Below are positions 1-46,665 of a stretch of DNA of 46,665 nt, piece after piece. Numbering within the stretch: position 1 is the first letter of the stretch; each line of letters opens with the position of its first letter. The notes below the pieces were generated by a model, which had not been told where the DNA came from, ran no database searches, and saw nothing but the letters and a program-made list of their open reading frames with translations. This DNA comes from Deltaproteobacteria bacterium (lineage in GTDB: Bacteria; Desulfobacterota; RBG-13-43-22): positions 1 through 46,665 of the forward strand of contig JACRBX010000071.1 in assembly GCA_016219225.1 (NCBI GenBank), given 5' to 3'. The position numbers and the translations under genes were made by a program.

Positions 1-2
1 GT

Positions 3-122
3 AATATCGTCAGCCACCTGGGCGGGGCTCAAAAACGCATCCAGATGCGCCAATGCGCCCTGTTTTATAAGGCCGACCCGGATTACGGTGGCCGGGTGGC
101 CGAAGGACTGGGGTTGGATTAA
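3..122 (+). CDS. Catalase, C-terminal end (partial, probably frameshifted)
   Basis: The window opens inside a coding region read in frame 3. Its 39 residues end in [19 protein letters not shown], which matches the C-terminal helical region of monofunctional haem catalases (hydrogen peroxide to water and oxygen). The upstream part lies outside the window. The frame stops at 120-122, but the next frame (122-196) continues with LAEMSHEERARAT before a TAA, which resembles the tail that follows GLGLD in many catalases. One missing T in GATTAAAAG would explain this. Either the gene has lost about 25 residues by frameshift or the base was lost in sequencing. The haem and active-site residues cannot be seen here. 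Confidence 0.8.
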
Positions 123-330
123 AAGCCGTCCAAGGGCTGGCGGAGATGAGCCACGAAGAGCGGGCCAGGGCCACCGATCAGGGGACGTTTAAATAATTTT
201 GCCGAAGCCTAAAAACAGGAAATTGCTAAGAGAAAAGCGAGGGGTATAAGGGAGATGTCACATATTTGAACTCAGCGGACGAGTCGATTCGTGGTGAAAA
301 GTGTGTACCATCTTGAATTTTTTTGCACAC

Positions 331-948
331 TTAGCTCCATTTTTTCACCTCCCACTCCACCGGAATCCTGCCCAGCAAGGAGTCTTTGAACTGGTGGGTT
401 TGTTCGAAGTGGAGGTTGCCGTATTCGTCAATACCGCGGGTGAGGAGGTCCTGCATCAAGCCGTTCTTGATGCGCTGCTGCTTGGCAATCAACGCCCCGG
501 TCTGCTCAATCGCCCGGTCCACCGTCGAGAGGATCTCGGCAATTTTGATTTGTTCGGGTTTGGATGGCGTTGGGATCTCAATCTTGTAAAGTAAATCACG
601 CGATAGACTGGGGACGCCGGTCGCTTCATTCATTTGGCGGAAGTCTATAGACTGAAGAAAGTAGTACAACCACAGAGGAACCGCTTCAGCAAAGTCGCTT
701 AGGTAGTACGCGGTATCAATAGTCCAGAATCTGCCTATTGCAAAATAAACGCGGTCAATGGTTCCCTTTCTGCCTAAGATAATAGACTCGCCTTCGTGAA
801 GATAATCCTTCCCCAGTCGATCACTACCCCCTGTCCCGACAACCGGATAAGGACCATCTTCTGCCAAAACATTGGCCGATGATTTACCGTAATTGATCAT
901 CGCGAGTTCGCGAAGTGTTTTTGTTTCCCAACCTTCTAAAGCCTTCAT
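331..948 (-). CDS. hsdS: Type I restriction-modification specificity subunit HsdS, truncated in the second target-recognition domain
   Basis: HsdS gives type I restriction enzymes their DNA specificity through two target-recognition domains (TRDs) separated by conserved helices. This 205-residue product has one TRD (about residues 8-125), the conserved helical region (about 128-175, with PEQIKIAEILSTVDRAIEQT) and the opening of TRD2 (IPVEWEVKK). An in-frame TAA then ends it. The same frame continues past the stop (332 down to about 253) with CKKIQDGTHFSPR and EFKYVTS, the typical start of a TRD2, before similarity is lost near the catalase end. A normal HsdS is about 400 residues, so this one is half-size and probably inactive as a full specificity subunit. 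No hsdR is visible and the hsdM upstream is also broken. Confidence 0.85.
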   Translation of the reverse strand: MKALEGWETKTLRELAMINYGKSSANVLAEDGPYPVVGTGGSDRLGKDYLHEGESIILGRKGTIDRVYFAIGRFWTIDTAYYLSDFAEAVPLWLYYFLQSIDFRQMNEATGVPSLSRDLLYKIEIPTPSKPEQIKIAEILSTVDRAIEQTGALIAKQQRIKNGLMQDLLTRGIDEYGNLHFEQTHQFKDSLLGRIPVEWEVKKWS

Positions 949-957
949 TTCACCCCT

Positions 958-1272
958 CTAACCTTCCTCTTTTTCATCCCACATGTCACGATAGGCATAA
1001 ACATACGAAGCAGTTGCCTCCGGGTCAATTTTGAAGTAATAACGGCAGAGCTTTTTGTATAAACACAACATCGCAGAATCAAAACAAAAATCGAGCATGC
1101 CGTCAAGCAAGTGTTCGATACGTTGGGGATCACGGCTTTGAGCCTTCAGGAGGGCTTCAACTTCAAAAGTATATTGCTGTTCAGCTTGACGCGCAAGTTG
1201 ATTGCGTATCTTTGCAAGTTCGCCTATCGACTTGACAAGGTCATTTGCTTGCTGGTTTTTCTTACTTTTCAC
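958..1272 (-). CDS. Small conserved-looking protein between AlbA_2 regulator and hsdS
   Basis: This 104-residue soluble protein has a predicted helical N-terminus (residues 1-45, charged and Gln-rich) and a C-terminal part with LLDGMLDFCFDSAMLCLYKK and an acidic end. The GTG start at 1272 overlaps the upstream 70-residue ORF by 11 bases, and hsdS starts about 10 bases beyond its stop, so the genes look translationally linked. I recall similar small proteins beside hsdS and AlbA_2 genes, but I know of no assigned function. A role accessory to the restriction locus is inference from position only. There is no membrane segment or metal motif. Confidence 0.6.
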   Translation of the reverse strand: MKSKKNQQANDLVKSIGELAKIRNQLARQAEQQYTFEVEALLKAQSRDPQRIEHLLDGMLDFCFDSAMLCLYKKLCRYYFKIDPEATASYVYAYRDMWDEKEEG

Positions 1273-1474
1273 CGCCCTTCGCCTCCTTCAATAGTTTCGC
1301 GATTCGCGGCCTCTTTGGGTGAGCCGGTATTTTCTGTTTGCTGCTTGTCGGTTTGCCGGGCATGGCGATCATCAGGAGCCTTTGTACTACCCCGGTGACT
1401 TCCCCGGCAACTGCCCCGGTAAGTTGGCCGCCGATGGCCCAGGAGAATCCGTCTCTCATCCCTTCACCTCCCAA
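1262..1474 (-). CDS. Short ORF resembling an internally deleted TGQV-type winged-helix tail
   Basis: This 70-residue ORF starts with repeats of the TGxVxGxVTG type (GQLTGAVAGEVTGVVQRLL) and then passes to PGKPTSSKQK. In Fic- and AlbA_2-type proteins, a similar repeat leads into a winged-helix segment of about 40 residues that ends in PDKPTSSKQKY. The intact order can be seen in the fragment at 45085-45414. Here the winged helix is missing between the two ends, so this is best read as a remnant. It overlaps the end of the 437-residue regulator (start 1474, regulator stop 1456) and may once have been part of that or a neighbouring gene. It may not be expressed as a functional protein. Confidence 0.45.
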   Translation of the reverse strand: MGGEGMRDGFSWAIGGQLTGAVAGEVTGVVQRLLMIAMPGKPTSSKQKIPAHPKRPRIAKLLKEAKGGEK

Positions 1475-2769
1475 CGCCCAGCCTTCTTTCCGCCTTTTCG
1501 CTGTAAGATGCCCTTAGCCTTCAGTTTCTTGATGTGATAGCGTACGCCTATTTCGGACAGATTCAATTGCCCTGCCATCTCTTTTTGCGTAATAGATGGA
1601 TTGGCTGTTATCAGTTTAATGATGGCTTTTTCCGTAACGAAGAGGTCCTTATCGATAGTTTTATCGATAGTTTTATCGATAGTCTCAAACGACTCGGCAT
1701 AAGAAGGCCTGAAAAAGGCGGCAATAAAGATTTGTGCTACTTCGCTGAATTTTACGGTCGGTTCCTCGGCAAGAATGAGACGCATGCCCCGTCCCCAGGT
1801 CTCGACCATCTGGATACGGCGCAGCAAATCGGCGATGAGCGGATTCCGTCGTCTGGAGACATTGCCTTTGCGTATCCTGGCGATGGTCAACCCGCCATAA
1901 AGCTCACCGGGATTACGGATTTCAACGCGGTTTTTAAAAATGGCTATCTGTACATAGTCCGGGTCGCGATAATCGCGATGACAGAAGGCGTTGATAATCG
2001 CCTCACGCATGGCCGCTACCGATATCTCAGGCACATCCACACGGTAGAGGCCGTCCAGCCTCATGCCGATGTGAATGTTTTTGAGAATGTATTTTTGCGC
2101 TTCTTCGATAAGCTCCAGAATATCGCCAGTGAAATCGTGTCGGTCAATTATGGTCGCGCTGTCGGTGGTGGCAAAAACGGCACAGCGCAATTGCAATATT
2201 GGCTTTTTGGAGAAAAAGATGGAAGCGGCATTGAGCAATTGTCCATCCTGCATAAGCCCCAGTTTTTCCAGTACATTGGTGGTTTTGTCCCAGACCAGAC
2301 CAGCGCGTTTCACGAAGTCTCTTATTTTTCGTTCATTGAGTTCCTTGATTGAGGTTTTACAGGGCTCGGTATCCCAGCGGATAACCTCACGGTTTCTGGC
2401 GAGGATCAGGCGTTCAAGCTCTTTGGCACTCATCTGCCGGTCTTCATCGGCCACCCGCATATAAGCCCGGCCATAGGCAAAATAAGGCCTTTCTTTTCCA
2501 TCAAAAGCAACTTTGATACAGGGCTTACCCGTAAGCGACTCCTGCGTAATCTGTGGAAAAATCTTCGGCTCAATGTGGGCGGCTATGGCCTGTGAAAGAT
2601 CGCGCAGTGTCTTTTCCGTCACCTGCAAGCCAACTGCAACCCCGGTATTCTTTAAACCAAACCACAGTTCGCCCTTGCCGTGTTTGTTAAGGATGGCGGC
2701 GACGGAGATCAGCCCATCTTTCAGTTCAGCCAAGCTCCTTTTCAATTCAACGGCTTCACTTTCTTTCAT
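1456..2769 (-). CDS. AlbA_2 / divergent AAA-4 domain transcriptional regulator (RecG-like C-terminal family)
   Basis: The 437-residue product has the AlbA_2 (Schlafen-like) DNA-binding domain at about residues 1-115 (EAVELKRSLAELKDG, RPYFAYGRAYMRVADEDRQM). A middle domain with MREAIINAFCHRDY and RNPGELYGGLT follows (about 230-345, ATPase-like HATPase_c_4), then a C-terminal winged helix (about 370-435, ITQKEMAGQLNLSEIGVRYHI). Between the last two is TIDK repeated three times, encoded by a tandem 12-bp repeat at about 1658-1682. Such genes commonly lie inside type I restriction operons, here between hsdM and hsdS. Its start overlaps the hsdM remnant by 14 bases. It appears full length, unlike its neighbours. 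A regulatory role is likely; its target is unknown. Confidence 0.8.
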   Translation of the reverse strand: MKESEAVELKRSLAELKDGLISVAAILNKHGKGELWFGLKNTGVAVGLQVTEKTLRDLSQAIAAHIEPKIFPQITQESLTGKPCIKVAFDGKERPYFAYGRAYMRVADEDRQMSAKELERLILARNREVIRWDTEPCKTSIKELNERKIRDFVKRAGLVWDKTTNVLEKLGLMQDGQLLNAASIFFSKKPILQLRCAVFATTDSATIIDRHDFTGDILELIEEAQKYILKNIHIGMRLDGLYRVDVPEISVAAMREAIINAFCHRDYRDPDYVQIAIFKNRVEIRNPGELYGGLTIARIRKGNVSRRRNPLIADLLRRIQMVETWGRGMRLILAEEPTVKFSEVAQIFIAAFFRPSYAESFETIDKTIDKTIDKDLFVTEKAIIKLITANPSITQKEMAGQLNLSEIGVRYHIKKLKAKGILQRKGGKKAGRWEVKG

Positions 2770-3478
2770 TGCTAACCTTTAGTTCCCCCTTACCTTTGGC
2801 ACTTCCGCCAAGATAACCCAGGGCTTCGAGAAAGCCGTTCAGTTTCTCGATAGTTTCGGTTCGTTGGCTTTCCAATTCACCGCTGGAAACAGCATATTTG
2901 TCCCAGAGGTTTTCCACCACCGCGACGAGGCCGCGCTTTTCGGCATTCAGATAGCGGCTCAGCTCGTTGCGGGCAAGGTCGTAGAGCTTTTTCAGGATGC
3001 CCGCGCTGTCGGCAAAAAACTTGATCAGGTATTCGTAGGCCGCACCAAGCAGGTCGGGGAATTCGAAATTGTCATTGACCAGCACGAACTGGGGTTGATT
3101 GAAATGGTCCAGAAGGTCCTTCCACTTCTGATCCGGGATCTTGGTCTTCCCTTTGACGGCGTTAAAATCAATATTGTTCTTGAGCACCCCGGCCAGGGCG
3201 TCGTTTTCCTCTTCCACGGCGGCAATGGCTTTGTTGAGCATATTACCGATGTCGAACTTAAGATCCTTGAGGGCCGGGACCTGATCGCCGTTTTGATCGA
3301 CCCATGGTTCGTGCCAACGGGCGCGTAAGGGGACGAAGAAAGTTTCACCGTAGGAGGTCTTATCCTCTAACAGTTCCTTGATGAGATCCGGCTGATCCTT
3401 GAGATGGGCAAAGTCTGTCTTCCGAAGTTGCTCGCGCTTCCGGTCAAACTCATCGGAGAGGCGTTTGAGAAACAACAT
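2756..3478 (-). CDS. hsdM: HsdM remnant: type I DNA methyltransferase lacking its catalytic core
   Basis: HsdM normally methylates adenine and is 480-800 residues long. Here only 240 residues remain. The N-terminal part (LFLKRLSDEFDRKREQLRK to DLLGAAYEYLIKFFADSAG, about residues 2-160) matches the HsdM N-terminal domain. The next residues (ILKKLYDLARNELSRYL and beyond) match the extreme C-terminus. The SAM-binding motif and the NPPF/NPPY catalytic motif that belong between them are absent, so an in-frame internal deletion is the simplest reading. Upstream of the ATG the frame stays open to 3530 and reads RKEFIFG, still HsdM-like, so the true start is lost too. The product cannot methylate DNA. 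Confidence 0.85.
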   Translation of the reverse strand: MLFLKRLSDEFDRKREQLRKTDFAHLKDQPDLIKELLEDKTSYGETFFVPLRARWHEPWVDQNGDQVPALKDLKFDIGNMLNKAIAAVEEENDALAGVLKNNIDFNAVKGKTKIPDQKWKDLLDHFNQPQFVLVNDNFEFPDLLGAAYEYLIKFFADSAGILKKLYDLARNELSRYLNAEKRGLVAVVENLWDKYAVSSGELESQRTETIEKLNGFLEALGYLGGSAKGKGELKVSNERK

Positions 3479-3718
3479 GCCGAAGATAAATTCCTTCCTG
3501 GAGCAAACGGCGAAATGAGATTGTATTTGTCAGACTGATCGAATTATTATAAGCGCTTGAAATTATAGAGCAGATTATAAAATGAGCGGGGATAAATAGT
3601 CAAGAAGAGATATCAGCTTGATTAGCCCAGCAATTTGGACAATTTGACAAATTAAAATAATAAATTAGTACGGTGTCCCTGGCATTCCTGCGGATGGGCC
3701 TTCATTTATAGTGAGCGG

Positions 3719-4453
3719 CTAAAAGGAAGGGGGGGATTTCTTTTTCCGGAAGGTTTTTTCCATCTTGATCAGGATCTTCCCGAATTCAACCGCGTGTTTT
3801 TTCATGGCCAGGGCGGCCTTATTGGGATTACCGGACAGAACCGCCTCAACAATCGAGCGGTGCATCCCGGCCGGGTGGATAAATGGAAAATCCGGTTCGG
3901 CTGCCAGAATAACCCTCAAGGTCAACTCTACAAAAGAGCGGATCATGGCCTCAAAAAATCGATTGCCGCCCATTTCCGCCAGGATGTAATGGACCGCTGT
4001 TTTCCGTTCCATGTCCTCCTTGAGGGAGGTTACCGGCTGCTCTTCGGCCTCCAGGGCCTCCTGGAGCCGTTGGGCGTATTTTGGAGTAATTTTAGTGGCC
4101 GCCAGCCGGGCCACCTCGGGTTCGATGAGCAGCCTGACCTGGTACATCTCAGGGACTGAAATCTTTTCCGACCGGAAGAGATCGACAAAGGCGTTGGCCA
4201 AATGCTGGAAAGTGAGATCGGTAACAAAAGCCCCTCCGGTCGCCCCCTGGCGGGTCACCACAAAACCCGAGTTCTCCAAAGAACGGAGGGCTTCCCGAAT
4301 GGCCACCCGACTGACCTGAAAGGCTTCGGCCAGATCCCTTTCGGAAGGCAGGCGATCGCCCGCCAGGAAATGGCCGACCATGATGGACTCTTTGAGTTGT
4401 CCGGCCACCTCTTCGGAAACACGCATCTGTTTTATCGGCTTAAATTTCGGCAT
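3719..4453 (-). CDS. GntR/FadR-family transcriptional regulator
   Basis: The 244-residue protein has an N-terminal winged helix-turn-helix (about 10-75) with the GntR signature DRLPSERDLAEAFQVSR followed by VAIREALRSLENSGFV. An all-helical FCD effector domain occupies about 95-225 (LIEPEVARLA, HRSIVEAVLSGNP). FadR-subfamily members usually repress catabolic or uptake genes until a small carboxylate or acyl ligand binds. The gene is divergent from the corrinoid/methyltransferase/acyl-CoA ligase/TRAP run starting at 4823, with 369 bases between them, so that run is the most likely target. It ends in a lysine-rich tail. The ligand cannot be read from sequence. Confidence 0.9.
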   Translation of the reverse strand: MPKFKPIKQMRVSEEVAGQLKESIMVGHFLAGDRLPSERDLAEAFQVSRVAIREALRSLENSGFVVTRQGATGGAFVTDLTFQHLANAFVDLFRSEKISVPEMYQVRLLIEPEVARLAATKITPKYAQRLQEALEAEEQPVTSLKEDMERKTAVHYILAEMGGNRFFEAMIRSFVELTLRVILAAEPDFPFIHPAGMHRSIVEAVLSGNPNKAALAMKKHAVEFGKILIKMEKTFRKKKSPPSF

Positions 4454-4822
4454 AGCGACCCCCTGATTGAACGCAGGATAGAAAATAATAAAATTTTTTT
4501 CAACAAAATATTTTTATTGACATAATTTTTTAATTCAATTAATCATTATACCAATGAATAAATAAACCAATTTAGGGTCGCGCTTTTCCCCAAGATATTT
4601 TCTCTATTAATATTCGTGGTTTTCTGTTGCTCACGCGTCAGCCCTAATCCGACCGCCCTGGCACGGGTCAGGGACCATTTTTCAGGCAGGCGACAACATA
4701 ATGGATAGAGTGAACCATCTCGTTTCCTATTTTTTTCAGTGCCCTGGCTTATCCGATGCGATCGACCCTGCCCCCCCACGCGGCCAATCTACCATTCAAG
4801 ATTTATGGAAAGGAGAACCCTC
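4454..4822. other. Divergent intergenic region between GntR regulator and corrinoid operon
   Basis: These 369 bases hold no convincing gene. The first 100 bases are very AT-rich and contain the candidate promoter described separately (4517-4545). The rest is more GC-rich and shows no strong hairpin or recognisable cobalamin riboswitch. A ribosome binding site (AAAGGAGA) precedes the ATG at 4823. Confidence 0.5.
4517..4545 (+). promoter_or_regulatory. Candidate promoter and operator for the corrinoid operon
   Basis: TTGACA at 4517-4522 is followed after 17 bases by TAATCA at 4540-4545. The spacer contains the near-perfect palindrome TTAATTCAATTAA (4530-4542), a plausible binding site for the divergent GntR regulator. 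The assignment is inferred from position and symmetry; the -10 match is weak and the leader would be long (about 270 bases). Confidence 0.35.
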
Positions 4823-5449
4823 ATGAACGAAAAATTAATCGACCTGATGGCCGACCTGAAGGAAGAGGAGACCTATGCCCAGGTCGAAGCACTGATCAAC
4901 AGCGGAACCGATCCCCTGGAAATCCTGGCCCAGGCCCGCTCGGCCATGGAGATTGTGGGAAAGCGCTTTGAGATCGAAGAATACTTTATCCCTGACCTGG
5001 TCCTGGCCGGTGAGATCCTCAAAGCCATCTCGGAGAAAGTCAAGCCTTTGATTAAAAAAGGGGAGGCCCCTCAAAAAAAGGGCAAGGTCTTGATCGGCAC
5101 CGTGGCCGGTGACATCCATGACATCGGCAAGGACATCGTCACCTTCATGCTGGATGTCAACGGCTATGACGTTCTGGACCTGGGGATCAACGTGCCGGTC
5201 CAGGTCTTTGTGGACAAAGTAAAGGAATTTGAGCCTCAGGTAGTGGGCCTGAGCGGTTTTCTGACCCTGGCCTTCGATTCCATGGAAAAAACCGTCAAAG
5301 CCATAGAAGAAGCCGGTTGGCGGGATAAGGTGAAAATTATGATCGGCGGCGGTCAGATGGATGACGAAGTGAAGAAGTACGCTCGGGCCGACGCTTACGG
5401 GAAGGATGCCGCCGCAGCCGTCAATCTCTGTAAACAATGGATCATTTAA
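4823..5449 (+). CDS. Corrinoid (cobalamin-binding) methyl-carrier protein
   Basis: This 208-residue protein of the MtbC/MttC/MtvC type carries a methyl group on cob(I)alamin between a substrate methyltransferase and a tetrahydrofolate methyltransferase. Residues 1-85 form the helical cap domain. Residues about 88-208 form the Rossmann-like B12 domain with the DxHxxG cobalt-ligand motif (GDIHDIGKDIV, His at about 98) and later SGFLTLAF and IGGGQ segments. The ATG at 4823 was chosen because AAAGGAGA lies 6-10 bases upstream and family members start MNEKL-like; the open frame extends further up but lacks a Shine-Dalgarno. The pterin methyltransferase follows 50 bases later. A matching substrate methyltransferase (MttB or MtaB type) is not in the window. 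Confidence 0.9.
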   Translation: MNEKLIDLMADLKEEETYAQVEALINSGTDPLEILAQARSAMEIVGKRFEIEEYFIPDLVLAGEILKAISEKVKPLIKKGEAPQKKGKVLIGTVAGDIHDIGKDIVTFMLDVNGYDVLDLGINVPVQVFVDKVKEFEPQVVGLSGFLTLAFDSMEKTVKAIEEAGWRDKVKIMIGGGQMDDEVKKYARADAYGKDAAAAVNLCKQWII

Positions 5450-5499
5450 TTTCAGATTTCGGAATTCGGATTGCTGAATAAAAGCTGCAAAAAGGAAAC

Positions 5500-6357
5500 A
5501 TGGAAACACACCTATTTAGTCCTAAAGGCAACGAAGTCGTTATTGGCGATAAACGTCCGACGGTATTGATCGGGGAACGCATCAACCCCTTCGGCAAGGG
5601 CATTCTCAAGGAAGCCATGAAGGCCGGGGATATGGAGCCCATCCGTCAGGAGGCCCTGAGACAGGCGGAGGCCGGCGCCGATATCCTGATGATCAGCGTG
5701 GCGGCCTTCGGTCTGGACGAAGAAACCGTCCTCCCCCGGGTGACGGAGGCGGTCATCAAAACAGTGGATCTGCCCCTTTGCCTGGAAAGCCGCAATCCCT
5801 CGGCCCTGGATAAAGCCTTGCAATTAGGGTGCGGTAAGCCGATCGTCAGTTCGGTCACCGGAGAAGATTCTTTGCTTTCACAGATCTTGCCTCTGGTCAA
5901 GAAATATCATACGGCGGTGGTCGTCCTGGCTTCGGATGAGACCGGCATTCCCAGGGAACCCGTCAGACGGGTGGAAATCATAAAAGGTATCCTCAACCGG
6001 GCCGTAAGCCTGGGGATCGACCAGGAGGACATCCTGGTAGACTCCGTGGCAGAGTCGAGTGCGGTGAGTGATCAGGCGGTCCGGATTACCTTGGAGACCA
6101 TGGGAAAGGTGAAACAGGAATGGGGGTTTAATCAGGTCCTCGGGGCCAGTAATGTCTCCTTCGGCCTGCCCAAGAGGATGGTGACCAACGCGGTTTTTCT
6201 TTCTTTAGCCATCCAGTCGGGACTCACCTGCGCCATCGTCGATGCCGCCAGGATGAAACCCTATATTTTGGCCGCCGATCTTTTGTTAGGCCGCGATCCC
6301 AGGGCCCGCCGCTACACGGCCTATTTCCGGAAGTTGAAGAGTGTCTCTTCCCATTGA
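5500..6357 (+). CDS. Methyltetrahydrofolate:corrinoid methyltransferase family protein (DHPS-like TIM barrel)
   Basis: This 285-residue pterin-binding TIM-barrel protein would move a methyl group between the preceding corrinoid protein and tetrahydrofolate. Family landmarks are GERINPFGKG (residues 25-34), IVSSVTGE (115-122), ILVD (178-181) and ASNVSFGLPKR (216-226). The strand that normally reads LDVNVG reads LMISVA at 63-68, so the conserved Asp and Asn of the pterin pocket are missing, while the later Asn (N99 in CLESRNP), Asp181 and Asn218 are kept. Activity may therefore be altered. AAAAAGGAAAC provides a ribosome site before the ATG. It is linked to the corrinoid gene and precedes the acyl-CoA ligase by 112 bases. 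Confidence 0.85.
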   Translation: METHLFSPKGNEVVIGDKRPTVLIGERINPFGKGILKEAMKAGDMEPIRQEALRQAEAGADILMISVAAFGLDEETVLPRVTEAVIKTVDLPLCLESRNPSALDKALQLGCGKPIVSSVTGEDSLLSQILPLVKKYHTAVVVLASDETGIPREPVRRVEIIKGILNRAVSLGIDQEDILVDSVAESSAVSDQAVRITLETMGKVKQEWGFNQVLGASNVSFGLPKRMVTNAVFLSLAIQSGLTCAIVDAARMKPYILAADLLLGRDPRARRYTAYFRKLKSVSSH

Positions 6358-6469
6358 GACGGTGACCAGGCATTTAACCAATGGTCAGAGGCGGATGATT
6401 TCGCGTTTTCGAAAAGTAAGAGATGAATTCTCAAAATGGTAATTTAAGAATCTATCGGGGAGTACGGAT

Positions 6470-7960
6470 ATGAATCTTGCAAACAATCTGGAACGATCGG
6501 CCTTTTTCTTTCCGGACCGTCCGGCCGTCCGCCAAGGCCCTTTGGAGATAACCTACGGCCAACTGAACGATCAAGCCAACCGGGTAGCTGCCGGCCTCAC
6601 CAAAATGGGGGTCCAACCGGGCGACCACATTGGACTGTGTTGCCCGAATTCGGCCGACTGGATCCCATTTTATTTCGGAGTACTCAAGGTCGGGGGGGTG
6701 GCCGTCACCTTATCCGGAATGCTTATCGGCGACGAACTGGCCCTTCTGGTCAATCACTCCAAACCGAGGTTTATCTTCACCCATGAATCCAAGCTTTCGG
6801 ATCTGGAAAAATTGCGATCCTCAGCGGGGGTCGAAAAGATCATTTGTCCCGGCGGCGACCTCGATCTGCCCGGCCTGCTTAAAATGGGTTCGGGATCTTT
6901 CAAGACCCGGGACAGGGACCGCACGGACACCGCCGCCATCCTGTACACTGGCGGCACCACCGGCATCCCCAAGGGGGTCATGTTATCCCACGAATACATC
7001 AATTTTGCCAGTTCCAGTGTGGCCTTTTTCGAGCGATCCCAGGAAACGGATTGCGCCCTTTGTTTTATGCCCTTCAACCATGTCTTCGGCCAGATCCATA
7101 TCATGAATGGTACTATTTTAAGTGCCGGATGCGTGGAGGTTCAGCCGGGTTTCGACCTGGAGCGGGTCCTGGAGGTGATGGCCGCCGGACGGGTTACCAG
7201 GTTTTATGCCGTTCCTACGGTCTATATCCGCCTCCTGGCCCTGGGTGACCTGGAGAAAAGGTTAGGAAAGTTGCGCTACTGTTTTTCGGCCGCCGCCAGT
7301 CTGGCCGGGGAGATCGTTAAACAGTGGAAGGAACGCACCGGCCTGACTATTGCCGAGTCTTACGGGATGACCGAGGCCATGCCGATCACCTATAACCATT
7401 ATTACCGGCATATCGTCGGCTCCGTAGGACAACCGATTCACGGGGTAGAGGTCCAAATCCGGGATTTGGCCGGAAACCTCCTGGAGCCCGGACAGGAAGG
7501 GGAGATCTGTGTCAGGGGCCGTAATGTCATGAACGCCTACCTCAACAACCCCGAGGCGACCCGATCCGTCTTTTGGGAGGGGGATTGGTATCGGTCCGGG
7601 GATATCGGTCTGTTCGATTCCCAGGGCTACCTCTTTCTGGTGGACCGTCTCAAGGACCTGATTATCACCGGAGGGGAGAACGTTTATCCCCGCGAGGTGG
7701 AGGAGGTGCTCTATACCAGTCCGGAAGTGGAGGAGTGTGCGGTTATCGGGCTCCCCGACCGGGAATGGGGCGAACGGGTAACAGCCTTTATCGTTCCGAA
7801 AGCCGGGCTCTCGATAGTCCCTGAAACCCTGAAGACCTTTCTGAAGTCCCGGTTGTCCCCCTTTAAGATCCCCAAGGAGTATGTGGCGGTGACCGAACTT
7901 CCCAAGACGCCCACGGGCAAAATCCTGAAAAGGGAAATCCGGAAACAGTTCCTTAAATAA
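6470..7960 (+). CDS. AMP-forming acyl-CoA synthetase / acid-CoA ligase
   Basis: This 496-residue class I adenylate-forming enzyme joins a carboxylic acid to CoA through an acyl-AMP. The P-loop is YTGGTTGIPKG (about 159-169). ESYGMTEA (about 314-321) is the A5 motif, YRSGDIG the hinge-region aspartate, and PTGKILKREIRK near the C-terminus carries the catalytic lysine. Length and motifs are normal. GGGGAG lies upstream of the ATG. The gene sits between the methyl-transfer pair and a TRAP importer, so the likely substrate is the acid brought in by that importer, possibly a methoxylated or aromatic acid; this is inference. Substrate specificity cannot be read. Confidence 0.9.
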   Translation: MNLANNLERSAFFFPDRPAVRQGPLEITYGQLNDQANRVAAGLTKMGVQPGDHIGLCCPNSADWIPFYFGVLKVGGVAVTLSGMLIGDELALLVNHSKPRFIFTHESKLSDLEKLRSSAGVEKIICPGGDLDLPGLLKMGSGSFKTRDRDRTDTAAILYTGGTTGIPKGVMLSHEYINFASSSVAFFERSQETDCALCFMPFNHVFGQIHIMNGTILSAGCVEVQPGFDLERVLEVMAAGRVTRFYAVPTVYIRLLALGDLEKRLGKLRYCFSAAASLAGEIVKQWKERTGLTIAESYGMTEAMPITYNHYYRHIVGSVGQPIHGVEVQIRDLAGNLLEPGQEGEICVRGRNVMNAYLNNPEATRSVFWEGDWYRSGDIGLFDSQGYLFLVDRLKDLIITGGENVYPREVEEVLYTSPEVEECAVIGLPDREWGERVTAFIVPKAGLSIVPETLKTFLKSRLSPFKIPKEYVAVTELPKTPTGKILKREIRKQFLK

Positions 7961-7982
7961 AATAAAATATGGAGGATTAACG

Positions 7983-9005
7983 ATGAAAAATAAATTTATG
8001 GTTATGGGCATAGTATGTATGACCATGGTGGCGTTTCTGTTAACCGCTTCCCCCTTTAAAGCCTACGGGGAAGAGATTAAATTGAGGTACTCCCTCATCT
8101 GGCCGCCGGTACACCCCTTGGTTAAACTGGCAGGCGAATGGGCCAAGGAAGTTGAAAAGGCCACCCAGGGCCGGATTAAGGTCACCTTATTCCCGGGCAA
8201 TACCCTGACCCCACCCATGCAGGCCTATGACAACACCGTTAAAGGGGTCGTAGACATAGCCGCCAGCCTGTTGGCCTATGCCCCGGGCCGGTTACCCCTT
8301 TCCGAGGTCCTGCAACAACCCCTGGGCTATAAAAACGGATACCAGGCCAGCAAGCTGGCTAATGCCTATTATAAAAAATTCAAGCCCAAAGAATTCGATG
8401 ATGTCAAAGTCATGTTTCTCCATGGCGCCGCCCCGGGCTTTATCATGACCAAAAAGCCGGTTAAATCCATGGACGAGATAAAAGGTCTCAGAATTAAGGC
8501 CAATGCGGAAAATGCCGACATCGTCAAGAATCTGGGGGCCGCTCCGGTCACCATGCCGGTCAGTGAAACCTACGACGCCCTGTCGAGAGGGGTTATCGAT
8601 GGAACCCTTTTCCCCATTGAGGCCCTGCAGGGTTTTAAAATCGGCGAAGTGGTCAAGACCGTTCTGGAAAACTACGGGATGTCCTATATGACCTCTATGT
8701 ATGTGGTCATGAATAAAGCCAAATGGAACATGCTCTCCCCGGCCGATCAGGCGGCTATCGAGAAAATCAACGATGAATATAATGAGAAAATCGCCAAGCG
8801 GTGGGTCGAGTTGGACAATAAGGCCAAGGAATTCGCCACCGGAAAAGGGGTGACTTTCATATCCGTCCCCCAGAAAGACCAGACCCAGACGGCAGAAAAG
8901 ATGAAACCGATCTTGGATGACTATGTCAAAATGACCAAAGCCAAGGGACTGCCGGGCGACGAAGCGCTGAAATTCTGCCAGGAGTTTTTAAAAACCCATC
9001 AATAA
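7983..9005 (+). CDS. dctP: TRAP transporter solute-binding protein DctP
   Basis: The 340-residue periplasmic binding protein has a signal peptide (about 1-28, ending near FKAYGEE) and the DctP fold. It contains GLRIKANAENADIVKNLGA with the conserved Arg (about 165) that pairs with substrate carboxylate, and MPVSETYDALSRGVIDG. It captures an organic acid for the DctQ-DctM permease encoded next. GGAGG lies 5-8 bases before the ATG. The gene follows the acyl-CoA ligase by 22 bases, so import and CoA activation are probably co-expressed. A heptamer-repeat spacer separates it from dctQ. Confidence 0.93.
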   Translation: MKNKFMVMGIVCMTMVAFLLTASPFKAYGEEIKLRYSLIWPPVHPLVKLAGEWAKEVEKATQGRIKVTLFPGNTLTPPMQAYDNTVKGVVDIAASLLAYAPGRLPLSEVLQQPLGYKNGYQASKLANAYYKKFKPKEFDDVKVMFLHGAAPGFIMTKKPVKSMDEIKGLRIKANAENADIVKNLGAAPVTMPVSETYDALSRGVIDGTLFPIEALQGFKIGEVVKTVLENYGMSYMTSMYVVMNKAKWNMLSPADQAAIEKINDEYNEKIAKRWVELDNKAKEFATGKGVTFISVPQKDQTQTAEKMKPILDDYVKMTKAKGLPGDEALKFCQEFLKTHQ

Positions 9006-9013
9006 AAAAAAGG

Positions 9014-9081
9014 AGTTACGAGTTGCGGGTTACGAGAGGAAATTTATGTTTTTCAACCTGCAACCCGTAACCCGTAACGAG
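9014..9081. repeat. Heptamer short tandem repeats in inverted arrangement (dctP-dctQ spacer)
   Basis: The left block reads GTTACGA GTTGCGG GTTACGA. The right block is the reverse complement of GTTACGG GTTACGG GTTGCAG GTTG. Both have a 7-base period and face each other across about 17 bases, so a hairpin can form in the dctPQM transcript. Confidence 0.7.
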
Positions 9082-9088
9082 GCCCGAA

Positions 9089-9574
9089 ATGAAACGCCTG
9101 ATAACCGCAGTGGTGAAGGGAGACATCATATTATTCAGTATCGCCGGGGCGGTGTTGGCCTTCATGATCATTTTGACTTTATTTGATGTGATCTTGAGGA
9201 ATTTGGGTCATCCGATCACCGGATCCATGGAAATTATTCAATACGGCGGTTCCATCGTATTCGGTTTTTCCATTCCCTATGCCACCTGGCTCGGGGCCCA
9301 AATCATCGTCGATTTGATGATCCAGAAGATTAGTCCAAGGAGTCAAAAAATTTTAAATGCCATTACCAGAATCGTCGGCATGGTTATGTTTTTGTTTATC
9401 GCCTACAATTTTTTTATGTATGGGTTGGATGTGAAACGAACAGGAGAGCTGACAGCAAGTTTCAAAATCCCCTACTATCCCTTTTGTTTTGCTATTGCAC
9501 TCAGTTTTCTATTCCAGAGCTTTACGATATTTTGTGACTTAATGAAAACTATCCATGGAGAAAAAAATGAGTGA
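9089..9574 (+). CDS. dctQ: TRAP transporter small permease DctQ
   Basis: The 161-residue integral membrane protein has four predicted helices (about 13-38, 48-70, 88-110, 130-152) and the conserved DctQ pattern around helix 2 (PITGSMEIIQYGGSIVFGFS). It pairs with DctM to form the sodium-driven TRAP permease fed by DctP. Its 3' end overlaps dctM by 20 bases, which implies translational coupling. There is no strong Shine-Dalgarno directly before the ATG at 9089; the upstream spacer is repeat-derived. Confidence 0.9.
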   Translation: MKRLITAVVKGDIILFSIAGAVLAFMIILTLFDVILRNLGHPITGSMEIIQYGGSIVFGFSIPYATWLGAQIIVDLMIQKISPRSQKILNAITRIVGMVMFLFIAYNFFMYGLDVKRTGELTASFKIPYYPFCFAIALSFLFQSFTIFCDLMKTIHGEKNE

Positions 9575-10871
9575 CGTTGCAGTTGGAATATACGGTATCA
9601 TCATCCTTCTGGCCCTTTTTTTAACAGGGCTCGAAATGGCCTACTGCATGATATTGGTGGGGTTCGTGGGGTTTACTTTCCTGATGTCCTTTGCCTCGGC
9701 CTCTAATCTGGTGGTCAAGGACTTTTTCGATACCTTTACAACTTATAGTTATACGGTCATTCCTTTATTTATCATGATGGGGGAACTGGCCCAACATTCC
9801 AATATCGCCAAGAGGCTCTATACGGGAGCCCATAAGTGGATGGGGCACATACCCGGCGGGTTGGCCATGACTACCGTCGTAGGTGCAACGGCCTTCAAAG
9901 CCATGTGCGGTTCCACCCTGGCTACAGTCGGCACCTTTTCAGGATTAGCCATCCCGGAAATGGACCGTTATGGGTATAAAAAAGAACTCTCGGCCGGCAC
10001 CGTGGCTTCGGTCAGTACTATCGGCATGATCCTGCCACCCAGCACCGTTCTGATTATCTATGGGCTCCAAGTCGAGCAATCCATAGGCCGTCTTTTTCTG
10101 GCCGGAATCATTCCGGCCTTGATGATATCCTTATTTTTCATTGCCGTTATCGCCGGCTGGGTCATCTGGAAACCGGAAATAGCGCCCAGGGCCGAAAAGG
10201 CAACCTGGGGAGAACGCATCGCTGCCATCCCGGAAGCCTTAATTATTCTGGTTGTTTTCGGCATCGTTATCGGCGGGATGATGACCGGTTTTTTCAGTCC
10301 TACCGAAGCCGGCACCATAGGGACGATAGCCATTTTTCTTCTGGCCCTATCCCGAAAAGAAATTAATTCCAAAATGCTGATCAATTCTTTTCGCGGATCA
10401 TTAAAAACTTCCATTATGACGCTCTTACTGATTACCGGGTCATCCATTTTCGGACATTTCCTGGCCATTACCGAAATCCCCATGATTGCGGCCGACTGGA
10501 CCGCCGCCCTTCCTGTTTCGAAAACGCTGATCATTGTTATCATTATCGTTATGTACCTGATCGGCGGTTCCATCATGGATGATCTGGCCTTTATGGTCCT
10601 GGCCACCCCGATATTTTTTCCAACCGTTATTCAATTAGGCTACGATCCGATTTGGTTCGGTATTTTGATCTGCATCACCCTGATGATCGGCGGTATCATT
10701 CCGCCGATCGCCATCTATGTATTTATATTGGGGAATATCACCAGGATCCCCTTTAAAACGATTTATAAGGGGGTAGTTCCCTTTCTGACCGCTCTCTTTG
10801 TGGCCCTGGCGATCATGTTTATCTTCCCCGGAATTGCCACCTGGCTGCCGAATCTCTTAATGGGAAAGTGA
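9555..10871 (+). CDS. dctM: TRAP transporter large permease DctM
   Basis: The 438-residue, very hydrophobic protein has about 12 membrane segments and the DctM family layout: PLFIMMGELAQHSNIAKRLY in the first third, the MCGSTLATVGTFSGLAIPEM loop, and a second repeat with FSPTEAGTIG. It is the transport subunit of the TRAP complex and moves the substrate with sodium across the inner membrane. It starts inside the dctQ 3' end. The length is as expected for a stand-alone DctM. Confidence 0.93.
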   Translation: MEKKMSDVAVGIYGIIILLALFLTGLEMAYCMILVGFVGFTFLMSFASASNLVVKDFFDTFTTYSYTVIPLFIMMGELAQHSNIAKRLYTGAHKWMGHIPGGLAMTTVVGATAFKAMCGSTLATVGTFSGLAIPEMDRYGYKKELSAGTVASVSTIGMILPPSTVLIIYGLQVEQSIGRLFLAGIIPALMISLFFIAVIAGWVIWKPEIAPRAEKATWGERIAAIPEALIILVVFGIVIGGMMTGFFSPTEAGTIGTIAIFLLALSRKEINSKMLINSFRGSLKTSIMTLLLITGSSIFGHFLAITEIPMIAADWTAALPVSKTLIIVIIIVMYLIGGSIMDDLAFMVLATPIFFPTVIQLGYDPIWFGILICITLMIGGIIPPIAIYVFILGNITRIPFKTIYKGVVPFLTALFVALAIMFIFPGIATWLPNLLMGK

Positions 10872-10896
10872 TTTTGGACCCGGACATGAGCATACC

Positions 10897-10950
10897 GTTC
10901 GGCGTTCGTTGTTCGGCCTCCGGCCCAGAGGGGCCTACGCCCCGGAGGGC
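10897..10950 (+). other. Heptamer repeat and GC-rich hairpin after dctM
   Basis: GTTCGGC GTTCGTT GTTCGG (10897-10916) leads into a hairpin whose arms are GCCTCCGG and CCGGAGG, with an inner stem GGGGC/GCCCC. It has no T-run, so it may slow or stabilise transcripts rather than act as a classical terminator. It lies between dctM and the PH-like gene. Confidence 0.5.
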
Positions 10951-10971
10951 GTTCGGCGAAGGAATTTAAAG

Positions 10972-11430
10972 ATGGGTGTTTCGGAAAAAAACCTTCTCCA
11001 AGATCAAAAGATCATTTACCAGGCCAGGCCCCACTGGGCGGTGCTTCTTGGACCGGCCTTCCTTTTTTTTATAGGCTGGCTATCTATGGGATCCCAAGGG
11101 TTACCGTCGGCCGTTCTTATCGCTTCCGGTTTTATTTGGGGTACTTTCTCGACCCTGCGTTTACGGCAATTCGATATCATATTGACAAATAATCAATTAT
11201 TAATTAATGTTGGTTATCCGTTGAAGAGGTCCTATTCTATACCCCTTGACACGATCACTTTTGCAAACTTTTATCAGCCCTCTTTAGGCGCCATACTGAA
11301 TTTCGGCAAAATTGTTCTCGTCCATAGCGGGACGAAAAAAACCGTATTTCGATTTATCGCCCGTCCTGCTGAATTTGTAAAAGAAGTTCGGGAGACTATA
11401 ATGACCACCAGCCATCACGAACAATCATGA
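10972..11430 (+). CDS. Membrane-anchored PH-like (bacterial PH / DUF304-type) protein
   Basis: The 152-residue product begins at ATG 10972, which has GAAGGA about 8 bases upstream; the open frame extends back into the hairpin and repeat, so that extension is not counted. It has two adjacent membrane helices (about 24-42 and 46-64), then a beta-rich domain with DIILTNNQLLINVGYPLKRS and IPLDTITFANFYQ, the pattern of bacterial PH (bPH_2) domains. The function is unknown in this context. It trails the TRAP genes and may not belong to that operon. Confidence 0.6.
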   Translation: MGVSEKNLLQDQKIIYQARPHWAVLLGPAFLFFIGWLSMGSQGLPSAVLIASGFIWGTFSTLRLRQFDIILTNNQLLINVGYPLKRSYSIPLDTITFANFYQPSLGAILNFGKIVLVHSGTKKTVFRFIARPAEFVKEVRETIMTTSHHEQS

Positions 11431-11449
11431 CATCGCGGTGAAAGGCCTA

Positions 11450-11592
11450 GGGCACAAGGTGCAAGGCCCAAGTCTCAAGTTTCAAGTAAGAATTATGGGA
11501 CCAGGGGTCGGGGGTCAGGGGTCAGTTGAAGAGAAAATTGCAAGTGTAAAAATCTTAAACCTTCAACCTTGTCTATTGCCTATTGCCTATTG
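11450..11592. repeat. Mixed heptamer repeats upstream of livG
   Basis: Several 7-base-period words lie in one spacer: CTCAAGT TTCAAGT near 11475, GGGGTCG GGGGTCA GGGGTCA at 11504-11523, and CTATTGC CTATTGC CTATTG at 11573-11592. The open frame of 65 codons across this stretch has no protein-like features and was not called. Confidence 0.75.
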
Positions 11593-11682
11593 TAGACTTA
11601 TTTTCATGCTTCATGGTGCCCCCAAAAGGGCTTAGGAGCTTAACACGAAACGAGCCTTGCGCTATTCTGGAGTTTATGCCCG

Positions 11683-12498
11683 GTGAAAACGGATCAGGTT
11701 AAAATACGAATCGACAACCTCTCCCTCAGCTTCGGCGGAACCAACGCCCTGACCGAAGTAAGCCTGGACATCAGGGATAAAGAGATATTAGCCATCATCG
11801 GACCCAATGGTGCCGGCAAGACCGCCCTCCTCAACTGCATCAACGGCTTCTACAAACCTCAAAAAGGCGAAATTGTCTACGAAGGGCAAAAGGTCACCCG
11901 AATGCGCCCGGACAAGCTGGCCCACCTGGGCATTGCCAGGACCTTTCAAAATATCGAACTCTACACGGGCTTAAGCACCCAGGACAACATCATGGCCGCC
12001 CGGCATGTACTGATGAAGCAAACCTTCGTTGCCGGTGCCCTGTACTTCGGCTGGGCCCGTCAGGAGGAGATCAAAAACCGGCGGACCGTCGAAGAGATTA
12101 TCGATTTCCTGGAAATAGCCCCTATCAGGAAAAAGGTGGTGGGCCTTCTGCCTTATGGGATGCGCAAAAGGGTCGAGCTGGCCAGGGCCCTGGCCCTGGA
12201 GCCGCAAGTCCTGATTCTGGACGAGCCCATGGCCGGCATGAATCTGGAGGAAAAGGAGGATATCGCCCGATTCATTATCGATGTCTTCGAAGGTCAGGGG
12301 GCCACCTATCCGGATACCCCTGTTCTAAGAGACGGCATACGCTGTATCATCCTCGTCGAACATGATATGGGCGTGGTCATGGACATTGCCGACCGGATTG
12401 TCGTCCTTGATTTCGGACGTAAGATCGCCGAAGGCACACCGGCCGAAATCATGGCCGATCCTAAAGTCATCACCGCTTACCTGGGAAAAGAAAAATAG
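11683..12498 (+). CDS. livG: Branched-chain-type (LIV) ABC transporter ATP-binding protein LivG (system 1)
   Basis: The 271-residue ATPase has Walker A GPNGAGKT (about 39-46), a LivG-type signature LPYGMRKRVELARAL in place of LSGGQ, Walker B VLILDEPMAG and switch histidine LVEHDMGVVM. It energises the LivH-LivM permease. GTG at 11683 is the only start in good register before the conserved LSLSFGG; an overlapping ATG at 11676 leads to an early stop. The insert DVFEGQGATYPDTPVLRDGI before the D-loop is longer than in E. coli LivG and is typical of acyl-CoA-synthetase-linked LIV systems. Confidence 0.9.
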   Translation: MKTDQVKIRIDNLSLSFGGTNALTEVSLDIRDKEILAIIGPNGAGKTALLNCINGFYKPQKGEIVYEGQKVTRMRPDKLAHLGIARTFQNIELYTGLSTQDNIMAARHVLMKQTFVAGALYFGWARQEEIKNRRTVEEIIDFLEIAPIRKKVVGLLPYGMRKRVELARALALEPQVLILDEPMAGMNLEEKEDIARFIIDVFEGQGATYPDTPVLRDGIRCIILVEHDMGVVMDIADRIVVLDFGRKIAEGTPAEIMADPKVITAYLGKEK

Positions 12499-12517
12499 GG
12501 CTTAAAATGAAAATAAA

Positions 12518-12545
12518 GTTCGGGGTTCAGAGTTCGGAATTCGGA
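12518..12545. repeat. Heptamer repeat between livG and livF
   Basis: GTTCGGG GTTCAGA GTTCGGA ATTCGGA, period 7, is the degenerate reverse-complement form of the CCGAACT word found in the toxin-antitoxin spacers. Confidence 0.6.
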
Positions 12546-12597
12546 GAAAACCCTTTTCATATTTTGTGGTGCTCTAAGGGCATGAGGGCCTAATTCG

Positions 12598-13392
12598 ATG
12601 CTGCAGGTCAAAAATATCGAAGTGATTTATATGAACGTCATCCAGGTGCTGCGGGGCGTATCCCTGAAGGTCGGAGAAGGCCAGATCGTGGCCCTCCTGG
12701 GGGCCAACGGCGCCGGCAAAACGACCACCCTCAAGGCCATCTCCGGGATGCTGAAGACGGAAGAAGGAAAGGTCACCGACGGCAGCATTGATTTTAACGG
12801 AATGCGGATAGACCAGTACGGACCTGAAGACGTGGCCGCCCTGGGAATCAGCCAGGCCATGGAAGGCCGGCGGGTCCTCGAACACCTGAGTGTCGAAGAG
12901 AACCTGCTCGTCGGAGCCTACTGCCGCAAAGACCGCCCCGGGGTCAAAAGGGACCTGGAAATGGTCTTTGACTATTTCCCCAACATTAAACGCCTCCGCC
13001 GTCAGATGAGCGGCTATCTGTCCGGAGGGGAACAACAGATGCTGGTCATCGGAAGGGCCCTTATGGCCAGTCCTAAACTGATGCTTCTGGACGAGCCGTC
13101 CCTGGGATTGGCCCCCTTGATGGTGCAGGAGATCTATGAGAACATCGGGAAAATCCGTACCGAACAAAAGATGGCCATACTCCTGGTGGAACAAAATGTC
13201 CTGGCCGCCCTGGGTGTGGCTGACTATGGATATGTGATGGAAAACGGCCGGGTGGTCTTAAGCGGTGCGGCCGATACGTTGAAGGACAACGAGGACGTTC
13301 GGGAGTTCTATCTTGGGCTTTCGGCCGTCGGTTCCCGAAAAAGTTATCGGGAAATTAAACACTACCGTCGAAAAAAAAGGTGGCTTGTTTGA
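12598..13392 (+). CDS. livF: LIV ABC transporter ATP-binding protein LivF (system 1)
   Basis: The 264-residue ATPase has Walker A GANGAGKT (about 35-42), signature LSGGEQQMLVIGRALM (about 140-155), Walker B LMLLDEPSLGLAP and the LVEQNV switch region. It pairs with LivG. ATG 12598 opens directly into LQVKNIEVIY, as in the family. The C-terminus carries an extra basic tail (KSYREIKHYRRKKRW) and its TGA overlaps the ATG of the acyl-CoA synthetase (TGATG), so translation of the two is probably coupled. Confidence 0.92.
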   Translation: MLQVKNIEVIYMNVIQVLRGVSLKVGEGQIVALLGANGAGKTTTLKAISGMLKTEEGKVTDGSIDFNGMRIDQYGPEDVAALGISQAMEGRRVLEHLSVEENLLVGAYCRKDRPGVKRDLEMVFDYFPNIKRLRRQMSGYLSGGEQQMLVIGRALMASPKLMLLDEPSLGLAPLMVQEIYENIGKIRTEQKMAILLVEQNVLAALGVADYGYVMENGRVVLSGAADTLKDNEDVREFYLGLSAVGSRKSYREIKHYRRKKRWLV

Positions 13393-15350
13393 TGGAAGGG
13401 CATGGACAAATGACGATCGGGGCAGAGCAGATCTCTAAGGAAAAGGGAGATACCTGGCCCAAGGTACTCCGCTATAACGGTGAAAGATACGGTTCCGATC
13501 ATAGAGCCATGCGCTACAAGCACTACGGTATCTGGGAGCCCTGTACCTGGAAAGACTACTATCAGAATGTAAAAACCCTGGCCTTAGGGCTCATGGCCCT
13601 CGGCTTTGAACCGGGAGACCGGTTGCTGATTATCGGGGATAATGCCCCCCAATGGTATTATGCCGAATTGGCCGCCCAGGCCATTCATGGGGCCTCGGTG
13701 GGCGTCTATTCGGATTTTGATCCCGAGGAGATAAAAACCATTGCCCGACATTCCGGCGCCCGATTTGCCGTGGTGGAAGATCAGGAGCAGATCGATAAAT
13801 TTCTTCAGGTCAAAGAAGGGCTTCCCTTACTGCAAAGGGTTATTTACTGGAACTATAAAGGACTGGCCCATTATGATGATCCGGTCTTGATGGGACTCAG
13901 AGAAGTGCAGCAATTAGGGGAAAAATACGAGGCGGAACATCCCGCCATCTTTGAACGGAACGTGGAAAGCGGCCAGGCCGATGAGGTCTGCGCCATCGTT
14001 TACACTTCGGGCACCACCGGGACCGCTCCCAAGGCGGCGGTCCACACCTTCAGGACCATGCGGGCCGGCTCGGAAGCTTATTTGCACCTGGACCCCTGGA
14101 CGGAGAAGGACAATCTGGTCCCCTATCTGCCGCCGGTCTGGATGAACGAGCAATGGCTGGGGATTGGCTGCCACCTGCTGTCGGGGTGTTGCCTGAATTT
14201 CGCCGAAGGGCCGGAAACCCTTCAGCGGGATATCAGGGAAACCGGCCCAAGCATCGTCTGCTACGGTGCCCGGCTGTGGGAGGCCCAGGCGGCCATGATT
14301 CAGTCGAGGATACTGGAGGTGGATACCCTCAAGAAGCAAGCCTTCTCCTTTTTCATGCCCTTAGGTTATAAGATAGCGGACCAAAAATTTCAAAAGAAAA
14401 AAACCGGCTTCCTGGTCCGGGTTCTCTATTCCTGGGCCGATACCGCCCTGTTCAAGCCTGTTCGAAAAAGTCTCGGTCTGACCAATGCCCGGATCTGTTA
14501 TAGCACCGGAGCCATTCTGAGTCCGGAGGTCCTCCGATTCTATCAGGCCCTGAATCTTCCCCTCAAAAGCCTCTATTGCACGACCGAAGGCGGGCCCCTG
14601 ACGGGTGCCGGGACTGATGACATCCAACCGGATACGGTAGGACCCCCTCTCCGGGGAACGGAAATTAAGGTCTCCGATCAGGGGGAACTCCTTTCCAAAC
14701 AATCCGGAATGTTTATCGGCTACTATGGGGACCCGGGAAAAACAAAAGAGGTGCTTAAAGACGGCTGGTTTTACAGCGGAGACTACGGTTTCATCCGGGA
14801 GGACGGACATATCGTCCTGGTCGATAGGATGAAGGATTTGATTGAAAGGGCCGGCAGCGAAAAAATTGCCCCCCAATTGATCGAGAGCCGGCTGAAATTC
14901 AGTCCTTATATCAAAGATGCCTGGGTTCTGCCCGGACCGGATAAGGCTTACCTCTCGGCCGTCATCGTCATCAACTACGGCACCGTCAGCCGGTGGGCCG
15001 GGCAAAGGAAAATCGCCTTCAACACCTTTGCCGAGCTTTCTCAAAGACCGGAGGTTTATACACTGGTCAGGCAGGATATCGACCGGGTTAATGGCCTCCT
15101 GTCCCCCGGAAGCCGGATAAAAAAATATGTCCATCTCCACAAAGAATTCGATCCGGACGAGGGCGAATTGACCCGGAACAGGAACCTGAAGAGACCGGTT
15201 TTAGAGGCCCGCTACCAGGGGCTTATCGAGGCGATTTATGCGGATACGATTGAGGCCTCAATTGAAACCCCGGCCAAGCACCGGGATGGGCGGACACAAA
15301 CGATCAAAACGACCCTAAGCATTAAGTCCACTGAAGGGACGGTCTTATGA
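13392..15350 (+). CDS. Long-chain-type acyl-CoA synthetase embedded in LIV operon 1
   Basis: This 652-residue AMP-forming ligase belongs to the long-chain (FadD15-like) group. It has a P-loop segment (YTSGTTGTAPKAA, about 204-216), the LYCTTEGGP motif, YSGDYGF and DRMKDLIERAGSEKIAP. The start is ATG 13392, overlapping livF's TGA; ATG 13410 is a second candidate. The P-loop carries one extra residue and has Lys-Ala where the family usually has Lys-Gly. Its 3' end overlaps livH by four bases (ATGA). Lying between ATPase and permease genes, it presumably activates the imported acid as it enters, which argues that this LIV system carries an organic acid rather than leucine. Confidence 0.88.
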   Translation: MEGHGQMTIGAEQISKEKGDTWPKVLRYNGERYGSDHRAMRYKHYGIWEPCTWKDYYQNVKTLALGLMALGFEPGDRLLIIGDNAPQWYYAELAAQAIHGASVGVYSDFDPEEIKTIARHSGARFAVVEDQEQIDKFLQVKEGLPLLQRVIYWNYKGLAHYDDPVLMGLREVQQLGEKYEAEHPAIFERNVESGQADEVCAIVYTSGTTGTAPKAAVHTFRTMRAGSEAYLHLDPWTEKDNLVPYLPPVWMNEQWLGIGCHLLSGCCLNFAEGPETLQRDIRETGPSIVCYGARLWEAQAAMIQSRILEVDTLKKQAFSFFMPLGYKIADQKFQKKKTGFLVRVLYSWADTALFKPVRKSLGLTNARICYSTGAILSPEVLRFYQALNLPLKSLYCTTEGGPLTGAGTDDIQPDTVGPPLRGTEIKVSDQGELLSKQSGMFIGYYGDPGKTKEVLKDGWFYSGDYGFIREDGHIVLVDRMKDLIERAGSEKIAPQLIESRLKFSPYIKDAWVLPGPDKAYLSAVIVINYGTVSRWAGQRKIAFNTFAELSQRPEVYTLVRQDIDRVNGLLSPGSRIKKYVHLHKEFDPDEGELTRNRNLKRPVLEARYQGLIEAIYADTIEASIETPAKHRDGRTQTIKTTLSIKSTEGTVL

Positions 15351-16234
15351 CCTTTTTTCTACAATTAGCGGCCACCGGTTTTGCTTTGGGCATGGTCTAT
15401 GCCCTGGTAGCCATAGGCTTTGTCATCATCCTTAAATGCTCCAATGCCTTTAACATCGCCCAGGGCCATTTTGTCATGATCGGTGGTTATCTGGGCTATA
15501 CCTTCCTGGTCCTCTTCGGCCTGCCCATTTGGGCCACCCTGATCCTGGCGGTGGTTTCGGCCATCATTATGGGTCTGATCATTGAACGTCTGGCCCTGCG
15601 TCCGCTGGTGGGACAATCGGAATTGGCCATTATCATGATGACCATCGCCTTATCCACGGTTTTGGAAGGACTGGCCACCCTGATCTGGGGCGGAGAATAT
15701 AAAACCTACCACGGATTACTGCCGACCATCACCCTTAAAGTGGGTCAGATATCCGTACCCCCGGAATCGCTCATCGGACTTATGGTCTCGGTGGTGACGG
15801 TAACGCTGCTCCTCCTTCTTTTCCGCTATACTAAAATCGGACTGGCCATGAGGGCCACGGCCGAGGATTTACAGGTGGTCCAGAGTGTGGGTATCCGCGC
15901 CACCACGATCTATGCCGTTTCCTGGGTGATTGCCAGTGTCGTCGGGGTGATCGGCGGTATCCTCTTAGGGGGGGTCTCCGGGGTGATGATCCCCCTGGCC
16001 GAGATCGGTCTGAAGGCCTTCGCCGTCGTCCTCCTGGGAGGGGTGAACTCCATCGGGGGGGCCATTGTCGCCGGGATCATATTGGGTGTGCTGGAGAATG
16101 TGGCTGCCGGATATCTGGACCCCTTGTTGCCGGGTGGCGGGCTGGCCCAGATATTCCCCTTCATCATAATGCTCATTGTGCTCATCTTCAAACCCCATGG
16201 TCTTTTTGGTCTGGTCAGGATAGAAAGGATTTAA
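15347..16234 (+). CDS. livH: LIV ABC transporter permease LivH (system 1)
   Basis: The 295-residue inner-membrane permease has about eight helices. It contains the LivH landmarks ALVAIGFVIILKCSNAFNIAQG near the N-terminus (residues about 20-41, quoted in part by family resemblance), MRATAEDLQVVQSVGI in the cytoplasmic coupling loop, and GGVNSIGGAIVAG towards the end. It forms the translocation path with LivM. Its ATG overlaps the synthetase stop (ATGA), and livM follows after 3 bases. Confidence 0.92.
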   Translation: MTFFLQLAATGFALGMVYALVAIGFVIILKCSNAFNIAQGHFVMIGGYLGYTFLVLFGLPIWATLILAVVSAIIMGLIIERLALRPLVGQSELAIIMMTIALSTVLEGLATLIWGGEYKTYHGLLPTITLKVGQISVPPESLIGLMVSVVTVTLLLLLFRYTKIGLAMRATAEDLQVVQSVGIRATTIYAVSWVIASVVGVIGGILLGGVSGVMIPLAEIGLKAFAVVLLGGVNSIGGAIVAGIILGVLENVAAGYLDPLLPGGGLAQIFPFIIMLIVLIFKPHGLFGLVRIERI

Positions 16235-16237
16235 TCA

Positions 16238-17293
16238 ATGGGCTTGGGCCGCGGGACCTTTCAAGAAAACTACGGGCAGGACATGGCGATCATCCGCACC
16301 AGGCGGCAGTGGGGACTGCTCCTGGCCTTCTTTCTTATCCTTTTGGCTTACCCGCTGGTTGCCACTGACCGGCAACTGACGATCATAACCATGATCGGCA
16401 TTGCCATTATCAGTGTCCACGGGCTGAATATCCTCACCGGTTACTGCGGCCAGATCTCCATGGGACATGTGGGCTTTATGGCTGTCGGGGCCTATGTATC
16501 GGCCATCCTGACTGCCAAATTAGGCTGGTCCTTCTGGGCGGCCCTGCCCTGTGCGGCTATGGGCGCAGGAGTCGTCGGTCTGATCTTCGGTCTGCCCTCG
16601 TTAAAAATCAGGGGCTTTTATCTGATTATGGCCACCATCGCCGCTCATTTCATTATCATCTGGCTCATCCTCCAGCTCCGGGATCTCACCGGTGGTGCCG
16701 ATGGCATGCCGGTGCCCAAACCCCGACTGGGAAATTTCGTCTTCGATTCGAAAGCCAGCTACTACTATCTGGTTATGGCGACGGCTTTCCTGTCGACGGT
16801 CCTGGCCGTCAACATCGTCCGGACCAGGGCCGGCCGGGCCTTCGTGGCCATCAGAGATAACGACCTGGCGGCTGAAGTCATGGGGGTAAATCTCTTCAGT
16901 TACAAGCTTCAGGCCTTTTTCATCGGTTGTGTCTATGCCGGAGTGGCCGGGGTCCTGATGGTTCATTACTATGGATTCGCCAGTGTGGACCAGTTCCCCT
17001 TTATCGATTCAGTCTGGTATCTGGGCATGCTGATCGTCGGCGGTATGGGCAGCATCCCGGGGGCCATCCTGGGCGCCTTAGCCCTCAAGCTGCTGGATGA
17101 ATTGGTTACCATGGTCGGCCCTATCTTATCGGCCGCTATCGCCGCCCAGGCCGCGGCCTCGTTGGCCCTCATCAGCCGGGGATTGGTTATTATGCTTTTT
17201 CTTATTTTTGAACCCCGGGGACTCGATCACCGGTGGGAGATGGTCAAGGCCTATTTCAGGTTATGGCCTTTCTCCCGTCAGGAAGCTGAATGA
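16238..17293 (+). CDS. livM: LIV ABC transporter permease LivM (system 1)
   Basis: The 351-residue permease has about ten membrane segments, the N-terminal landmark ISVHGLNILTGYCGQISMGH, the coupling loop FVAIRDNDLAAEVMGVN and the GGMGSIPGAILGA stretch. It completes the LivH-LivM channel. A hydrophilic stretch of about 25 residues precedes the first helix. The 313-base gap after it contains a REP-type element and a heptamer repeat before livK. Confidence 0.92.
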   Translation: MGLGRGTFQENYGQDMAIIRTRRQWGLLLAFFLILLAYPLVATDRQLTIITMIGIAIISVHGLNILTGYCGQISMGHVGFMAVGAYVSAILTAKLGWSFWAALPCAAMGAGVVGLIFGLPSLKIRGFYLIMATIAAHFIIIWLILQLRDLTGGADGMPVPKPRLGNFVFDSKASYYYLVMATAFLSTVLAVNIVRTRAGRAFVAIRDNDLAAEVMGVNLFSYKLQAFFIGCVYAGVAGVLMVHYYGFASVDQFPFIDSVWYLGMLIVGGMGSIPGAILGALALKLLDELVTMVGPILSAAIAAQAAASLALISRGLVIMLFLIFEPRGLDHRWEMVKAYFRLWPFSRQEAE

Positions 17294-17366
17294 AAGGGGG
17301 GTGATCCGATAAAAAAAAGGTGCAAGGCTCAAGGAAAGCAACATAACACTACAGCGACACTTCTTT

Positions 17367-17463
17367 CGTCATTCCCGAATGTCTTTATCGGGAATCCAGG
17401 TTTTTCAAGAAAATGAGAAATCAAAGTCCCTGGATTCCGGCTTAAAACATGCCGGAATGACGG
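17367..17463. repeat. REP doublet (REPIN-like inverted pair)
   Basis: Two copies of a palindrome of the form CGTCATTCC-hairpin-GGAATCCAGG face each other. The left copy (17367-17400) has arms TCCCG/CGGGA and the right copy (17428-17463, opposite strand) has arms TCCGG/CCGGA. The copies differ by compensating changes in the arms, which supports a folded single-stranded form. Such doublets are often moved by TnpA-REP (RAYT) transposases; none is in this window. Confidence 0.75.
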
Positions 17464-17540
17464 ATAAGGGGACGCATCATGAAAAAAGGTCGCTGTAATA
17501 ATTAAGGATGCAGTAAAATATCGAAGGGGAGTTTTTTTTT

Positions 17541-17579
17541 AAATTCCGAAATCCGAAATCGAAAATCCGAAATTGGAAT
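17541..17579. repeat. Heptamer repeat upstream of livK
   Basis: CCGAAAT CCGAAAT CGAAAAT CCGAAAT, period 7, is related to the CCGAACT word. Confidence 0.65.
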
Positions 17580-17606
17580 CTATTTTCATACTAACAGGAG
17601 GAGACC

Positions 17607-18863
17607 ATGGCAACAATGAGTTCACGAGTAGGCGCATTAATGATTGTGTTGGTAGCGGTAGTCTTGCTTTTTTCACCCAATGCCGGCGCTGCCGGAAAAA
17701 CCGTCTATATCGGCGGTACCATGTCCTTGACCGGACCCTACGCCGAGGATTCGGCCTCGGTCCTGGCCGCCTTTGAAGATTATGTCAAATATGTAAACGA
17801 GACCAAGCAACTGGCCCCCTGGCGCAAGGATAAATGGCCGGCCGATATTAACATCGAGCTGCTCTGGCGGGATGATGAGCTTAAACCGGCCAAGGCCCTC
17901 TCGATCTATGAAGAACTCAAGGCCAAGGGAATGCTGGTCTATAGAATATCCGGTTCCCCCATCGCCCTGGCCCTGAAGGACAAGCTGAATCAGGACCACA
18001 TGGGTGCCACGAGCATGGCCTCGGGCCCCTATCTCCTCAAGCCCCCACAAACCGTTTTCACCTATTATCCGATTTATACCGATGCCCTGGCGGCCATCGC
18101 CGATTGGTTTAAGGAAAACTGGAAAGGCCCCGGCAAGCCCAGGGTGGCCTATCTCACCGCCGACAATGCCATGGGTAAGTCCATTGAGATTCCCGAGTTA
18201 AAAGCCTATCTGGAGAAGGCCGGGTTTGAATTTGCGGGTATCCAGTATGTGCCTCTGGTCCCCACTTCTCCACCAACCACCCAGCTTATGTGGCTGAAAC
18301 AAAACAATGTCAACCTGGCCCTGGGCGTGATGGTCAATCCCGGTTCCCAGCCCACTGTCAAAGAGATGGTCCGGCTGGGCATGGGACCGCACTTGGCCTA
18401 TAAGATGACCCTGGGTTGTGCCTTACCCAGTCACGCCGCCGTCTTCGCCCCGGCCATGGGGACCCTGGGGGACGGTTTTGTGGTGGCCGGCAGTTTCCCT
18501 CCCTTAGATGACCTGGCCACACCGGGGATCAAATTCTGTGACGATCTGCAGAAAAAATATCGCCCCAACAAAAAGGCTACCCACGTTATGTATGTGGGCG
18601 GTATGCTGGAAGCCATGGTCCAGGTCGAGGCCATCAGGCTGGCCATGCAGACCACGCCGCTGGAAAAATTAAAACCGATCGATGTCCTCCAGAACGGCTT
18701 CTACAAGATCAAAAATCTGGACACCGGTCATTTGAGTGCCACACCCCTGAATTATAGTAAAGGGGATATCGAGGGTGTCGATGCCGTCCGGGTCGATCAG
18801 GTCCAAAAAGGGAAGGTCGTCAAGGTGGGCGTTTGGCCGACCCGTCATATTTATCCCCATTAA
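17607..18863 (+). CDS. livK: LIV ABC transporter substrate-binding protein LivK (system 1)
   Basis: The 418-residue type I periplasmic binding protein has a signal peptide (about 1-28, cleavage after AGA). The mature protein begins with VYIGGTMSLTGPYAEDSASV, and the lobes alternate as usual (LWRDDELKPAKALSIYEEL, VAYLTADNAMGKSIEIPELK). It delivers substrate to LivH-LivM. The ligand pocket is not similar enough to LivJ or LivK of E. coli to name a ligand. AGGAGGAG gives a strong ribosome site. A hairpin (18881-18913) follows the stop. Confidence 0.9.
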   Translation: MATMSSRVGALMIVLVAVVLLFSPNAGAAGKTVYIGGTMSLTGPYAEDSASVLAAFEDYVKYVNETKQLAPWRKDKWPADINIELLWRDDELKPAKALSIYEELKAKGMLVYRISGSPIALALKDKLNQDHMGATSMASGPYLLKPPQTVFTYYPIYTDALAAIADWFKENWKGPGKPRVAYLTADNAMGKSIEIPELKAYLEKAGFEFAGIQYVPLVPTSPPTTQLMWLKQNNVNLALGVMVNPGSQPTVKEMVRLGMGPHLAYKMTLGCALPSHAAVFAPAMGTLGDGFVVAGSFPPLDDLATPGIKFCDDLQKKYRPNKKATHVMYVGGMLEAMVQVEAIRLAMQTTPLEKLKPIDVLQNGFYKIKNLDTGHLSATPLNYSKGDIEGVDAVRVDQVQKGKVVKVGVWPTRHIYPH

Positions 18864-18880
18864 TCTTTCAACACCCCACT

Positions 18881-18913
18881 CCCATACTTCCCCTCTCAAA
18901 AGGGAGGTATGGG
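18881..18913 (+). terminator. Hairpin downstream of livK (possible attenuator or terminator)
   Basis: CCCATACTTCCC pairs with GGGAGGTATGGG (about 13 bp with one wobble) around a short A-rich loop. There is no T-run, so Rho-independent termination is uncertain; it could protect the transcript 3' end. Confidence 0.45.
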
Positions 18914-18970
18914 GGTTGAGCACCGCACAGTTTGAAAATGGGACTTGGGCCTACGGGAGAGAGGCGATGG

Positions 18971-19075
18971 GCAAGGTTCAAGGGTTAAGGGTTTTACACT
19001 TGCAACCTGCAACTTGCAACTTTCTTTTCAACTGACCCCTGACCCCTGACCCCCGACCCCCGACCCCCGATCCCT
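18971..19075. repeat. Mixed heptamer repeats between livK and the DUF169 gene
   Basis: Three different 7-base words lie in series: AAGGTTC AAGGGTT AAGGGTT, then GCAACCT GCAACTT GCAACTT, then CCCCTGA twice and CCCCCGA three times. This is the richest array in the LIV region. Confidence 0.8.
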
Positions 19076-19110
19076 GGAAACAATTTTCGTACTAACCGAA
19101 AGGAAGTATC

Positions 19111-19866
19111 ATGACCTCATCAGGATGGGACCAAGCGGGCTGGATAGAGATATCAAAAAAGCTTAATCTGGAACTGCCGCCGATAGCCGTCAGTTTTATG
19201 ATAAAACCGCCGGAGGGGATCAAAAAACTGGAAGACCCGCTGGCCATGTGTGAAATGCTCAAGCGGGCTCAGGAAGGGCAGGCCTTCTATGCCGGTACGG
19301 AAAACCATACCTGTCCCGCCGGACCTTACATCCTGGGCAAAAGTGCGCCCCCGGCTTACACCTCGGGAGAATTCGGGGCCGGATTGAAGGTTTTCAACCA
19401 TTTCCGGGCCATGAGAAGGTTGTATGACGACCTTCCTAAATTCGATGCCGGCCGGAATATTAATTATGTAGCCTTTTCTCCCCTGGACCGGCTGACCTTT
19501 GTGCCCGATCTTCTCATCCTGGTAGCCGAGGTGGATCAGGCCGAGATCCTGTTGCGGGCCATGAGTTATTCCACCGGAAAGGTCTGGACCAGCAAATCCA
19601 CCGGCGTCATCGGCTGCGCCTGGATCTATACCTATCCCTATCTGAGCGGTGAAGTGAATTATATTACCACCGGCCTGGGTCATGGGATGAAAAGAAGGAA
19701 AGTTCTTCCCCCCGGGCGGCAACTGATTGCCATCCCCTATGACTGGTTGGCCGTCATGCTCTCCAATCTGAAAACCATGCCCTGGGTCCTGCCCATGTTC
19801 CAGCCCGATGCGGACGATTTTCTCAGGAACCTCAAGACCGACCTGGGGCTTGATCCCGACCATTAA
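19111..19866 (+). CDS. DUF169 domain-containing protein
   Basis: This 251-residue cytosolic protein of the DUF169 family is recognised by LELPPIAVSFMIKPPEG near the start, the conserved cysteine block CEMLKRAQEG with NHTCPAGPYILG (about 45-75), and the late motif VIGCAWIYTYPYLSGEVNY. The biochemical role of the family is unknown. Conserved cysteines suggest a metal or redox site, but this is inference. Many DUF169 genes lie beside acyl-CoA synthetase and LIV genes, as here. GAAAGGAAG precedes the ATG. A small terminator-like hairpin lies at its stop. Confidence 0.85.
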   Translation: MTSSGWDQAGWIEISKKLNLELPPIAVSFMIKPPEGIKKLEDPLAMCEMLKRAQEGQAFYAGTENHTCPAGPYILGKSAPPAYTSGEFGAGLKVFNHFRAMRRLYDDLPKFDAGRNINYVAFSPLDRLTFVPDLLILVAEVDQAEILLRAMSYSTGKVWTSKSTGVIGCAWIYTYPYLSGEVNYITTGLGHGMKRRKVLPPGRQLIAIPYDWLAVMLSNLKTMPWVLPMFQPDADDFLRNLKTDLGLDPDH

Positions 19867-19886
19867 GCTGTTTTCAAGCTTTTTTC
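19865..19886 (+). terminator. Rho-independent terminator after the DUF169 gene
   Basis: AAGCT and AGCTT arms flank a 7-base loop and are followed by a run of T. The stem is short, so strength is probably modest. Confidence 0.45.
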
Positions 19887-19916
19887 CTGAAATGTCAAAC
19901 TTGACTGATTGACAGG
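19876..19916 (+). promoter_or_regulatory. Shared motif copy A upstream of the hydrolase gene
   Basis: CAAGCTTTTTTCC, then TCAAAC and TTGACTGATTGACA, recur in the same order at 23559-23599 upstream of the second livK. Both copies begin about 10 bases after a stop codon and flank the hydrolase/response-regulator/kinase block. They could be response-regulator sites or duplicated spacer sequence. Confidence 0.4.
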
Positions 19917-20003
19917 ACAAAAAGAATCGAGTACCTTTTCTCTCGAAACTGTCAGACCGCCTATTCGGCTGTTTTTTCCAATGAATAAAAGGGAGGTACT
20001 CTG

Positions 20004-21053
20004 ATGAGAAAACCCATGTTGTTTTCGTCTTTGGCTGTTGGGAAACGGTGTACGTTTGTTCATGGGACACGGAAGGTTTTGTGGCCTCTGCCCCTGGCAA
20101 TGGTTTTGATGATTTTCATGCTGGTCCAGGGAACGGCCCAGGCCCAGGTGGCCCGCATCGAATTCCATCCGGTGGCGACAATAACCCTCAGTGACTCTGA
20201 ACTGTTAAGCGGTCAGGCAACGGGGAAACCCGTCACCATCGCCGGCGTCCTCAACCTACCCAAACCCGGAAAAGACAAGCTTCCGGCCGTCATCATCCTC
20301 CACGGATCAAGCGGCCCCGGCGGCACGAACGGGCCCACGGCCGACTGGTCGCACCGTCTCAACGCCCTCGGCATTGCCACCTTCGGCCTGGACTGCTTCG
20401 CCGGCCGCGGCATCGTCTCGACCTCGGAGGATCAGGGGAAGTTCGGCCGCCTGAATATGATCGTCGACGCCTATAAAGCTCTGAAGCTTCTGTCGCGTCA
20501 TCCGCGCATCGATCCGGGTAAAATCGCCCTCCTCGGCATCTCGCGCGGCGGCCAGGGTGCGCTCTATGCCGCCATGAAGCGGATGCGGACCGCCTATGGT
20601 TCGCCCCAGGTGGAATTTGCCGGGTTCATGGCCTTATATCCTAATTGTATCACTTCCTACCGAGATGAGACGGTCACTACCGGAAAGCCGATCCGTATCC
20701 TCCATGGCACGGCCGACGACTACAACCCGATCGTTCCCTGCCGTGCTTATGTAGATCGGGCCGGGAAAGCCGGGGCCGATATCCAACTCCTTGAATATAA
20801 CGGCGCCCACCACGGCTTTGATGCGGAAGCCTTGCGTAAGTCCATTCAATGCAAAACCTGTCAGACGGACCGCCGCTGCAAACTGGCCGAGAAAGAAGGC
20901 GGCCTCATCGTCAATCTCGAAACGCAGAAGCCTTTCAGCTATTCAGATGCCTGCGTCGAAACCGGGACCACCCTGGCTTACAACGAAGCGGAGGGCCCCA
21001 AGGCCCGGGCCGATGCCCTTGAATTCTTCAAAAGCCTTTTCGGGTTGAAATAA
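20004..21053 (+). CDS. Exported dienelactone-hydrolase-like alpha/beta hydrolase
   Basis: The 349-residue protein has a long signal peptide (about 1-50; hydrophobic LPLAMVLMIFMLVQGTAQAQ). It then has an alpha/beta hydrolase fold with HGSSGPGG (oxyanion region), nucleophile elbow GISRGG, acid in HGTADDYNP and catalytic histidine in NGAHHGF. It resembles dienelactone hydrolase family esterases that act in the periplasm. A cysteine-rich insert (CKTCQTDRRC) after the histidine is unusual and may form disulfides. GGGAGG lies before the ATG at 20004. The gene immediately precedes the two-component pair and could be its target or share its stimulus. The natural substrate is unknown. Confidence 0.82.
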   Translation: MRKPMLFSSLAVGKRCTFVHGTRKVLWPLPLAMVLMIFMLVQGTAQAQVARIEFHPVATITLSDSELLSGQATGKPVTIAGVLNLPKPGKDKLPAVIILHGSSGPGGTNGPTADWSHRLNALGIATFGLDCFAGRGIVSTSEDQGKFGRLNMIVDAYKALKLLSRHPRIDPGKIALLGISRGGQGALYAAMKRMRTAYGSPQVEFAGFMALYPNCITSYRDETVTTGKPIRILHGTADDYNPIVPCRAYVDRAGKAGADIQLLEYNGAHHGFDAEALRKSIQCKTCQTDRRCKLAEKEGGLIVNLETQKPFSYSDACVETGTTLAYNEAEGPKARADALEFFKSLFGLK

Positions 21054-21085
21054 TTACCGCACCGCTTGTAAAGGAAGATGGCGGC

Positions 21086-21739
21086 ATGAGCATTAAGGTA
21101 TTCCTGGCCGACGATCATCGCATTGTCCGGGAGGGTTTTCGTTTGCTTCTGGAGACCCAACCCGATATCATCGTGATAGGGGAGGCGGTTAACGGTCGCG
21201 AGGCGGTCCGGCAGGTTGTGATACTTTCCCCCGATATCTGCCTCATGGATATAGCCATGCCGGAACTGAATGGGGTTGAAGCCACCCGGCAGATCTCCCG
21301 GGAATGTCCCACCGTGAGGGTGATCATACTCTCCATGTATTCCACCAGCCAGCACATATTCGGAGCCCTTCAGGCCGGGGCCCGGGGTTATATCCTGAAG
21401 GAATCGGCCGGAGACGATCTGATAAAGGCCGTCAGGGCCGTCCATAGCGGTCAGACCTTCCTTTGCAGCGAGATTTCAGAGACCGTAGCCGGCGACTACG
21501 TGCGGCACCGGGAGATAGCCGAGGGACAAGGTCCGCTGGCCAGTCTCAGCCCCCGGGAGCGGGAGATCCTCCAACTTCTGGTGGAAGGTAAGTCCAATGT
21601 CAAGATTGCCGAACGTCTCTTTCTTTCCCCGAAGACCGTGGAGACCTACCGGAGCCACCTGATGCAGAAACTGGGCTTAAGCGACCTGCCGGCCCTGGTA
21701 AAGTTCGCCATCCAGCACGGCCTGACCTCCCTGGAGTAG
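21086..21739 (+). CDS. NarL/FixJ-family response regulator
   Basis: The 217-residue protein has a receiver domain (about 3-120) with acidic pair DD at 9-10, phospho-acceptor Asp55 (ICLMDIAMPE), Ser/Thr in IILSMYS and Lys in GYILKES. A LuxR-type helix-turn-helix follows (about 150-212; LSPREREILQLLVEGKSN, LFLSPKTVETYRSHLMQKL). All key residues are present. The kinase gene starts 10 bases after its stop, so they form a cognate pair. It is the only response regulator in the window. Likely targets are the flanking hydrolase and LIV genes (inference). Confidence 0.93.
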   Translation: MSIKVFLADDHRIVREGFRLLLETQPDIIVIGEAVNGREAVRQVVILSPDICLMDIAMPELNGVEATRQISRECPTVRVIILSMYSTSQHIFGALQAGARGYILKESAGDDLIKAVRAVHSGQTFLCSEISETVAGDYVRHREIAEGQGPLASLSPREREILQLLVEGKSNVKIAERLFLSPKTVETYRSHLMQKLGLSDLPALVKFAIQHGLTSLE

Positions 21740-21749
21740 GAACAATCCC

Positions 21750-23549
21750 ATGACATGGTTCAGGCCTAAACCGGCCCTGATTTTCTTCCTGGCCCTTCTC
21801 TCTATCTATTCACCCCTCCTGGCCGTAGAAAATCCCCTGCAAACGGTTTTTCTACTCCACTCCCACCACCGGGGCTATAAATGGACCGACGATCAGAATG
21901 CCGGGATAGAAGCGGCCCTGAAAGAGGCCGTGGGTCCGAATCAGATCTATATCGAGTACATGGATACCGGCCGGATGCCTCACGACCGGGACTACCGTGA
22001 TCTTCTTCGGGTCTACCAAATTAAATACAGCGGTTTGAAATTCGACGTCATCTGCGTCACCGATGCCGATGCCTTGCGGTTCATGCTGACCTACCGGGAC
22101 CGGCTCTTTCCGGGCACCCCGGTGGTTTTCTCCGGCGTCAACGATGCCGAAGAGGCTGACCTGAAAAAGGCCAAGAACTTTACCGGCGTGAGCCTGGAGG
22201 CCGACCTGAAGGCCAACCTGGAACTAATCCTGAAACTGCATCCCCAAACACGGCTGGTGGTCTTTATCAATGAGTGGACTACCAAAGGATACCGTCTCCA
22301 CGAGGAGTTCCTGAAAATCAGCCCCCTTTTCGAAAAATCGACCGCATTTGTTTTATTAGAGGACAAGGATACCAAGGAGATCTTTCAGGTCCTGGGAGCC
22401 CTGCCGCCGCAAAGCGTCATCCTTTACGGGGTATTCGGCCGGGACAAGGTGGGCCGGATATTCGACTATGATGAGATTATTGCCCTCATCGCCCGCAATT
22501 CAAAAGCGCCGATCTACAGCCCATGGGATTTCAATCTCGGCCATGGCATCGTCGGGGGTGTCATGACCACCGGCTACTCTCAGGGAGAAGCCGCCGGGAA
22601 ACAGGCCTTAAGGATTCTCCGGGGCGGCCGGGTCCGTTATATCCCGGTGGAAAGGACTGCTCCCAAACGTACCACCTTCGATTACCATCAACTCAAGCGT
22701 TTCAAGATCGGCCGCCATCAATTGCCGGCCGGGAGCCTGGTCATAAACCATCCGGAAACCTTCTATCAAAAGCATAAAAGGCTTATCAATACGGCTATCG
22801 CGATTATCGCCGCCTTATTAGCGGTTATCTCCGTCCTTCTGATCAACATCCAGGCCCGGAGACGAACCGAAAAAGAGCTCATGGCTTCCCGGGAACAGCT
22901 TCGTGGGCTGGGTTGGCGGCTCTCCGAAACCGAAGAGAAGGGGCGGAAGGCCTTGTCCAGGGAGCTACACGATCAGATTGGGCAAAACCTGACCATCCTG
23001 GGTGTTAACCTGACCATCCTTAGATCCCTGATCCCCAGGGAGGCGCCTGCGCTGGTCTACTCCCGGATTACCGATTCTGTGGCTCTGGTGAAACAGACCA
23101 CCGAGAAGGTTCGGAACCTGATGAGCGATCTGCGGTCCCCGGTACTGGACGACTACGGCCTGGTAGCGGCCCTGGACCATTATGCCAAACAATGGGGCGC
23201 CCGGACAGGGATTGAAATTACGGTCCGTGGCCCCGGGTCGGACCTTCGCCCGGCGCTGCAGGTTGAAAACGCCTTGTTCCGGATTGTTCAAGAGGCCTTG
23301 ACGAATGTGGTCAAGCATGCCAAGGCCGGGGCGGTTGTCATTACCGTAAGCATGATGAAAGAGAAAGTGATCATTTCAATCGAAGATAACGGCATCGGTT
23401 ATGACACAACGTCGGCCGCCCATTCGGAAGACAAGGGAGGCTGGGGGTTGATGACCATGGAAGAAAGGGCTCTGGCTGTGGGAGGGACCTTCCGGGTCAA
23501 GTCAGGCTCGGAGATTGGGACCCAGGTAGTGGTCGAGGTACCGTTATAA
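21750..23549 (+). CDS. Sensor histidine kinase with ABC-type substrate-binding sensor domain
   Basis: The 599-residue membrane kinase has a signal or first helix (about 8-25), then a periplasmic domain like the ABC_sub_bind family (about 30-320; FDVICVTDADALRFML, GTPVVFSGVNDAEE, GIVGGVMTTGYSQGE). A transmembrane helix (345-368) and coiled linker follow. The HisKA_3 dimerisation box has phospho-accepting His407 (SRELHDQIGQNLT), and the HATPase domain has N box near 517, G1 EDNGIG (545-550) and a GWGLMTM box. It would sense a small extracellular molecule and phosphorylate the adjacent NarL-type regulator. Its position between two LIV importers suggests it detects their substrate. Confidence 0.92.
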   Translation: MTWFRPKPALIFFLALLSIYSPLLAVENPLQTVFLLHSHHRGYKWTDDQNAGIEAALKEAVGPNQIYIEYMDTGRMPHDRDYRDLLRVYQIKYSGLKFDVICVTDADALRFMLTYRDRLFPGTPVVFSGVNDAEEADLKKAKNFTGVSLEADLKANLELILKLHPQTRLVVFINEWTTKGYRLHEEFLKISPLFEKSTAFVLLEDKDTKEIFQVLGALPPQSVILYGVFGRDKVGRIFDYDEIIALIARNSKAPIYSPWDFNLGHGIVGGVMTTGYSQGEAAGKQALRILRGGRVRYIPVERTAPKRTTFDYHQLKRFKIGRHQLPAGSLVINHPETFYQKHKRLINTAIAIIAALLAVISVLLINIQARRRTEKELMASREQLRGLGWRLSETEEKGRKALSRELHDQIGQNLTILGVNLTILRSLIPREAPALVYSRITDSVALVKQTTEKVRNLMSDLRSPVLDDYGLVAALDHYAKQWGARTGIEITVRGPGSDLRPALQVENALFRIVQEALTNVVKHAKAGAVVITVSMMKEKVIISIEDNGIGYDTTSAAHSEDKGGWGLMTMEERALAVGGTFRVKSGSEIGTQVVVEVPL

Positions 23550-23558
23550 TCCATTTAT

Positions 23559-23599
23559 CAAGCTTTTTTCCGAAAAAATCAAACCTGTCTGATTGTCAA
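23559..23599 (+). promoter_or_regulatory. Shared motif copy B upstream of livK2
   Basis: It has the same series as copy A: CAAGCTTTTTTCC identical over 13 bases, then TCAAAC, then CTGTCTGATTGTCA against TTGACTGATTGACA. It lies 9 bases after the kinase stop and about 140 bases before livK2. Confidence 0.4.
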
Positions 23600-23651
23600 T
23601 TGAAGGCTCATCTGGTAATTCCTACCTAAACTCTATATAGAGTAACAACGG

Positions 23652-23713
23652 ACCTTGAAAATGGGTTCAAGGTTTGTCTCACTTGAAATTTGCATCTTGA
23701 AACTTGAAACTGT
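23652..23713. repeat. Heptamer repeat upstream of livK2
   Basis: Degenerate words around CTTGAAA (CTTGAAA CTTGAAA CTG at the end) with a 7-base period run up to the livK2 ribosome binding site. Confidence 0.65.
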
Positions 23714-23736
23714 TTCTTAAAGAAAGGAGAAATAGT

Positions 23737-24954
23737 ATGAAAAGGTTATTTGTATTATTAGTTCTTGCAGGTTTCACGGCCGCCGGTTTTCTGGTTTGCC
23801 CGGCCTCCCAGGCCGCTGATACGATCAAGGTGGGCATTGTGGACACCTATACGGGTCCGGCCACGGCCTACACCCAGGATATGCTTGACGCCTTCAAGCT
23901 GGCCGTGGAAAAGATTAATGCCAAAGGCGGGGTCCTGGGCCGGAAGATCGTCTACACCACCAGGGATGAAAAATTCAAACCCGATATCGGGTTGTCCATG
24001 GCCAAGGAACTGGTTATGAAAGAAAACGTCGATATCCTCATGGGGACCATCAACAGCGCCACGGCCCTGGCCGTATCAGACTTTGCCAAAAAGGAAAAGA
24101 TCCCCTTTTTTATCACCTTTTCCAAGAGTGAGAAACTTATCGGAGAGAAGGGCCACCACTACGTCTTCAACATGAATGAGAATACCGAAATGGCCGGCCG
24201 GGCCGCCGCCGTGTCTTTGGCCAGAAAGCCCTATACCAAATATTGGATCTGCGGGGATGACTACGAGTACGGTCATGCCATCGCCGATGCCGTCTGGAAC
24301 AGCCTGAAAAAGTTGAAACCGGGGGTCCAACTCCTCGGCCAGTCCTGGTGGAAGGTGGGGGAGGCCGATTTTACCCCCTATATCACCCAGATCCTGGCCG
24401 CCAAACCCGATTTCCTTATCGTGGCCACCGGTGGCGGCGGCATGGTCAACTTCCAGAAGGCGGCCAAGGCCACCGGGTTGAACCAGAAGGTGCCCTTCTA
24501 TCAGCACACGGCCACTGAACTGGGGACCCTGCTGCCCCAGGGTCCGGATGCACCGGAGGGGATCTACGGAACCAGCCAGTATCATTTCTACTTTCCCAAT
24601 ACGCCGGCCAACCGGGCCTTTGCCGATGAGTTCAACAAGGTCTACAAGAGATACCCGAAGGCCACGGCCCTGATCGGTTATATGACGGCCCAGTTCATCG
24701 CCGAGGGATACAAGAAGGCCGGAAAGGTGGACAAAGAGGCGCTGATCAAGGCCCTTGAGGGAATGACCCTTGATTCACCCGGGGGGCCTCTATCCATCCG
24801 GGCCTGCGACCATCAGCTCGAGCTGCCCATGTATTGGGGCATCACTAAAAAGGACCCCAAGTATCCCTTTCTCGTCTCAGGCGATATCCAGGCCGTAGCG
24901 CCCAAGGACTACATGCCGACCTGTGACGAAATCATGAAGCAGAGAAAGCCCTAA
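23737..24954 (+). CDS. livK: LIV ABC transporter substrate-binding protein LivK (system 2)
   Basis: The 405-residue periplasmic binding protein has a clear signal peptide (MKRLFVLLVLAGFTAAGFLV onwards, cleavage near SQA-AD). The mature part starts IKVGIVDTYTGPATAYTQDM, with ALAVSDFAKKEKIPFF and YWICGDDYEYGHAIADAVW typical of Peripla_BP_6. The ATG at 23737 follows AAAGGAG; an upstream in-frame TTG at 23704 lies in repeat sequence and would spoil the signal peptide. It heads the second LIV operon. The ligand is unknown. Confidence 0.92.
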   Translation: MKRLFVLLVLAGFTAAGFLVCPASQAADTIKVGIVDTYTGPATAYTQDMLDAFKLAVEKINAKGGVLGRKIVYTTRDEKFKPDIGLSMAKELVMKENVDILMGTINSATALAVSDFAKKEKIPFFITFSKSEKLIGEKGHHYVFNMNENTEMAGRAAAVSLARKPYTKYWICGDDYEYGHAIADAVWNSLKKLKPGVQLLGQSWWKVGEADFTPYITQILAAKPDFLIVATGGGGMVNFQKAAKATGLNQKVPFYQHTATELGTLLPQGPDAPEGIYGTSQYHFYFPNTPANRAFADEFNKVYKRYPKATALIGYMTAQFIAEGYKKAGKVDKEALIKALEGMTLDSPGGPLSIRACDHQLELPMYWGITKKDPKYPFLVSGDIQAVAPKDYMPTCDEIMKQRKP

Positions 24955-25003
24955 CCAAATTTGGACGCTGGTGAACGCAGATTGCCAGGATTTAACTTGA
25001 AAA

Positions 25004-25078
25004 GAGTATCAAGTATCAAGTATCAAGTTGCAGGTTGCAGGTTGCAGATTTTCGCTTTGAGCTTTCAGCTTTGATCTT
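25004..25078. repeat. Heptamer repeats between livK2 and livH2
   Basis: AGTATCA repeated three times runs into GTTGCAG repeated three times and then CTTTGAG CTTTCAG CTTTGAT. Three words follow each other with the 7-base spacing kept across most junctions. Confidence 0.85.
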
Positions 25079-25159
25079 ATTTCTTGAACCCGCGGGTATC
25101 GGCGAAAATCTGCGTCCTAATTAAAGAATCCAAACCGGACCCGTTAAGGGAGTGCTGTA

Positions 25160-26059
25160 ATGGACCTTGTTTATACCTTATGCCCGCCGGCGGTGCTCTG
25201 CCAGATCTTTGTGGGCCTCAGCCGGACGACGATCCTTTTCATCGTCTCCTCGGGCTTAAGCCTTATCCTGGGGGTACTCCGGATTCCGAACGTCGCCCAC
25301 GGCTCGCTCTATATGATCGGCGCCTTTGTAGCCTTCACCATATCAAAGCTTTTCGGCGGCGGGAGCCTCGGTTTCTGGATGGCCCTCATCATCGCCCCCC
25401 TGATCGTGGCCCTCATCAGCTTCCTCTCCGAACGGGGGATCTTCCAGTACCTCTACGAGAGGGAGCACCTGATGCTCATCCTGCTCACCTTTGCCTTCTC
25501 CCTGGTTTTCGGGGACCTGGTAAAAATCATCTGGGGGGGCGAGTACAAGTCCGTACCCGTCCCCCAGGTCTTCCAGGGGTCAGTGGCCCTCTTCGGGGGA
25601 CTTCCCTTTCCTTTATACAATATCTTTCTCCTGATTGCCGGCCCTATCATCGCCGTGTCCCTCTGGCTCATGGTCAATAAAACCAAGATGGGTAAGATCG
25701 CCCGGGCGGCCGCCGTGGACCGGGAGATGGTCGGGGCCGTCGGCATCAACGTAAGCTGGATATTTGCGATGGTCTTCGTGATCGGTTGTTTTTTGGCCGG
25801 TTTGGGCGGAGTCCTGGTGGCCCCCACGGTGAGCGTCACCCTGGGTATGGATCATACCCTCATCATCGAAGCCTTCCTGATCGTCATCATGGGCGGTTTG
25901 GGCAACATCTGGGGTGCCCTCCTGGGGGCCCTCATCTTCGGACTTTCCCAATCTCTGGGCATCCTGATCTGGCCCAAGTTCGGCATCATCTTCCCCTATC
26001 TGGCAGTGGTCGTTGTGCTCCTGCTCAGACCCACGGGATTGCTCAAGTCTACCTGGTAG
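25160..26059 (+). CDS. livH: LIV ABC transporter permease LivH (system 2)
   Basis: The 299-residue membrane protein has about eight helices. It contains SSGLSLILGVLRIPNVAHGS in the first third, a RAAAVDREMVGAVGINVSW coupling loop and GGLGNIWGALLGALIFG near the end. ATG 25160 gives the usual N-terminus; no strong Shine-Dalgarno is visible immediately upstream. It forms the channel with LivM2. The gene ends 14 bases before livM2. Confidence 0.92.
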   Translation: MDLVYTLCPPAVLCQIFVGLSRTTILFIVSSGLSLILGVLRIPNVAHGSLYMIGAFVAFTISKLFGGGSLGFWMALIIAPLIVALISFLSERGIFQYLYEREHLMLILLTFAFSLVFGDLVKIIWGGEYKSVPVPQVFQGSVALFGGLPFPLYNIFLLIAGPIIAVSLWLMVNKTKMGKIARAAAVDREMVGAVGINVSWIFAMVFVIGCFLAGLGGVLVAPTVSVTLGMDHTLIIEAFLIVIMGGLGNIWGALLGALIFGLSQSLGILIWPKFGIIFPYLAVVVVLLLRPTGLLKSTW

Positions 26060-26073
26060 GAGGAGGCCTCTAA

Positions 26074-27096
26074 ATGAAAATGCGAATATCGAATAGCGAA
26101 TATCGAAGGCCGAAGGCCGAAGGGGAGATTCCTTTAAATTCCGAACTCCGAACACCGAACTCCGAACTCTTTTTTCTAACCAAGGCCGCGGTCTGGTTGA
26201 TCGCCGGACTGGCCCTCCTGTGCCTCGCCCCTCTTTTTTTGCCCAGGTTCTACATCTACCTGCTTTCGGTCATGCTCCTTTACGGGCTTCTGGCCTCCAG
26301 CAACAACCTGGCCCTGGGTTTCGGAGGGATCTACCAGCTCCACCATGCCGTCTTCTACGGGGTCGGGGCCTACGGGTCGGCCCTGATGATCGTCAAATCG
26401 GGGCTTTCGCCCTGGCTGGGCTTCCTTGTGGGGCCTCTGGTGGCCGCGGCCCTGGGGCTCGTCATGGGGGTGATCTGTATCCGCCTCTCCAAGCTCTACT
26501 TCGGCATGCTCCAGATCTCGCTGGGCTCCCTGGTCTGGGTCATCGTCTACCGCTGGTACTCCTTTACCGGGGGGGATGACGGCATCCACGGCATTACCGT
26601 GCCCGATCTGATTTCCACCGGTCAAGGGGCCTACTACTTTACCCTGACGGTCACCACCTTGTCCATGGTCGCCATGTATCGTGTCTTGAAATCGCCCTTC
26701 GGCAGCGCCCTCCAGGGCATACGGGACAACCCCGTCAGATCGGCCATGATCGGCATCAACGTCCGGAGACACCAGCTCCTGACCCTGGTGATCGTGGCCT
26801 TTTTTGCCGGGGTGGCCGGGACCCTCTTTGTCGTTGTAGACAATACGGTCTTCCCCGATATGCTTTTCTGGACCCTCTCCATGGAAGCGGTCATCATGTG
26901 CCTGTTAGGAGGTTGGCTCACCTTCCTGGGACCCATGCTCGGGGCCTCCCTGATCGTGGCCATCAGAACCTTCGTCAGCACCTATACGGTTTACTGGGCC
27001 CTGGTGCTGGGCATCATCTTTATGCTGGTCATCTTCTTCCTCCCCGACGGAGTCCTGGGGTGGGGGGAAAGCAAACTGAAACCGGCCAAGGAGTGA
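26074..27096 (+). CDS. livM: LIV ABC transporter permease LivM (system 2), with a repeat-derived N-terminus
   Basis: The 340-residue permease has about ten membrane segments, the NLALGFGGIYQLHHAVFYGV landmark and the coupling loop ALQGIRDNPVRSAMIGINV. Residues 1 to about 36 are not permease-like: they include SELRTPNSEL and are encoded by heptamer arrays (GAATATC/GAAGGCC, then CCGAACT). ATG 26074 has a strong GGAGGAGG site, so the repeat lies inside the translated region. Family members normally start close to the first helix (here from about residue 38). An internal TTG near 26197 is an alternative start but has no obvious ribosome site. Confidence 0.88.
   Translation: MKMRISNSEYRRPKAEGEIPLNSELRTPNSELFFLTKAAVWLIAGLALLCLAPLFLPRFYIYLLSVMLLYGLLASSNNLALGFGGIYQLHHAVFYGVGAYGSALMIVKSGLSPWLGFLVGPLVAAALGLVMGVICIRLSKLYFGMLQISLGSLVWVIVYRWYSFTGGDDGIHGITVPDLISTGQGAYYFTLTVTTLSMVAMYRVLKSPFGSALQGIRDNPVRSAMIGINVRRHQLLTLVIVAFFAGVAGTLFVVVDNTVFPDMLFWTLSMEAVIMCLLGGWLTFLGPMLGASLIVAIRTFVSTYTVYWALVLGIIFMLVIFFLPDGVLGWGESKLKPAKE
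26081..26172. repeat. Heptamer repeats within the livM2 coding region
   Basis: GAATATC GAATAGC GAATATC GAAGGCC GAAGGCC comes first, then at 26140-26172 CCGAACT CCGAACA CCGAACT CCGAACT. The second block is identical over 33 bases to the spacer at 32329-32361 in the toxin-antitoxin island. Confidence 0.9.
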
Positions 27097-27099
27097 GCG

Positions 27100-27849
27100 A
27101 TGTTACGCGTCGAGTCCTTATCGAAAGCCTTTGACGGCTTCCAGGCCGTTTTCAAGACCAACTTGCAGGTCAATCAGGGGGAGATCGTGGCCGTTATCGG
27201 TCCCAACGGGGCCGGTAAGACGACCCTGTTCAACCTCATTTCGGGCATCATCAAGCCCGATTCCGGCCGGGTCCTTTTTAAAGACGAAGACATTACCGGG
27301 CTTCCTCCCCATAAGATCTGCCGCAAGCGCCTGTCAAGGTCCTTTCAGGTCGTCAACGTCTTCCAGCGGCTGTCGGTTTTTGAAAACGTTCAGATCGCCG
27401 TCCTGTCCAGGGAGCGGAAGACCTGGAACCTTTTCACCCCCTCATCCAAACTGGTCCAGGAAGAGACCAACCGCATCCTGGAGGACGTTGGACTTTTGGA
27501 AAAGAAAAACCGCACCACGGCCCTGCTCTCCCATGGAGACCGGAAGGTCCTGGAGATTGCCATGGCCCTGGGGGGGAATCCCGAGTTCCTGATCCTCGAT
27601 GAGCCGACGGCCGGCATGGCCCCGGAGGAAACCGCGCGGTGCATCGCACTCATCAGGGACATTTCCAAGAAGCTGGGGTTGACTATTTTATTCTGCGAGC
27701 ATGATATGGAGATCGTCTTCGGGATCGCCGACCGGATCATGGTCATGGTCAGGGGGACGCCCATCATCCAGGGCACCTGTGAGGAAGTGCGCTGCAACCA
27801 AGCGGTCCAGGACGCCTATCTCGGGGGAGACGACGGATGCTTGATGTAA
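27100..27849 (+). CDS. livG: LIV ABC transporter ATP-binding protein LivG (system 2)
   Basis: The 249-residue ATPase has Walker A GPNGAGKT (about 34-41), a diverged signature LSHGDRKVLEIAMAL, Walker B FLILDEPTAGM and a CEHDMEIV switch. It starts 3 bases after livM2 stops, and its end overlaps livF2 by 13 bases. It lacks the long insert seen in LivG of system 1, so the two systems are not recent copies of each other. Confidence 0.92.
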   Translation: MLRVESLSKAFDGFQAVFKTNLQVNQGEIVAVIGPNGAGKTTLFNLISGIIKPDSGRVLFKDEDITGLPPHKICRKRLSRSFQVVNVFQRLSVFENVQIAVLSRERKTWNLFTPSSKLVQEETNRILEDVGLLEKKNRTTALLSHGDRKVLEIAMALGGNPEFLILDEPTAGMAPEETARCIALIRDISKKLGLTILFCEHDMEIVFGIADRIMVMVRGTPIIQGTCEEVRCNQAVQDAYLGGDDGCLM

Positions 27850-28526
27850 AGAATATCCATACCTATTACGGCCTGAGTCACATCCTTTTTGATATATCGC
27901 TCACAGTCTCCAAAGGAGAGGTGGTGGGACTTTTGGGCAGAAACGGCGCCGGCAAGAGCACCACCATGCGGAGCATCATGGGTCTTACCCCTCCCCGGGA
28001 CGGGACCGTCTCTTTCAAGGGAGAAGACCTGAGGGGCGTAAAACCCTATGCCCTCTTCCGCAAAGGCATCGGCTATGTGCCGGACGACCGGCGGGTCTTC
28101 GCAGATTTGTCGGTGGATGACAATCTGGAGATCGTCCACTCCCGCTCTCCCCAATGGACCAAGGAGCGGGTTTACGGCCTCTTTCCGGCCCTCCGGGAGA
28201 TCCGGGCCAGACGGGCCGGCCACCTTTCCGGAGGCGAGCAGCAGATGCTGACCATTGCCCGGGCCCTTATGGGCAGCCCCGACCTCCTCCTCCTGGATGA
28301 GCCCACCGAGGGTCTGGCTCCCCTCATCGTCAAAAATCTGGAGGAGCAAATCCTGCGGCTCAAAGAGGCCGGTATCTCGATCCTCCTCTCCGAACAGAAC
28401 ATCCGGTCGGCCCTGAAGATGATCAGCCGCGCCTACGTGATCGACAACGGTCACATCCGCTTCGAAGGCACCGTGGCCCAACTCGAAGCCGATGAAGAGG
28501 TCAAGAAAAAGTATCTGATGGTGTGA
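27837..28526 (+). CDS. livF: LIV ABC transporter ATP-binding protein LivF (system 2)
   Basis: The 229-residue ATPase has Walker A GRNGAGKS (about 34-41), signature LSGGEQQMLTIARALMG, Walker B LLLLDEPTEGLAP and LSEQN switch. It completes the second five-gene LIV operon. ATG 27837 lies inside the livG2 end, which implies coupled translation. Length is normal for LivF. A cluster of palindromes lies about 70 bases downstream. Confidence 0.92.
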   Translation: MLDVKNIHTYYGLSHILFDISLTVSKGEVVGLLGRNGAGKSTTMRSIMGLTPPRDGTVSFKGEDLRGVKPYALFRKGIGYVPDDRRVFADLSVDDNLEIVHSRSPQWTKERVYGLFPALREIRARRAGHLSGGEQQMLTIARALMGSPDLLLLDEPTEGLAPLIVKNLEEQILRLKEAGISILLSEQNIRSALKMISRAYVIDNGHIRFEGTVAQLEADEEVKKKYLMV

Positions 28527-28598
28527 GAAAGAATTTCCTTAAGGGAATGGAAAACGATTGATAAGATGGCGTCGAACATCTTCTTCGACAATCTGCCT

Positions 28599-28749
28599 GT
28601 TAAAATAGTTAAAATAGGTCAGGCATCCTGTTAAAATAGGTCAGGCATCCTGCCTGACAATAGTCCGATCGGCCGAAGGCCGATGGTATTGAAACCATTA
28701 AACAGTTAGCCCCGCCCGGGCGGGGCTGACCCTATTGACTGTTAATTCT
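28599..28749. repeat. Cluster of direct repeats and nested palindromes
   Basis: Two copies of a 22-base unit (GTTAAAATAGG plus TCAGGCATCCT) start at 28608 and 28630. GTCAGGCA/TGCCTGAC arms form a hairpin at 28640-28658. ATCGGCC/GGCCGAT arms with a GAA loop form a second. GCCCCGCCC/GGGCGGGGC is a perfect palindrome inside outer arms AACAGT/ACTGTT. It may be a processed or terminator-like RNA structure or a repeat-element relic. Confidence 0.7.
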
Positions 28750-28868
28750 ACACAACTTAGACTTTCGAAAAAACCTCCTCATAGACCGAAATCTCAAATA
28801 GTTTTGGTTAGATCATCTGCCATGAAGAGTCCCCCCAGGTCAAATCGGCTTTCTTGTTTTAGGCTAAG

Positions 28869-28890
28869 GCGAATGGGATCACCCATTTGC
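28869..28890 (-). repeat. Left inverted repeat flanking higBA
   Basis: Its reverse complement, GCAAATGGGTGATCCCATTC plus GC, matches 29584-29605 at 20 of 22 bases in inverted orientation. The higBA pair lies exactly between them. Confidence 0.6.
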
Positions 28891-28918
28891 CACTCAAGAG
28901 CCCTCTGCGGCCCTCCGT

Positions 28919-29233
28919 CTATGACTGAGCGTGAAGCACCTGTAGAGAGAGCGGTTTTACCATTTGCCAATCATCCGATGCGTGCGCTGCCTCCCACAAA
29001 TCGTAATTCTTTTGTAGATTAAACCAAAGATCAGGGGTCGTTTCAAAGGCTCGGGACAAGCGAAGTGCCATATCCGGAGTAACAGCGCCTCGTTCATTGA
29101 TAATTTTTGATAACGTTTTTCTCGAAACGCCGAGAGTCGAGGACAATTCGCTGATCGTCAGGGATAATGGTTTTAAGTAATCTTCTTTTATAATCTTCCC
29201 CGGGTGGGTTGGTTTTCTTTCGATTTTCCTCAT
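28919..29233 (-). CDS. higA: HigA-type XRE antitoxin
   Basis: The 104-residue protein has the HigA/VapI opening THPGKIIKEDYLKPL and a helix-turn-helix (about 22-60: LSSTLGVSRKTLSKIINERG), then FETTPDLWFNLQKNYDLW as in HigA antitoxins. It neutralises HigB and represses the pair. ATG 29233 is preferred to an in-frame TTG at 29248. HigB's stop lies 12 bases upstream. The C-terminus is slightly extended (HASDDWQMVKPLSLQVLHAQS region). Confidence 0.9.
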   Translation of the reverse strand: MRKIERKPTHPGKIIKEDYLKPLSLTISELSSTLGVSRKTLSKIINERGAVTPDMALRLSRAFETTPDLWFNLQKNYDLWEAAHASDDWQMVKPLSLQVLHAQS

Positions 29234-29244
29234 GCCTTTACCTC

Positions 29245-29523
29245 TCAATGATAATCGTTGTAATCAACTAGATAGACATCGCCGCCTCTGAACTCAAAAA
29301 AAAGCCTCCAGTTACCGGATACTTTTACAGCATAGTGCTCTTTTTTGTCTCCCATCAACTTGTGCAGGTTAGAACCAGGATAATTCATATCTTTTAATTC
29401 ATTGGCGGAATTTAATCTATCAAGAATTCTCTCAAGTCGGTCCGCATGTTCAGGCTTTATACCTTTCTTCTTTCCCGTATAAAAGAAATCCTCAAGACCT
29501 TTATGCTTAAATGACTTAATCAT
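29245..29523 (-). CDS. higB: HigB-type RelE-family mRNA interferase toxin
   Basis: The 92-residue toxin of the RelE/HigB fold starts at ATG 29523 (MIKSFKHKGLEDFF). It has HADRLERILDRLNSA in the helical part and NWRLFFEF with a C-terminal VYLVDYNDYH, the usual HigB ending. It would cleave translated mRNA at the ribosome. The open frame continues upstream but crosses the promoter, so the longer form is not used. Toxin precedes antitoxin, the standard order for higBA. The promoter indicates an almost leaderless transcript. Confidence 0.9.
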   Translation of the reverse strand: MIKSFKHKGLEDFFYTGKKKGIKPEHADRLERILDRLNSANELKDMNYPGSNLHKLMGDKKEHYAVKVSGNWRLFFEFRGGDVYLVDYNDYH

Positions 29524-29530
29524 GATCAAA

Positions 29531-29559
29531 ATGTAACCTGATCGGTTACGCTTTGTCAA
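29531..29559 (-). promoter_or_regulatory. higBA promoter with palindromic operator
   Basis: On the minus strand TTGACA (29559-29554) and TTACAT (29536-29531) are separated by 17 bases. GTAACC-GATCA-GGTTAC (29533-29549) is a perfect inverted repeat covering the spacer and the -10, fitting autorepression by HigA. The ATG at 29523 is only 8 bases beyond the -10. Confidence 0.75.
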
Positions 29560-29583
29560 GAAAGAAATTACGATTTTCCGGAA

Positions 29584-29605
29584 GCAAATGGGTGACCCCA
29601 ATCGC
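29584..29605 (+). repeat. Right inverted repeat flanking higBA
   Basis: It matches the reverse complement of 28869-28890 at 20 of 22 positions, so the higBA module with its promoter is enclosed by an inverted pair about 0.7 kb apart. Confidence 0.6.
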
Positions 29606-30086
29606 CGAACGTGGTGGGGAGTCCTGCACGGTGGAAGGGTCTGGGTGCTTGATCTGGGTCGGACCTAATGCCATTAACTTAAGGAATAATACAACAATTT
29701 AAACATGTTATTTTTTATGACTTTTTTGAAATCGGCCCCTTGTCTAACCTTAAGGAAAAATTCTATGCCCACACCTGTTGTCCAAGAGATCGGTGGGGTC
29801 CAGAAAAGCGTAGAAGAATAAACGCTATCCCCGGACCCAACTCGGCTTTGGTTGATCTTCCCGTTTTTCGAAATTTCGTTAAATTAATGATTTGAAATCT
29901 GACATCAAAATATGGCAGAATAAAAAGACTTGAAGTAGCTAAAGGAAGTCGGTTCAACAACCGATCGAAACCAGGGCGCTTTCTGGAAATCCTGGTTTAT
30001 GACCCGTGGCCGACGGGACGAGGAACAGTACTGGAAGGGAAACCGCCCGGACCGAGCCAGTTGGGATAAAGGAAGAAAGGAGAATC

Positions 30087-30410
30087 ATGATGAATATCCT
30101 TGAAAAGGTAAAATTACTGGAAAAGGTTATTGCCGTGGATGTCACAACCATCGATCCGGTGCTGGAACTGGCCATTGAAAAATTATTGAAACGCGAAGCC
30201 CCGCGGATGGATGAATTAAAACAACGGTTGTTAAAACAGGAATCCGAATTTGAAAAAAAATACGGGCTGAACTCGGAAGAATTCTACAGACGTTATGAAA
30301 AGGGGATAATGGGTGACGACATGGATTATGTGGAATGGTCGGCGACCATTGACATGCTTACCGGTCTTAAAAAACGGTTGTCGCTGCTCCAACAGGAATC
30401 ACCGCAATGA
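30087..30410 (+). CDS. Putative antitoxin partner of a TumE-like (DUF6516) toxin
   Basis: The 107-residue, highly charged helical protein starts MMNILEKVKLLEK with AAGGAG 7 bases upstream. The middle has EFEKKYGLNSEEFYRRYEKG and the end MDYVEWSATIDMLTGLKKRL. I recognise this arrangement as the usual companion encoded just before DUF6516/TumE-family toxins. Its stop overlaps the start of the toxin remnant (ATGA). It is probably intact although its toxin is not. Naming it an antitoxin rests on gene order and my memory of the family. Confidence 0.65.
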   Translation: MMNILEKVKLLEKVIAVDVTTIDPVLELAIEKLLKREAPRMDELKQRLLKQESEFEKKYGLNSEEFYRRYEKGIMGDDMDYVEWSATIDMLTGLKKRLSLLQQESPQ

Positions 30411-30657
30411 ATGACAGGATTCGCAGCTATTTCGACGAGATCGAAGCCCGGCTGATTGAATGTCCTGCCATTCTCGATTATCAAATCACCCGCAAGGAAA
30501 GCTTGTCAAACGATTGGATAATGCACCCCATTATATAGATTTGCCTTATGCGCCGCATCATCTTCATACAGGCGCCGGTCATGTCGAAGGTTTTTCAGGA
30601 AACCCGGATATCTTGGCCTTCATTGACGACATGGAAAGGACCCTTATCAGGAAATGA
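30407..30657 (+). pseudogene. TumE-family (DUF6516) toxin, internally deleted and frameshifted
   Basis: Frame A (30407-30538) begins MNDRIRSYFDEIEARLIE and reaches YQITRKES, the TumE-type N-terminus, then stops after a nonsense tail. From about 30497 another frame reads GKLVKRLDNAPHYIDLPYAP and HHLHTGAGHVE to DDMERTLIRK, the TumE-type C-terminus. Roughly 30 or more central residues and the reading frame have been lost between the two ends. The product is almost certainly inactive. It overlaps the upstream antitoxin-like gene and sits in the toxin-antitoxin island. Confidence 0.75.
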
Positions 30658-30739
30658 ACGCTCTTCCCGCAAGCCCAAACTCTGCTTCGGGTATTCCATC
30701 AATTCTCAAACCGACTGGTCTTTTAGAGAAATTTGAAAA

Positions 30740-31261
30740 ATGAACAGCGAATACCTCCTTTTCCTGGGTCTTTATCTGCTCGGCCTGCTCATCCGCGCCG
30801 GCTATGAGATCCTTAAAAAGGCCGGGCGGGTCCAGCCGAAAAATAAATGGGCCTTTGCCCTGGTCTTTGCGGCCATGTGCCTCCTGTGGGCCAGTTGGTT
30901 CAATTTACCTCCTTTGGATCCATTCCGTGTTACCCTGCCCGACCCGGTACGCTGGATTGGTTATGGGGTATTGATGGTGGGTTTTGGTCTGGCCATCTGG
31001 GCTTTTCTGCAGTTGAGGGGCCTGGAAAATATCAGCCGTCTGGTCACCACCGGCCTCTTTTCCCGGATACGCCATCCCATGTATGCCGGATTCATCCTCT
31101 GGATTCTGGGCTGGGTGATGGTCCACGGCGCGCTCTTCAGCCTGGTCTTTGGGGCAATAGGCATCGGGAACATCCTTTACTGGCGGCTCCTGGAGGAAAA
31201 AGATCTGGAAACCCGTTACGGCGAAGACTACCGGAGATATCGAAAAGGAACCTGGTTCTAA
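30740..31261 (+). CDS. Isoprenylcysteine carboxyl methyltransferase family (ICMT/PEMT-like) membrane protein
   Basis: The 173-residue protein has about five membrane helices and the conserved C-terminal SAM-binding part: LVTTGLFSRIRHPMYAGFIL (about 102-121) and the acidic LLEEKDLETRYGEDYRRYRK (about 149-168). Bacterial members methylate lipids or small thiols or amines; the substrate is not predictable. It is the only non-toxin-antitoxin gene inside the island. A 28-codon ORF (30654-30740) ends at its ATG and may couple translation. Confidence 0.85.
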   Translation: MNSEYLLFLGLYLLGLLIRAGYEILKKAGRVQPKNKWAFALVFAAMCLLWASWFNLPPLDPFRVTLPDPVRWIGYGVLMVGFGLAIWAFLQLRGLENISRLVTTGLFSRIRHPMYAGFILWILGWVMVHGALFSLVFGAIGIGNILYWRLLEEKDLETRYGEDYRRYRKGTWF

Positions 31262-31304
31262 CCACCGGACGCCCACAAGCAAGCCATTTCCCGGAAAGGA
31301 GCCC

Positions 31305-31370
31305 CCGCGAAGCCCCTTGAGTCCCAAAGGGACGATCCTCCCGCGAAGCCCCTTGAGTCCCAAAGGGACG
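31305..31370. repeat. Tandem 30-bp duplication with hairpin core
   Basis: Two identical 30-base copies start at 31305 and 31341, 36 bases apart. Each holds GTCCCAAAGGGAC, a small hairpin. A diverged version (AGTCCTACGGGGCACT) lies at about 32262-32280 after vapC. Confidence 0.75.
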
Positions 31371-31403
31371 CTCTTCTTATCCCTTTCGTCTTTTTCCACT
31401 CTC

Positions 31404-31454
31404 CGAACTCCGAACTTCTTTCCCCTCCCCCCCTCTGAGCTTTGAGCTTAGACC
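31404..31454. repeat. Heptamer spacer before the RHH-vapC module
   Basis: CTCCGAA CTCCGAA CTTC, then a C-rich run, then CTTTGAG CTTAGAC, leads into TTGACT of the promoter. Confidence 0.7.
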
Positions 31455-31470
31455 CTGCTGAGGGATTTTC

Positions 31471-31501
31471 TTGACTTCTAAAATTATGGCATTATAATGC
31501 C
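31471..31501 (+). promoter_or_regulatory. RHH-vapC promoter with palindromic operator
   Basis: TTGACT (31471-31476) and TATAAT (31493-31498) are separated by 16 bases. GGCATTATAATGCC (31488-31501) is a perfect 14-base palindrome over the -10, a likely site for the ribbon-helix-helix antitoxin. The leader to the ATG is about 30 bases. Confidence 0.75.
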
Positions 31502-31533
31502 GTTATTATGATGACTTTAAGGCGAAAAAGGTC

Positions 31534-31794
31534 ATGAAATCCCGAACCATGGTTTATCTTGAAGTTGAACAGCTTCAATCCCTGCAAAAGGAGGCCAGAT
31601 CTCAAAGAATTTCCTTGGCCGAACTGATGCGGCGTTTGGTGAAGGAACATCTTACTAAGGAACGAGGAGTACCGGCGGCCCCCAAAGAAGCCTATCTCAA
31701 AATTGTCGGATTAGGGGCAAGCGGGAAAAAAGACATTTCAGGAAACCACGATCGTTATCTGGGGAAGGCCATCCTCCGTGAGCATACTCGTTGA
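31534..31794 (+). CDS. vapB: Ribbon-helix-helix antitoxin (VapB-like)
   Basis: The 86-residue protein has an N-terminal MetJ/Arc-type ribbon-helix-helix (RTMVYLEVEQLQSLQKEAR followed by ISLAELMRRLVKEHL, residues 3-42) and a flexible tail with a conserved-looking ENHDRYLGKAI-type ending (GNHDRYLGKAI) that would block the VapC active site. It overlaps vapC by 17 bases. It likely represses its own promoter through the palindrome at 31488-31501. Confidence 0.85.
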   Translation: MKSRTMVYLEVEQLQSLQKEARSQRISLAELMRRLVKEHLTKERGVPAAPKEAYLKIVGLGASGKKDISGNHDRYLGKAILREHTR

Positions 31795-32200
31795 TACCGG
31801 GGCCTGGTATGCCATCGTTGATACTTCGGACCGCCATCATAAAGAAGCCAAGCGCTTTTATAGTGAACAGGTTTCAAAGGCCCCTTTTATAACTACCGAC
31901 CTGATCTTGGCCGAAACATGGACCTTAATCAACTCCCATATCGGCCGATCCGCTGCCAGAACATTCTGGGAAACCTTGAGAGAAACAAGAATCCCCATCT
32001 TAACCATCGAACCGGTTGATCTGGAAGCCGCCTGGAGGATTGGCCGGGATTTTTCCGATCAAACTTTCAGCCTGGTGGATTGTTGCACCTTCGCCGTCAT
32101 GGAAAGGATGGGGACTTCGGAAGCCTTCACCTTCGACGCCCATTTTTTAACTTACCGATACGGTCCTACGCGGCAGCGTGTCTTTCGATGTTCTCCTTAG
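31778..32200 (+). CDS. vapC: VapC-type PIN-domain ribonuclease toxin
   Basis: The 140-residue PIN-domain protein has the acidic metal-binding set in place: Asp6 (LVDTGAW), Glu46 (LILAETWTL), Asp101 (SLVDCCTF) and Asp120 (FTFDAHF). It would cleave tRNA or rRNA with magnesium. It begins inside the antitoxin gene. All catalytic residues are present, so this pair is probably functional. Confidence 0.92.
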   Translation: MSILVDTGAWYAIVDTSDRHHKEAKRFYSEQVSKAPFITTDLILAETWTLINSHIGRSAARTFWETLRETRIPILTIEPVDLEAAWRIGRDFSDQTFSLVDCCTFAVMERMGTSEAFTFDAHFLTYRYGPTRQRVFRCSP

Positions 32201-32290
32201 CCCTGTCTCCTTTTTGAACTCAAGCCGCCCCGGCGAACGATCCTCAAGAGCAGTGCTCCTCAAGTCCTACGGGGCACTCTTCTATCTTTC

Positions 32291-32361
32291 TTTGAGCTTT
32301 CAGCCCCTCGCCTTTTCCTTTCTTTTTCTCCGAACTCCGAACACCGAACTCCGAACTCTTT
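32291..32361. repeat. Composite spacer with heptamers after vapC
   Basis: TTTGAGC TTTCAGC, then CCCTCGCC and a CTTTT-rich run, then CCGAACT CCGAACA CCGAACT CCGAACT. The last 33 bases (32329-32361) are identical to 26140-26172 in livM2. Confidence 0.85.
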
Positions 32362-32424
32362 ATTTTGATTACGATTCCCAACACAGGAAAAAGAAAATTC
32401 CCCTCTCTGAATTCATATAATTAC

Positions 32425-32453
32425 TTGACATTGGTTAACATGTAAGTTAACAT
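32425..32453 (+). promoter_or_regulatory. Promoter of the Gp49-like toxin / XRE pair
   Basis: TTGACA (32425-32430) and TAACAT (32448-32453) are 17 bases apart. Two GTTAAC sites (32434-32439 and 32446-32451), 12 bases apart, form the probable operator. The ATG at 32460 is 7 bases after the -10, so the transcript should be leaderless. Confidence 0.75.
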
Positions 32454-32459
32454 TTTCTT

Positions 32460-32819
32460 ATGAGTAAAACGGTACTCTTCTATAAAACCGCCGACGGTCA
32501 ATGCCCTGTACAAAATTTTCTTGATTCTTTACCCGGAAAGGTTGCTCAGAAAGTAACCTGGGTCTTGGGTCTTCTTGAAGACTTGGATGATGTTCCTTCC
32601 AACTATTTTAAGAAGCTTGTCGGTACAGACGAAATTTGGGAGTGCAGAATTCAGTTAGGTTCAAATTCGTATCGCATTTTTTGTTTCTTTATCAAAAATG
32701 CCTCTGTAGTTTTGACCCATGGTCTTATAAAAAAGAGCCAAAAAATACCAAAGAGAGAAATTAACAAGGCAGAGGCTTATAGAAAAGATTTCTTGAAAAG
32801 GAGTTGGAGCAATGAGTGA
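32460..32819 (+). CDS. Phage Gp49-like / RelE-superfamily toxin (HigB-type)
   Basis: The 119-residue protein is of the Gp49-like family: VLFYKTADGQCPVQNFLDSL at the start, YFKKLVGTDEIWECRIQLGS in the core and VLTHGLIKKSQKIPKREINK near the end, the usual conserved run. It would act as a ribosome-dependent mRNA interferase. Its stop overlaps the antitoxin start by 8 bases. No Shine-Dalgarno precedes the ATG, in line with the leaderless promoter. Confidence 0.88.
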   Translation: MSKTVLFYKTADGQCPVQNFLDSLPGKVAQKVTWVLGLLEDLDDVPSNYFKKLVGTDEIWECRIQLGSNSYRIFCFFIKNASVVLTHGLIKKSQKIPKREINKAEAYRKDFLKRSWSNE

Positions 32820-33087
32820 CCTCAAAAAATATGTAACAGACCGCAAGAAAAAAGATTTAGATTTTGCTATAGGCTATGAGGAAGGGTATGAACAATTCAA
32901 AATCGGTTTTTTGCTTCGTCAGGCCCGTGAATCCGTCGGATTGACCCATGAAGAATTGGCGCAGAGACTTAAAACCAAAAAAACCGCCATTTCCAGAATT
33001 GAAAACCATGCCGAAGATATTAAACTCTCAACCCTGGAGCGTGTTGCAAAAGCGCTCGGGAAGCGATTGCAAGTAAGCATCGCCTAA
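32812..33087 (+). CDS. XRE-family antitoxin partner of the Gp49-like toxin
   Basis: The 91-residue protein has an N-terminal toxin-binding arm (residues 1-35) and a helix-turn-helix (about 38-88) reading GLTHEELAQRLKTKKTAISR, then IENHAEDIKLSTLERVAKAL. A GGAG site lies before the ATG. It should bind the GTTAAC pair and repress the operon. Order is toxin first, as in other Gp49-XRE modules. Confidence 0.88.
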   Translation: MSDLKKYVTDRKKKDLDFAIGYEEGYEQFKIGFLLRQARESVGLTHEELAQRLKTKKTAISRIENHAEDIKLSTLERVAKALGKRLQVSIA

Positions 33088-33112
33088 CCAATGACCTTTC
33101 AAGGCCGCCTTT

Positions 33113-33190
33113 GAGCTTTGATCTTTTCCTCCGGCATTTCGGTTTTTCTTTTCTTTTTTCCCCAAAAACCGAACTCTAAACTCCGAACTA
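33113..33190. repeat. Composite spacer before hicAB
   Basis: CTTTGAG CTTTGAT, a CT-rich run and degenerate CCGAACT, AAACT, CCGAACT words lead directly into the hicA promoter. Confidence 0.65.
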
Positions 33191-33201
33191 TCTTTTTCCC
33201 C

Positions 33202-33229
33202 TTGACATTAATATCAATAATGATACCAT
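33202..33229 (+). promoter_or_regulatory. hicAB promoter with inverted-repeat operator
   Basis: TTGACA (33202-33207) and TACCAT (33224-33229) have a 16-base spacer containing TATCA-ATAA-TGATA (33212-33225). The ATG at 33236 is 7 bases after the -10, again leaderless. Confidence 0.65.
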
Positions 33230-33235
33230 TTAACT

Positions 33236-33490
33236 ATGGGCGAGATAAGAGACCTCCTTACACCAATGAGCCTCAATCCGGGTAATGTTCGTTTCAGCGA
33301 TCGGTGTAAGGTATGCGATCACTACTTTGGTAAACCTCGGCAGTTCGGGAGCAGTCACCGAGTTTATAAAACCCCATGGCCTGGCGATCCTCGCGTGAAC
33401 ATACAATCCAGGAAAGGAAAAGCCAAAGCCTGTCCAGTAAGACAGGTTCTTAAAGCCATAGAAAAATTGGAGTCGAAAAATGGCAATTAA
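33236..33490 (+). CDS. hicA: HicA-type mRNA interferase toxin
   Basis: The 84-residue HicA fold protein has VRFSDRCKVCDHYFGKPRQF and the catalytic-histidine segment GSSHRVYKTPWPGDPRVNIQ, then VRQVLKAIEKLE. The histidine in SSHRVY is the RNase residue of the family. It overlaps hicB by 11 bases. It looks full length for this subfamily. The transcript appears leaderless. Confidence 0.85.
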   Translation: MGEIRDLLTPMSLNPGNVRFSDRCKVCDHYFGKPRQFGSSHRVYKTPWPGDPRVNIQSRKGKAKACPVRQVLKAIEKLESKNGN

Positions 33491-33809
33491 AAATGATCGA
33501 TACACCTACCGGGTAACTTGGTCTGAGGAGGACCAGGAATATGTCGGCCTGTGCGCGGAGTTTCCCAGTCTGAGCTGGCTGGCGCGTACGCCCGAGGCTG
33601 CCTTAAAAGCCATTCGGAGGATAGTGGCGGATGTAATCAAGGATATGAAAAATAACAACGAACCCATACCTGAACCCATTGCTACCAAACGATATAGCGG
33701 TAAGTTTATGGTTCGAGTACCCCCAGAAGTTCATCGCAATCTGGCCATTAAAGCAGCAGAGGCAGGAGTCAGTTTGAATCGGCTGGCCAGTTCGAAGTTG
33801 TCACAATAA
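33480..33809 (+). CDS. hicB: HicB-type antitoxin
   Basis: The 109-residue protein has a partial RNase-H-like HicB domain (residues 5-60; YRVTWSEEDQEYVGLCAEFP and ALKAIRRIVADVIKDM) and a C-terminal ribbon-helix-helix (FMVRVPPEVHRNLAIKAAEA then GVSLNRLAS). It neutralises HicA and binds the promoter. It starts inside hicA, so the order is toxin-antitoxin. Residues look intact. Confidence 0.9.
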   Translation: MAIKNDRYTYRVTWSEEDQEYVGLCAEFPSLSWLARTPEAALKAIRRIVADVIKDMKNNNEPIPEPIATKRYSGKFMVRVPPEVHRNLAIKAAEAGVSLNRLASSKLSQ

Positions 33810-33849
33810 GTCATGCGGGGAGCCTTGAACCTTTTCTCCCGCCTTTCGC

Positions 33850-33985
33850 TTTTAACTTTTTTTCCGGCCTCCCCCTCCCCCGCCTCACGCCTCATCCCTC
33901 GCCTTTTACTTTCTTTTACTCCCAACTCCCAACTTCTCTTCCCCCTGCCCCCCTTGCCTTCCCTTTGAACTTTCAGAATTGAACT
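33850..33985. repeat. Composite spacer after hicAB
   Basis: A strongly pyrimidine-biased spacer has CCTCACG CCTCATC CCTCGCC (7-base period), CTCCCAA CTCCCAA CTTC and CTTTGAA CTTTCAG. The 27-base segment 33881-33907 recurs exactly at 34444-34470. Confidence 0.85.
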
Positions 33986-34021
33986 TCTTTTTCAGCTTTT
34001 TTTAACAGATTAGCTGGTTTG

Positions 34022-34050
34022 TTGACAGTTGTAAAAGATAATTATATACT
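34022..34050 (+). promoter_or_regulatory. Promoter before the BrnT-like remnant and DUF2281 gene
   Basis: TTGACA (34022-34027), a 17-base spacer and TATACT (34045-34050) give a near-consensus promoter. An ATG lies 8 bases after the -10 (34058) and opens an 8-codon frame whose TGA overlaps the ATG at 34081. Confidence 0.7.
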
Positions 34051-34080
34051 TCGAACCATGAGGACCGATATTATCTCCGA

Positions 34081-34215
34081 ATGACTGGTTTTGAATGGGA
34101 TCTTCACAACTTTCAGAAGAACAGGAAAAACACGACAGCCGCTCTTACGGAATCAGAAATTCAAATGACGAGGAATACCAATGAATACGAAAGACTTACT
34201 TATAAACGAGATTGA
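34081..34215 (+). pseudogene. BrnT-like (DUF497) toxin N-terminal remnant
   Basis: A 44-codon frame begins MTGFEWDLHNFQKNRKN. BrnT toxins open with FEWD-x-N-K-x-x-x-N-x-x-KH. Here a plus-one shift after about residue 13 would restore KHDS, so the frame is also damaged, and the rest of the toxin is absent. It overlaps the DUF2281 gene. Identification rests on a short motif and is uncertain. Confidence 0.4.
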
Positions 34216-34375
34216 AGAAGTCCCTGAACCGCTTCTTTCAGAGGTGCTCGATTTTGTCCATTTCCTGAAAACGAAGATCCTTCAGGAAAAGCAGGATATC
34301 GCCTCCATGAGCGAATCCTCCCTGGGAAAAGACTGGTTGCTACCTGAGGAGGACGAAGCGTGGCAAAGTTTGTAA
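34181..34375 (+). CDS. DUF2281-type antitoxin
   Basis: The 64-residue protein has an N-terminal INEIEEVPEPLLSEVLDFVH (residues 8-27) and a C-terminal acidic LGKDWLLPEEDEAW, the usual layout of DUF2281 antitoxins paired with MazF or PIN toxins. ATG 34181 follows ACGAGGAAT. Its last codons overlap the beginning of the truncated toxin frame. It is probably an orphan now. Confidence 0.8.
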   Translation: MNTKDLLINEIEEVPEPLLSEVLDFVHFLKTKILQEKQDIASMSESSLGKDWLLPEEDEAWQSL

Positions 34376-34383
34376 AAGGTTGA
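34360..34383 (+). pseudogene. MazF/PemK-type toxin, only seven codons left
   Basis: GTG at 34360 inside the antitoxin 3' end opens VAKFVKG and then a stop. MazF/PemK toxins that follow DUF2281 genes typically start MAKFVKGDVV, so this looks like the exact 5' stub of such a gene with the rest deleted. The motif is short but position and frame overlap are as expected. Confidence 0.5.
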
Positions 34384-34440
34384 AATCATAAGGGGATAGA
34401 TCAGACGGCAGACGCTCATCTTTCTTCTTTTGATCTCCCT

Positions 34441-34564
34441 CCCCGCCTCACGCCTCATCCCTCGCCTTTTCCTTTTTCTCCTTCTCCGAACACCGAACGC
34501 CGAACTCCGGACTTCTTTTCCCCTGGCCTCCCTTTGAGCTTTCAGCTTTGAGCTTTGAGCTTCT
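34441..34564. repeat. Composite spacer after the DUF2281 module
   Basis: CCTCACG CCTCATC CCTCGCC (27 bases identical to 33881-33907), a CT run, CCGAACA CCGAACG CCGAACT CCGGACT, then CTTTGAG CTTTCAG CTTTGAG CTTTGAG. It ends just before a TTGACA promoter. Confidence 0.85.
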
Positions 34565-34579
34565 CTTCTTCTTTTTCCC

Positions 34580-34608
34580 TTGACACATTAACCGGTTATA
34601 TTCTACAT
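34580..34608 (+). promoter_or_regulatory. Promoter-like element with TAACCGGTTA palindrome
   Basis: TTGACA (34580-34585), 17 bases, CTACAT (34603-34608); TAACCGGTTA (34589-34598) is a perfect palindrome in the spacer. It has the same design as the toxin-antitoxin promoters, yet only a 40-codon ORF follows, so this may be the promoter of a lost module. Confidence 0.55.
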
Positions 34609-34664
34609 TCTCTATAAGCTTTATTCTTATAAACCCCTTCTTTTTTAAGATCTTGAGGAGATTT

Positions 34665-34787
34665 ATGGCCCTGATCCATGTCTCAAAAGATCCAACCGAA
34701 CAGACAGCCCATTCTCTCGGCTATGAGCTTTTACCAGTAACCAGGTCCAAAATCCTTTTCAGTTTAAACCCACATGCCCGCTTTTAG
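34665..34787 (+). CDS. Short ORF of unknown function after a TA-like promoter
   Basis: A 40-codon ORF has GAGGAG 7 bases before its ATG and begins MALIHVSKDPTEQTAHSLGY. I recognise no family. The good ribosome site and the promoter upstream suggest it was, or is, the first part of a gene. It could be the 5' stub of a lost module. Confidence 0.35.
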   Translation: MALIHVSKDPTEQTAHSLGYELLPVTRSKILFSLNPHARF

Positions 34788-35257
34788 TGCGCGTCTCGAA
34801 GCATGAAAATGGTTTGGGTGCGGCTCTTTTAGAACGACCTTGATCAACAGTATCTGACATATAGATTAATATCCATCTATGAAGCCTGTTTTTTAATAGC
34901 ACATTCCACCCTTTTAAGTTTTTGCAAATCATCTGAATTTTCGCTGAAGTTTCTCCGACGGACGGCGGAACTCACAGGGATAAAATCAATAATGGTAAGG
35001 CTGTATTTTAAAATTCAAAAAACTTTATTTTGAGGAAACAATTCCCTACAAAACGAATGGATTGTGACATGCTCTATGCCTTAATTTTCCAAAATAAATA
35101 ATAACAATAACATCTAGTTGCATTGGGGGGGGAGTAATTATTTTTTTCTTGACATGACTATTTGACTATTTTAAGCTTCCAATTTTAAATCAAATTGTGA
35201 CCCAATTTTTCAATTTTACCTCCTATGATGTAAGGAAAAGTGCCTTGATCTGATCTT
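34788..35257. other. AT-rich gap
   Basis: These 470 AT-rich bases have no ORF of protein-like content on either strand. A TTGACA occurs near 35154 without a convincing -10. A G-run (about 35126-35134) is the only marked local feature. I see no tRNA, repeat array or strong hairpin. Confidence 0.5.
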
Positions 35258-36014
35258 TTGCAAGGCGTGCAAGGACAAAGTGACCAAAAAAAAAGAGTCC
35301 AAAGAAGACACAGGAAATCCCGGCGGACGGAGAGGGGCAGCCGGTTACTTTGGTTGAGACCCCGACAGAAGCCGACTCAGAAGCAAGCAGCTCCCCTGGA
35401 GCGCGTTTTCAAGGTGGAGGCCGGTATGGAGGTGAAGCCCAACTGCGCCTATGTCATTCCGACGGGGGGGTACGCAAGGCATTGACCCAGCAAAAGACGT
35501 CCGTTACGAAGGCTTGCAGGTCAAAACCAACGGAGACCGCTTCGACGTCAATCTGATTATCCGGCCGGTGATGAAAACGGAAGGCCTCAACCTGTTCGAG
35601 ATAGTGCCCGTGGGCGTCTCGGTCCTCGACGGCGAAGGCCGGATCGTCTATGTGAATCCCGCGCTGGAAAAGATGTTGGATGTTCCCCGGGCCGACCTGC
35701 TTCGAAAAGATTACCGGCAGCAGGAATTTCTCAGGCCGGACGGCAGTCCCATGGCGGCGGAAGAGTCGGCCGGTGCACGGGCGATTAAAGAGCAGCGTTT
35801 GGTGGAGCACGTCGGGACCGGAGTAGTCAAAAAAGACGGGCGAATAATCCGGACTGATATGAACCCCGTACCCATGGCGCTCCCGGGTTGGAAAGCGGTC
35901 GTAGTCACTTTTAATCTCGGAGAGCAACCGGGGAGAAAGAAACGCTCCCGAAACCAGAGGATAGACAATAAACAGGACGATATAAATGACGGAAACCAAA
36001 ACCCCTCAAACTGA
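35258..36014 (+). pseudogene. Decayed CheB/PAS-domain signalling protein
   Basis: One frame ends with LERVFKVEAGMEVKPNCAYV and IPTG, the CheB methylesterase stretch that precedes its active site, then stops at 35485 after a G-run. The next frame (from about 35480) reads VKTNGDRFDVNLIIRPV, as after the CheR part of CheB-CheR-PAS proteins, followed by a PAS domain (VPVGVSVLDGEGRIVYVNPA to MNPVPMALPGWKAVVVTFNL, to 36014). The long middle is missing. The stop overlaps the downstream kinase by 29 bases. A translated PAS-only protein from an internal start is possible but no ribosome site is clear. Confidence 0.6.
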
Positions 36015-37626
36015 TTTAAGCGATCAATCGACTTACTCAGGACAGATCCTCCGCCAGCGAGCCGAGAAACGGCTTAAAAAACAATCTCCCGCCCAAGGTG
36101 CCAAAACGCCGGAAGAGGCCGGCCCCCTGCTCCACGAATTACAGGTGCACCAGATCGAACTGGAGATCCAGAATGAGGAATTGCGCCGGACGCAGGAAGA
36201 GCTCGAAGCCTCCCGGGCCAGATACTTTGACCTCTATGATCTGGCCCCGGTCGGGTACCTGTCCTTAAACGAACAGGGGCTCATCCTGGAGGCTAATCTC
36301 ACCGCGGCCGGTTTGCTGGGCCTGGGGAAAAGTGTGCTAGTCAAGCGGCGGTTCACCGAGTTCATCTTCAAGGTAGACCAGGACATCTTCTATCTGTGCA
36401 GCAAACAACTCCTTAAAACCGAGGCCCGGCAGGTGTGTGAACTCCGAATGGTGAAAAAGGACGAAACCATTTTCTGGGCACGGCTGGAGGCCGCCACCGC
36501 GCAGGGTGCTGATGGCGTTCCTCTGCGCCGCGTGGTGATGAGTGACATCACCGAGATCAAGCAAGCCGGGGAGGTCCTGCAACAGTCGCGGTTGGCGGCT
36601 ATTATAGACTCGTCTGACGATGCCATCATCAGCAAGACATTGAATGGAGAAATTATTAGCTGGAACCGAGGGGCGGAAAAAATCTATGGGTATACTGCCG
36701 AAGAAGTTGTAGGCCAGTCCATATCCATTTTGGCTCCGAATGATCGCATTGATGAAGTGCCTGCGATTCTTCAGAGAATTAGCCGCGGGGAAGAGGTCAA
36801 GCACTATGAGACTCTCCGTCGAAGAAAAAACGGTCAGAGTATTCACATTTCCCTTACTGTCTCTGCGATCAGGGACCCCTCGGGAAAGATCATAGGAGCC
36901 TCGACCATTGCCCGCGACATTACCCAGCGCAAACAATTGGAGGAGGATTTGCTGGAATCAAAAAGACAACTGCGGATACTGGCTTCCCAGATCCTCTTCG
37001 CCCAGGAGAATGAACGAAAACGGATCGCCCAGGAAGTCCATGATATTCTGGGGTCATCCCTGAGCGCCATCAAATTCAAGGCGGAGGAGGCATTACATCA
37101 TCTCCCCAAGGACGAAGCCTTGAATATCTCCAAACCCCTGGAGGCTCTCGTCCCCCTCGTCCAGGAGACGATCAAAGCGGCCCGCCGAATTCAGGGCGAT
37201 TTGCGACCTCCCCATCTGGACGACTTGGGTATCGTCGCCACCCTTTCCTGGTACTGCCGGAGACTTGAAACGATTTACTCCGCCATCAAGGTTGAATGTG
37301 TGGTTACCATCCGGGAAGAGGAGGTGCCGGATCATCTAAAAATCACCCTTTTTAGAATTATTCAAGAGGCCCTGAATAATATCAGCAAACATGCCCAGGC
37401 TGACTCGGTATATGTGGGGCTGCAAAAAGTCGACGGCGCTATGGAACTCATTATAAGAGATAATGGAGATGGATTCGATCCGGAAACGCTTTCCTCTAAA
37501 AAAAATTTAAAAAAAGGCTTGGGGTTCTTCAGCATGAAAAAGCGGGTTGAGTTTTCCGGGGGCTCTATTTCCATTGAGTCCACCAAGGGAAAAGGGGTAG
37601 TTATCCGAGCCCTTTGGCCCCTCTGA
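35986..37626 (+). CDS. PAS-domain sensor histidine kinase (HisKA_3 type), copy 1
   Basis: This 546-residue cytosolic kinase has a helical N-terminus (about 25-80), PAS 1 (about 83-193), PAS 2 (about 201-316; SSDDAIISKTLNGEIISWNR), a HisKA_3 box with His352 (AQEVHDILGSSLS) and an HATPase domain (about 440-546; N box EALNN, G1 RDNGDGFD). No transmembrane helix is present, so it senses an internal cue or redox state. It begins inside the decayed gene. No response regulator is adjacent; HisKA_3 kinases usually pair with NarL-type regulators. Copy 2 follows after 39 bases and shares a nearly identical N-terminal segment. Confidence 0.9.
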   Translation: MTETKTPQTDLSDQSTYSGQILRQRAEKRLKKQSPAQGAKTPEEAGPLLHELQVHQIELEIQNEELRRTQEELEASRARYFDLYDLAPVGYLSLNEQGLILEANLTAAGLLGLGKSVLVKRRFTEFIFKVDQDIFYLCSKQLLKTEARQVCELRMVKKDETIFWARLEAATAQGADGVPLRRVVMSDITEIKQAGEVLQQSRLAAIIDSSDDAIISKTLNGEIISWNRGAEKIYGYTAEEVVGQSISILAPNDRIDEVPAILQRISRGEEVKHYETLRRRKNGQSIHISLTVSAIRDPSGKIIGASTIARDITQRKQLEEDLLESKRQLRILASQILFAQENERKRIAQEVHDILGSSLSAIKFKAEEALHHLPKDEALNISKPLEALVPLVQETIKAARRIQGDLRPPHLDDLGIVATLSWYCRRLETIYSAIKVECVVTIREEEVPDHLKITLFRIIQEALNNISKHAQADSVYVGLQKVDGAMELIIRDNGDGFDPETLSSKKNLKKGLGFFSMKKRVEFSGGSISIESTKGKGVVIRALWPL

Positions 37627-37665
37627 AAAAAAATCCGAGAGAACCAAAATTTACGGAGGTGTAAA

Positions 37666-40248
37666 CTGGCCGAGAGAAAGACCCCTCAAAATGATTTTAG
37701 CAATCCATCGACAGACGCAGGGCAGGATCTGCGCCGAAGGGCAGAGGGACGGCTCAAGAGACAATCTCCTGACCTGGGTGCCAAAACGCCGGAAGAAACC
37801 AAGCGCTTGATCCACGAATTGGAAGTGCACCAGATCGAGCTGGAGATGCAAAATGAGGAACTGCGCCGGGCACAGGAAGAGCTCGAAGCCTCCCGGGCCA
37901 GGTACTTTGACCTCTATGCTCTGGCACCGGTCGGGTACCTGACCCTCAGTGAACAGGGGCTGATTTTGGAAGCGAATCTCACCGCCACCCAATTGCTCGG
38001 CGTGAAAAAAAAGCAGTTGGCCGGGCAGCCGGTGTCCCGGTTCATCTTCCGGGATGACCAGGATATTTACTACCTTTTCCGCAAACAGCTCTTTGAAAGG
38101 CAGATCCCGCTGACTATTGAACTGCGGATGGCGGGAGAAGACGGCAGGCCATTCTGGGTGCAGATGAAGGCCAAAGTGGCCTATGATAGCGGAGGTGCTC
38201 TGGGCTGGAGGGCGACGATGAGCGACATCTCCGACCGTAAGCGGGCCGAGGCTGGTCTGCAACAATTAGCAGCCATCGTCGAATCCACAGAGGATGCCAT
38301 CTTCACCAATAGCTTGGAGGGTATTATTTTAAGCTGGAACAAAAGCGCAGAAAAAATTTATGGTTACTCCTCAGAGCAAATCATAGGAAAGCATGTCTCT
38401 GTTCTGTTTCCTCCCGGTCATATTGATGAGGTGTCACAACTTATTAAAAGAATAAGCCAAGGAGAGCATGTCGATCATTATGAAACCGCCCGTATGAAAA
38501 AGGACGGCGGTCACATCCATGTCTCCCTGACCATGTCCTCTGTAAAGGATGTTGATGCCAGGATTGTGGGAGCTTCAACGATTGTGCGCGACATCACCGA
38601 GCGCAACCGGCTGGAGGCAGCGTTGATCAAGAGCGAGAAACGCTATCGGTCTTACATTGAAGTAACCGACCAGTTGGGATGGACGACCAATCCAGAGGGA
38701 GAAGTTGAGGAGGACATCCCATCGTGGAGAAAATTTACGGGCCAGAGCAAAGAGGAGGTCATAGGTCGGGGATGGTCGAAAGCGCTGCATCCTGACGACA
38801 TTGAACACGCCGTTAGGACATGGGAAGATGCTGTTGCCACGAAGAATAATTACGAGGTGGAATATCGCGTACGCAGATATGATGGGACTTACCGCCACTT
38901 CCTGGCCCGCGGCGTGCCGGTTTCCAAAGACGATGGGAATATACTGGAATGGGTCGGCACCTGTATCGACATTACAGAGCGGAAACGGGTGGAAAGTATT
39001 GTGCAGGCCCGTTTGCGGATGTTGACGGCGAGCAATAAGAGTTCCATATCCGTTGATAAATTTCTTCAGGTCGCTTTGGACGAGATCGAAGCACTGACAG
39101 GCAGCACGATCGGCTTCTACCATTTTCTGGAAGCCGATCAGGAAACGCTTTCCTTGCAGAACTGGTCGACGAATACGCTGCGGAACATGTGCACCGCAGA
39201 AGGCAAAGGAAGTCATTACCCGATTTCTCAGGCCGGGGTCTGGGTTGATTGTGTGCAAGAGCGCCGTCCGGTCATTCATAACGATTTCTCTTCGCTGCCC
39301 CATTGCAAAGGCCTGCCCCAGGGGCATGCGACGATCATTCGGGAAATGGATGTTCCCATCATGAGGGATGGTCTAATCGTGGCCATCATCGGAATGGGGA
39401 ACAAACCGATCGACTATGATAAGACTGATGTTGATATCGCTTTGCTCCTGGGCGACTTCTCCTGGGAAATCGTCGAACGCCTGCGCGCCGAACAGGCCTT
39501 GCGAGAGCGCACAGGGGAACTGGTGAAACTTTCTGACACACTTGAATTCCAGGTGAAAGAGCGGACGACGAAACTGGCCGAAGCCAATAAGGATGTGCGC
39601 CGGATATCCGCAAAACTTCTCTCCGCCCAGGAGGAAGAAAGAAAGAGGATCGCCGGAGAGATTCATGATACCATAGGGAGTCACCTGAGCGCCATTAAAT
39701 TCAAGGTTGAAGACGCTATGCTGAGGATCGAAAAGACCCCAACGGCTGGTGCCGAATTTTTGCAACCCCTCATCCCCGTAATTCAGGAGGGCATTGAAGA
39801 ATGCCGAAGGATACAGGCGGATCTACGGCCGCCTATGCTCGATGACCTGGGTCTCCAGCTTACCCTTTCCTGGTTCTTCAGGAGGTTTCAATCCATTTAT
39901 TCAACTATTACGGTCGAGCAGGAGATGGGCATTGAGGAAGAGGATGTGCCGCTTCCTTTGAAAATCATTGTTTTCAGGGTGATTCAAGAAGCCATGAACA
40001 ACATTGCTAAATACAGCAAGGCGGATCTTGTGCGGCAATCGTTACGAAAAGTGGACAGCCGGATGGAACTCGTAATCCGGGACAACGGCCAGGGCTTCAA
40101 TATAGAGGAAGTCAACTCTCCCGGGCGTGCCCGGAAAGGATTAGGGCTTACAAGCATGAAGGAGCGGGTTGAGCTCTCGGGTGGTATTTTTTCCATTGAG
40201 TCCGCCAAAGGAAAAGGGACGGTCATCAAGGCACATTGGCCCATTTGA
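37666..40248 (+). CDS. PAS-GAF sensor histidine kinase, copy 2 (probable CTG start)
   Basis: Counted from CTG 37666 it has 860 residues: helical region about 20-78, PAS 1 (about 80-190), PAS 2 (197-312), PAS 3 (327-439), GAF (447-607; TGSTIGFYHFLEADQ), coiled linker, HisKA_3 with His667 (AGEIHDTIGSHLS) and HATPase to the end (IRDNGQGFN). The CTG is chosen because the frame is open from there, GGAGGTG lies 5 bases upstream, and its first residues (AERKTPQND) align with those after the ATG of copy 1 (TETKTPQTD). The next in-frame candidate is a TTG at 37807, which would remove the conserved first 47 residues. There is no membrane segment and no adjacent response regulator. Confidence 0.85.
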   Translation: MAERKTPQNDFSNPSTDAGQDLRRRAEGRLKRQSPDLGAKTPEETKRLIHELEVHQIELEMQNEELRRAQEELEASRARYFDLYALAPVGYLTLSEQGLILEANLTATQLLGVKKKQLAGQPVSRFIFRDDQDIYYLFRKQLFERQIPLTIELRMAGEDGRPFWVQMKAKVAYDSGGALGWRATMSDISDRKRAEAGLQQLAAIVESTEDAIFTNSLEGIILSWNKSAEKIYGYSSEQIIGKHVSVLFPPGHIDEVSQLIKRISQGEHVDHYETARMKKDGGHIHVSLTMSSVKDVDARIVGASTIVRDITERNRLEAALIKSEKRYRSYIEVTDQLGWTTNPEGEVEEDIPSWRKFTGQSKEEVIGRGWSKALHPDDIEHAVRTWEDAVATKNNYEVEYRVRRYDGTYRHFLARGVPVSKDDGNILEWVGTCIDITERKRVESIVQARLRMLTASNKSSISVDKFLQVALDEIEALTGSTIGFYHFLEADQETLSLQNWSTNTLRNMCTAEGKGSHYPISQAGVWVDCVQERRPVIHNDFSSLPHCKGLPQGHATIIREMDVPIMRDGLIVAIIGMGNKPIDYDKTDVDIALLLGDFSWEIVERLRAEQALRERTGELVKLSDTLEFQVKERTTKLAEANKDVRRISAKLLSAQEEERKRIAGEIHDTIGSHLSAIKFKVEDAMLRIEKTPTAGAEFLQPLIPVIQEGIEECRRIQADLRPPMLDDLGLQLTLSWFFRRFQSIYSTITVEQEMGIEEEDVPLPLKIIVFRVIQEAMNNIAKYSKADLVRQSLRKVDSRMELVIRDNGQGFNIEEVNSPGRARKGLGLTSMKERVELSGGIFSIESAKGKGTVIKAHWPI

Positions 40249-40495
40249 ATATGAACCTATTAAAACGGGGTCCGGCCACGAAAACCAATTGATCCGGCAG
40301 AGGATAGTGCCATCTGTGCCCTCAAAAATGGGCCAATAATAACTTTTTCGGGGCGGAAAAACCGGTTTTCCCAATATGGCGAGAGCGAAAAGACGGCCCG
40401 ATCCCAACTTCCTGGCCGGTGATATCAGAAAGAGATAGCCATCCGGTTGCGAAGGCCGGTGTTGATGGGGCAGGGCTTAAAAAAGGCCCGGGCGG

Positions 40496-40885
40496 TCAAT
40501 CCCCCGAGGCCGGCATGAATTTGAACGGTTCGGCCGACTTGAACTGCGCCGCGGCGTTGCCGCTGTAAGTCTTGCCCCCTACCAGCTCAAACCGCTTCAC
40601 CGGCAAGCCCTTCCTGAAGTCGAGATCGGCCACGGTGCGCCAGAGCGTGCTGGAAATGTTCGGTTGGCCCGGCGTGCTGATGCCCAACGGGACCGACACG
40701 CCGCGGATCACGCCAAAAACCGAGGCCACGGCCTGCCTGGTATTGTCCGTCTTCGGGATGGCGTTGATGTAAAAGGAAGCGCGGACGAAGCGGTCCGCCG
40801 CCCGGTTGGTTCCCGGGAGCATCGTCATCCCGCCGATCTTCTCCCTGTACTTGTTCAGGGCGAGATGCTCGTCGAAAATCGGGTT
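40496..40885 (-). pseudogene. Choloylglycine-hydrolase-like (Ntn amidase) C-terminal fragment with internal deletion
   Basis: The frame from 40885 reads NKYREKIGGMTMLPGTNRA, then ADRFVRASFYINAIPKT and GISTPGQPNISSTLWRTVAD, matching the C-terminal half of linear amide C-N hydrolases (penicillin or bile-salt amidase family). The N-terminal cysteine nucleophile half is missing; a stop lies just upstream at 40886-40888. After RTVAD the text goes straight to LDFRKGLPVKR, skipping the strand segment of about 20 residues that family members carry there. It is inactive. An ATG at 40828 would allow a 110-residue product, but function is unlikely. Confidence 0.7.
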
Positions 40886-41306
40886 TTACCTGCTTTGAAT
40901 TAAAAAAACTACTAAAAAATCCGTTCTTTCTCCCCACCCAAAACCGTAGGGATTAGAACCCATTTTTTGCTCCTTAATGAAGTAAAAATCCTTCAGTTCA
41001 TGATCCGGCCTAATATCATTTTTATAAATATATAAGTTAATTCATATAGATATATTTTTACAATAATTTGGTACAACCTTTGCGTATAAATTATCGTGAT
41101 AGTAGAAAACCTGCTATCCGCCTGCGACGGAAGCCGGTTCAAAAAAGCCGGAAGCCCGTTTTCTTAAGAGATGAAAAGCAGTAACCGTGTTTATCCGTGT
41201 GTCCGGCTTGGCCGGACCGAGGCCTCTCATGCTTTGTGGCATCCGCCCCAGGGGCATGAGGGTATAATAAATTCAAAAAAGCCATGATGCCTTTAGGAGG
41301 TGCCCA
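40886..41306. other. AT-rich upstream region and structured leader of a small membrane ORF
   Basis: These 420 bases have no gene. The first half is AT-rich and contains a sigma-54-like promoter (41068-41084). The second half has several small hairpins: GATAG/CTATC near 41098-41120, AAGCCGG/CCGG-type arms, and TCATGC/GCATGA at about 41228-41260. The last resembles sequences near 11608 and 12557. Confidence 0.5.
41068..41084 (+). promoter_or_regulatory. Candidate sigma-54 promoter
   Basis: TTGGTACAACCTTTGCG has GG and GC separated by exactly 10 bases, as in the TGGCAC-N5-TTGC consensus, with one mismatch in the -24 box. It faces the 49-residue ORF, about 220 bases downstream. No enhancer-binding regulator is nearby. 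Confidence 0.45.
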
Positions 41307-41456
41307 ATGAGTCTTTTTCTTGAGGGAATAATTGCCGGTATATTTATCGGTCTATTTCTGGGAGTATTTGTTCTCGCATTAATGCAAGCGGCAAAAGCAA
41401 ACAGTGATAACGAGAGAATCTTCCTCAGCCAATGGGGAGGCATCCGTACCGGATAA
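41307..41456 (+). CDS. 49-residue single-pass membrane protein
   Basis: ATG 41307 has AGGAGGT 6-9 bases upstream. The product begins MSLFLEGIIAGIFIGLFLGV and continues hydrophobic to about residue 27 (one transmembrane helix with glycines every 4-5 residues), then has a polar tail ending WGGIRTG. It resembles small DUF3789-like membrane peptides in layout, but I cannot assign a family. The excellent ribosome site and the sigma-54-like promoter support expression. It overlaps a degraded minus-strand frame at its 3' end. Confidence 0.55.
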   Translation: MSLFLEGIIAGIFIGLFLGVFVLALMQAAKANSDNERIFLSQWGGIRTG

Positions 41457-41841
41457 AGGCCAAGTTTCCCTTGATCTCGTGTGTGATTTGCATTTCCATT
41501 TCATCAAATGCCGAAAACACATCGTCTGAACTTCGGGAAATGAGCGCTCCTGATCCGGCAAGCGTATTCAGATAGAGGTTGCTCCAACGACTGCCCTGTA
41601 GCAGTATGGTTATTGCTGAATTTCCACCATCTGTTAATACCCGATGAATCTCCACGACAGGATCGGGATGCCTTCTCCGCAATGAGGTAACCTGGTGCAT
41701 CTCGGAGTGGAAGAAGTCCCGCATCTTGGTTCCGCTCATGAGGATGAAAGGGTACTCCTTGAAAAGCTCGGGAGTGGATACGGGAGAGAGCGGAGGCTCG
41801 ATATAGACGGGCGGCCAAGACCTCTCATGTCCCCGACCCAT
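41425..41841 (-). pseudogene. Molybdopterin oxidoreductase fragment fused to unrelated sequence
   Basis: Residues about 10-65 (PVYIEPPLSPVSTPELFKEY, SGTKMRDFFHSEMHQVTSLR, RRHPDPVVEIH) match the region before the C-terminal molybdopterin-dinucleotide domain in formate-dehydrogenase-like oxidoreductases. The remaining 70 residues match nothing I recognise. The molybdenum site and iron-sulfur cluster domains are missing. The frame is open for 138 codons but function as an oxidoreductase is impossible. It probably represents rearranged debris between the kinases and the cyclase. Confidence 0.6.
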
Positions 41842-41853
41842 TTAATCGGGTTT

Positions 41854-43539
41854 CTAAAAACCATTTAATTTGAAACCGACATCGGCTGATATTCTAACCC
41901 GGTTGCGCCCTTCGTGCTTGGCTTTATAGAGTGCCTGATCGGCCGGTGCGATAATCATCGAGGGTTGCGTTCCCATAATAGGAATAACAGCAGCTACCCC
42001 GACACTCACGGTAACAACCTTGCTGATGGACGAATTCTCATGTTTAATGCCAAGACCTTCAATCGTTGCTCTTATCTCTTCCGCCAAGAAAGCAGCACCC
42101 TCCATCTCAGTATTAGGGAGCACAGCGGCAAACTCCTCGCCACCATAGCGAGCAGCTAAATCAACACTCCGTCTCAACGTAGCTTTCAAGGTGCCGGCTA
42201 CCTGTTTCAAGCAGTCATCTCCGGCCTGATGTCCATACACATCATTATAGTTTTTAAAAAAATCAATATCGATCATAACGAGCGCCAGCGAAGACCCTTG
42301 CCGTATCCCGTGTTGCCACTCTTGGGCTAAAACTTGGTCAAAATAACGCCGATTAGCAATCCCCGTTAAGCCGTCCGAAGAGGAAAGTTGCTGCAATTCT
42401 TTGTTTACCGCCACCAGTTCCTGAGTCCTCTGGGAAACCTGTACTTCCAGCTCATCTTTAGCCTTGCGCAAGGCGTCTTCCCGTGCCTGGAGGGTACTAC
42501 TCATTGACTGAAAGTCGGCCGCCAGCTCATTCAACTCGGCAAAAGCAGTCGACTGGGCGGTCAAAGAACCGGCCTGAGTAAAGTCTCCTGCTGTCAGAGC
42601 ATTTGTTACCCGGCTGAACCGCTCCAGCGGGGAAATCACGAAGCGCTGTAATTGTTTACGGAGATCCCACAGTAACAATAACCAGATCATCAAGGATATT
42701 AGAAGGATCAACCCCAATATCCATACGTATAGACTTAAAAAAGCAGACAAAGGCACCTGATCCACTACCAACCATCCTGTACGCTCTACCCGGACCGCAC
42801 TACCCAAAACACTTGTTCCGTAATACGAATAAATGCCATTAGCCTTTCCGGCTAAAATGCGGTGAACTATTTCCAAGTTGCTCAGGTTGGTTTGCTGTTT
42901 GACCAAGTCCGGAGAGGGATGGGCTATGAGTGTTCCGGCTTGATCCATTATGAAAACAAAGTCCTTACCCAACCGGCCCGTGATGTTGGTAATTTCTTTC
43001 TGAAATAAGCCTAGATTCAGTTCACCGACCACATAGCCTCCGCGGGAAAGGGTTTTAACCAGGTAAACCGTAGGTTCGCCCGTACGCAGCGAAATAAAGG
43101 GCCTCGAAATAATGAGGCTTTTCTTTTTTTCTGTTTGCTGAATGTCCGGTAAATTCGACATATCCAGACCTAAGTAACGCGAATCGGAAGGCGTTAATAA
43201 TTTAATTTTTTTAGCTTCATCCAAATAATACAAAGTTTCAAAATACCCATAGGCCTCCCAGGTGCTTTTCATATAAGTGGTTAAACTTTCCGCCCCAGAA
43301 GATTCAGCTACATGGGCTACCGCGTCTAAGATGCGCCCCCCCTGGTCTAGATGGTGATCGACTATGCGGGCCATTGATTGGGCCATCTGGTACTGCTGGA
43401 TTTCAAGGTTCCGTTCCTCTAAATAGCCCACTCCGGCAATGGTTATAAATCCCAGGATCAAAAGAGGAAGGAACAGGCGAAAGAGTACCAAATGCGACAA
43501 CACCTGACGGAGGAAAGGGAAATCCTTTCCGTTGGCCAT
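41854..43539 (-). CDS. Diguanylate cyclase with periplasmic Cache sensor and HAMP
   Basis: This 561-residue inner-membrane enzyme makes cyclic di-GMP from GTP. TM1 is about 15-38, a dCache-type periplasmic domain about 40-265 (SLIISRPFISLRTGEPTVYL), TM2 about 269-291, HAMP about 292-345, a coiled linker, and GGDEF about 385-545. The active site reads GGEEF (466-470), and an inhibitory I-site RSVD lies at 457-460, five residues before it, so it should be active and product-inhibited. It overlaps the upstream binding-protein gene by one base (TAATG), implying co-translation and joint ligand sensing. Confidence 0.93.
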   Translation of the reverse strand: MANGKDFPFLRQVLSHLVLFRLFLPLLILGFITIAGVGYLEERNLEIQQYQMAQSMARIVDHHLDQGGRILDAVAHVAESSGAESLTTYMKSTWEAYGYFETLYYLDEAKKIKLLTPSDSRYLGLDMSNLPDIQQTEKKKSLIISRPFISLRTGEPTVYLVKTLSRGGYVVGELNLGLFQKEITNITGRLGKDFVFIMDQAGTLIAHPSPDLVKQQTNLSNLEIVHRILAGKANGIYSYYGTSVLGSAVRVERTGWLVVDQVPLSAFLSLYVWILGLILLISLMIWLLLLWDLRKQLQRFVISPLERFSRVTNALTAGDFTQAGSLTAQSTAFAELNELAADFQSMSSTLQAREDALRKAKDELEVQVSQRTQELVAVNKELQQLSSSDGLTGIANRRYFDQVLAQEWQHGIRQGSSLALVMIDIDFFKNYNDVYGHQAGDDCLKQVAGTLKATLRRSVDLAARYGGEEFAAVLPNTEMEGAAFLAEEIRATIEGLGIKHENSSISKVVTVSVGVAAVIPIMGTQPSMIIAPADQALYKAKHEGRNRVRISADVGFKLNGF

Positions 43540-44708
43540 TATTTACCTCCAGCTCCGTTCAATGTCATCTTCTGAAGAATTATAAATTTGCCACCCCGAA
43601 TAGTACTTAAATAAAAGGGCCGCTCAACATCCCCAAAGCGATCGAAAGAGAAGGTATCCATCAGCCCCCGGAAGTCACGAATTCCCGTCAACGCCTGCCG
43701 CAAACCCTCCGCCTTGCCGCCGGTCTTTTCCAAGGCGGCTGCCAGGACCAGAGCGGCTTCATAACCAAAAGCAGCGCCGAAAGAAGGGGCTTGTCCGAAT
43801 CTGGCCTGATAGCGCGTTTGGAAATCCAGAAACCCTCGCGATTGGCTGCTCACTGCATACGCCTGTTCGATTTTAAGTCCTTCAACAGCCTGCCCGCCAT
43901 TTTTGATCAGGGTTTCGGTCTGAGCCCAGGCGGAAGAATATCTGCGTATCTCCCAATTCATGAGGCGAGATCTCTGGGTGATAAGCGCCGTATCCACATC
44001 CGAAGCAATAATAAGCAGCCCATTTGCCTTACTTCTCCGTAGTTTCAACAGCAAAGAGGTAAAGTCCGGTTGCGCTTTTGAAGAAAAACTGACTTCGTCA
44101 GCTATCTTCCCGCCTATAGACTGAAATTTTTCGGCAAAGGCTGTGCTGTAAGTCTTAGCATAAGCGGCGTTGTCATTATCGTATATAACAGCCAATCGAG
44201 TTACCCCCTCCCGCCGATAAGTATACTCGGCAAAGGCTTGGGCACTGTCTTTGAAGGAAGGATAGACCCGAAAGAAATAATCGTCCAAGCCGCTTAATTT
44301 CGGAGAAGAAACCGTCGGACTGAGCATAATGACTTTGGCAGGGTTTGTTACCTCAAGGCCGGCCACGGCTTGCGCACTCGTGGCATGTCCAATAATGGCA
44401 TGGACACCCGCCTTAATCAATTCCTGATCGGCTTCCTTTGCTTTCTCCGGGACACCCAGGTCATCCCGGACTAGTAATTCGATCTTATGTCCGGCTACCC
44501 CACCGGCTTCATTAATGGTCTCTATGGCTAATTGGACGCCATTTCGTTCCTGCACACCTAATTCAGCCTGTCTGCCGGTCAGTTGGGCGGAAAACCCTAT
44601 GAGGATAGGTTTCTTTTTAATACAGCCTTCTAATTGGAAACTGAGTGATCCGATCAACAAAATGACCCCAACGATGCCTGACCATGAATGACGGTAATTT
44701 CTGATCAT
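43539..44708 (-). CDS. LIV-type substrate-binding lipoprotein coupled to the diguanylate cyclase
   Basis: The 389-residue Peripla_BP_6 protein has a lipoprotein signal peptide with lipobox LEGC (Cys29), then ILIGFSAQLTGRQAELGVQE, IIGHATSAQAVAG and AAFGYEAALVLAAALEKTGG as in amino-acid-type binding proteins. Unlike the two LivK genes it has no permease or ATPase neighbours; instead its stop overlaps the cyclase start. A sensory role, presenting a ligand to the Cache domain of the cyclase, is the best inference. Anchoring to the inner or outer membrane is not certain. Confidence 0.88.
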   Translation of the reverse strand: MIRNYRHSWSGIVGVILLIGSLSFQLEGCIKKKPILIGFSAQLTGRQAELGVQERNGVQLAIETINEAGGVAGHKIELLVRDDLGVPEKAKEADQELIKAGVHAIIGHATSAQAVAGLEVTNPAKVIMLSPTVSSPKLSGLDDYFFRVYPSFKDSAQAFAEYTYRREGVTRLAVIYDNDNAAYAKTYSTAFAEKFQSIGGKIADEVSFSSKAQPDFTSLLLKLRRSKANGLLIIASDVDTALITQRSRLMNWEIRRYSSAWAQTETLIKNGGQAVEGLKIEQAYAVSSQSRGFLDFQTRYQARFGQAPSFGAAFGYEAALVLAAALEKTGGKAEGLRQALTGIRDFRGLMDTFSFDRFGDVERPFYLSTIRGGKFIILQKMTLNGAGGK

Positions 44709-45084
44709 ATCTTTTTACCCCCTTCACATTATTACCTTAGATCGGCTGGCAGCCATGACCCCTATCTCCAATCAGGGCGAGTCCCGCCATCGTCGGGATT
44801 CGCTATTACGGCTTCTATAGTAACGTCTCCCGGGGCCTTCGTCAAAAGGAAAATAAGGATACCCTTATTCCCTGGGTCCTGAGACATAAGGGGACGCTGT
44901 TAGCTTATAAACTTGAGAGAAAAGAAAAACCTTTCGAATCGGCGGTGGCTTGACCTCGAATAACCGATTTGCTCACAGATTGTCAGGGGTTGAGGGGGGG
45001 ACCATCCGAGGGTATTGAAATTTCGAAGATTCACATATAGAATGAGGGGTAAATAAGCTCTTAAAGTACCATTTTTAATCCTGA
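44709..45084. other. Intergenic region upstream of the lipoprotein-cyclase operon
   Basis: These 376 bases hold no convincing gene. A 10-bp hairpin (GCGA and TCCCG arms, 44777-44803) lies about 70 bases upstream of the lipoprotein ATG in its likely leader. The word AAGGGGACG recurs near 44890. I looked for a cyclic di-GMP riboswitch and did not find its core motifs. Confidence 0.5.
44777..44803. repeat. Hairpin in the leader of the lipoprotein-cyclase operon
   Basis: GCGAGTCCCG and CGGGATTCGC pair over 10 positions with one G-T wobble around a 7-base loop. The inner arms resemble the REP unit at 17367-17400, so it may be a solitary REP relic or a transcript structure. Confidence 0.5.
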
Positions 45085-45414
45085 AAAGGAGGTTCTAAGC
45101 AGGACCCCACAAGTACCCCGGAAGCTACCGGACAAATCACAGGGCAAGTTGCAGGGCAAGTTTCCGCCGAAGTCTTGAAGATGCTGAAAATCATGTTGGG
45201 AGAGATGACACGCGTGGAGATCCAGGCGGCGCTGGGATTAAAGGGACGTGCGAATTTCGAAGAGCGCTACCTCAAACCAGCCATAGAGATGGGCCTGGTC
45301 GACATGACCCGCCCGGACAAACCCCGCAGTTCGAAACAACGGCATGGCTTTTTCCCGCAACCATCCGCAACCCAGGCGCAACCAGCTCAAAAACAAAAAC
45401 GGGCAAGCCGATAA
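45085..45414 (+). pseudogene. C-terminal fragment of a TGQV-repeat winged-helix protein (Fic or AlbA_2 type tail)
   Basis: An open frame without an ATG or GTG reads EATGQITGQVAGQVSAEVLK, then GEMTRVEIQAALGLKGRANF, ERYLKPAIEMGLVDMTRPDK and PRSSKQ. This is the C-terminal repeat and winged helix of Fic/AlbA_2-type regulators. A TTG at 45175 could start a 79-residue product, but it would drop the repeat. The front of the gene is missing. The last codons form the left arm of the tRNA terminator. Compare the more reduced relative at 1262-1474. Confidence 0.6.
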
Positions 45415-45428
45415 AGGCTTGCCCGTTT
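45390..45428 (-). terminator. Rho-independent terminator for tRNA-Leu
   Basis: A perfect 13-bp stem (AAACGGGCAAGCC/GGCTTGCCCGTTT, 45397-45409 with 45416-45428) has a 6-base loop and, on the minus strand, a following T-rich run. It lies 10 bases beyond the tRNA 3' end and can also end plus-strand transcripts from the fragment. Confidence 0.85.
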
Positions 45429-45437
45429 ATTAATTTA

Positions 45438-45524
45438 TGGTGCCGAAGGCGGGACTTGAACCCGCACGGGCGTAACCCGCCACCCCCTCAAGATGGTGTG
45501 TCTACCAGATTCCACCACTTCGGC
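45438..45524 (-). tRNA. tRNA-Leu (anticodon GAG)
   Basis: This 87-base tRNA has a long variable arm and encoded CCA (plus-strand TGG at 45438-45440). Acceptor arms GCCGAAG/CTTCGGC pair, with discriminator A. The anticodon stem CCATC/GGTGG holds loop TTGAGGG with anticodon GAG. The T arm GCGGG-TTCAAGT-CCCGC is canonical. It reads CUC and CUU codons. It follows secG by 14 bases, probably in the same transcript as tpiA-secG. Confidence 0.97.
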
Positions 45525-45538
45525 ATAAAAAAAAATCC

Positions 45539-45889
45539 CTATTTATTGATCGGGGCCGGATTCGCCGGAGGCATGGCTGGTGGCGTAGCCGCCGGGGTCT
45601 TGGCCGGGGCTGTTTGCTGCGGCGTCGCCCCACCGGGGGTACTGACCACCGAAGAACTGGACCCTGGACCATGCAGAAAAGCCAGAAGCAATGAGGTGAG
45701 CATGAAAACCACGGCGACAATAGTCGTCAGCTTGGTGAGAAAGGTGGAGGCCCCGCTGCTGCCGAAAATAGTCTGACTCGACCCCCCAAAGGCCGCTCCC
45801 ATACTGGCCCCTTTTCCGGTTTGTAAAAGAACAATCATGATCAGGGCCAGACAAACGAGTATATGAATAAATATTAACAGGGTTCCCAT
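45539..45889 (-). CDS. secG: Preprotein translocase subunit SecG
   Basis: The 116-residue protein has two membrane helices (about 3-22 and 54-76) and the SecG motif LLQTGKGASMGAAFGGSSQT between them. It assists SecYE in protein export across the inner membrane. The C-terminus is a long Ala/Pro/Thr-rich tail (about 85-116), common in Deltaproteobacteria-type SecG. It starts 6 bases after tpiA, the common tpiA-secG arrangement, and is followed by tRNA-Leu. Confidence 0.95.
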   Translation of the reverse strand: MGTLLIFIHILVCLALIMIVLLQTGKGASMGAAFGGSSQTIFGSSGASTFLTKLTTIVAVVFMLTSLLLAFLHGPGSSSSVVSTPGGATPQQTAPAKTPAATPPAMPPANPAPINK

Positions 45890-45895
45890 AACGAT

Positions 45896-46657
45896 TTATT
45901 GATTAACCTCCTTGATAAGAGCCAGAAATTTTTCCGCTTTTAAACTGGCTCCTCCGACCAGTGCCCCGTCGATATCGGGCTCGGCGAAGAGCTCCCGGAT
46001 ATTTTCAGGGGTTACACTCCCACCATACACAATCCTCTTTCCCTTTGCAACTGTTTTATTAAAACTGCTTTCCAGTAATTCCCTAATGAAGGCATGGACT
46101 TCCTGGGCCAGGGCCGGAGTGGCCGATCTTCCGGTGCCAATGGCCCAAACCGGCTCGTAAGCAATCACCCCCTGAGCCAGGTCTTCCGGGGAAAGTTCCT
46201 GAACCGCGGTAAGGAGCTGACGGGTAATAACCTGCTTAATCCGGCCCCCTTCCCGTTCCTCCAGGGTCTCTCCTATACAGAGGACCGGTTTTAATCCGGC
46301 TTTCAAACAGGCCTGAAGCTTTTGAGCCACCTGGGAGTCGGTTTCTCCGAACCATTGCCGGCGTTCGGAATGGCCGATAAGGCAATAGGAACACCCCACA
46401 TCCCGGAGCATCCGGGGAGAAATCTCCCCGGTATAGGCCCCTTCATCGGCCCAATGGACGTTCTGGGCCGCTAATTGTACCGAGCTATCCCGTGTGGCCC
46501 GCTCACTGGCTTCTAAAGCCGTAAAAGGAGGGGCGATGACCACCTCGGTCCGGAGGGGTATCGGCAGACCGGCCTTTAAGGCCTGAAGAAATTCCAAGGC
46601 CTCCGGGATCGTTTTAAACATTTTCCAGTTTCCCCCTATCCAGGGTCGGCGATCCAT
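45896..46657 (-). CDS. tpiA: Triosephosphate isomerase
   Basis: This 253-residue TIM-barrel enzyme interconverts dihydroxyacetone phosphate and glyceraldehyde 3-phosphate in glycolysis. The catalytic set is visible: GGNWKM (Lys12), LIGHSERR (His near 95), IAYEPVWAIGTG (Glu near 167) with flexible loop 6, and VYGGSVTP and GALVGGASL phosphate-binding loops. The ATG is at 46657, 8 bases from the window end, so its promoter or a preceding gene (often pgk) lies outside. secG follows after 6 bases. Confidence 0.97.
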   Translation of the reverse strand: MDRRPWIGGNWKMFKTIPEALEFLQALKAGLPIPLRTEVVIAPPFTALEASERATRDSSVQLAAQNVHWADEGAYTGEISPRMLRDVGCSYCLIGHSERRQWFGETDSQVAQKLQACLKAGLKPVLCIGETLEEREGGRIKQVITRQLLTAVQELSPEDLAQGVIAYEPVWAIGTGRSATPALAQEVHAFIRELLESSFNKTVAKGKRIVYGGSVTPENIRELFAEPDIDGALVGGASLKAEKFLALIKEVNQ

Positions 46658-46665
46658 TGTTTTCA

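Follow-up and report, generated by a model that had tools for sequence, protein, structure and literature searches.

A dispersed heptamer-repeat element as the probable source of the N terminus of a branched-chain amino acid permease in a Desulfobacterota genome

We propose that the first ~35 residues of LivM2, a branched-chain amino acid type ABC permease, are very probably encoded by a copy of a dispersed composite repeat whose in-frame insertion took place where livM originally started, and that livM2 exemplifies a process at work across the lineage. The reading frame, the Shine-Dalgarno (SD) sequence and homology support the view that a dispersed heptamer repeat now serves as the putatively translated N terminus of this protein. 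The window, meaning the whole stretch of DNA analyzed, comprises 46,665 nucleotides of a Deltaproteobacteria bacterium (assembly GCA_016219225.1, contig JACRBX010000071.1) and belongs to a draft MAG of 5.93 Mb in 353 contigs, with a contamination of 4.8%.

Layout of the livM2 insert

The livM2 gene (26074..27096, + strand) encodes 340 amino acids, of which residues 61-319 match Pfam BPD_transp_2 (112.5 bits), and it follows a livH-type permease gene on the same strand (25160..26059; BPD_transp_2, 118.3 bits) that ends in a TAG stop codon at 26057-26059. The SD sequence of livM2, AGGAGGAGG (26058..26066, +), overlaps the livH stop and is separated by 7 nt from the ATG at 26074, a layout common to most orthologs. 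livH is separated from the periplasmic binding protein gene by a spacer in which three other heptamer arrays stand in succession (window 25005-25078), with the units AGTATCA, GTTGCAG and GCTTTGA.

The element-derived insert forms the 5′ coding end of livM2 (26074..26184, +), is absent from the orthologs and adds a net 28 codons relative to the modal ortholog. On the + strand it consists of a left arm, ATGAAAATG, which includes the start codon (26074..26082; element consensus CGAAGCATGAAAAT), a first heptamer cluster of CGAATAT and then CGAAGGC units (26083..26123), a second array, (TCCGAAC)n, whose 33-mer codes for NSELRTPNSEL (26140..26172), and a right arm, TTTTTTCTAACCAAG (26170..26184; compare TATTTTCGAACTAAA), which codes for FFLTK and was assigned by alignment to an element copy. 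The initial annotation had placed heptamer arrays between the SD/ATG and the first helix, which TRF confirmed by delimiting three of them: CGAATAT x3.6 (26083-26107), CGAAGGC x2.9 (26104-26123) and TCCGAAC x4.3 (26140-26169). It had also reported a 33-base identity with a toxin-antitoxin spacer, and the 33-mer TCCGAACTCCGAACACCGAACTCCGAACTCTTT is indeed present without a mismatch both at 26140-26172 and at 32329-32361 (+ strand), where it occupies the spacer before a Gp49/HTH toxin-antitoxin-type pair and is flanked on its other side by an RHH/PIN pair. The surrounding toxin-antitoxin-type gene cluster (window 31534-33806) comprises RHH/PIN, Gp49/HTH and a HicB-family protein.

Conceptual translation bore out that (CCGAACT)n yields one and the same cyclic heptapeptide, PNSELRT, whichever frame is read; the other strand gives SSEFGVR, and the array is stop-free. 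The complete livM2 insert does not share this openness in all frames, owing to CGAATAG in array 1 and to TAA, in other frames, in the spacer and right arm. The suggestion that such a word can enter a gene in any frame therefore stands for reading through the array but not for holding the frame downstream: a computed change of one or two units in array 2 truncates or frameshifts LivM2. Only multiples of three units leave LivM2 intact, so array 2 is under constraint or else may act as a switch.

Similarity to a dispersed composite element

The repeat had been described as an intergenic repeat captured by the gene, a description that fits a translated N terminus; what was captured, however, is not a bare array but one copy of a dispersed element of greater extent. 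In this element, the arms CGAAGCATGAAAAT and TATTTTCGNACTAAA are conserved around a variable cargo of heptamer arrays and sometimes other repeats, measuring 11-190 bp between CGAAGCATGAAAAT and TATTTTCG(A/T)ACTAAA. A GCCCC/GGGGC hairpin lies upstream of the left arm, and elements can occur in succession. The first arm, CACCACGAAGCATGAAAA, was found at ~298 places in the genome when up to 2 mismatches were allowed (control, 0), and at up to 1 mismatch in 20/297 genomes of the phylum, with differing cargo. Further element sites in the window lie at 34796 and 11601-11618.

Aligned with an element copy at L106:~5170, window positions 26074-26169 are identical at 78/96 positions without a gap, with a score of 102 against a shuffled maximum of 23, and the right arm aligns to a copy on L138. 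The homology to the L106 copy begins precisely at the livM2 ATG, and therefore the start codon is itself matched by the element's CATGAAAATG arm, from which it may derive. The AmiC-like amidase gene on L138 has the same arrangement as livM2, MKMAHSELRTPNSELHFRTK.

The arms GAAAAT...ATTTTC are complementary, and the bare arrays are not palindromic. No covariation between the cargo ends was found beyond that of shuffled sequences, and pairing of these ends in a stem was rejected on this ground. A RAYT (Y1 transposase) was considered as the mover and discarded, as four such genes were found and none of their fetched flanks contained the arms. In an Rfam search, tRNA was the sole match.

Heptamer arrays across the genome

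The sequence CTCCGAACTCCGAACTC occurs in 99 exact copies in the 5.93-Mb assembly (reversed control, 0), and the CCGAACT pattern is present in 24/297 genomes of the phylum. A census of arrays covered 1.31 Mb of the window's genome (G000), part of this sample having been picked for holding the array, and genes were called by a home-made codon scoring. Among exact tandem runs with periods of 2 to 40, period 7 accounted for 125 and period 14 for 14, and no other period exceeded 4; a third-order Markov control gave a single run at period 7. The 259 arrays comprise 65 distinct heptamer words, which is why we regard the period rather than the sequence as conserved.

Most arrays (225/259) lie outside called genes, where 20% of random positions fall, and they favor spacers between co-directional genes (186/215). 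Divergent (promoter) spacers are avoided, holding 10/215 arrays versus 18% of the spacer bases in the same 1.31 Mb.

Random heptamers are stop-free on at least one strand in 90% of cases and on both in 57%. Selection of words for being stop-free was considered and not adopted, as 172/259 arrays are stop-free on both strands against the expected 57%, but only 33/65 unit types are, which makes for a weak effect. In the sense frame, 30/31 in-gene arrays are stop-free versus 155/189 in co-directional spacers (P 0.024).

In-frame arrays in other genes

Forty-one genes have an array in their open 5′ frame; in nine of these, a start lies upstream and the first 40 nt downstream contain none. Arrays in frame at the N terminus were found in NadD, EtfA, an amidohydrolase and the AmiC-like amidase. 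NadD scores 198.8 bits with NF000840, against an NCBIfam equivalog cutoff of 150, and its domain begins directly after RTPNSELRTPNS; the next in-frame start is absent for 166 nt, and the array-bearing copy is the sole full nadD found in the genome. In the amidohydrolase gene, the next start lies at +213 nt. These two inserts without a nearby downstream start support N-terminal translation in LivM2 as well.

Other in-frame arrays lie inside proteins. FolC has ~106 amino acids (residues ~253-358) in place of 6 in 1o5z, the DegT aminotransferase has ~56 residues in place of 3 in 8e77, and a CusA-type pump has 54 residues versus 10 in a solved homolog, plus ~26 extra elsewhere; in TrmJ, again compared with a solved homolog, the insert occupies a linker. 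The FolC insert (L124:5467-5784) contains several different heptamer arrays and lies between the middle and C-terminal domains.

Retention in relatives and word exchange

The NadD N terminus reads RTPNSELRTPNSKRIGLFGG in the window's genome, LTPQSAIRNPQSKRIGLFGG in the congener G002 and SSPQSTIANPKSLRLGLFGG in the congener G001, and in the sister genus (G004) the protein starts with MRLGLFGG. The nadD arrays (L149:6677-6710 compared with L235 and L236) have equal unit number and register and different words; at the DNA level, TCCGAAC x4 in one species stands in frame against TCCGCAA x4 in its congener, unit by unit, and each unit shows the same two differences. A heptamer-type insert in FolC is also present in G001 and missing from G004, and TrmJ carries another heptamer insert in G001 and none in G002. 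A lipoprotein gene begins with M(D/G)SELRTPNSELK in both G000 and G002, with 383/509 residues identical. In G004, the amidohydrolase N terminus MTPNSELRTPNS corresponds to MTPNSAILTPND, a decayed version. Because congeners retain the NadD, FolC, TrmJ and lipoprotein inserts, whose coding status is judged from frame and homology, these inserts are old and compatible with function.

From these comparisons we tentatively suggest, as an idea that may well prove wrong, that a process in this lineage writes and rewrites heptamer arrays in and between genes, that it works by templating or conversion of whole arrays (the word exchange) and not by simple slippage, and that it is a continuing source of new N termini, linkers and loops.

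The same data bear on what else the livM2 repeat might be. It could act in regulation, as a site in the translation initiation region that a protein or an sRNA recognizes and whose peptide is a by-product, as has been proposed for Beggiatoaceae TAACTGA repeats just upstream of starts (PMC4679880) and as the preference for co-directional and avoidance of divergent spacers would suggest; we consider this improbable, as it leaves the deep inserts in FolC, CusA, DegT and TrmJ unexplained and as word and array vary among orthologs. About equally improbable is a contingency switch, in which slippage by one 7-nt unit would toggle livM2 off and on. An array of 4.3 units just past the start, in which a change of one or two units breaks the product and multiples of three keep it, would suit such a role, and heptanucleotide repeats have been proposed as phase-variation tracts in Haemophilus (PMC2651432); however, the livM2 array is short, one of its units is imperfect, and the number of units is unchanged in the congeneric arrays of nadD and the lipoprotein gene, which argues for stability.

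The translation start of LivM2

Our preferred reading, a repeat copy inserted at the livM start and translated, was also examined through the orthologs. Comparison of LivM2 with its relatives, proposed in the initial annotation, showed a conserved SD/start junction and nonconserved first 28 residues: in 45 GTDB orthologs, the starts correspond to LivM2 residues 15-34, most often 29, and the 28-residue extension MKMRISNSEYRRPKAEGEIPLNSELRTP aligned in 0/45, being found in the window only. The junction of livH ...TGG-stop, SD and livM start is present in most orthologs and phylum relatives with the same spacing as in livM2, and for this reason an upstream drift of the gene start over an intergenic array was rejected. 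No livM2 ortholog was found in the congeners, the nearest ortholog being 76-79% identical, and no LivM2 relatives were found in viral contigs.

AF2 modeled LivM2 with a mean pLDDT of 81. Residues 1-30 have a pLDDT of ~58 and no secondary structure, and a helix is predicted at residues 29-55, with ~94 from residue 29. The permease core is predicted well. The extension is most likely a tolerated disordered tail. It is highly improbable that translation begins at the TTG at 26197..26199 (+ strand), the sole in-frame start to follow the insert ahead of the core of membrane helix 1, and that the repeat is an untranslated leader, as this codon has no SD ahead of it whereas the ATG at 26074 has a strong one with the same placement as in orthologs, and as it encodes residue 42, ~13 residues downstream of the ortholog starts and inside the predicted helix, so that a start there would cut into the first membrane segment. 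Some other orphan start, or a leader role of another kind, retains a small probability.

Proposed course of events and significance

For the livM2 insert, we infer translation, neutrality and the mechanism of insertion. A repeat copy, with arms and heptamer cargo, would have entered in frame at the original start of livM, directly after the livH stop and the SD of livM. Translation from ATG 26074 would then run through the arrays and add 28 unstructured residues before membrane helix 1, leaving the permease core unaltered. Persistence of the insert may be due to arrays free of stops in the frame used, to an overall length that preserves this frame, and to a tail at the N terminus doing no harm. 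Across the lineage, heptamer arrays would enter and persist in coding sequence at N termini, C termini, linkers and loops.

If translation has been read correctly from the sequence, noncoding tandem repeats turn into protein repeatedly here and are kept across species, and the recipients include transporters and also conserved enzymes that make NAD and folate. The inserts would form a naturally dated series (missing from the sister genus, present in congeners, decayed once) suited to the study of new protein segments, and the word exchange in NadD raises the question of whether heptamer arrays are rewritten in concert. Stop-free arrays can also lengthen open reading frames, so gene starts and apparent insertions in such genomes should be annotated with care.

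Comparison with known repeats

The closest descriptions in other bacteria differ from the present case in several respects. Rickettsia palindromic elements are presented in the review PMC10969869 (citing Ogata et al. 2000) as dispersed noncoding repeats found in frame in unrelated genes, where the extra peptides are tolerated. By that account, the likeness lies in the many copies per genome (here 99 array matches and ~298 arm matches) and in the in-frame inserts in unrelated functional genes (NadD, FolC, CusA, DegT, TrmJ and others). In contrast, the elements here consist of heptamer arrays, alone or between arms, many cases are N-terminal, and words differ between orthologs; they also belong to another phylum, and the likeness is one of description.

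For Geobacter metallireducens, the section of PMC2700814 on a four-heptanucleotide element (GGGACCG x4, 49 copies) proposes a regulatory RNA element. It resembles ours in being multicopy, heptanucleotide-based and located between and within genes of a delta-proteobacterium, but it has a single word, and its description in that section does not include the gene-start capture, word exchange and ortholog retention found here.

TAACTGA forms intergenic heptamer direct repeats in Beggiatoaceae, with a few in ORFs and those mostly at protein ends, and one repeat lies close to where a corrinoid ABC permease begins (PMC4679880). That system has a single word, which includes stops when read forward, and related heptamers are rarely repeated, unlike the 65 words counted here. 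Intergenic heptamers are likewise over-represented as STRR in Nostoc and Calothrix and as GGGAATC in Xanthomonas, with a polymerase footprint as the proposed cause (PMC4692102). Our arrays share with these heptameric simple sequence repeats the enrichment of period 7 and the mainly intergenic location; those studies concern intergenic arrays, some as G-quadruplexes, whereas the words here are not G-runs. The open-licence literature searched did not yield this combination of many words, capture at gene starts, inserts inside conserved enzymes and exchange of words between orthologs. With regard to MITEs, which have terminal inverted repeats and a target-site duplication and are mobilized by a transposase, inverted arms were seen in the element, and none of the four Y1-transposase loci carries them. 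Among other repeats, the window also contains an exact 22-bp tandem duplication, GTTAAAATAGGTCAGGCATCCT, at 28608-28652.

Follow-up and report, generated by a model that had tools for sequence, protein, structure and literature searches.

A gene for an LIV-type binding protein and the cyclase gene that follows it, both in a deltaproteobacterial contig (46,665 nucleotides, all of which were analyzed and are called the window), probably encode a receptor of two proteins that senses a small molecule outside the cell; the binding protein would relay its ligand to the Cache domain of the cyclase. The partnership of the two proteins is well supported by their sequences and those of their relatives. 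Across 395 genomes of the phylum, the binding protein has close homologues at 54 loci, and a Cache sensor lies directly downstream at 50 of them, a count that leans on a sensor profile because that profile was built mostly from those same loci. As a control, the 20 best PF13458 genes of the window's own genome were considered; 17 of these adjoin LIV transporter genes and none lies beside a Cache sensor. We conclude that the pairing occurs above chance.

Two overlapping genes encode a binding protein and a predicted diguanylate cyclase

The first-pass annotation of this DNA had described an LIV-type binding lipoprotein gene that overlaps a Cache cyclase gene by TAATG, and the overlap was confirmed to the base, with one nucleotide common to both genes (Table 1). 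Both reading frames are intact and their motifs are complete. The binding protein matches PF13458 over its full length (191 bits, profile positions 1 to 342 of 343 in a Pfam search), and its AlphaFold2 model (pLDDT 94.7) has the two-lobe LIV fold, with LivK (3td9, Z 44.6) and LivJ (4gnr, Z 43.5) as the top fold matches. The glutamate at position −2 of the lipobox is atypical; the lipobox cysteine is invariant in 8/8 members of alignment A5, and a lipobox-like pattern is present in 77 of 101 sensor-paired binding proteins.

An amino-acid-like ligand acting through a protein partner had also been proposed. The partner has good support from the bicistronic pairing, the matched distances of the two genes, and a fused protein of known structure (see below), but the ligand class is only plausible from the sequence. 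The Ser and Ser/Thr positions of the binding protein that align with 4gnr and 4mlc correspond to the carboxylate-binding positions of LivJ; the residues with which LivJ holds the amine are not conserved in the alignment, and the ligands of LIV-type relatives in the PDB also include aromatic acids and urea.

In the cyclase, two transmembrane helices flank the tandem Cache domain, which is the layout of dCache_1 receptors (domain search and model). The modeled dCache fold is intact (pLDDT 91) and matches solved dCache domains with Z up to 22.0. The periplasmic Cache domain and the intact GGEEF and I-site motifs reported from the first pass were all recovered, as were DGLTGIANRR and the metal-binding D motif, DIDFFK (aa 424 to 429). 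Within alignment A4, E335 of the HAMP-like linker is invariant, and homology to the kinase versions of the sensor runs through HAMP and stops just after it, near aa 360. We conclude that the protein has the sequence motifs of a diguanylate cyclase with a regulatory RxxD site. R-x-W-[YF], the core of the dCache_1AA amino-acid motif, was sought by regular expression in the stretch located by alignment with PctC, and 0 of 95 sensors matched R.W[YF] there. The motif residues follow in part PMC10104139. By this motif, the window cyclase falls outside the dCache_1AA amino-acid sensor subfamily.

Table 1. Features of the binding-protein and cyclase genes and of the adjoining DNA (window positions; aa, amino acids)
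Feature	Coordinates	Strand	Basis
LIV-type (PF13458) periplasmic binding protein, predicted lipoprotein, 389 aa	43539..44708	-	PF13458 match, AlphaFold2 model
Signal peptide with LEGC lipobox, Cys29	44622..44708	-	sequence motif; signal helix; processing predicted
TAATG stop/start overlap, binding protein to cyclase, one shared base	43537..43541	-	sequence; translational coupling putative
GGAGG, ribosome-binding-site-like, for cyclase, within end of binding-protein gene	43546..43550	-	sequence; six bases upstream
dCache-HAMP-GGDEF transmembrane diguanylate cyclase (predicted), 561 aa	41854..43539	-	ORF and domain search
First transmembrane helix (approximate)	43417..43494	-	hydropathy; model helix 9-80
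dCache_1 domain, periplasmic, aa 43-259	42763..43413	-	52.1 bits (cutoff 45)
Second transmembrane helix (approximate)	42664..42738	-	hydropathy; model helix 264-316
HAMP-like linker, aa 299-351	42487..42645	-	20.2 bits, below Pfam cutoff 25
GGDEF catalytic domain, aa 388-547	41899..42378	-	175 bits
RSVD (RxxD) inhibitory-site motif, aa 457-460	42160..42171	-	sequence; five residues ahead of GGEEF
GGEEF active-site motif, aa 466-470	42130..42144	-	sequence
13-bp inverted repeat with T-rich tail, terminator-like, between secG and the pair	45397..45428	.	repeat search

The inverted repeat between secG and the pair suggests that the pair has a transcript of its own. It has the longest stem among the terminator-like sites of the window, which are weak as a class because 8 were found against 5.5 expected from shuffles.

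The pairing of binding protein and Cache sensor is conserved

When the sensor part alone was used for a reverse search, 28 of the 35 best non-self matches adjoined such a binding protein and 7 were close sensors without one (L116 to L119, L121, L122, and L124). When the phylum and wide searches are taken together, the two genes are no more than 10 bases apart in 88 of 99 sensor pairs and overlap in 46. The wide search of genome contigs was queried with three close relatives, as the window binding protein alone retrieved no relative in the contig search. It gave 80 loci, of which 7 duplicated phylum loci and were removed; in the other 73, the next gene encodes a sensor (49), a permease (14), a second binding protein (5), or a product that is unclear (5). 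At least seven phylum labels are represented among the loci with this pairing. Of 47 sensors, 32 are matched by Pfam dCache_1 on its own.

Dret_0059 of Desulfohalobium retbaense (PDB 5ERE) likewise has PF13458-like and dCache domains, but fused in one chain: residues 4 to 322 match the binding-protein profile (E 5e-22) and residues 332 to 425 match the sensor profile (E 5e-7; dCache Z 21.0). The solved chain stops ahead of any membrane or output part. Other candidate fusions were rejected. In ORFs of 549 to 667 aa at L137, L138, and L140 to L142, the binding-protein match was C-terminal and no Cache domain was found; at L136 and L139, the binding-protein profile matched nothing in the called ORFs; and at L090, binding protein and kinase share one frame but have a TAG between them.

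The binding protein could instead be a transport component that works with a permease encoded elsewhere and is merely cotranscribed with the cyclase, the dCache domain sensing the same or another ligand directly. We consider this unlikely. The fold is the transport type of LivK and LivJ, and dCache domains usually bind ligands directly; that of 5ERE is listed with cytosine (PMC8694187). Adjacency is also known without activation, in that PMC11113362 gives no sign that the three binding proteins encoded beside AgtS and AruS activate those kinases, and reports that none was found to bind AgtS. The genome has many LIV systems, with 75 PF13458 matches, so that the first-pass description of a binding protein without any transporter is right locally but not genome-wide: no permease or ATPase gene adjoins it among its window neighbors, no pairing with LivH, LivM, LivG, or LivF was seen there, and the closest LIV ABC genes of the window, at 17607 to 28526, are about 13 to 26 kb from the pair. 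What argues against transport alone is that the sensor is the partner at nearly all of the phylum loci, with a permease-like next gene only at L114 (judged by transmembrane helices and broken off at a contig end); that the R-x-W-[YF] core is absent from 95/95 sensors; and that 5ERE joins binding protein and Cache domain in one chain. We favor a relay from binding protein to cyclase, and note that the same binding protein could work for a distantly encoded permease as well, because LIV transporters are so many in this genome.

Outputs attached to the sensor and shared ancestry of the pair

To count outputs, 9 of the 54 phylum loci were omitted and L120, from the sensor search, was added. The omitted loci were broken off at contig ends (L058, L088, and L105), had a split partner (L103 and L104), had no sensor (L080, L101, and L107), or had the permease-like gene (L114). 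By Pfam, the output of the full sensors was a histidine kinase in 45 of 47 and GGDEF in 2 (including L079), and the window cyclase therefore represents an output swap.

The three nearest relatives of both window genes are the same and fall in the same order (L179, L180, and L182, all Chloroflexota); a fourth Chloroflexota locus, L198, is a close relative for the sensor only. All four end in cyclic di-GMP enzymes, two of them HD-GYP (L179 and L198) and two GGDEF-EAL (L180 and L182). Trees were built from 90 of 91 eligible pairs. The window and the Chloroflexota cyclic di-GMP loci form a clade in the concatenated tree (support 100/99, 42 chosen rows) and in the sensor tree (96), which includes five added sensors without a binding protein. 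The clade rests on these two trees, because in the tree of the binding protein alone the window fork has a support of 88 and takes in three kinase rows (L093, L095, and L096). The window is unplaced in a tree of the 53 phylum rows alone. Distances of the two genes match over 90 pairs (r = 0.84; maximum of 999 permutations, 0.15), a match of trees that reflects coinheritance of neighboring genes, not contact.

A misbinned contig as the cause of the Chloroflexota kinship was ruled out, because the triose-phosphate isomerase (tpiA) adjoining the pair shares 79 and 77% identity with those of two same-genus genomes and because the order pgk-tpiA-secG is common to the window and one of them. Other genes follow secG in that genome, where the pair is absent from the syntenic site, and no close homologue was found in either same-genus genome (85 and 96% complete).

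On balance, we lean toward a single cassette of LIV-type binding protein and dCache-HAMP sensor that was coinherited and moved between Chloroflexota and Thermodesulfobacteriota, with close relatives wired to opposite enzymes (GGDEF in the window, HD-GYP or GGDEF-EAL in Chloroflexota) and with cyclic di-GMP reached several more times in the wider family, also by way of kinases and response-regulator cyclases. Because relatives carry opposite enzymes, the same cue may raise cyclic di-GMP in one organism and lower it elsewhere.

Proposed mechanism and comparison with known systems

In the relay that we favor, for which ligand binding, docking, the sign of the response, enzyme activity, and lipidation are all putative, the two proteins would come from one transcript by coupled translation, and the binding protein, with its lipid anchor, would close around its ligand. 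Either liganded or unliganded, it would dock onto the cyclase at the dCache domain in the periplasm, altering the geometry of dCache, the second transmembrane helix, and HAMP, which would alter GGDEF pairing and so set cyclic di-GMP synthesis; the RxxD site would cap output through product inhibition. The binding protein and dCache-HAMP sensor would form an old input cassette. Its normal output is a histidine kinase, and in the window lineage a cyclic di-GMP enzyme sits behind the HAMP and signaling helix.

A ligand may also bind to the dCache domain itself. Dual sensing, with one ligand on the binding protein, one on the dCache domain, and integration of the two by the cyclase, is nevertheless improbable: 5ERE holds both domains in one chain, with cytosine listed for its dCache (PMC8694187), and the modeled dCache fold of the window protein is intact, but it could not be assigned any ligand motif. 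That the genes are chance neighbors or a decaying insertion without joint function is very improbable and already disfavored, since the pair, although not found in the two incomplete same-genus genomes as described, has intact frames and complete motifs and recurs across phylum labels.

If the relay holds, a nutrient-type binding protein would be a general, exchangeable signaling front end with cyclic di-GMP enzymes as one output, and why one cue drives making, breaking, or phosphorelay would become directly askable. With a conserved input pair and a variable output, what is learned of ligand and docking from any convenient member should be transferable. The signal is not known in most cyclic di-GMP networks, and these receptors would allow a ligand screen on soluble protein.

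No description of PF13458-Cache-GGDEF pairs was found in the titles and abstracts of the literature searched, a scope that mostly excluded subscription literature. Several known systems are alike in part, and two of them, NspS-MbaA and ArtI-STM1987, are precedents for the relay. NspS of Vibrio cholerae is a polyamine-type binding protein, not LIV-type PF13458. In NspS-MbaA, a periplasmic binding protein sets the cyclic di-GMP output of a GGDEF(-EAL) protein in the membrane (PMC8967002). MbaA, with both GGDEF and EAL, switches between synthesis and breakdown, whereas the window enzyme has GGDEF only. Coupling of a binding-protein gene to that of a membrane GGDEF/EAL protein was found here as well, in the TAATG overlap and the conserved pairing. 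ArtI of Salmonella is the SBP_bac_3 protein of an arginine transporter and is encoded elsewhere. Its partner STM1987, a diguanylate cyclase of the dCache_1 type, depends on that periplasmic amino-acid-binding protein for its response to ligand (PMC8846402). By contrast, the window binding protein is LIV-type and its gene overlaps that of the cyclase.

LuxP of Vibrio, a sugar-type binding protein for AI-2, is bound in the periplasm to the dCache-type domain of the sensor kinase LuxQ. The output of that pair is a hybrid kinase, unlike the window cyclase. The LuxQ Cache domain is listed in PMC8694187 as one that binds no ligand. Also comparable are the pairs of a binding protein and a dCache hybrid histidine kinase in Thermodesulfobacteriota and other phyla, which have a homologous binding protein and dCache-HAMP sensor in equal order and with a like overlap; they signal through a histidine kinase that usually has a REC domain, where the window has a cyclase. 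AmiC-AmiR of Pseudomonas is cytoplasmic and acts on an RNA-binding antiterminator. It too has an LIV-fold binding protein that signals through protein contact, and its structures 1qo0 and 1pea are among the fold matches of the window binding protein.

Organization of the gene pair

The binding-protein and cyclase genes have one base in common (TAATG), and the sequence GGAGG lies six bases 5′ of the cyclase ATG. The hydrophobic leader of the binding protein terminates in LEGC, and every catalytic motif checked in the cyclase, GGEEF and RxxD included, was intact. Upstream of the pair lie secG and tpiA, with a long inverted repeat in between. The ORF behind the cyclase resembles a fragment of a molybdopterin dinucleotide-binding domain, although the match is doubtful (E 0.19), and is perhaps a gene remnant.

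Coordinates of the gene pair and of other features discussed in the text
Feature	Coordinates	Strand
PF13458 (LIV-type) binding protein, 389 aa	44708-43539	minus
dCache_1, weak HAMP, and strong GGDEF protein, 561 aa	43539-41854	minus
ORF behind the cyclase, 138 aa	41841-41425	
Two PF13458 binding proteins with LIV ABC genes	17607-28526	
HisKA_3 histidine kinase with PF04392 ABC substrate-binding-type domain	21750-23549	
LIV binding protein just downstream of that kinase	23704	

The pairing is conserved in the phylum

A search of 395 genomes of the phylum with the binding protein (cutoff, E 1e-40) returned 55 non-self matches in 47 other genomes, which correspond to 54 loci, as locus L055 has two in tandem. 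A two-transmembrane Cache-type sensor was the next same-strand gene at 50 of the 54 loci, including three cut by contig ends and two with a split sensor frame; at L055, the partner was set by hand as the gene behind the second binding protein. No sensor was seen behind the binding protein at 3 of the 54 loci (L080, L101, and L107), and L114 was an exception in having a permease-like gene next to the binding protein. The control set was the best 20 of the 75 PF13458 matches in the window's own genome with their 1.5-kb flanks, of which 17 contained a LIV permease or ATPase and none contained a Cache sensor. One control gene had a non-Cache kinase fragment upstream (L001), and another had an ORF that weakly matched a receiver domain (L012). 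The same genome has 15 GGDEF matches, and by coordinates PF13458 and GGDEF lie side by side at the window locus only. When the sensor part was searched alone, such a binding protein adjoined 28 of the 35 best non-self matches, and thus the same loci were recovered as by the binding-protein search.

Tandem binding-protein genes precede one sensor at L055, L110, L158, L166, and L183, possibly indicating two ligands for one receptor.

A common input is joined to different outputs

Domains were compared in 47 full-length sensors, namely, that of the window, 45 from the 54 phylum loci, and one from the sensor search. HATPase_c was present in 45, HisKA in 44, a receiver domain in 41, and dCache_1 in 32 (at E 0.001), while GGDEF was present in two, the window and L079, the latter with a PAS-PAS-GGDEF-EAL output. 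In the sensor-part alignment, homology spanned TM1, dCache, TM2, and the HAMP region, where glutamate E335 was invariant, and stopped near residue 360; the same input is therefore joined to different outputs behind the signaling helix. We conclude that the window pair belongs to a broad cassette normally feeding kinases, a setting that is new.

Relatives beyond the phylum

When three close relatives were used to scan genome contigs of 84,980 species, 80 loci were obtained, 73 of them new to the set; a sensor was next at 49 of the new loci and a permease at 14. Sensor pairs were found under Thermodesulfobacteriota, Myxococcota, Nitrospirota, Spirochaetota, Bacillota, Chloroflexota, and Pseudomonadota labels, although many of these are metagenome bins. 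Both proteins of the window pair had the same closest relatives in identical order, namely, the Chloroflexota loci L179 (binding protein, 54% identity; sensor, 45%), L180 (45% and 34%), and L182 (40% and 33%). At a fourth Chloroflexota locus, L198, the sensor ranked fourth (31%) and the binding protein twelfth (38%). The output of L179, closest to the window sensor, is HD-GYP with five GAF domains (1427 aa; 1388-5668), and its motif, HQERWDGAGYP, is one residue off the usual one. L198 also has an HD-GYP output (HHERWDGSGYP), and L180 and L182 have GGDEF-EAL outputs. Also new are related Chloroflexota pairs that appear wired to c-di-GMP breakdown.

The window grouped with these four loci in a single clade, both in the tree of sensors (96) and in the two-gene tree (100/99). 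The binding-protein tree alone gave a looser fork (88) that also contains L093, L095, and L096, kinase pairs with a GGEEF gene behind each; that of L093 (8314-9240) encodes a receiver-GGDEF protein. Judged from these gene arrangements, a phosphorelay may connect the same input to c-di-GMP at the three loci. A kinase and cyclase of this kind also occur at L117 and L118, where the binding protein is missing. In the Bacillota bins L171 and L186, proteins of 726 and 797 aa with GGDEF and an HD-GYP motif lie behind the kinase pair. At least four changes to direct c-di-GMP outputs are needed on the tree.

Binding-protein and sensor distances were correlated (r 0.84 over 90 pairs; permutation maximum, 0.15 in 999), and in three multicopy genomes all 16 comparisons gave concordant best matches for the binding protein and the sensor. 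These results show joint inheritance, which is expected of neighboring genes anyway.

Origin of the pair

A close homologue was found in neither of the two same-genus genomes, one of which keeps pgk-tpiA-secG with different genes behind secG. The adjacent tpiA is 79 and 77% identical to those of the two genomes, and thus the contig belongs to this lineage. The simplest reading is that the pair was gained at the site behind secG, with Chloroflexota as a related source; transfer may have run either way. Candidate c-di-GMP partners in the window's own genome comprise four PilZ and 21 HD_5 matches.

Predicted structures and a natural fusion

The binding-protein model (pLDDT 94.7; predicted from 53 aligned rows) matched LivK (Z 44.6) and LivJ (Z 43.5) over about 345 residues. 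Of the LivJ ligand-binding positions, the carboxylate-site serines seem to be kept in the alignment and the amine-site residues do not. In the model of the sensor part (aa 1-380; pLDDT 91), two long helices flank a two-lobed Cache domain, and the HAMP region follows the second of them; solved dCache domains matched this model with Z up to 22.0. The R-x-W-Y core of amino-acid sensors was absent from the dCache domain in 95 of 95 members.

The strongest hint that binding protein and dCache act together is a natural fusion, Dret_0059 of Desulfohalobium retbaense, solved as one chain (PDB 5ERE). Residues 4-322 match the binding-protein profile (E 5e-22), the chain from residue 332 matches the sensor profile (E 5e-7), and its dCache domain matches the sensor model (Z 21.0). 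That domain (322-562) is listed with cytosine (PMC8694187), a warning that the dCache may itself bind a ligand.

Binding proteins steering c-di-GMP enzymes are already known from NspS-MbaA (PMC8967002) and from ArtI-STM1987, in which the cyclase has dCache_1, as the window cyclase does (PMC8846402). According to that review, SBP_bac_3 was the sole member of the PBP clan whose role as a domain in c-di-GMP networks had been studied (PMC8846402). The window pair would be a new, LIV-type version of such a system, tightly coupled. Activation of the kinases AgtS and AruS by the SBPs encoded beside them was reportedly not found (PMC11113362), which calls for caution in taking a neighbor for a partner.

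Other binding-protein folds

With 75 PF13458 matches in 5.9 Mb, the window's own genome has a very large LIV-type set. ORFs of 549-667 aa at L137, L138, L140, L141, and L142 have a C-terminal LIV-like domain, an architecture that resembles LpoA. Within the window, the HisKA_3/PF04392 kinase may represent another binding-protein fold used for sensing.
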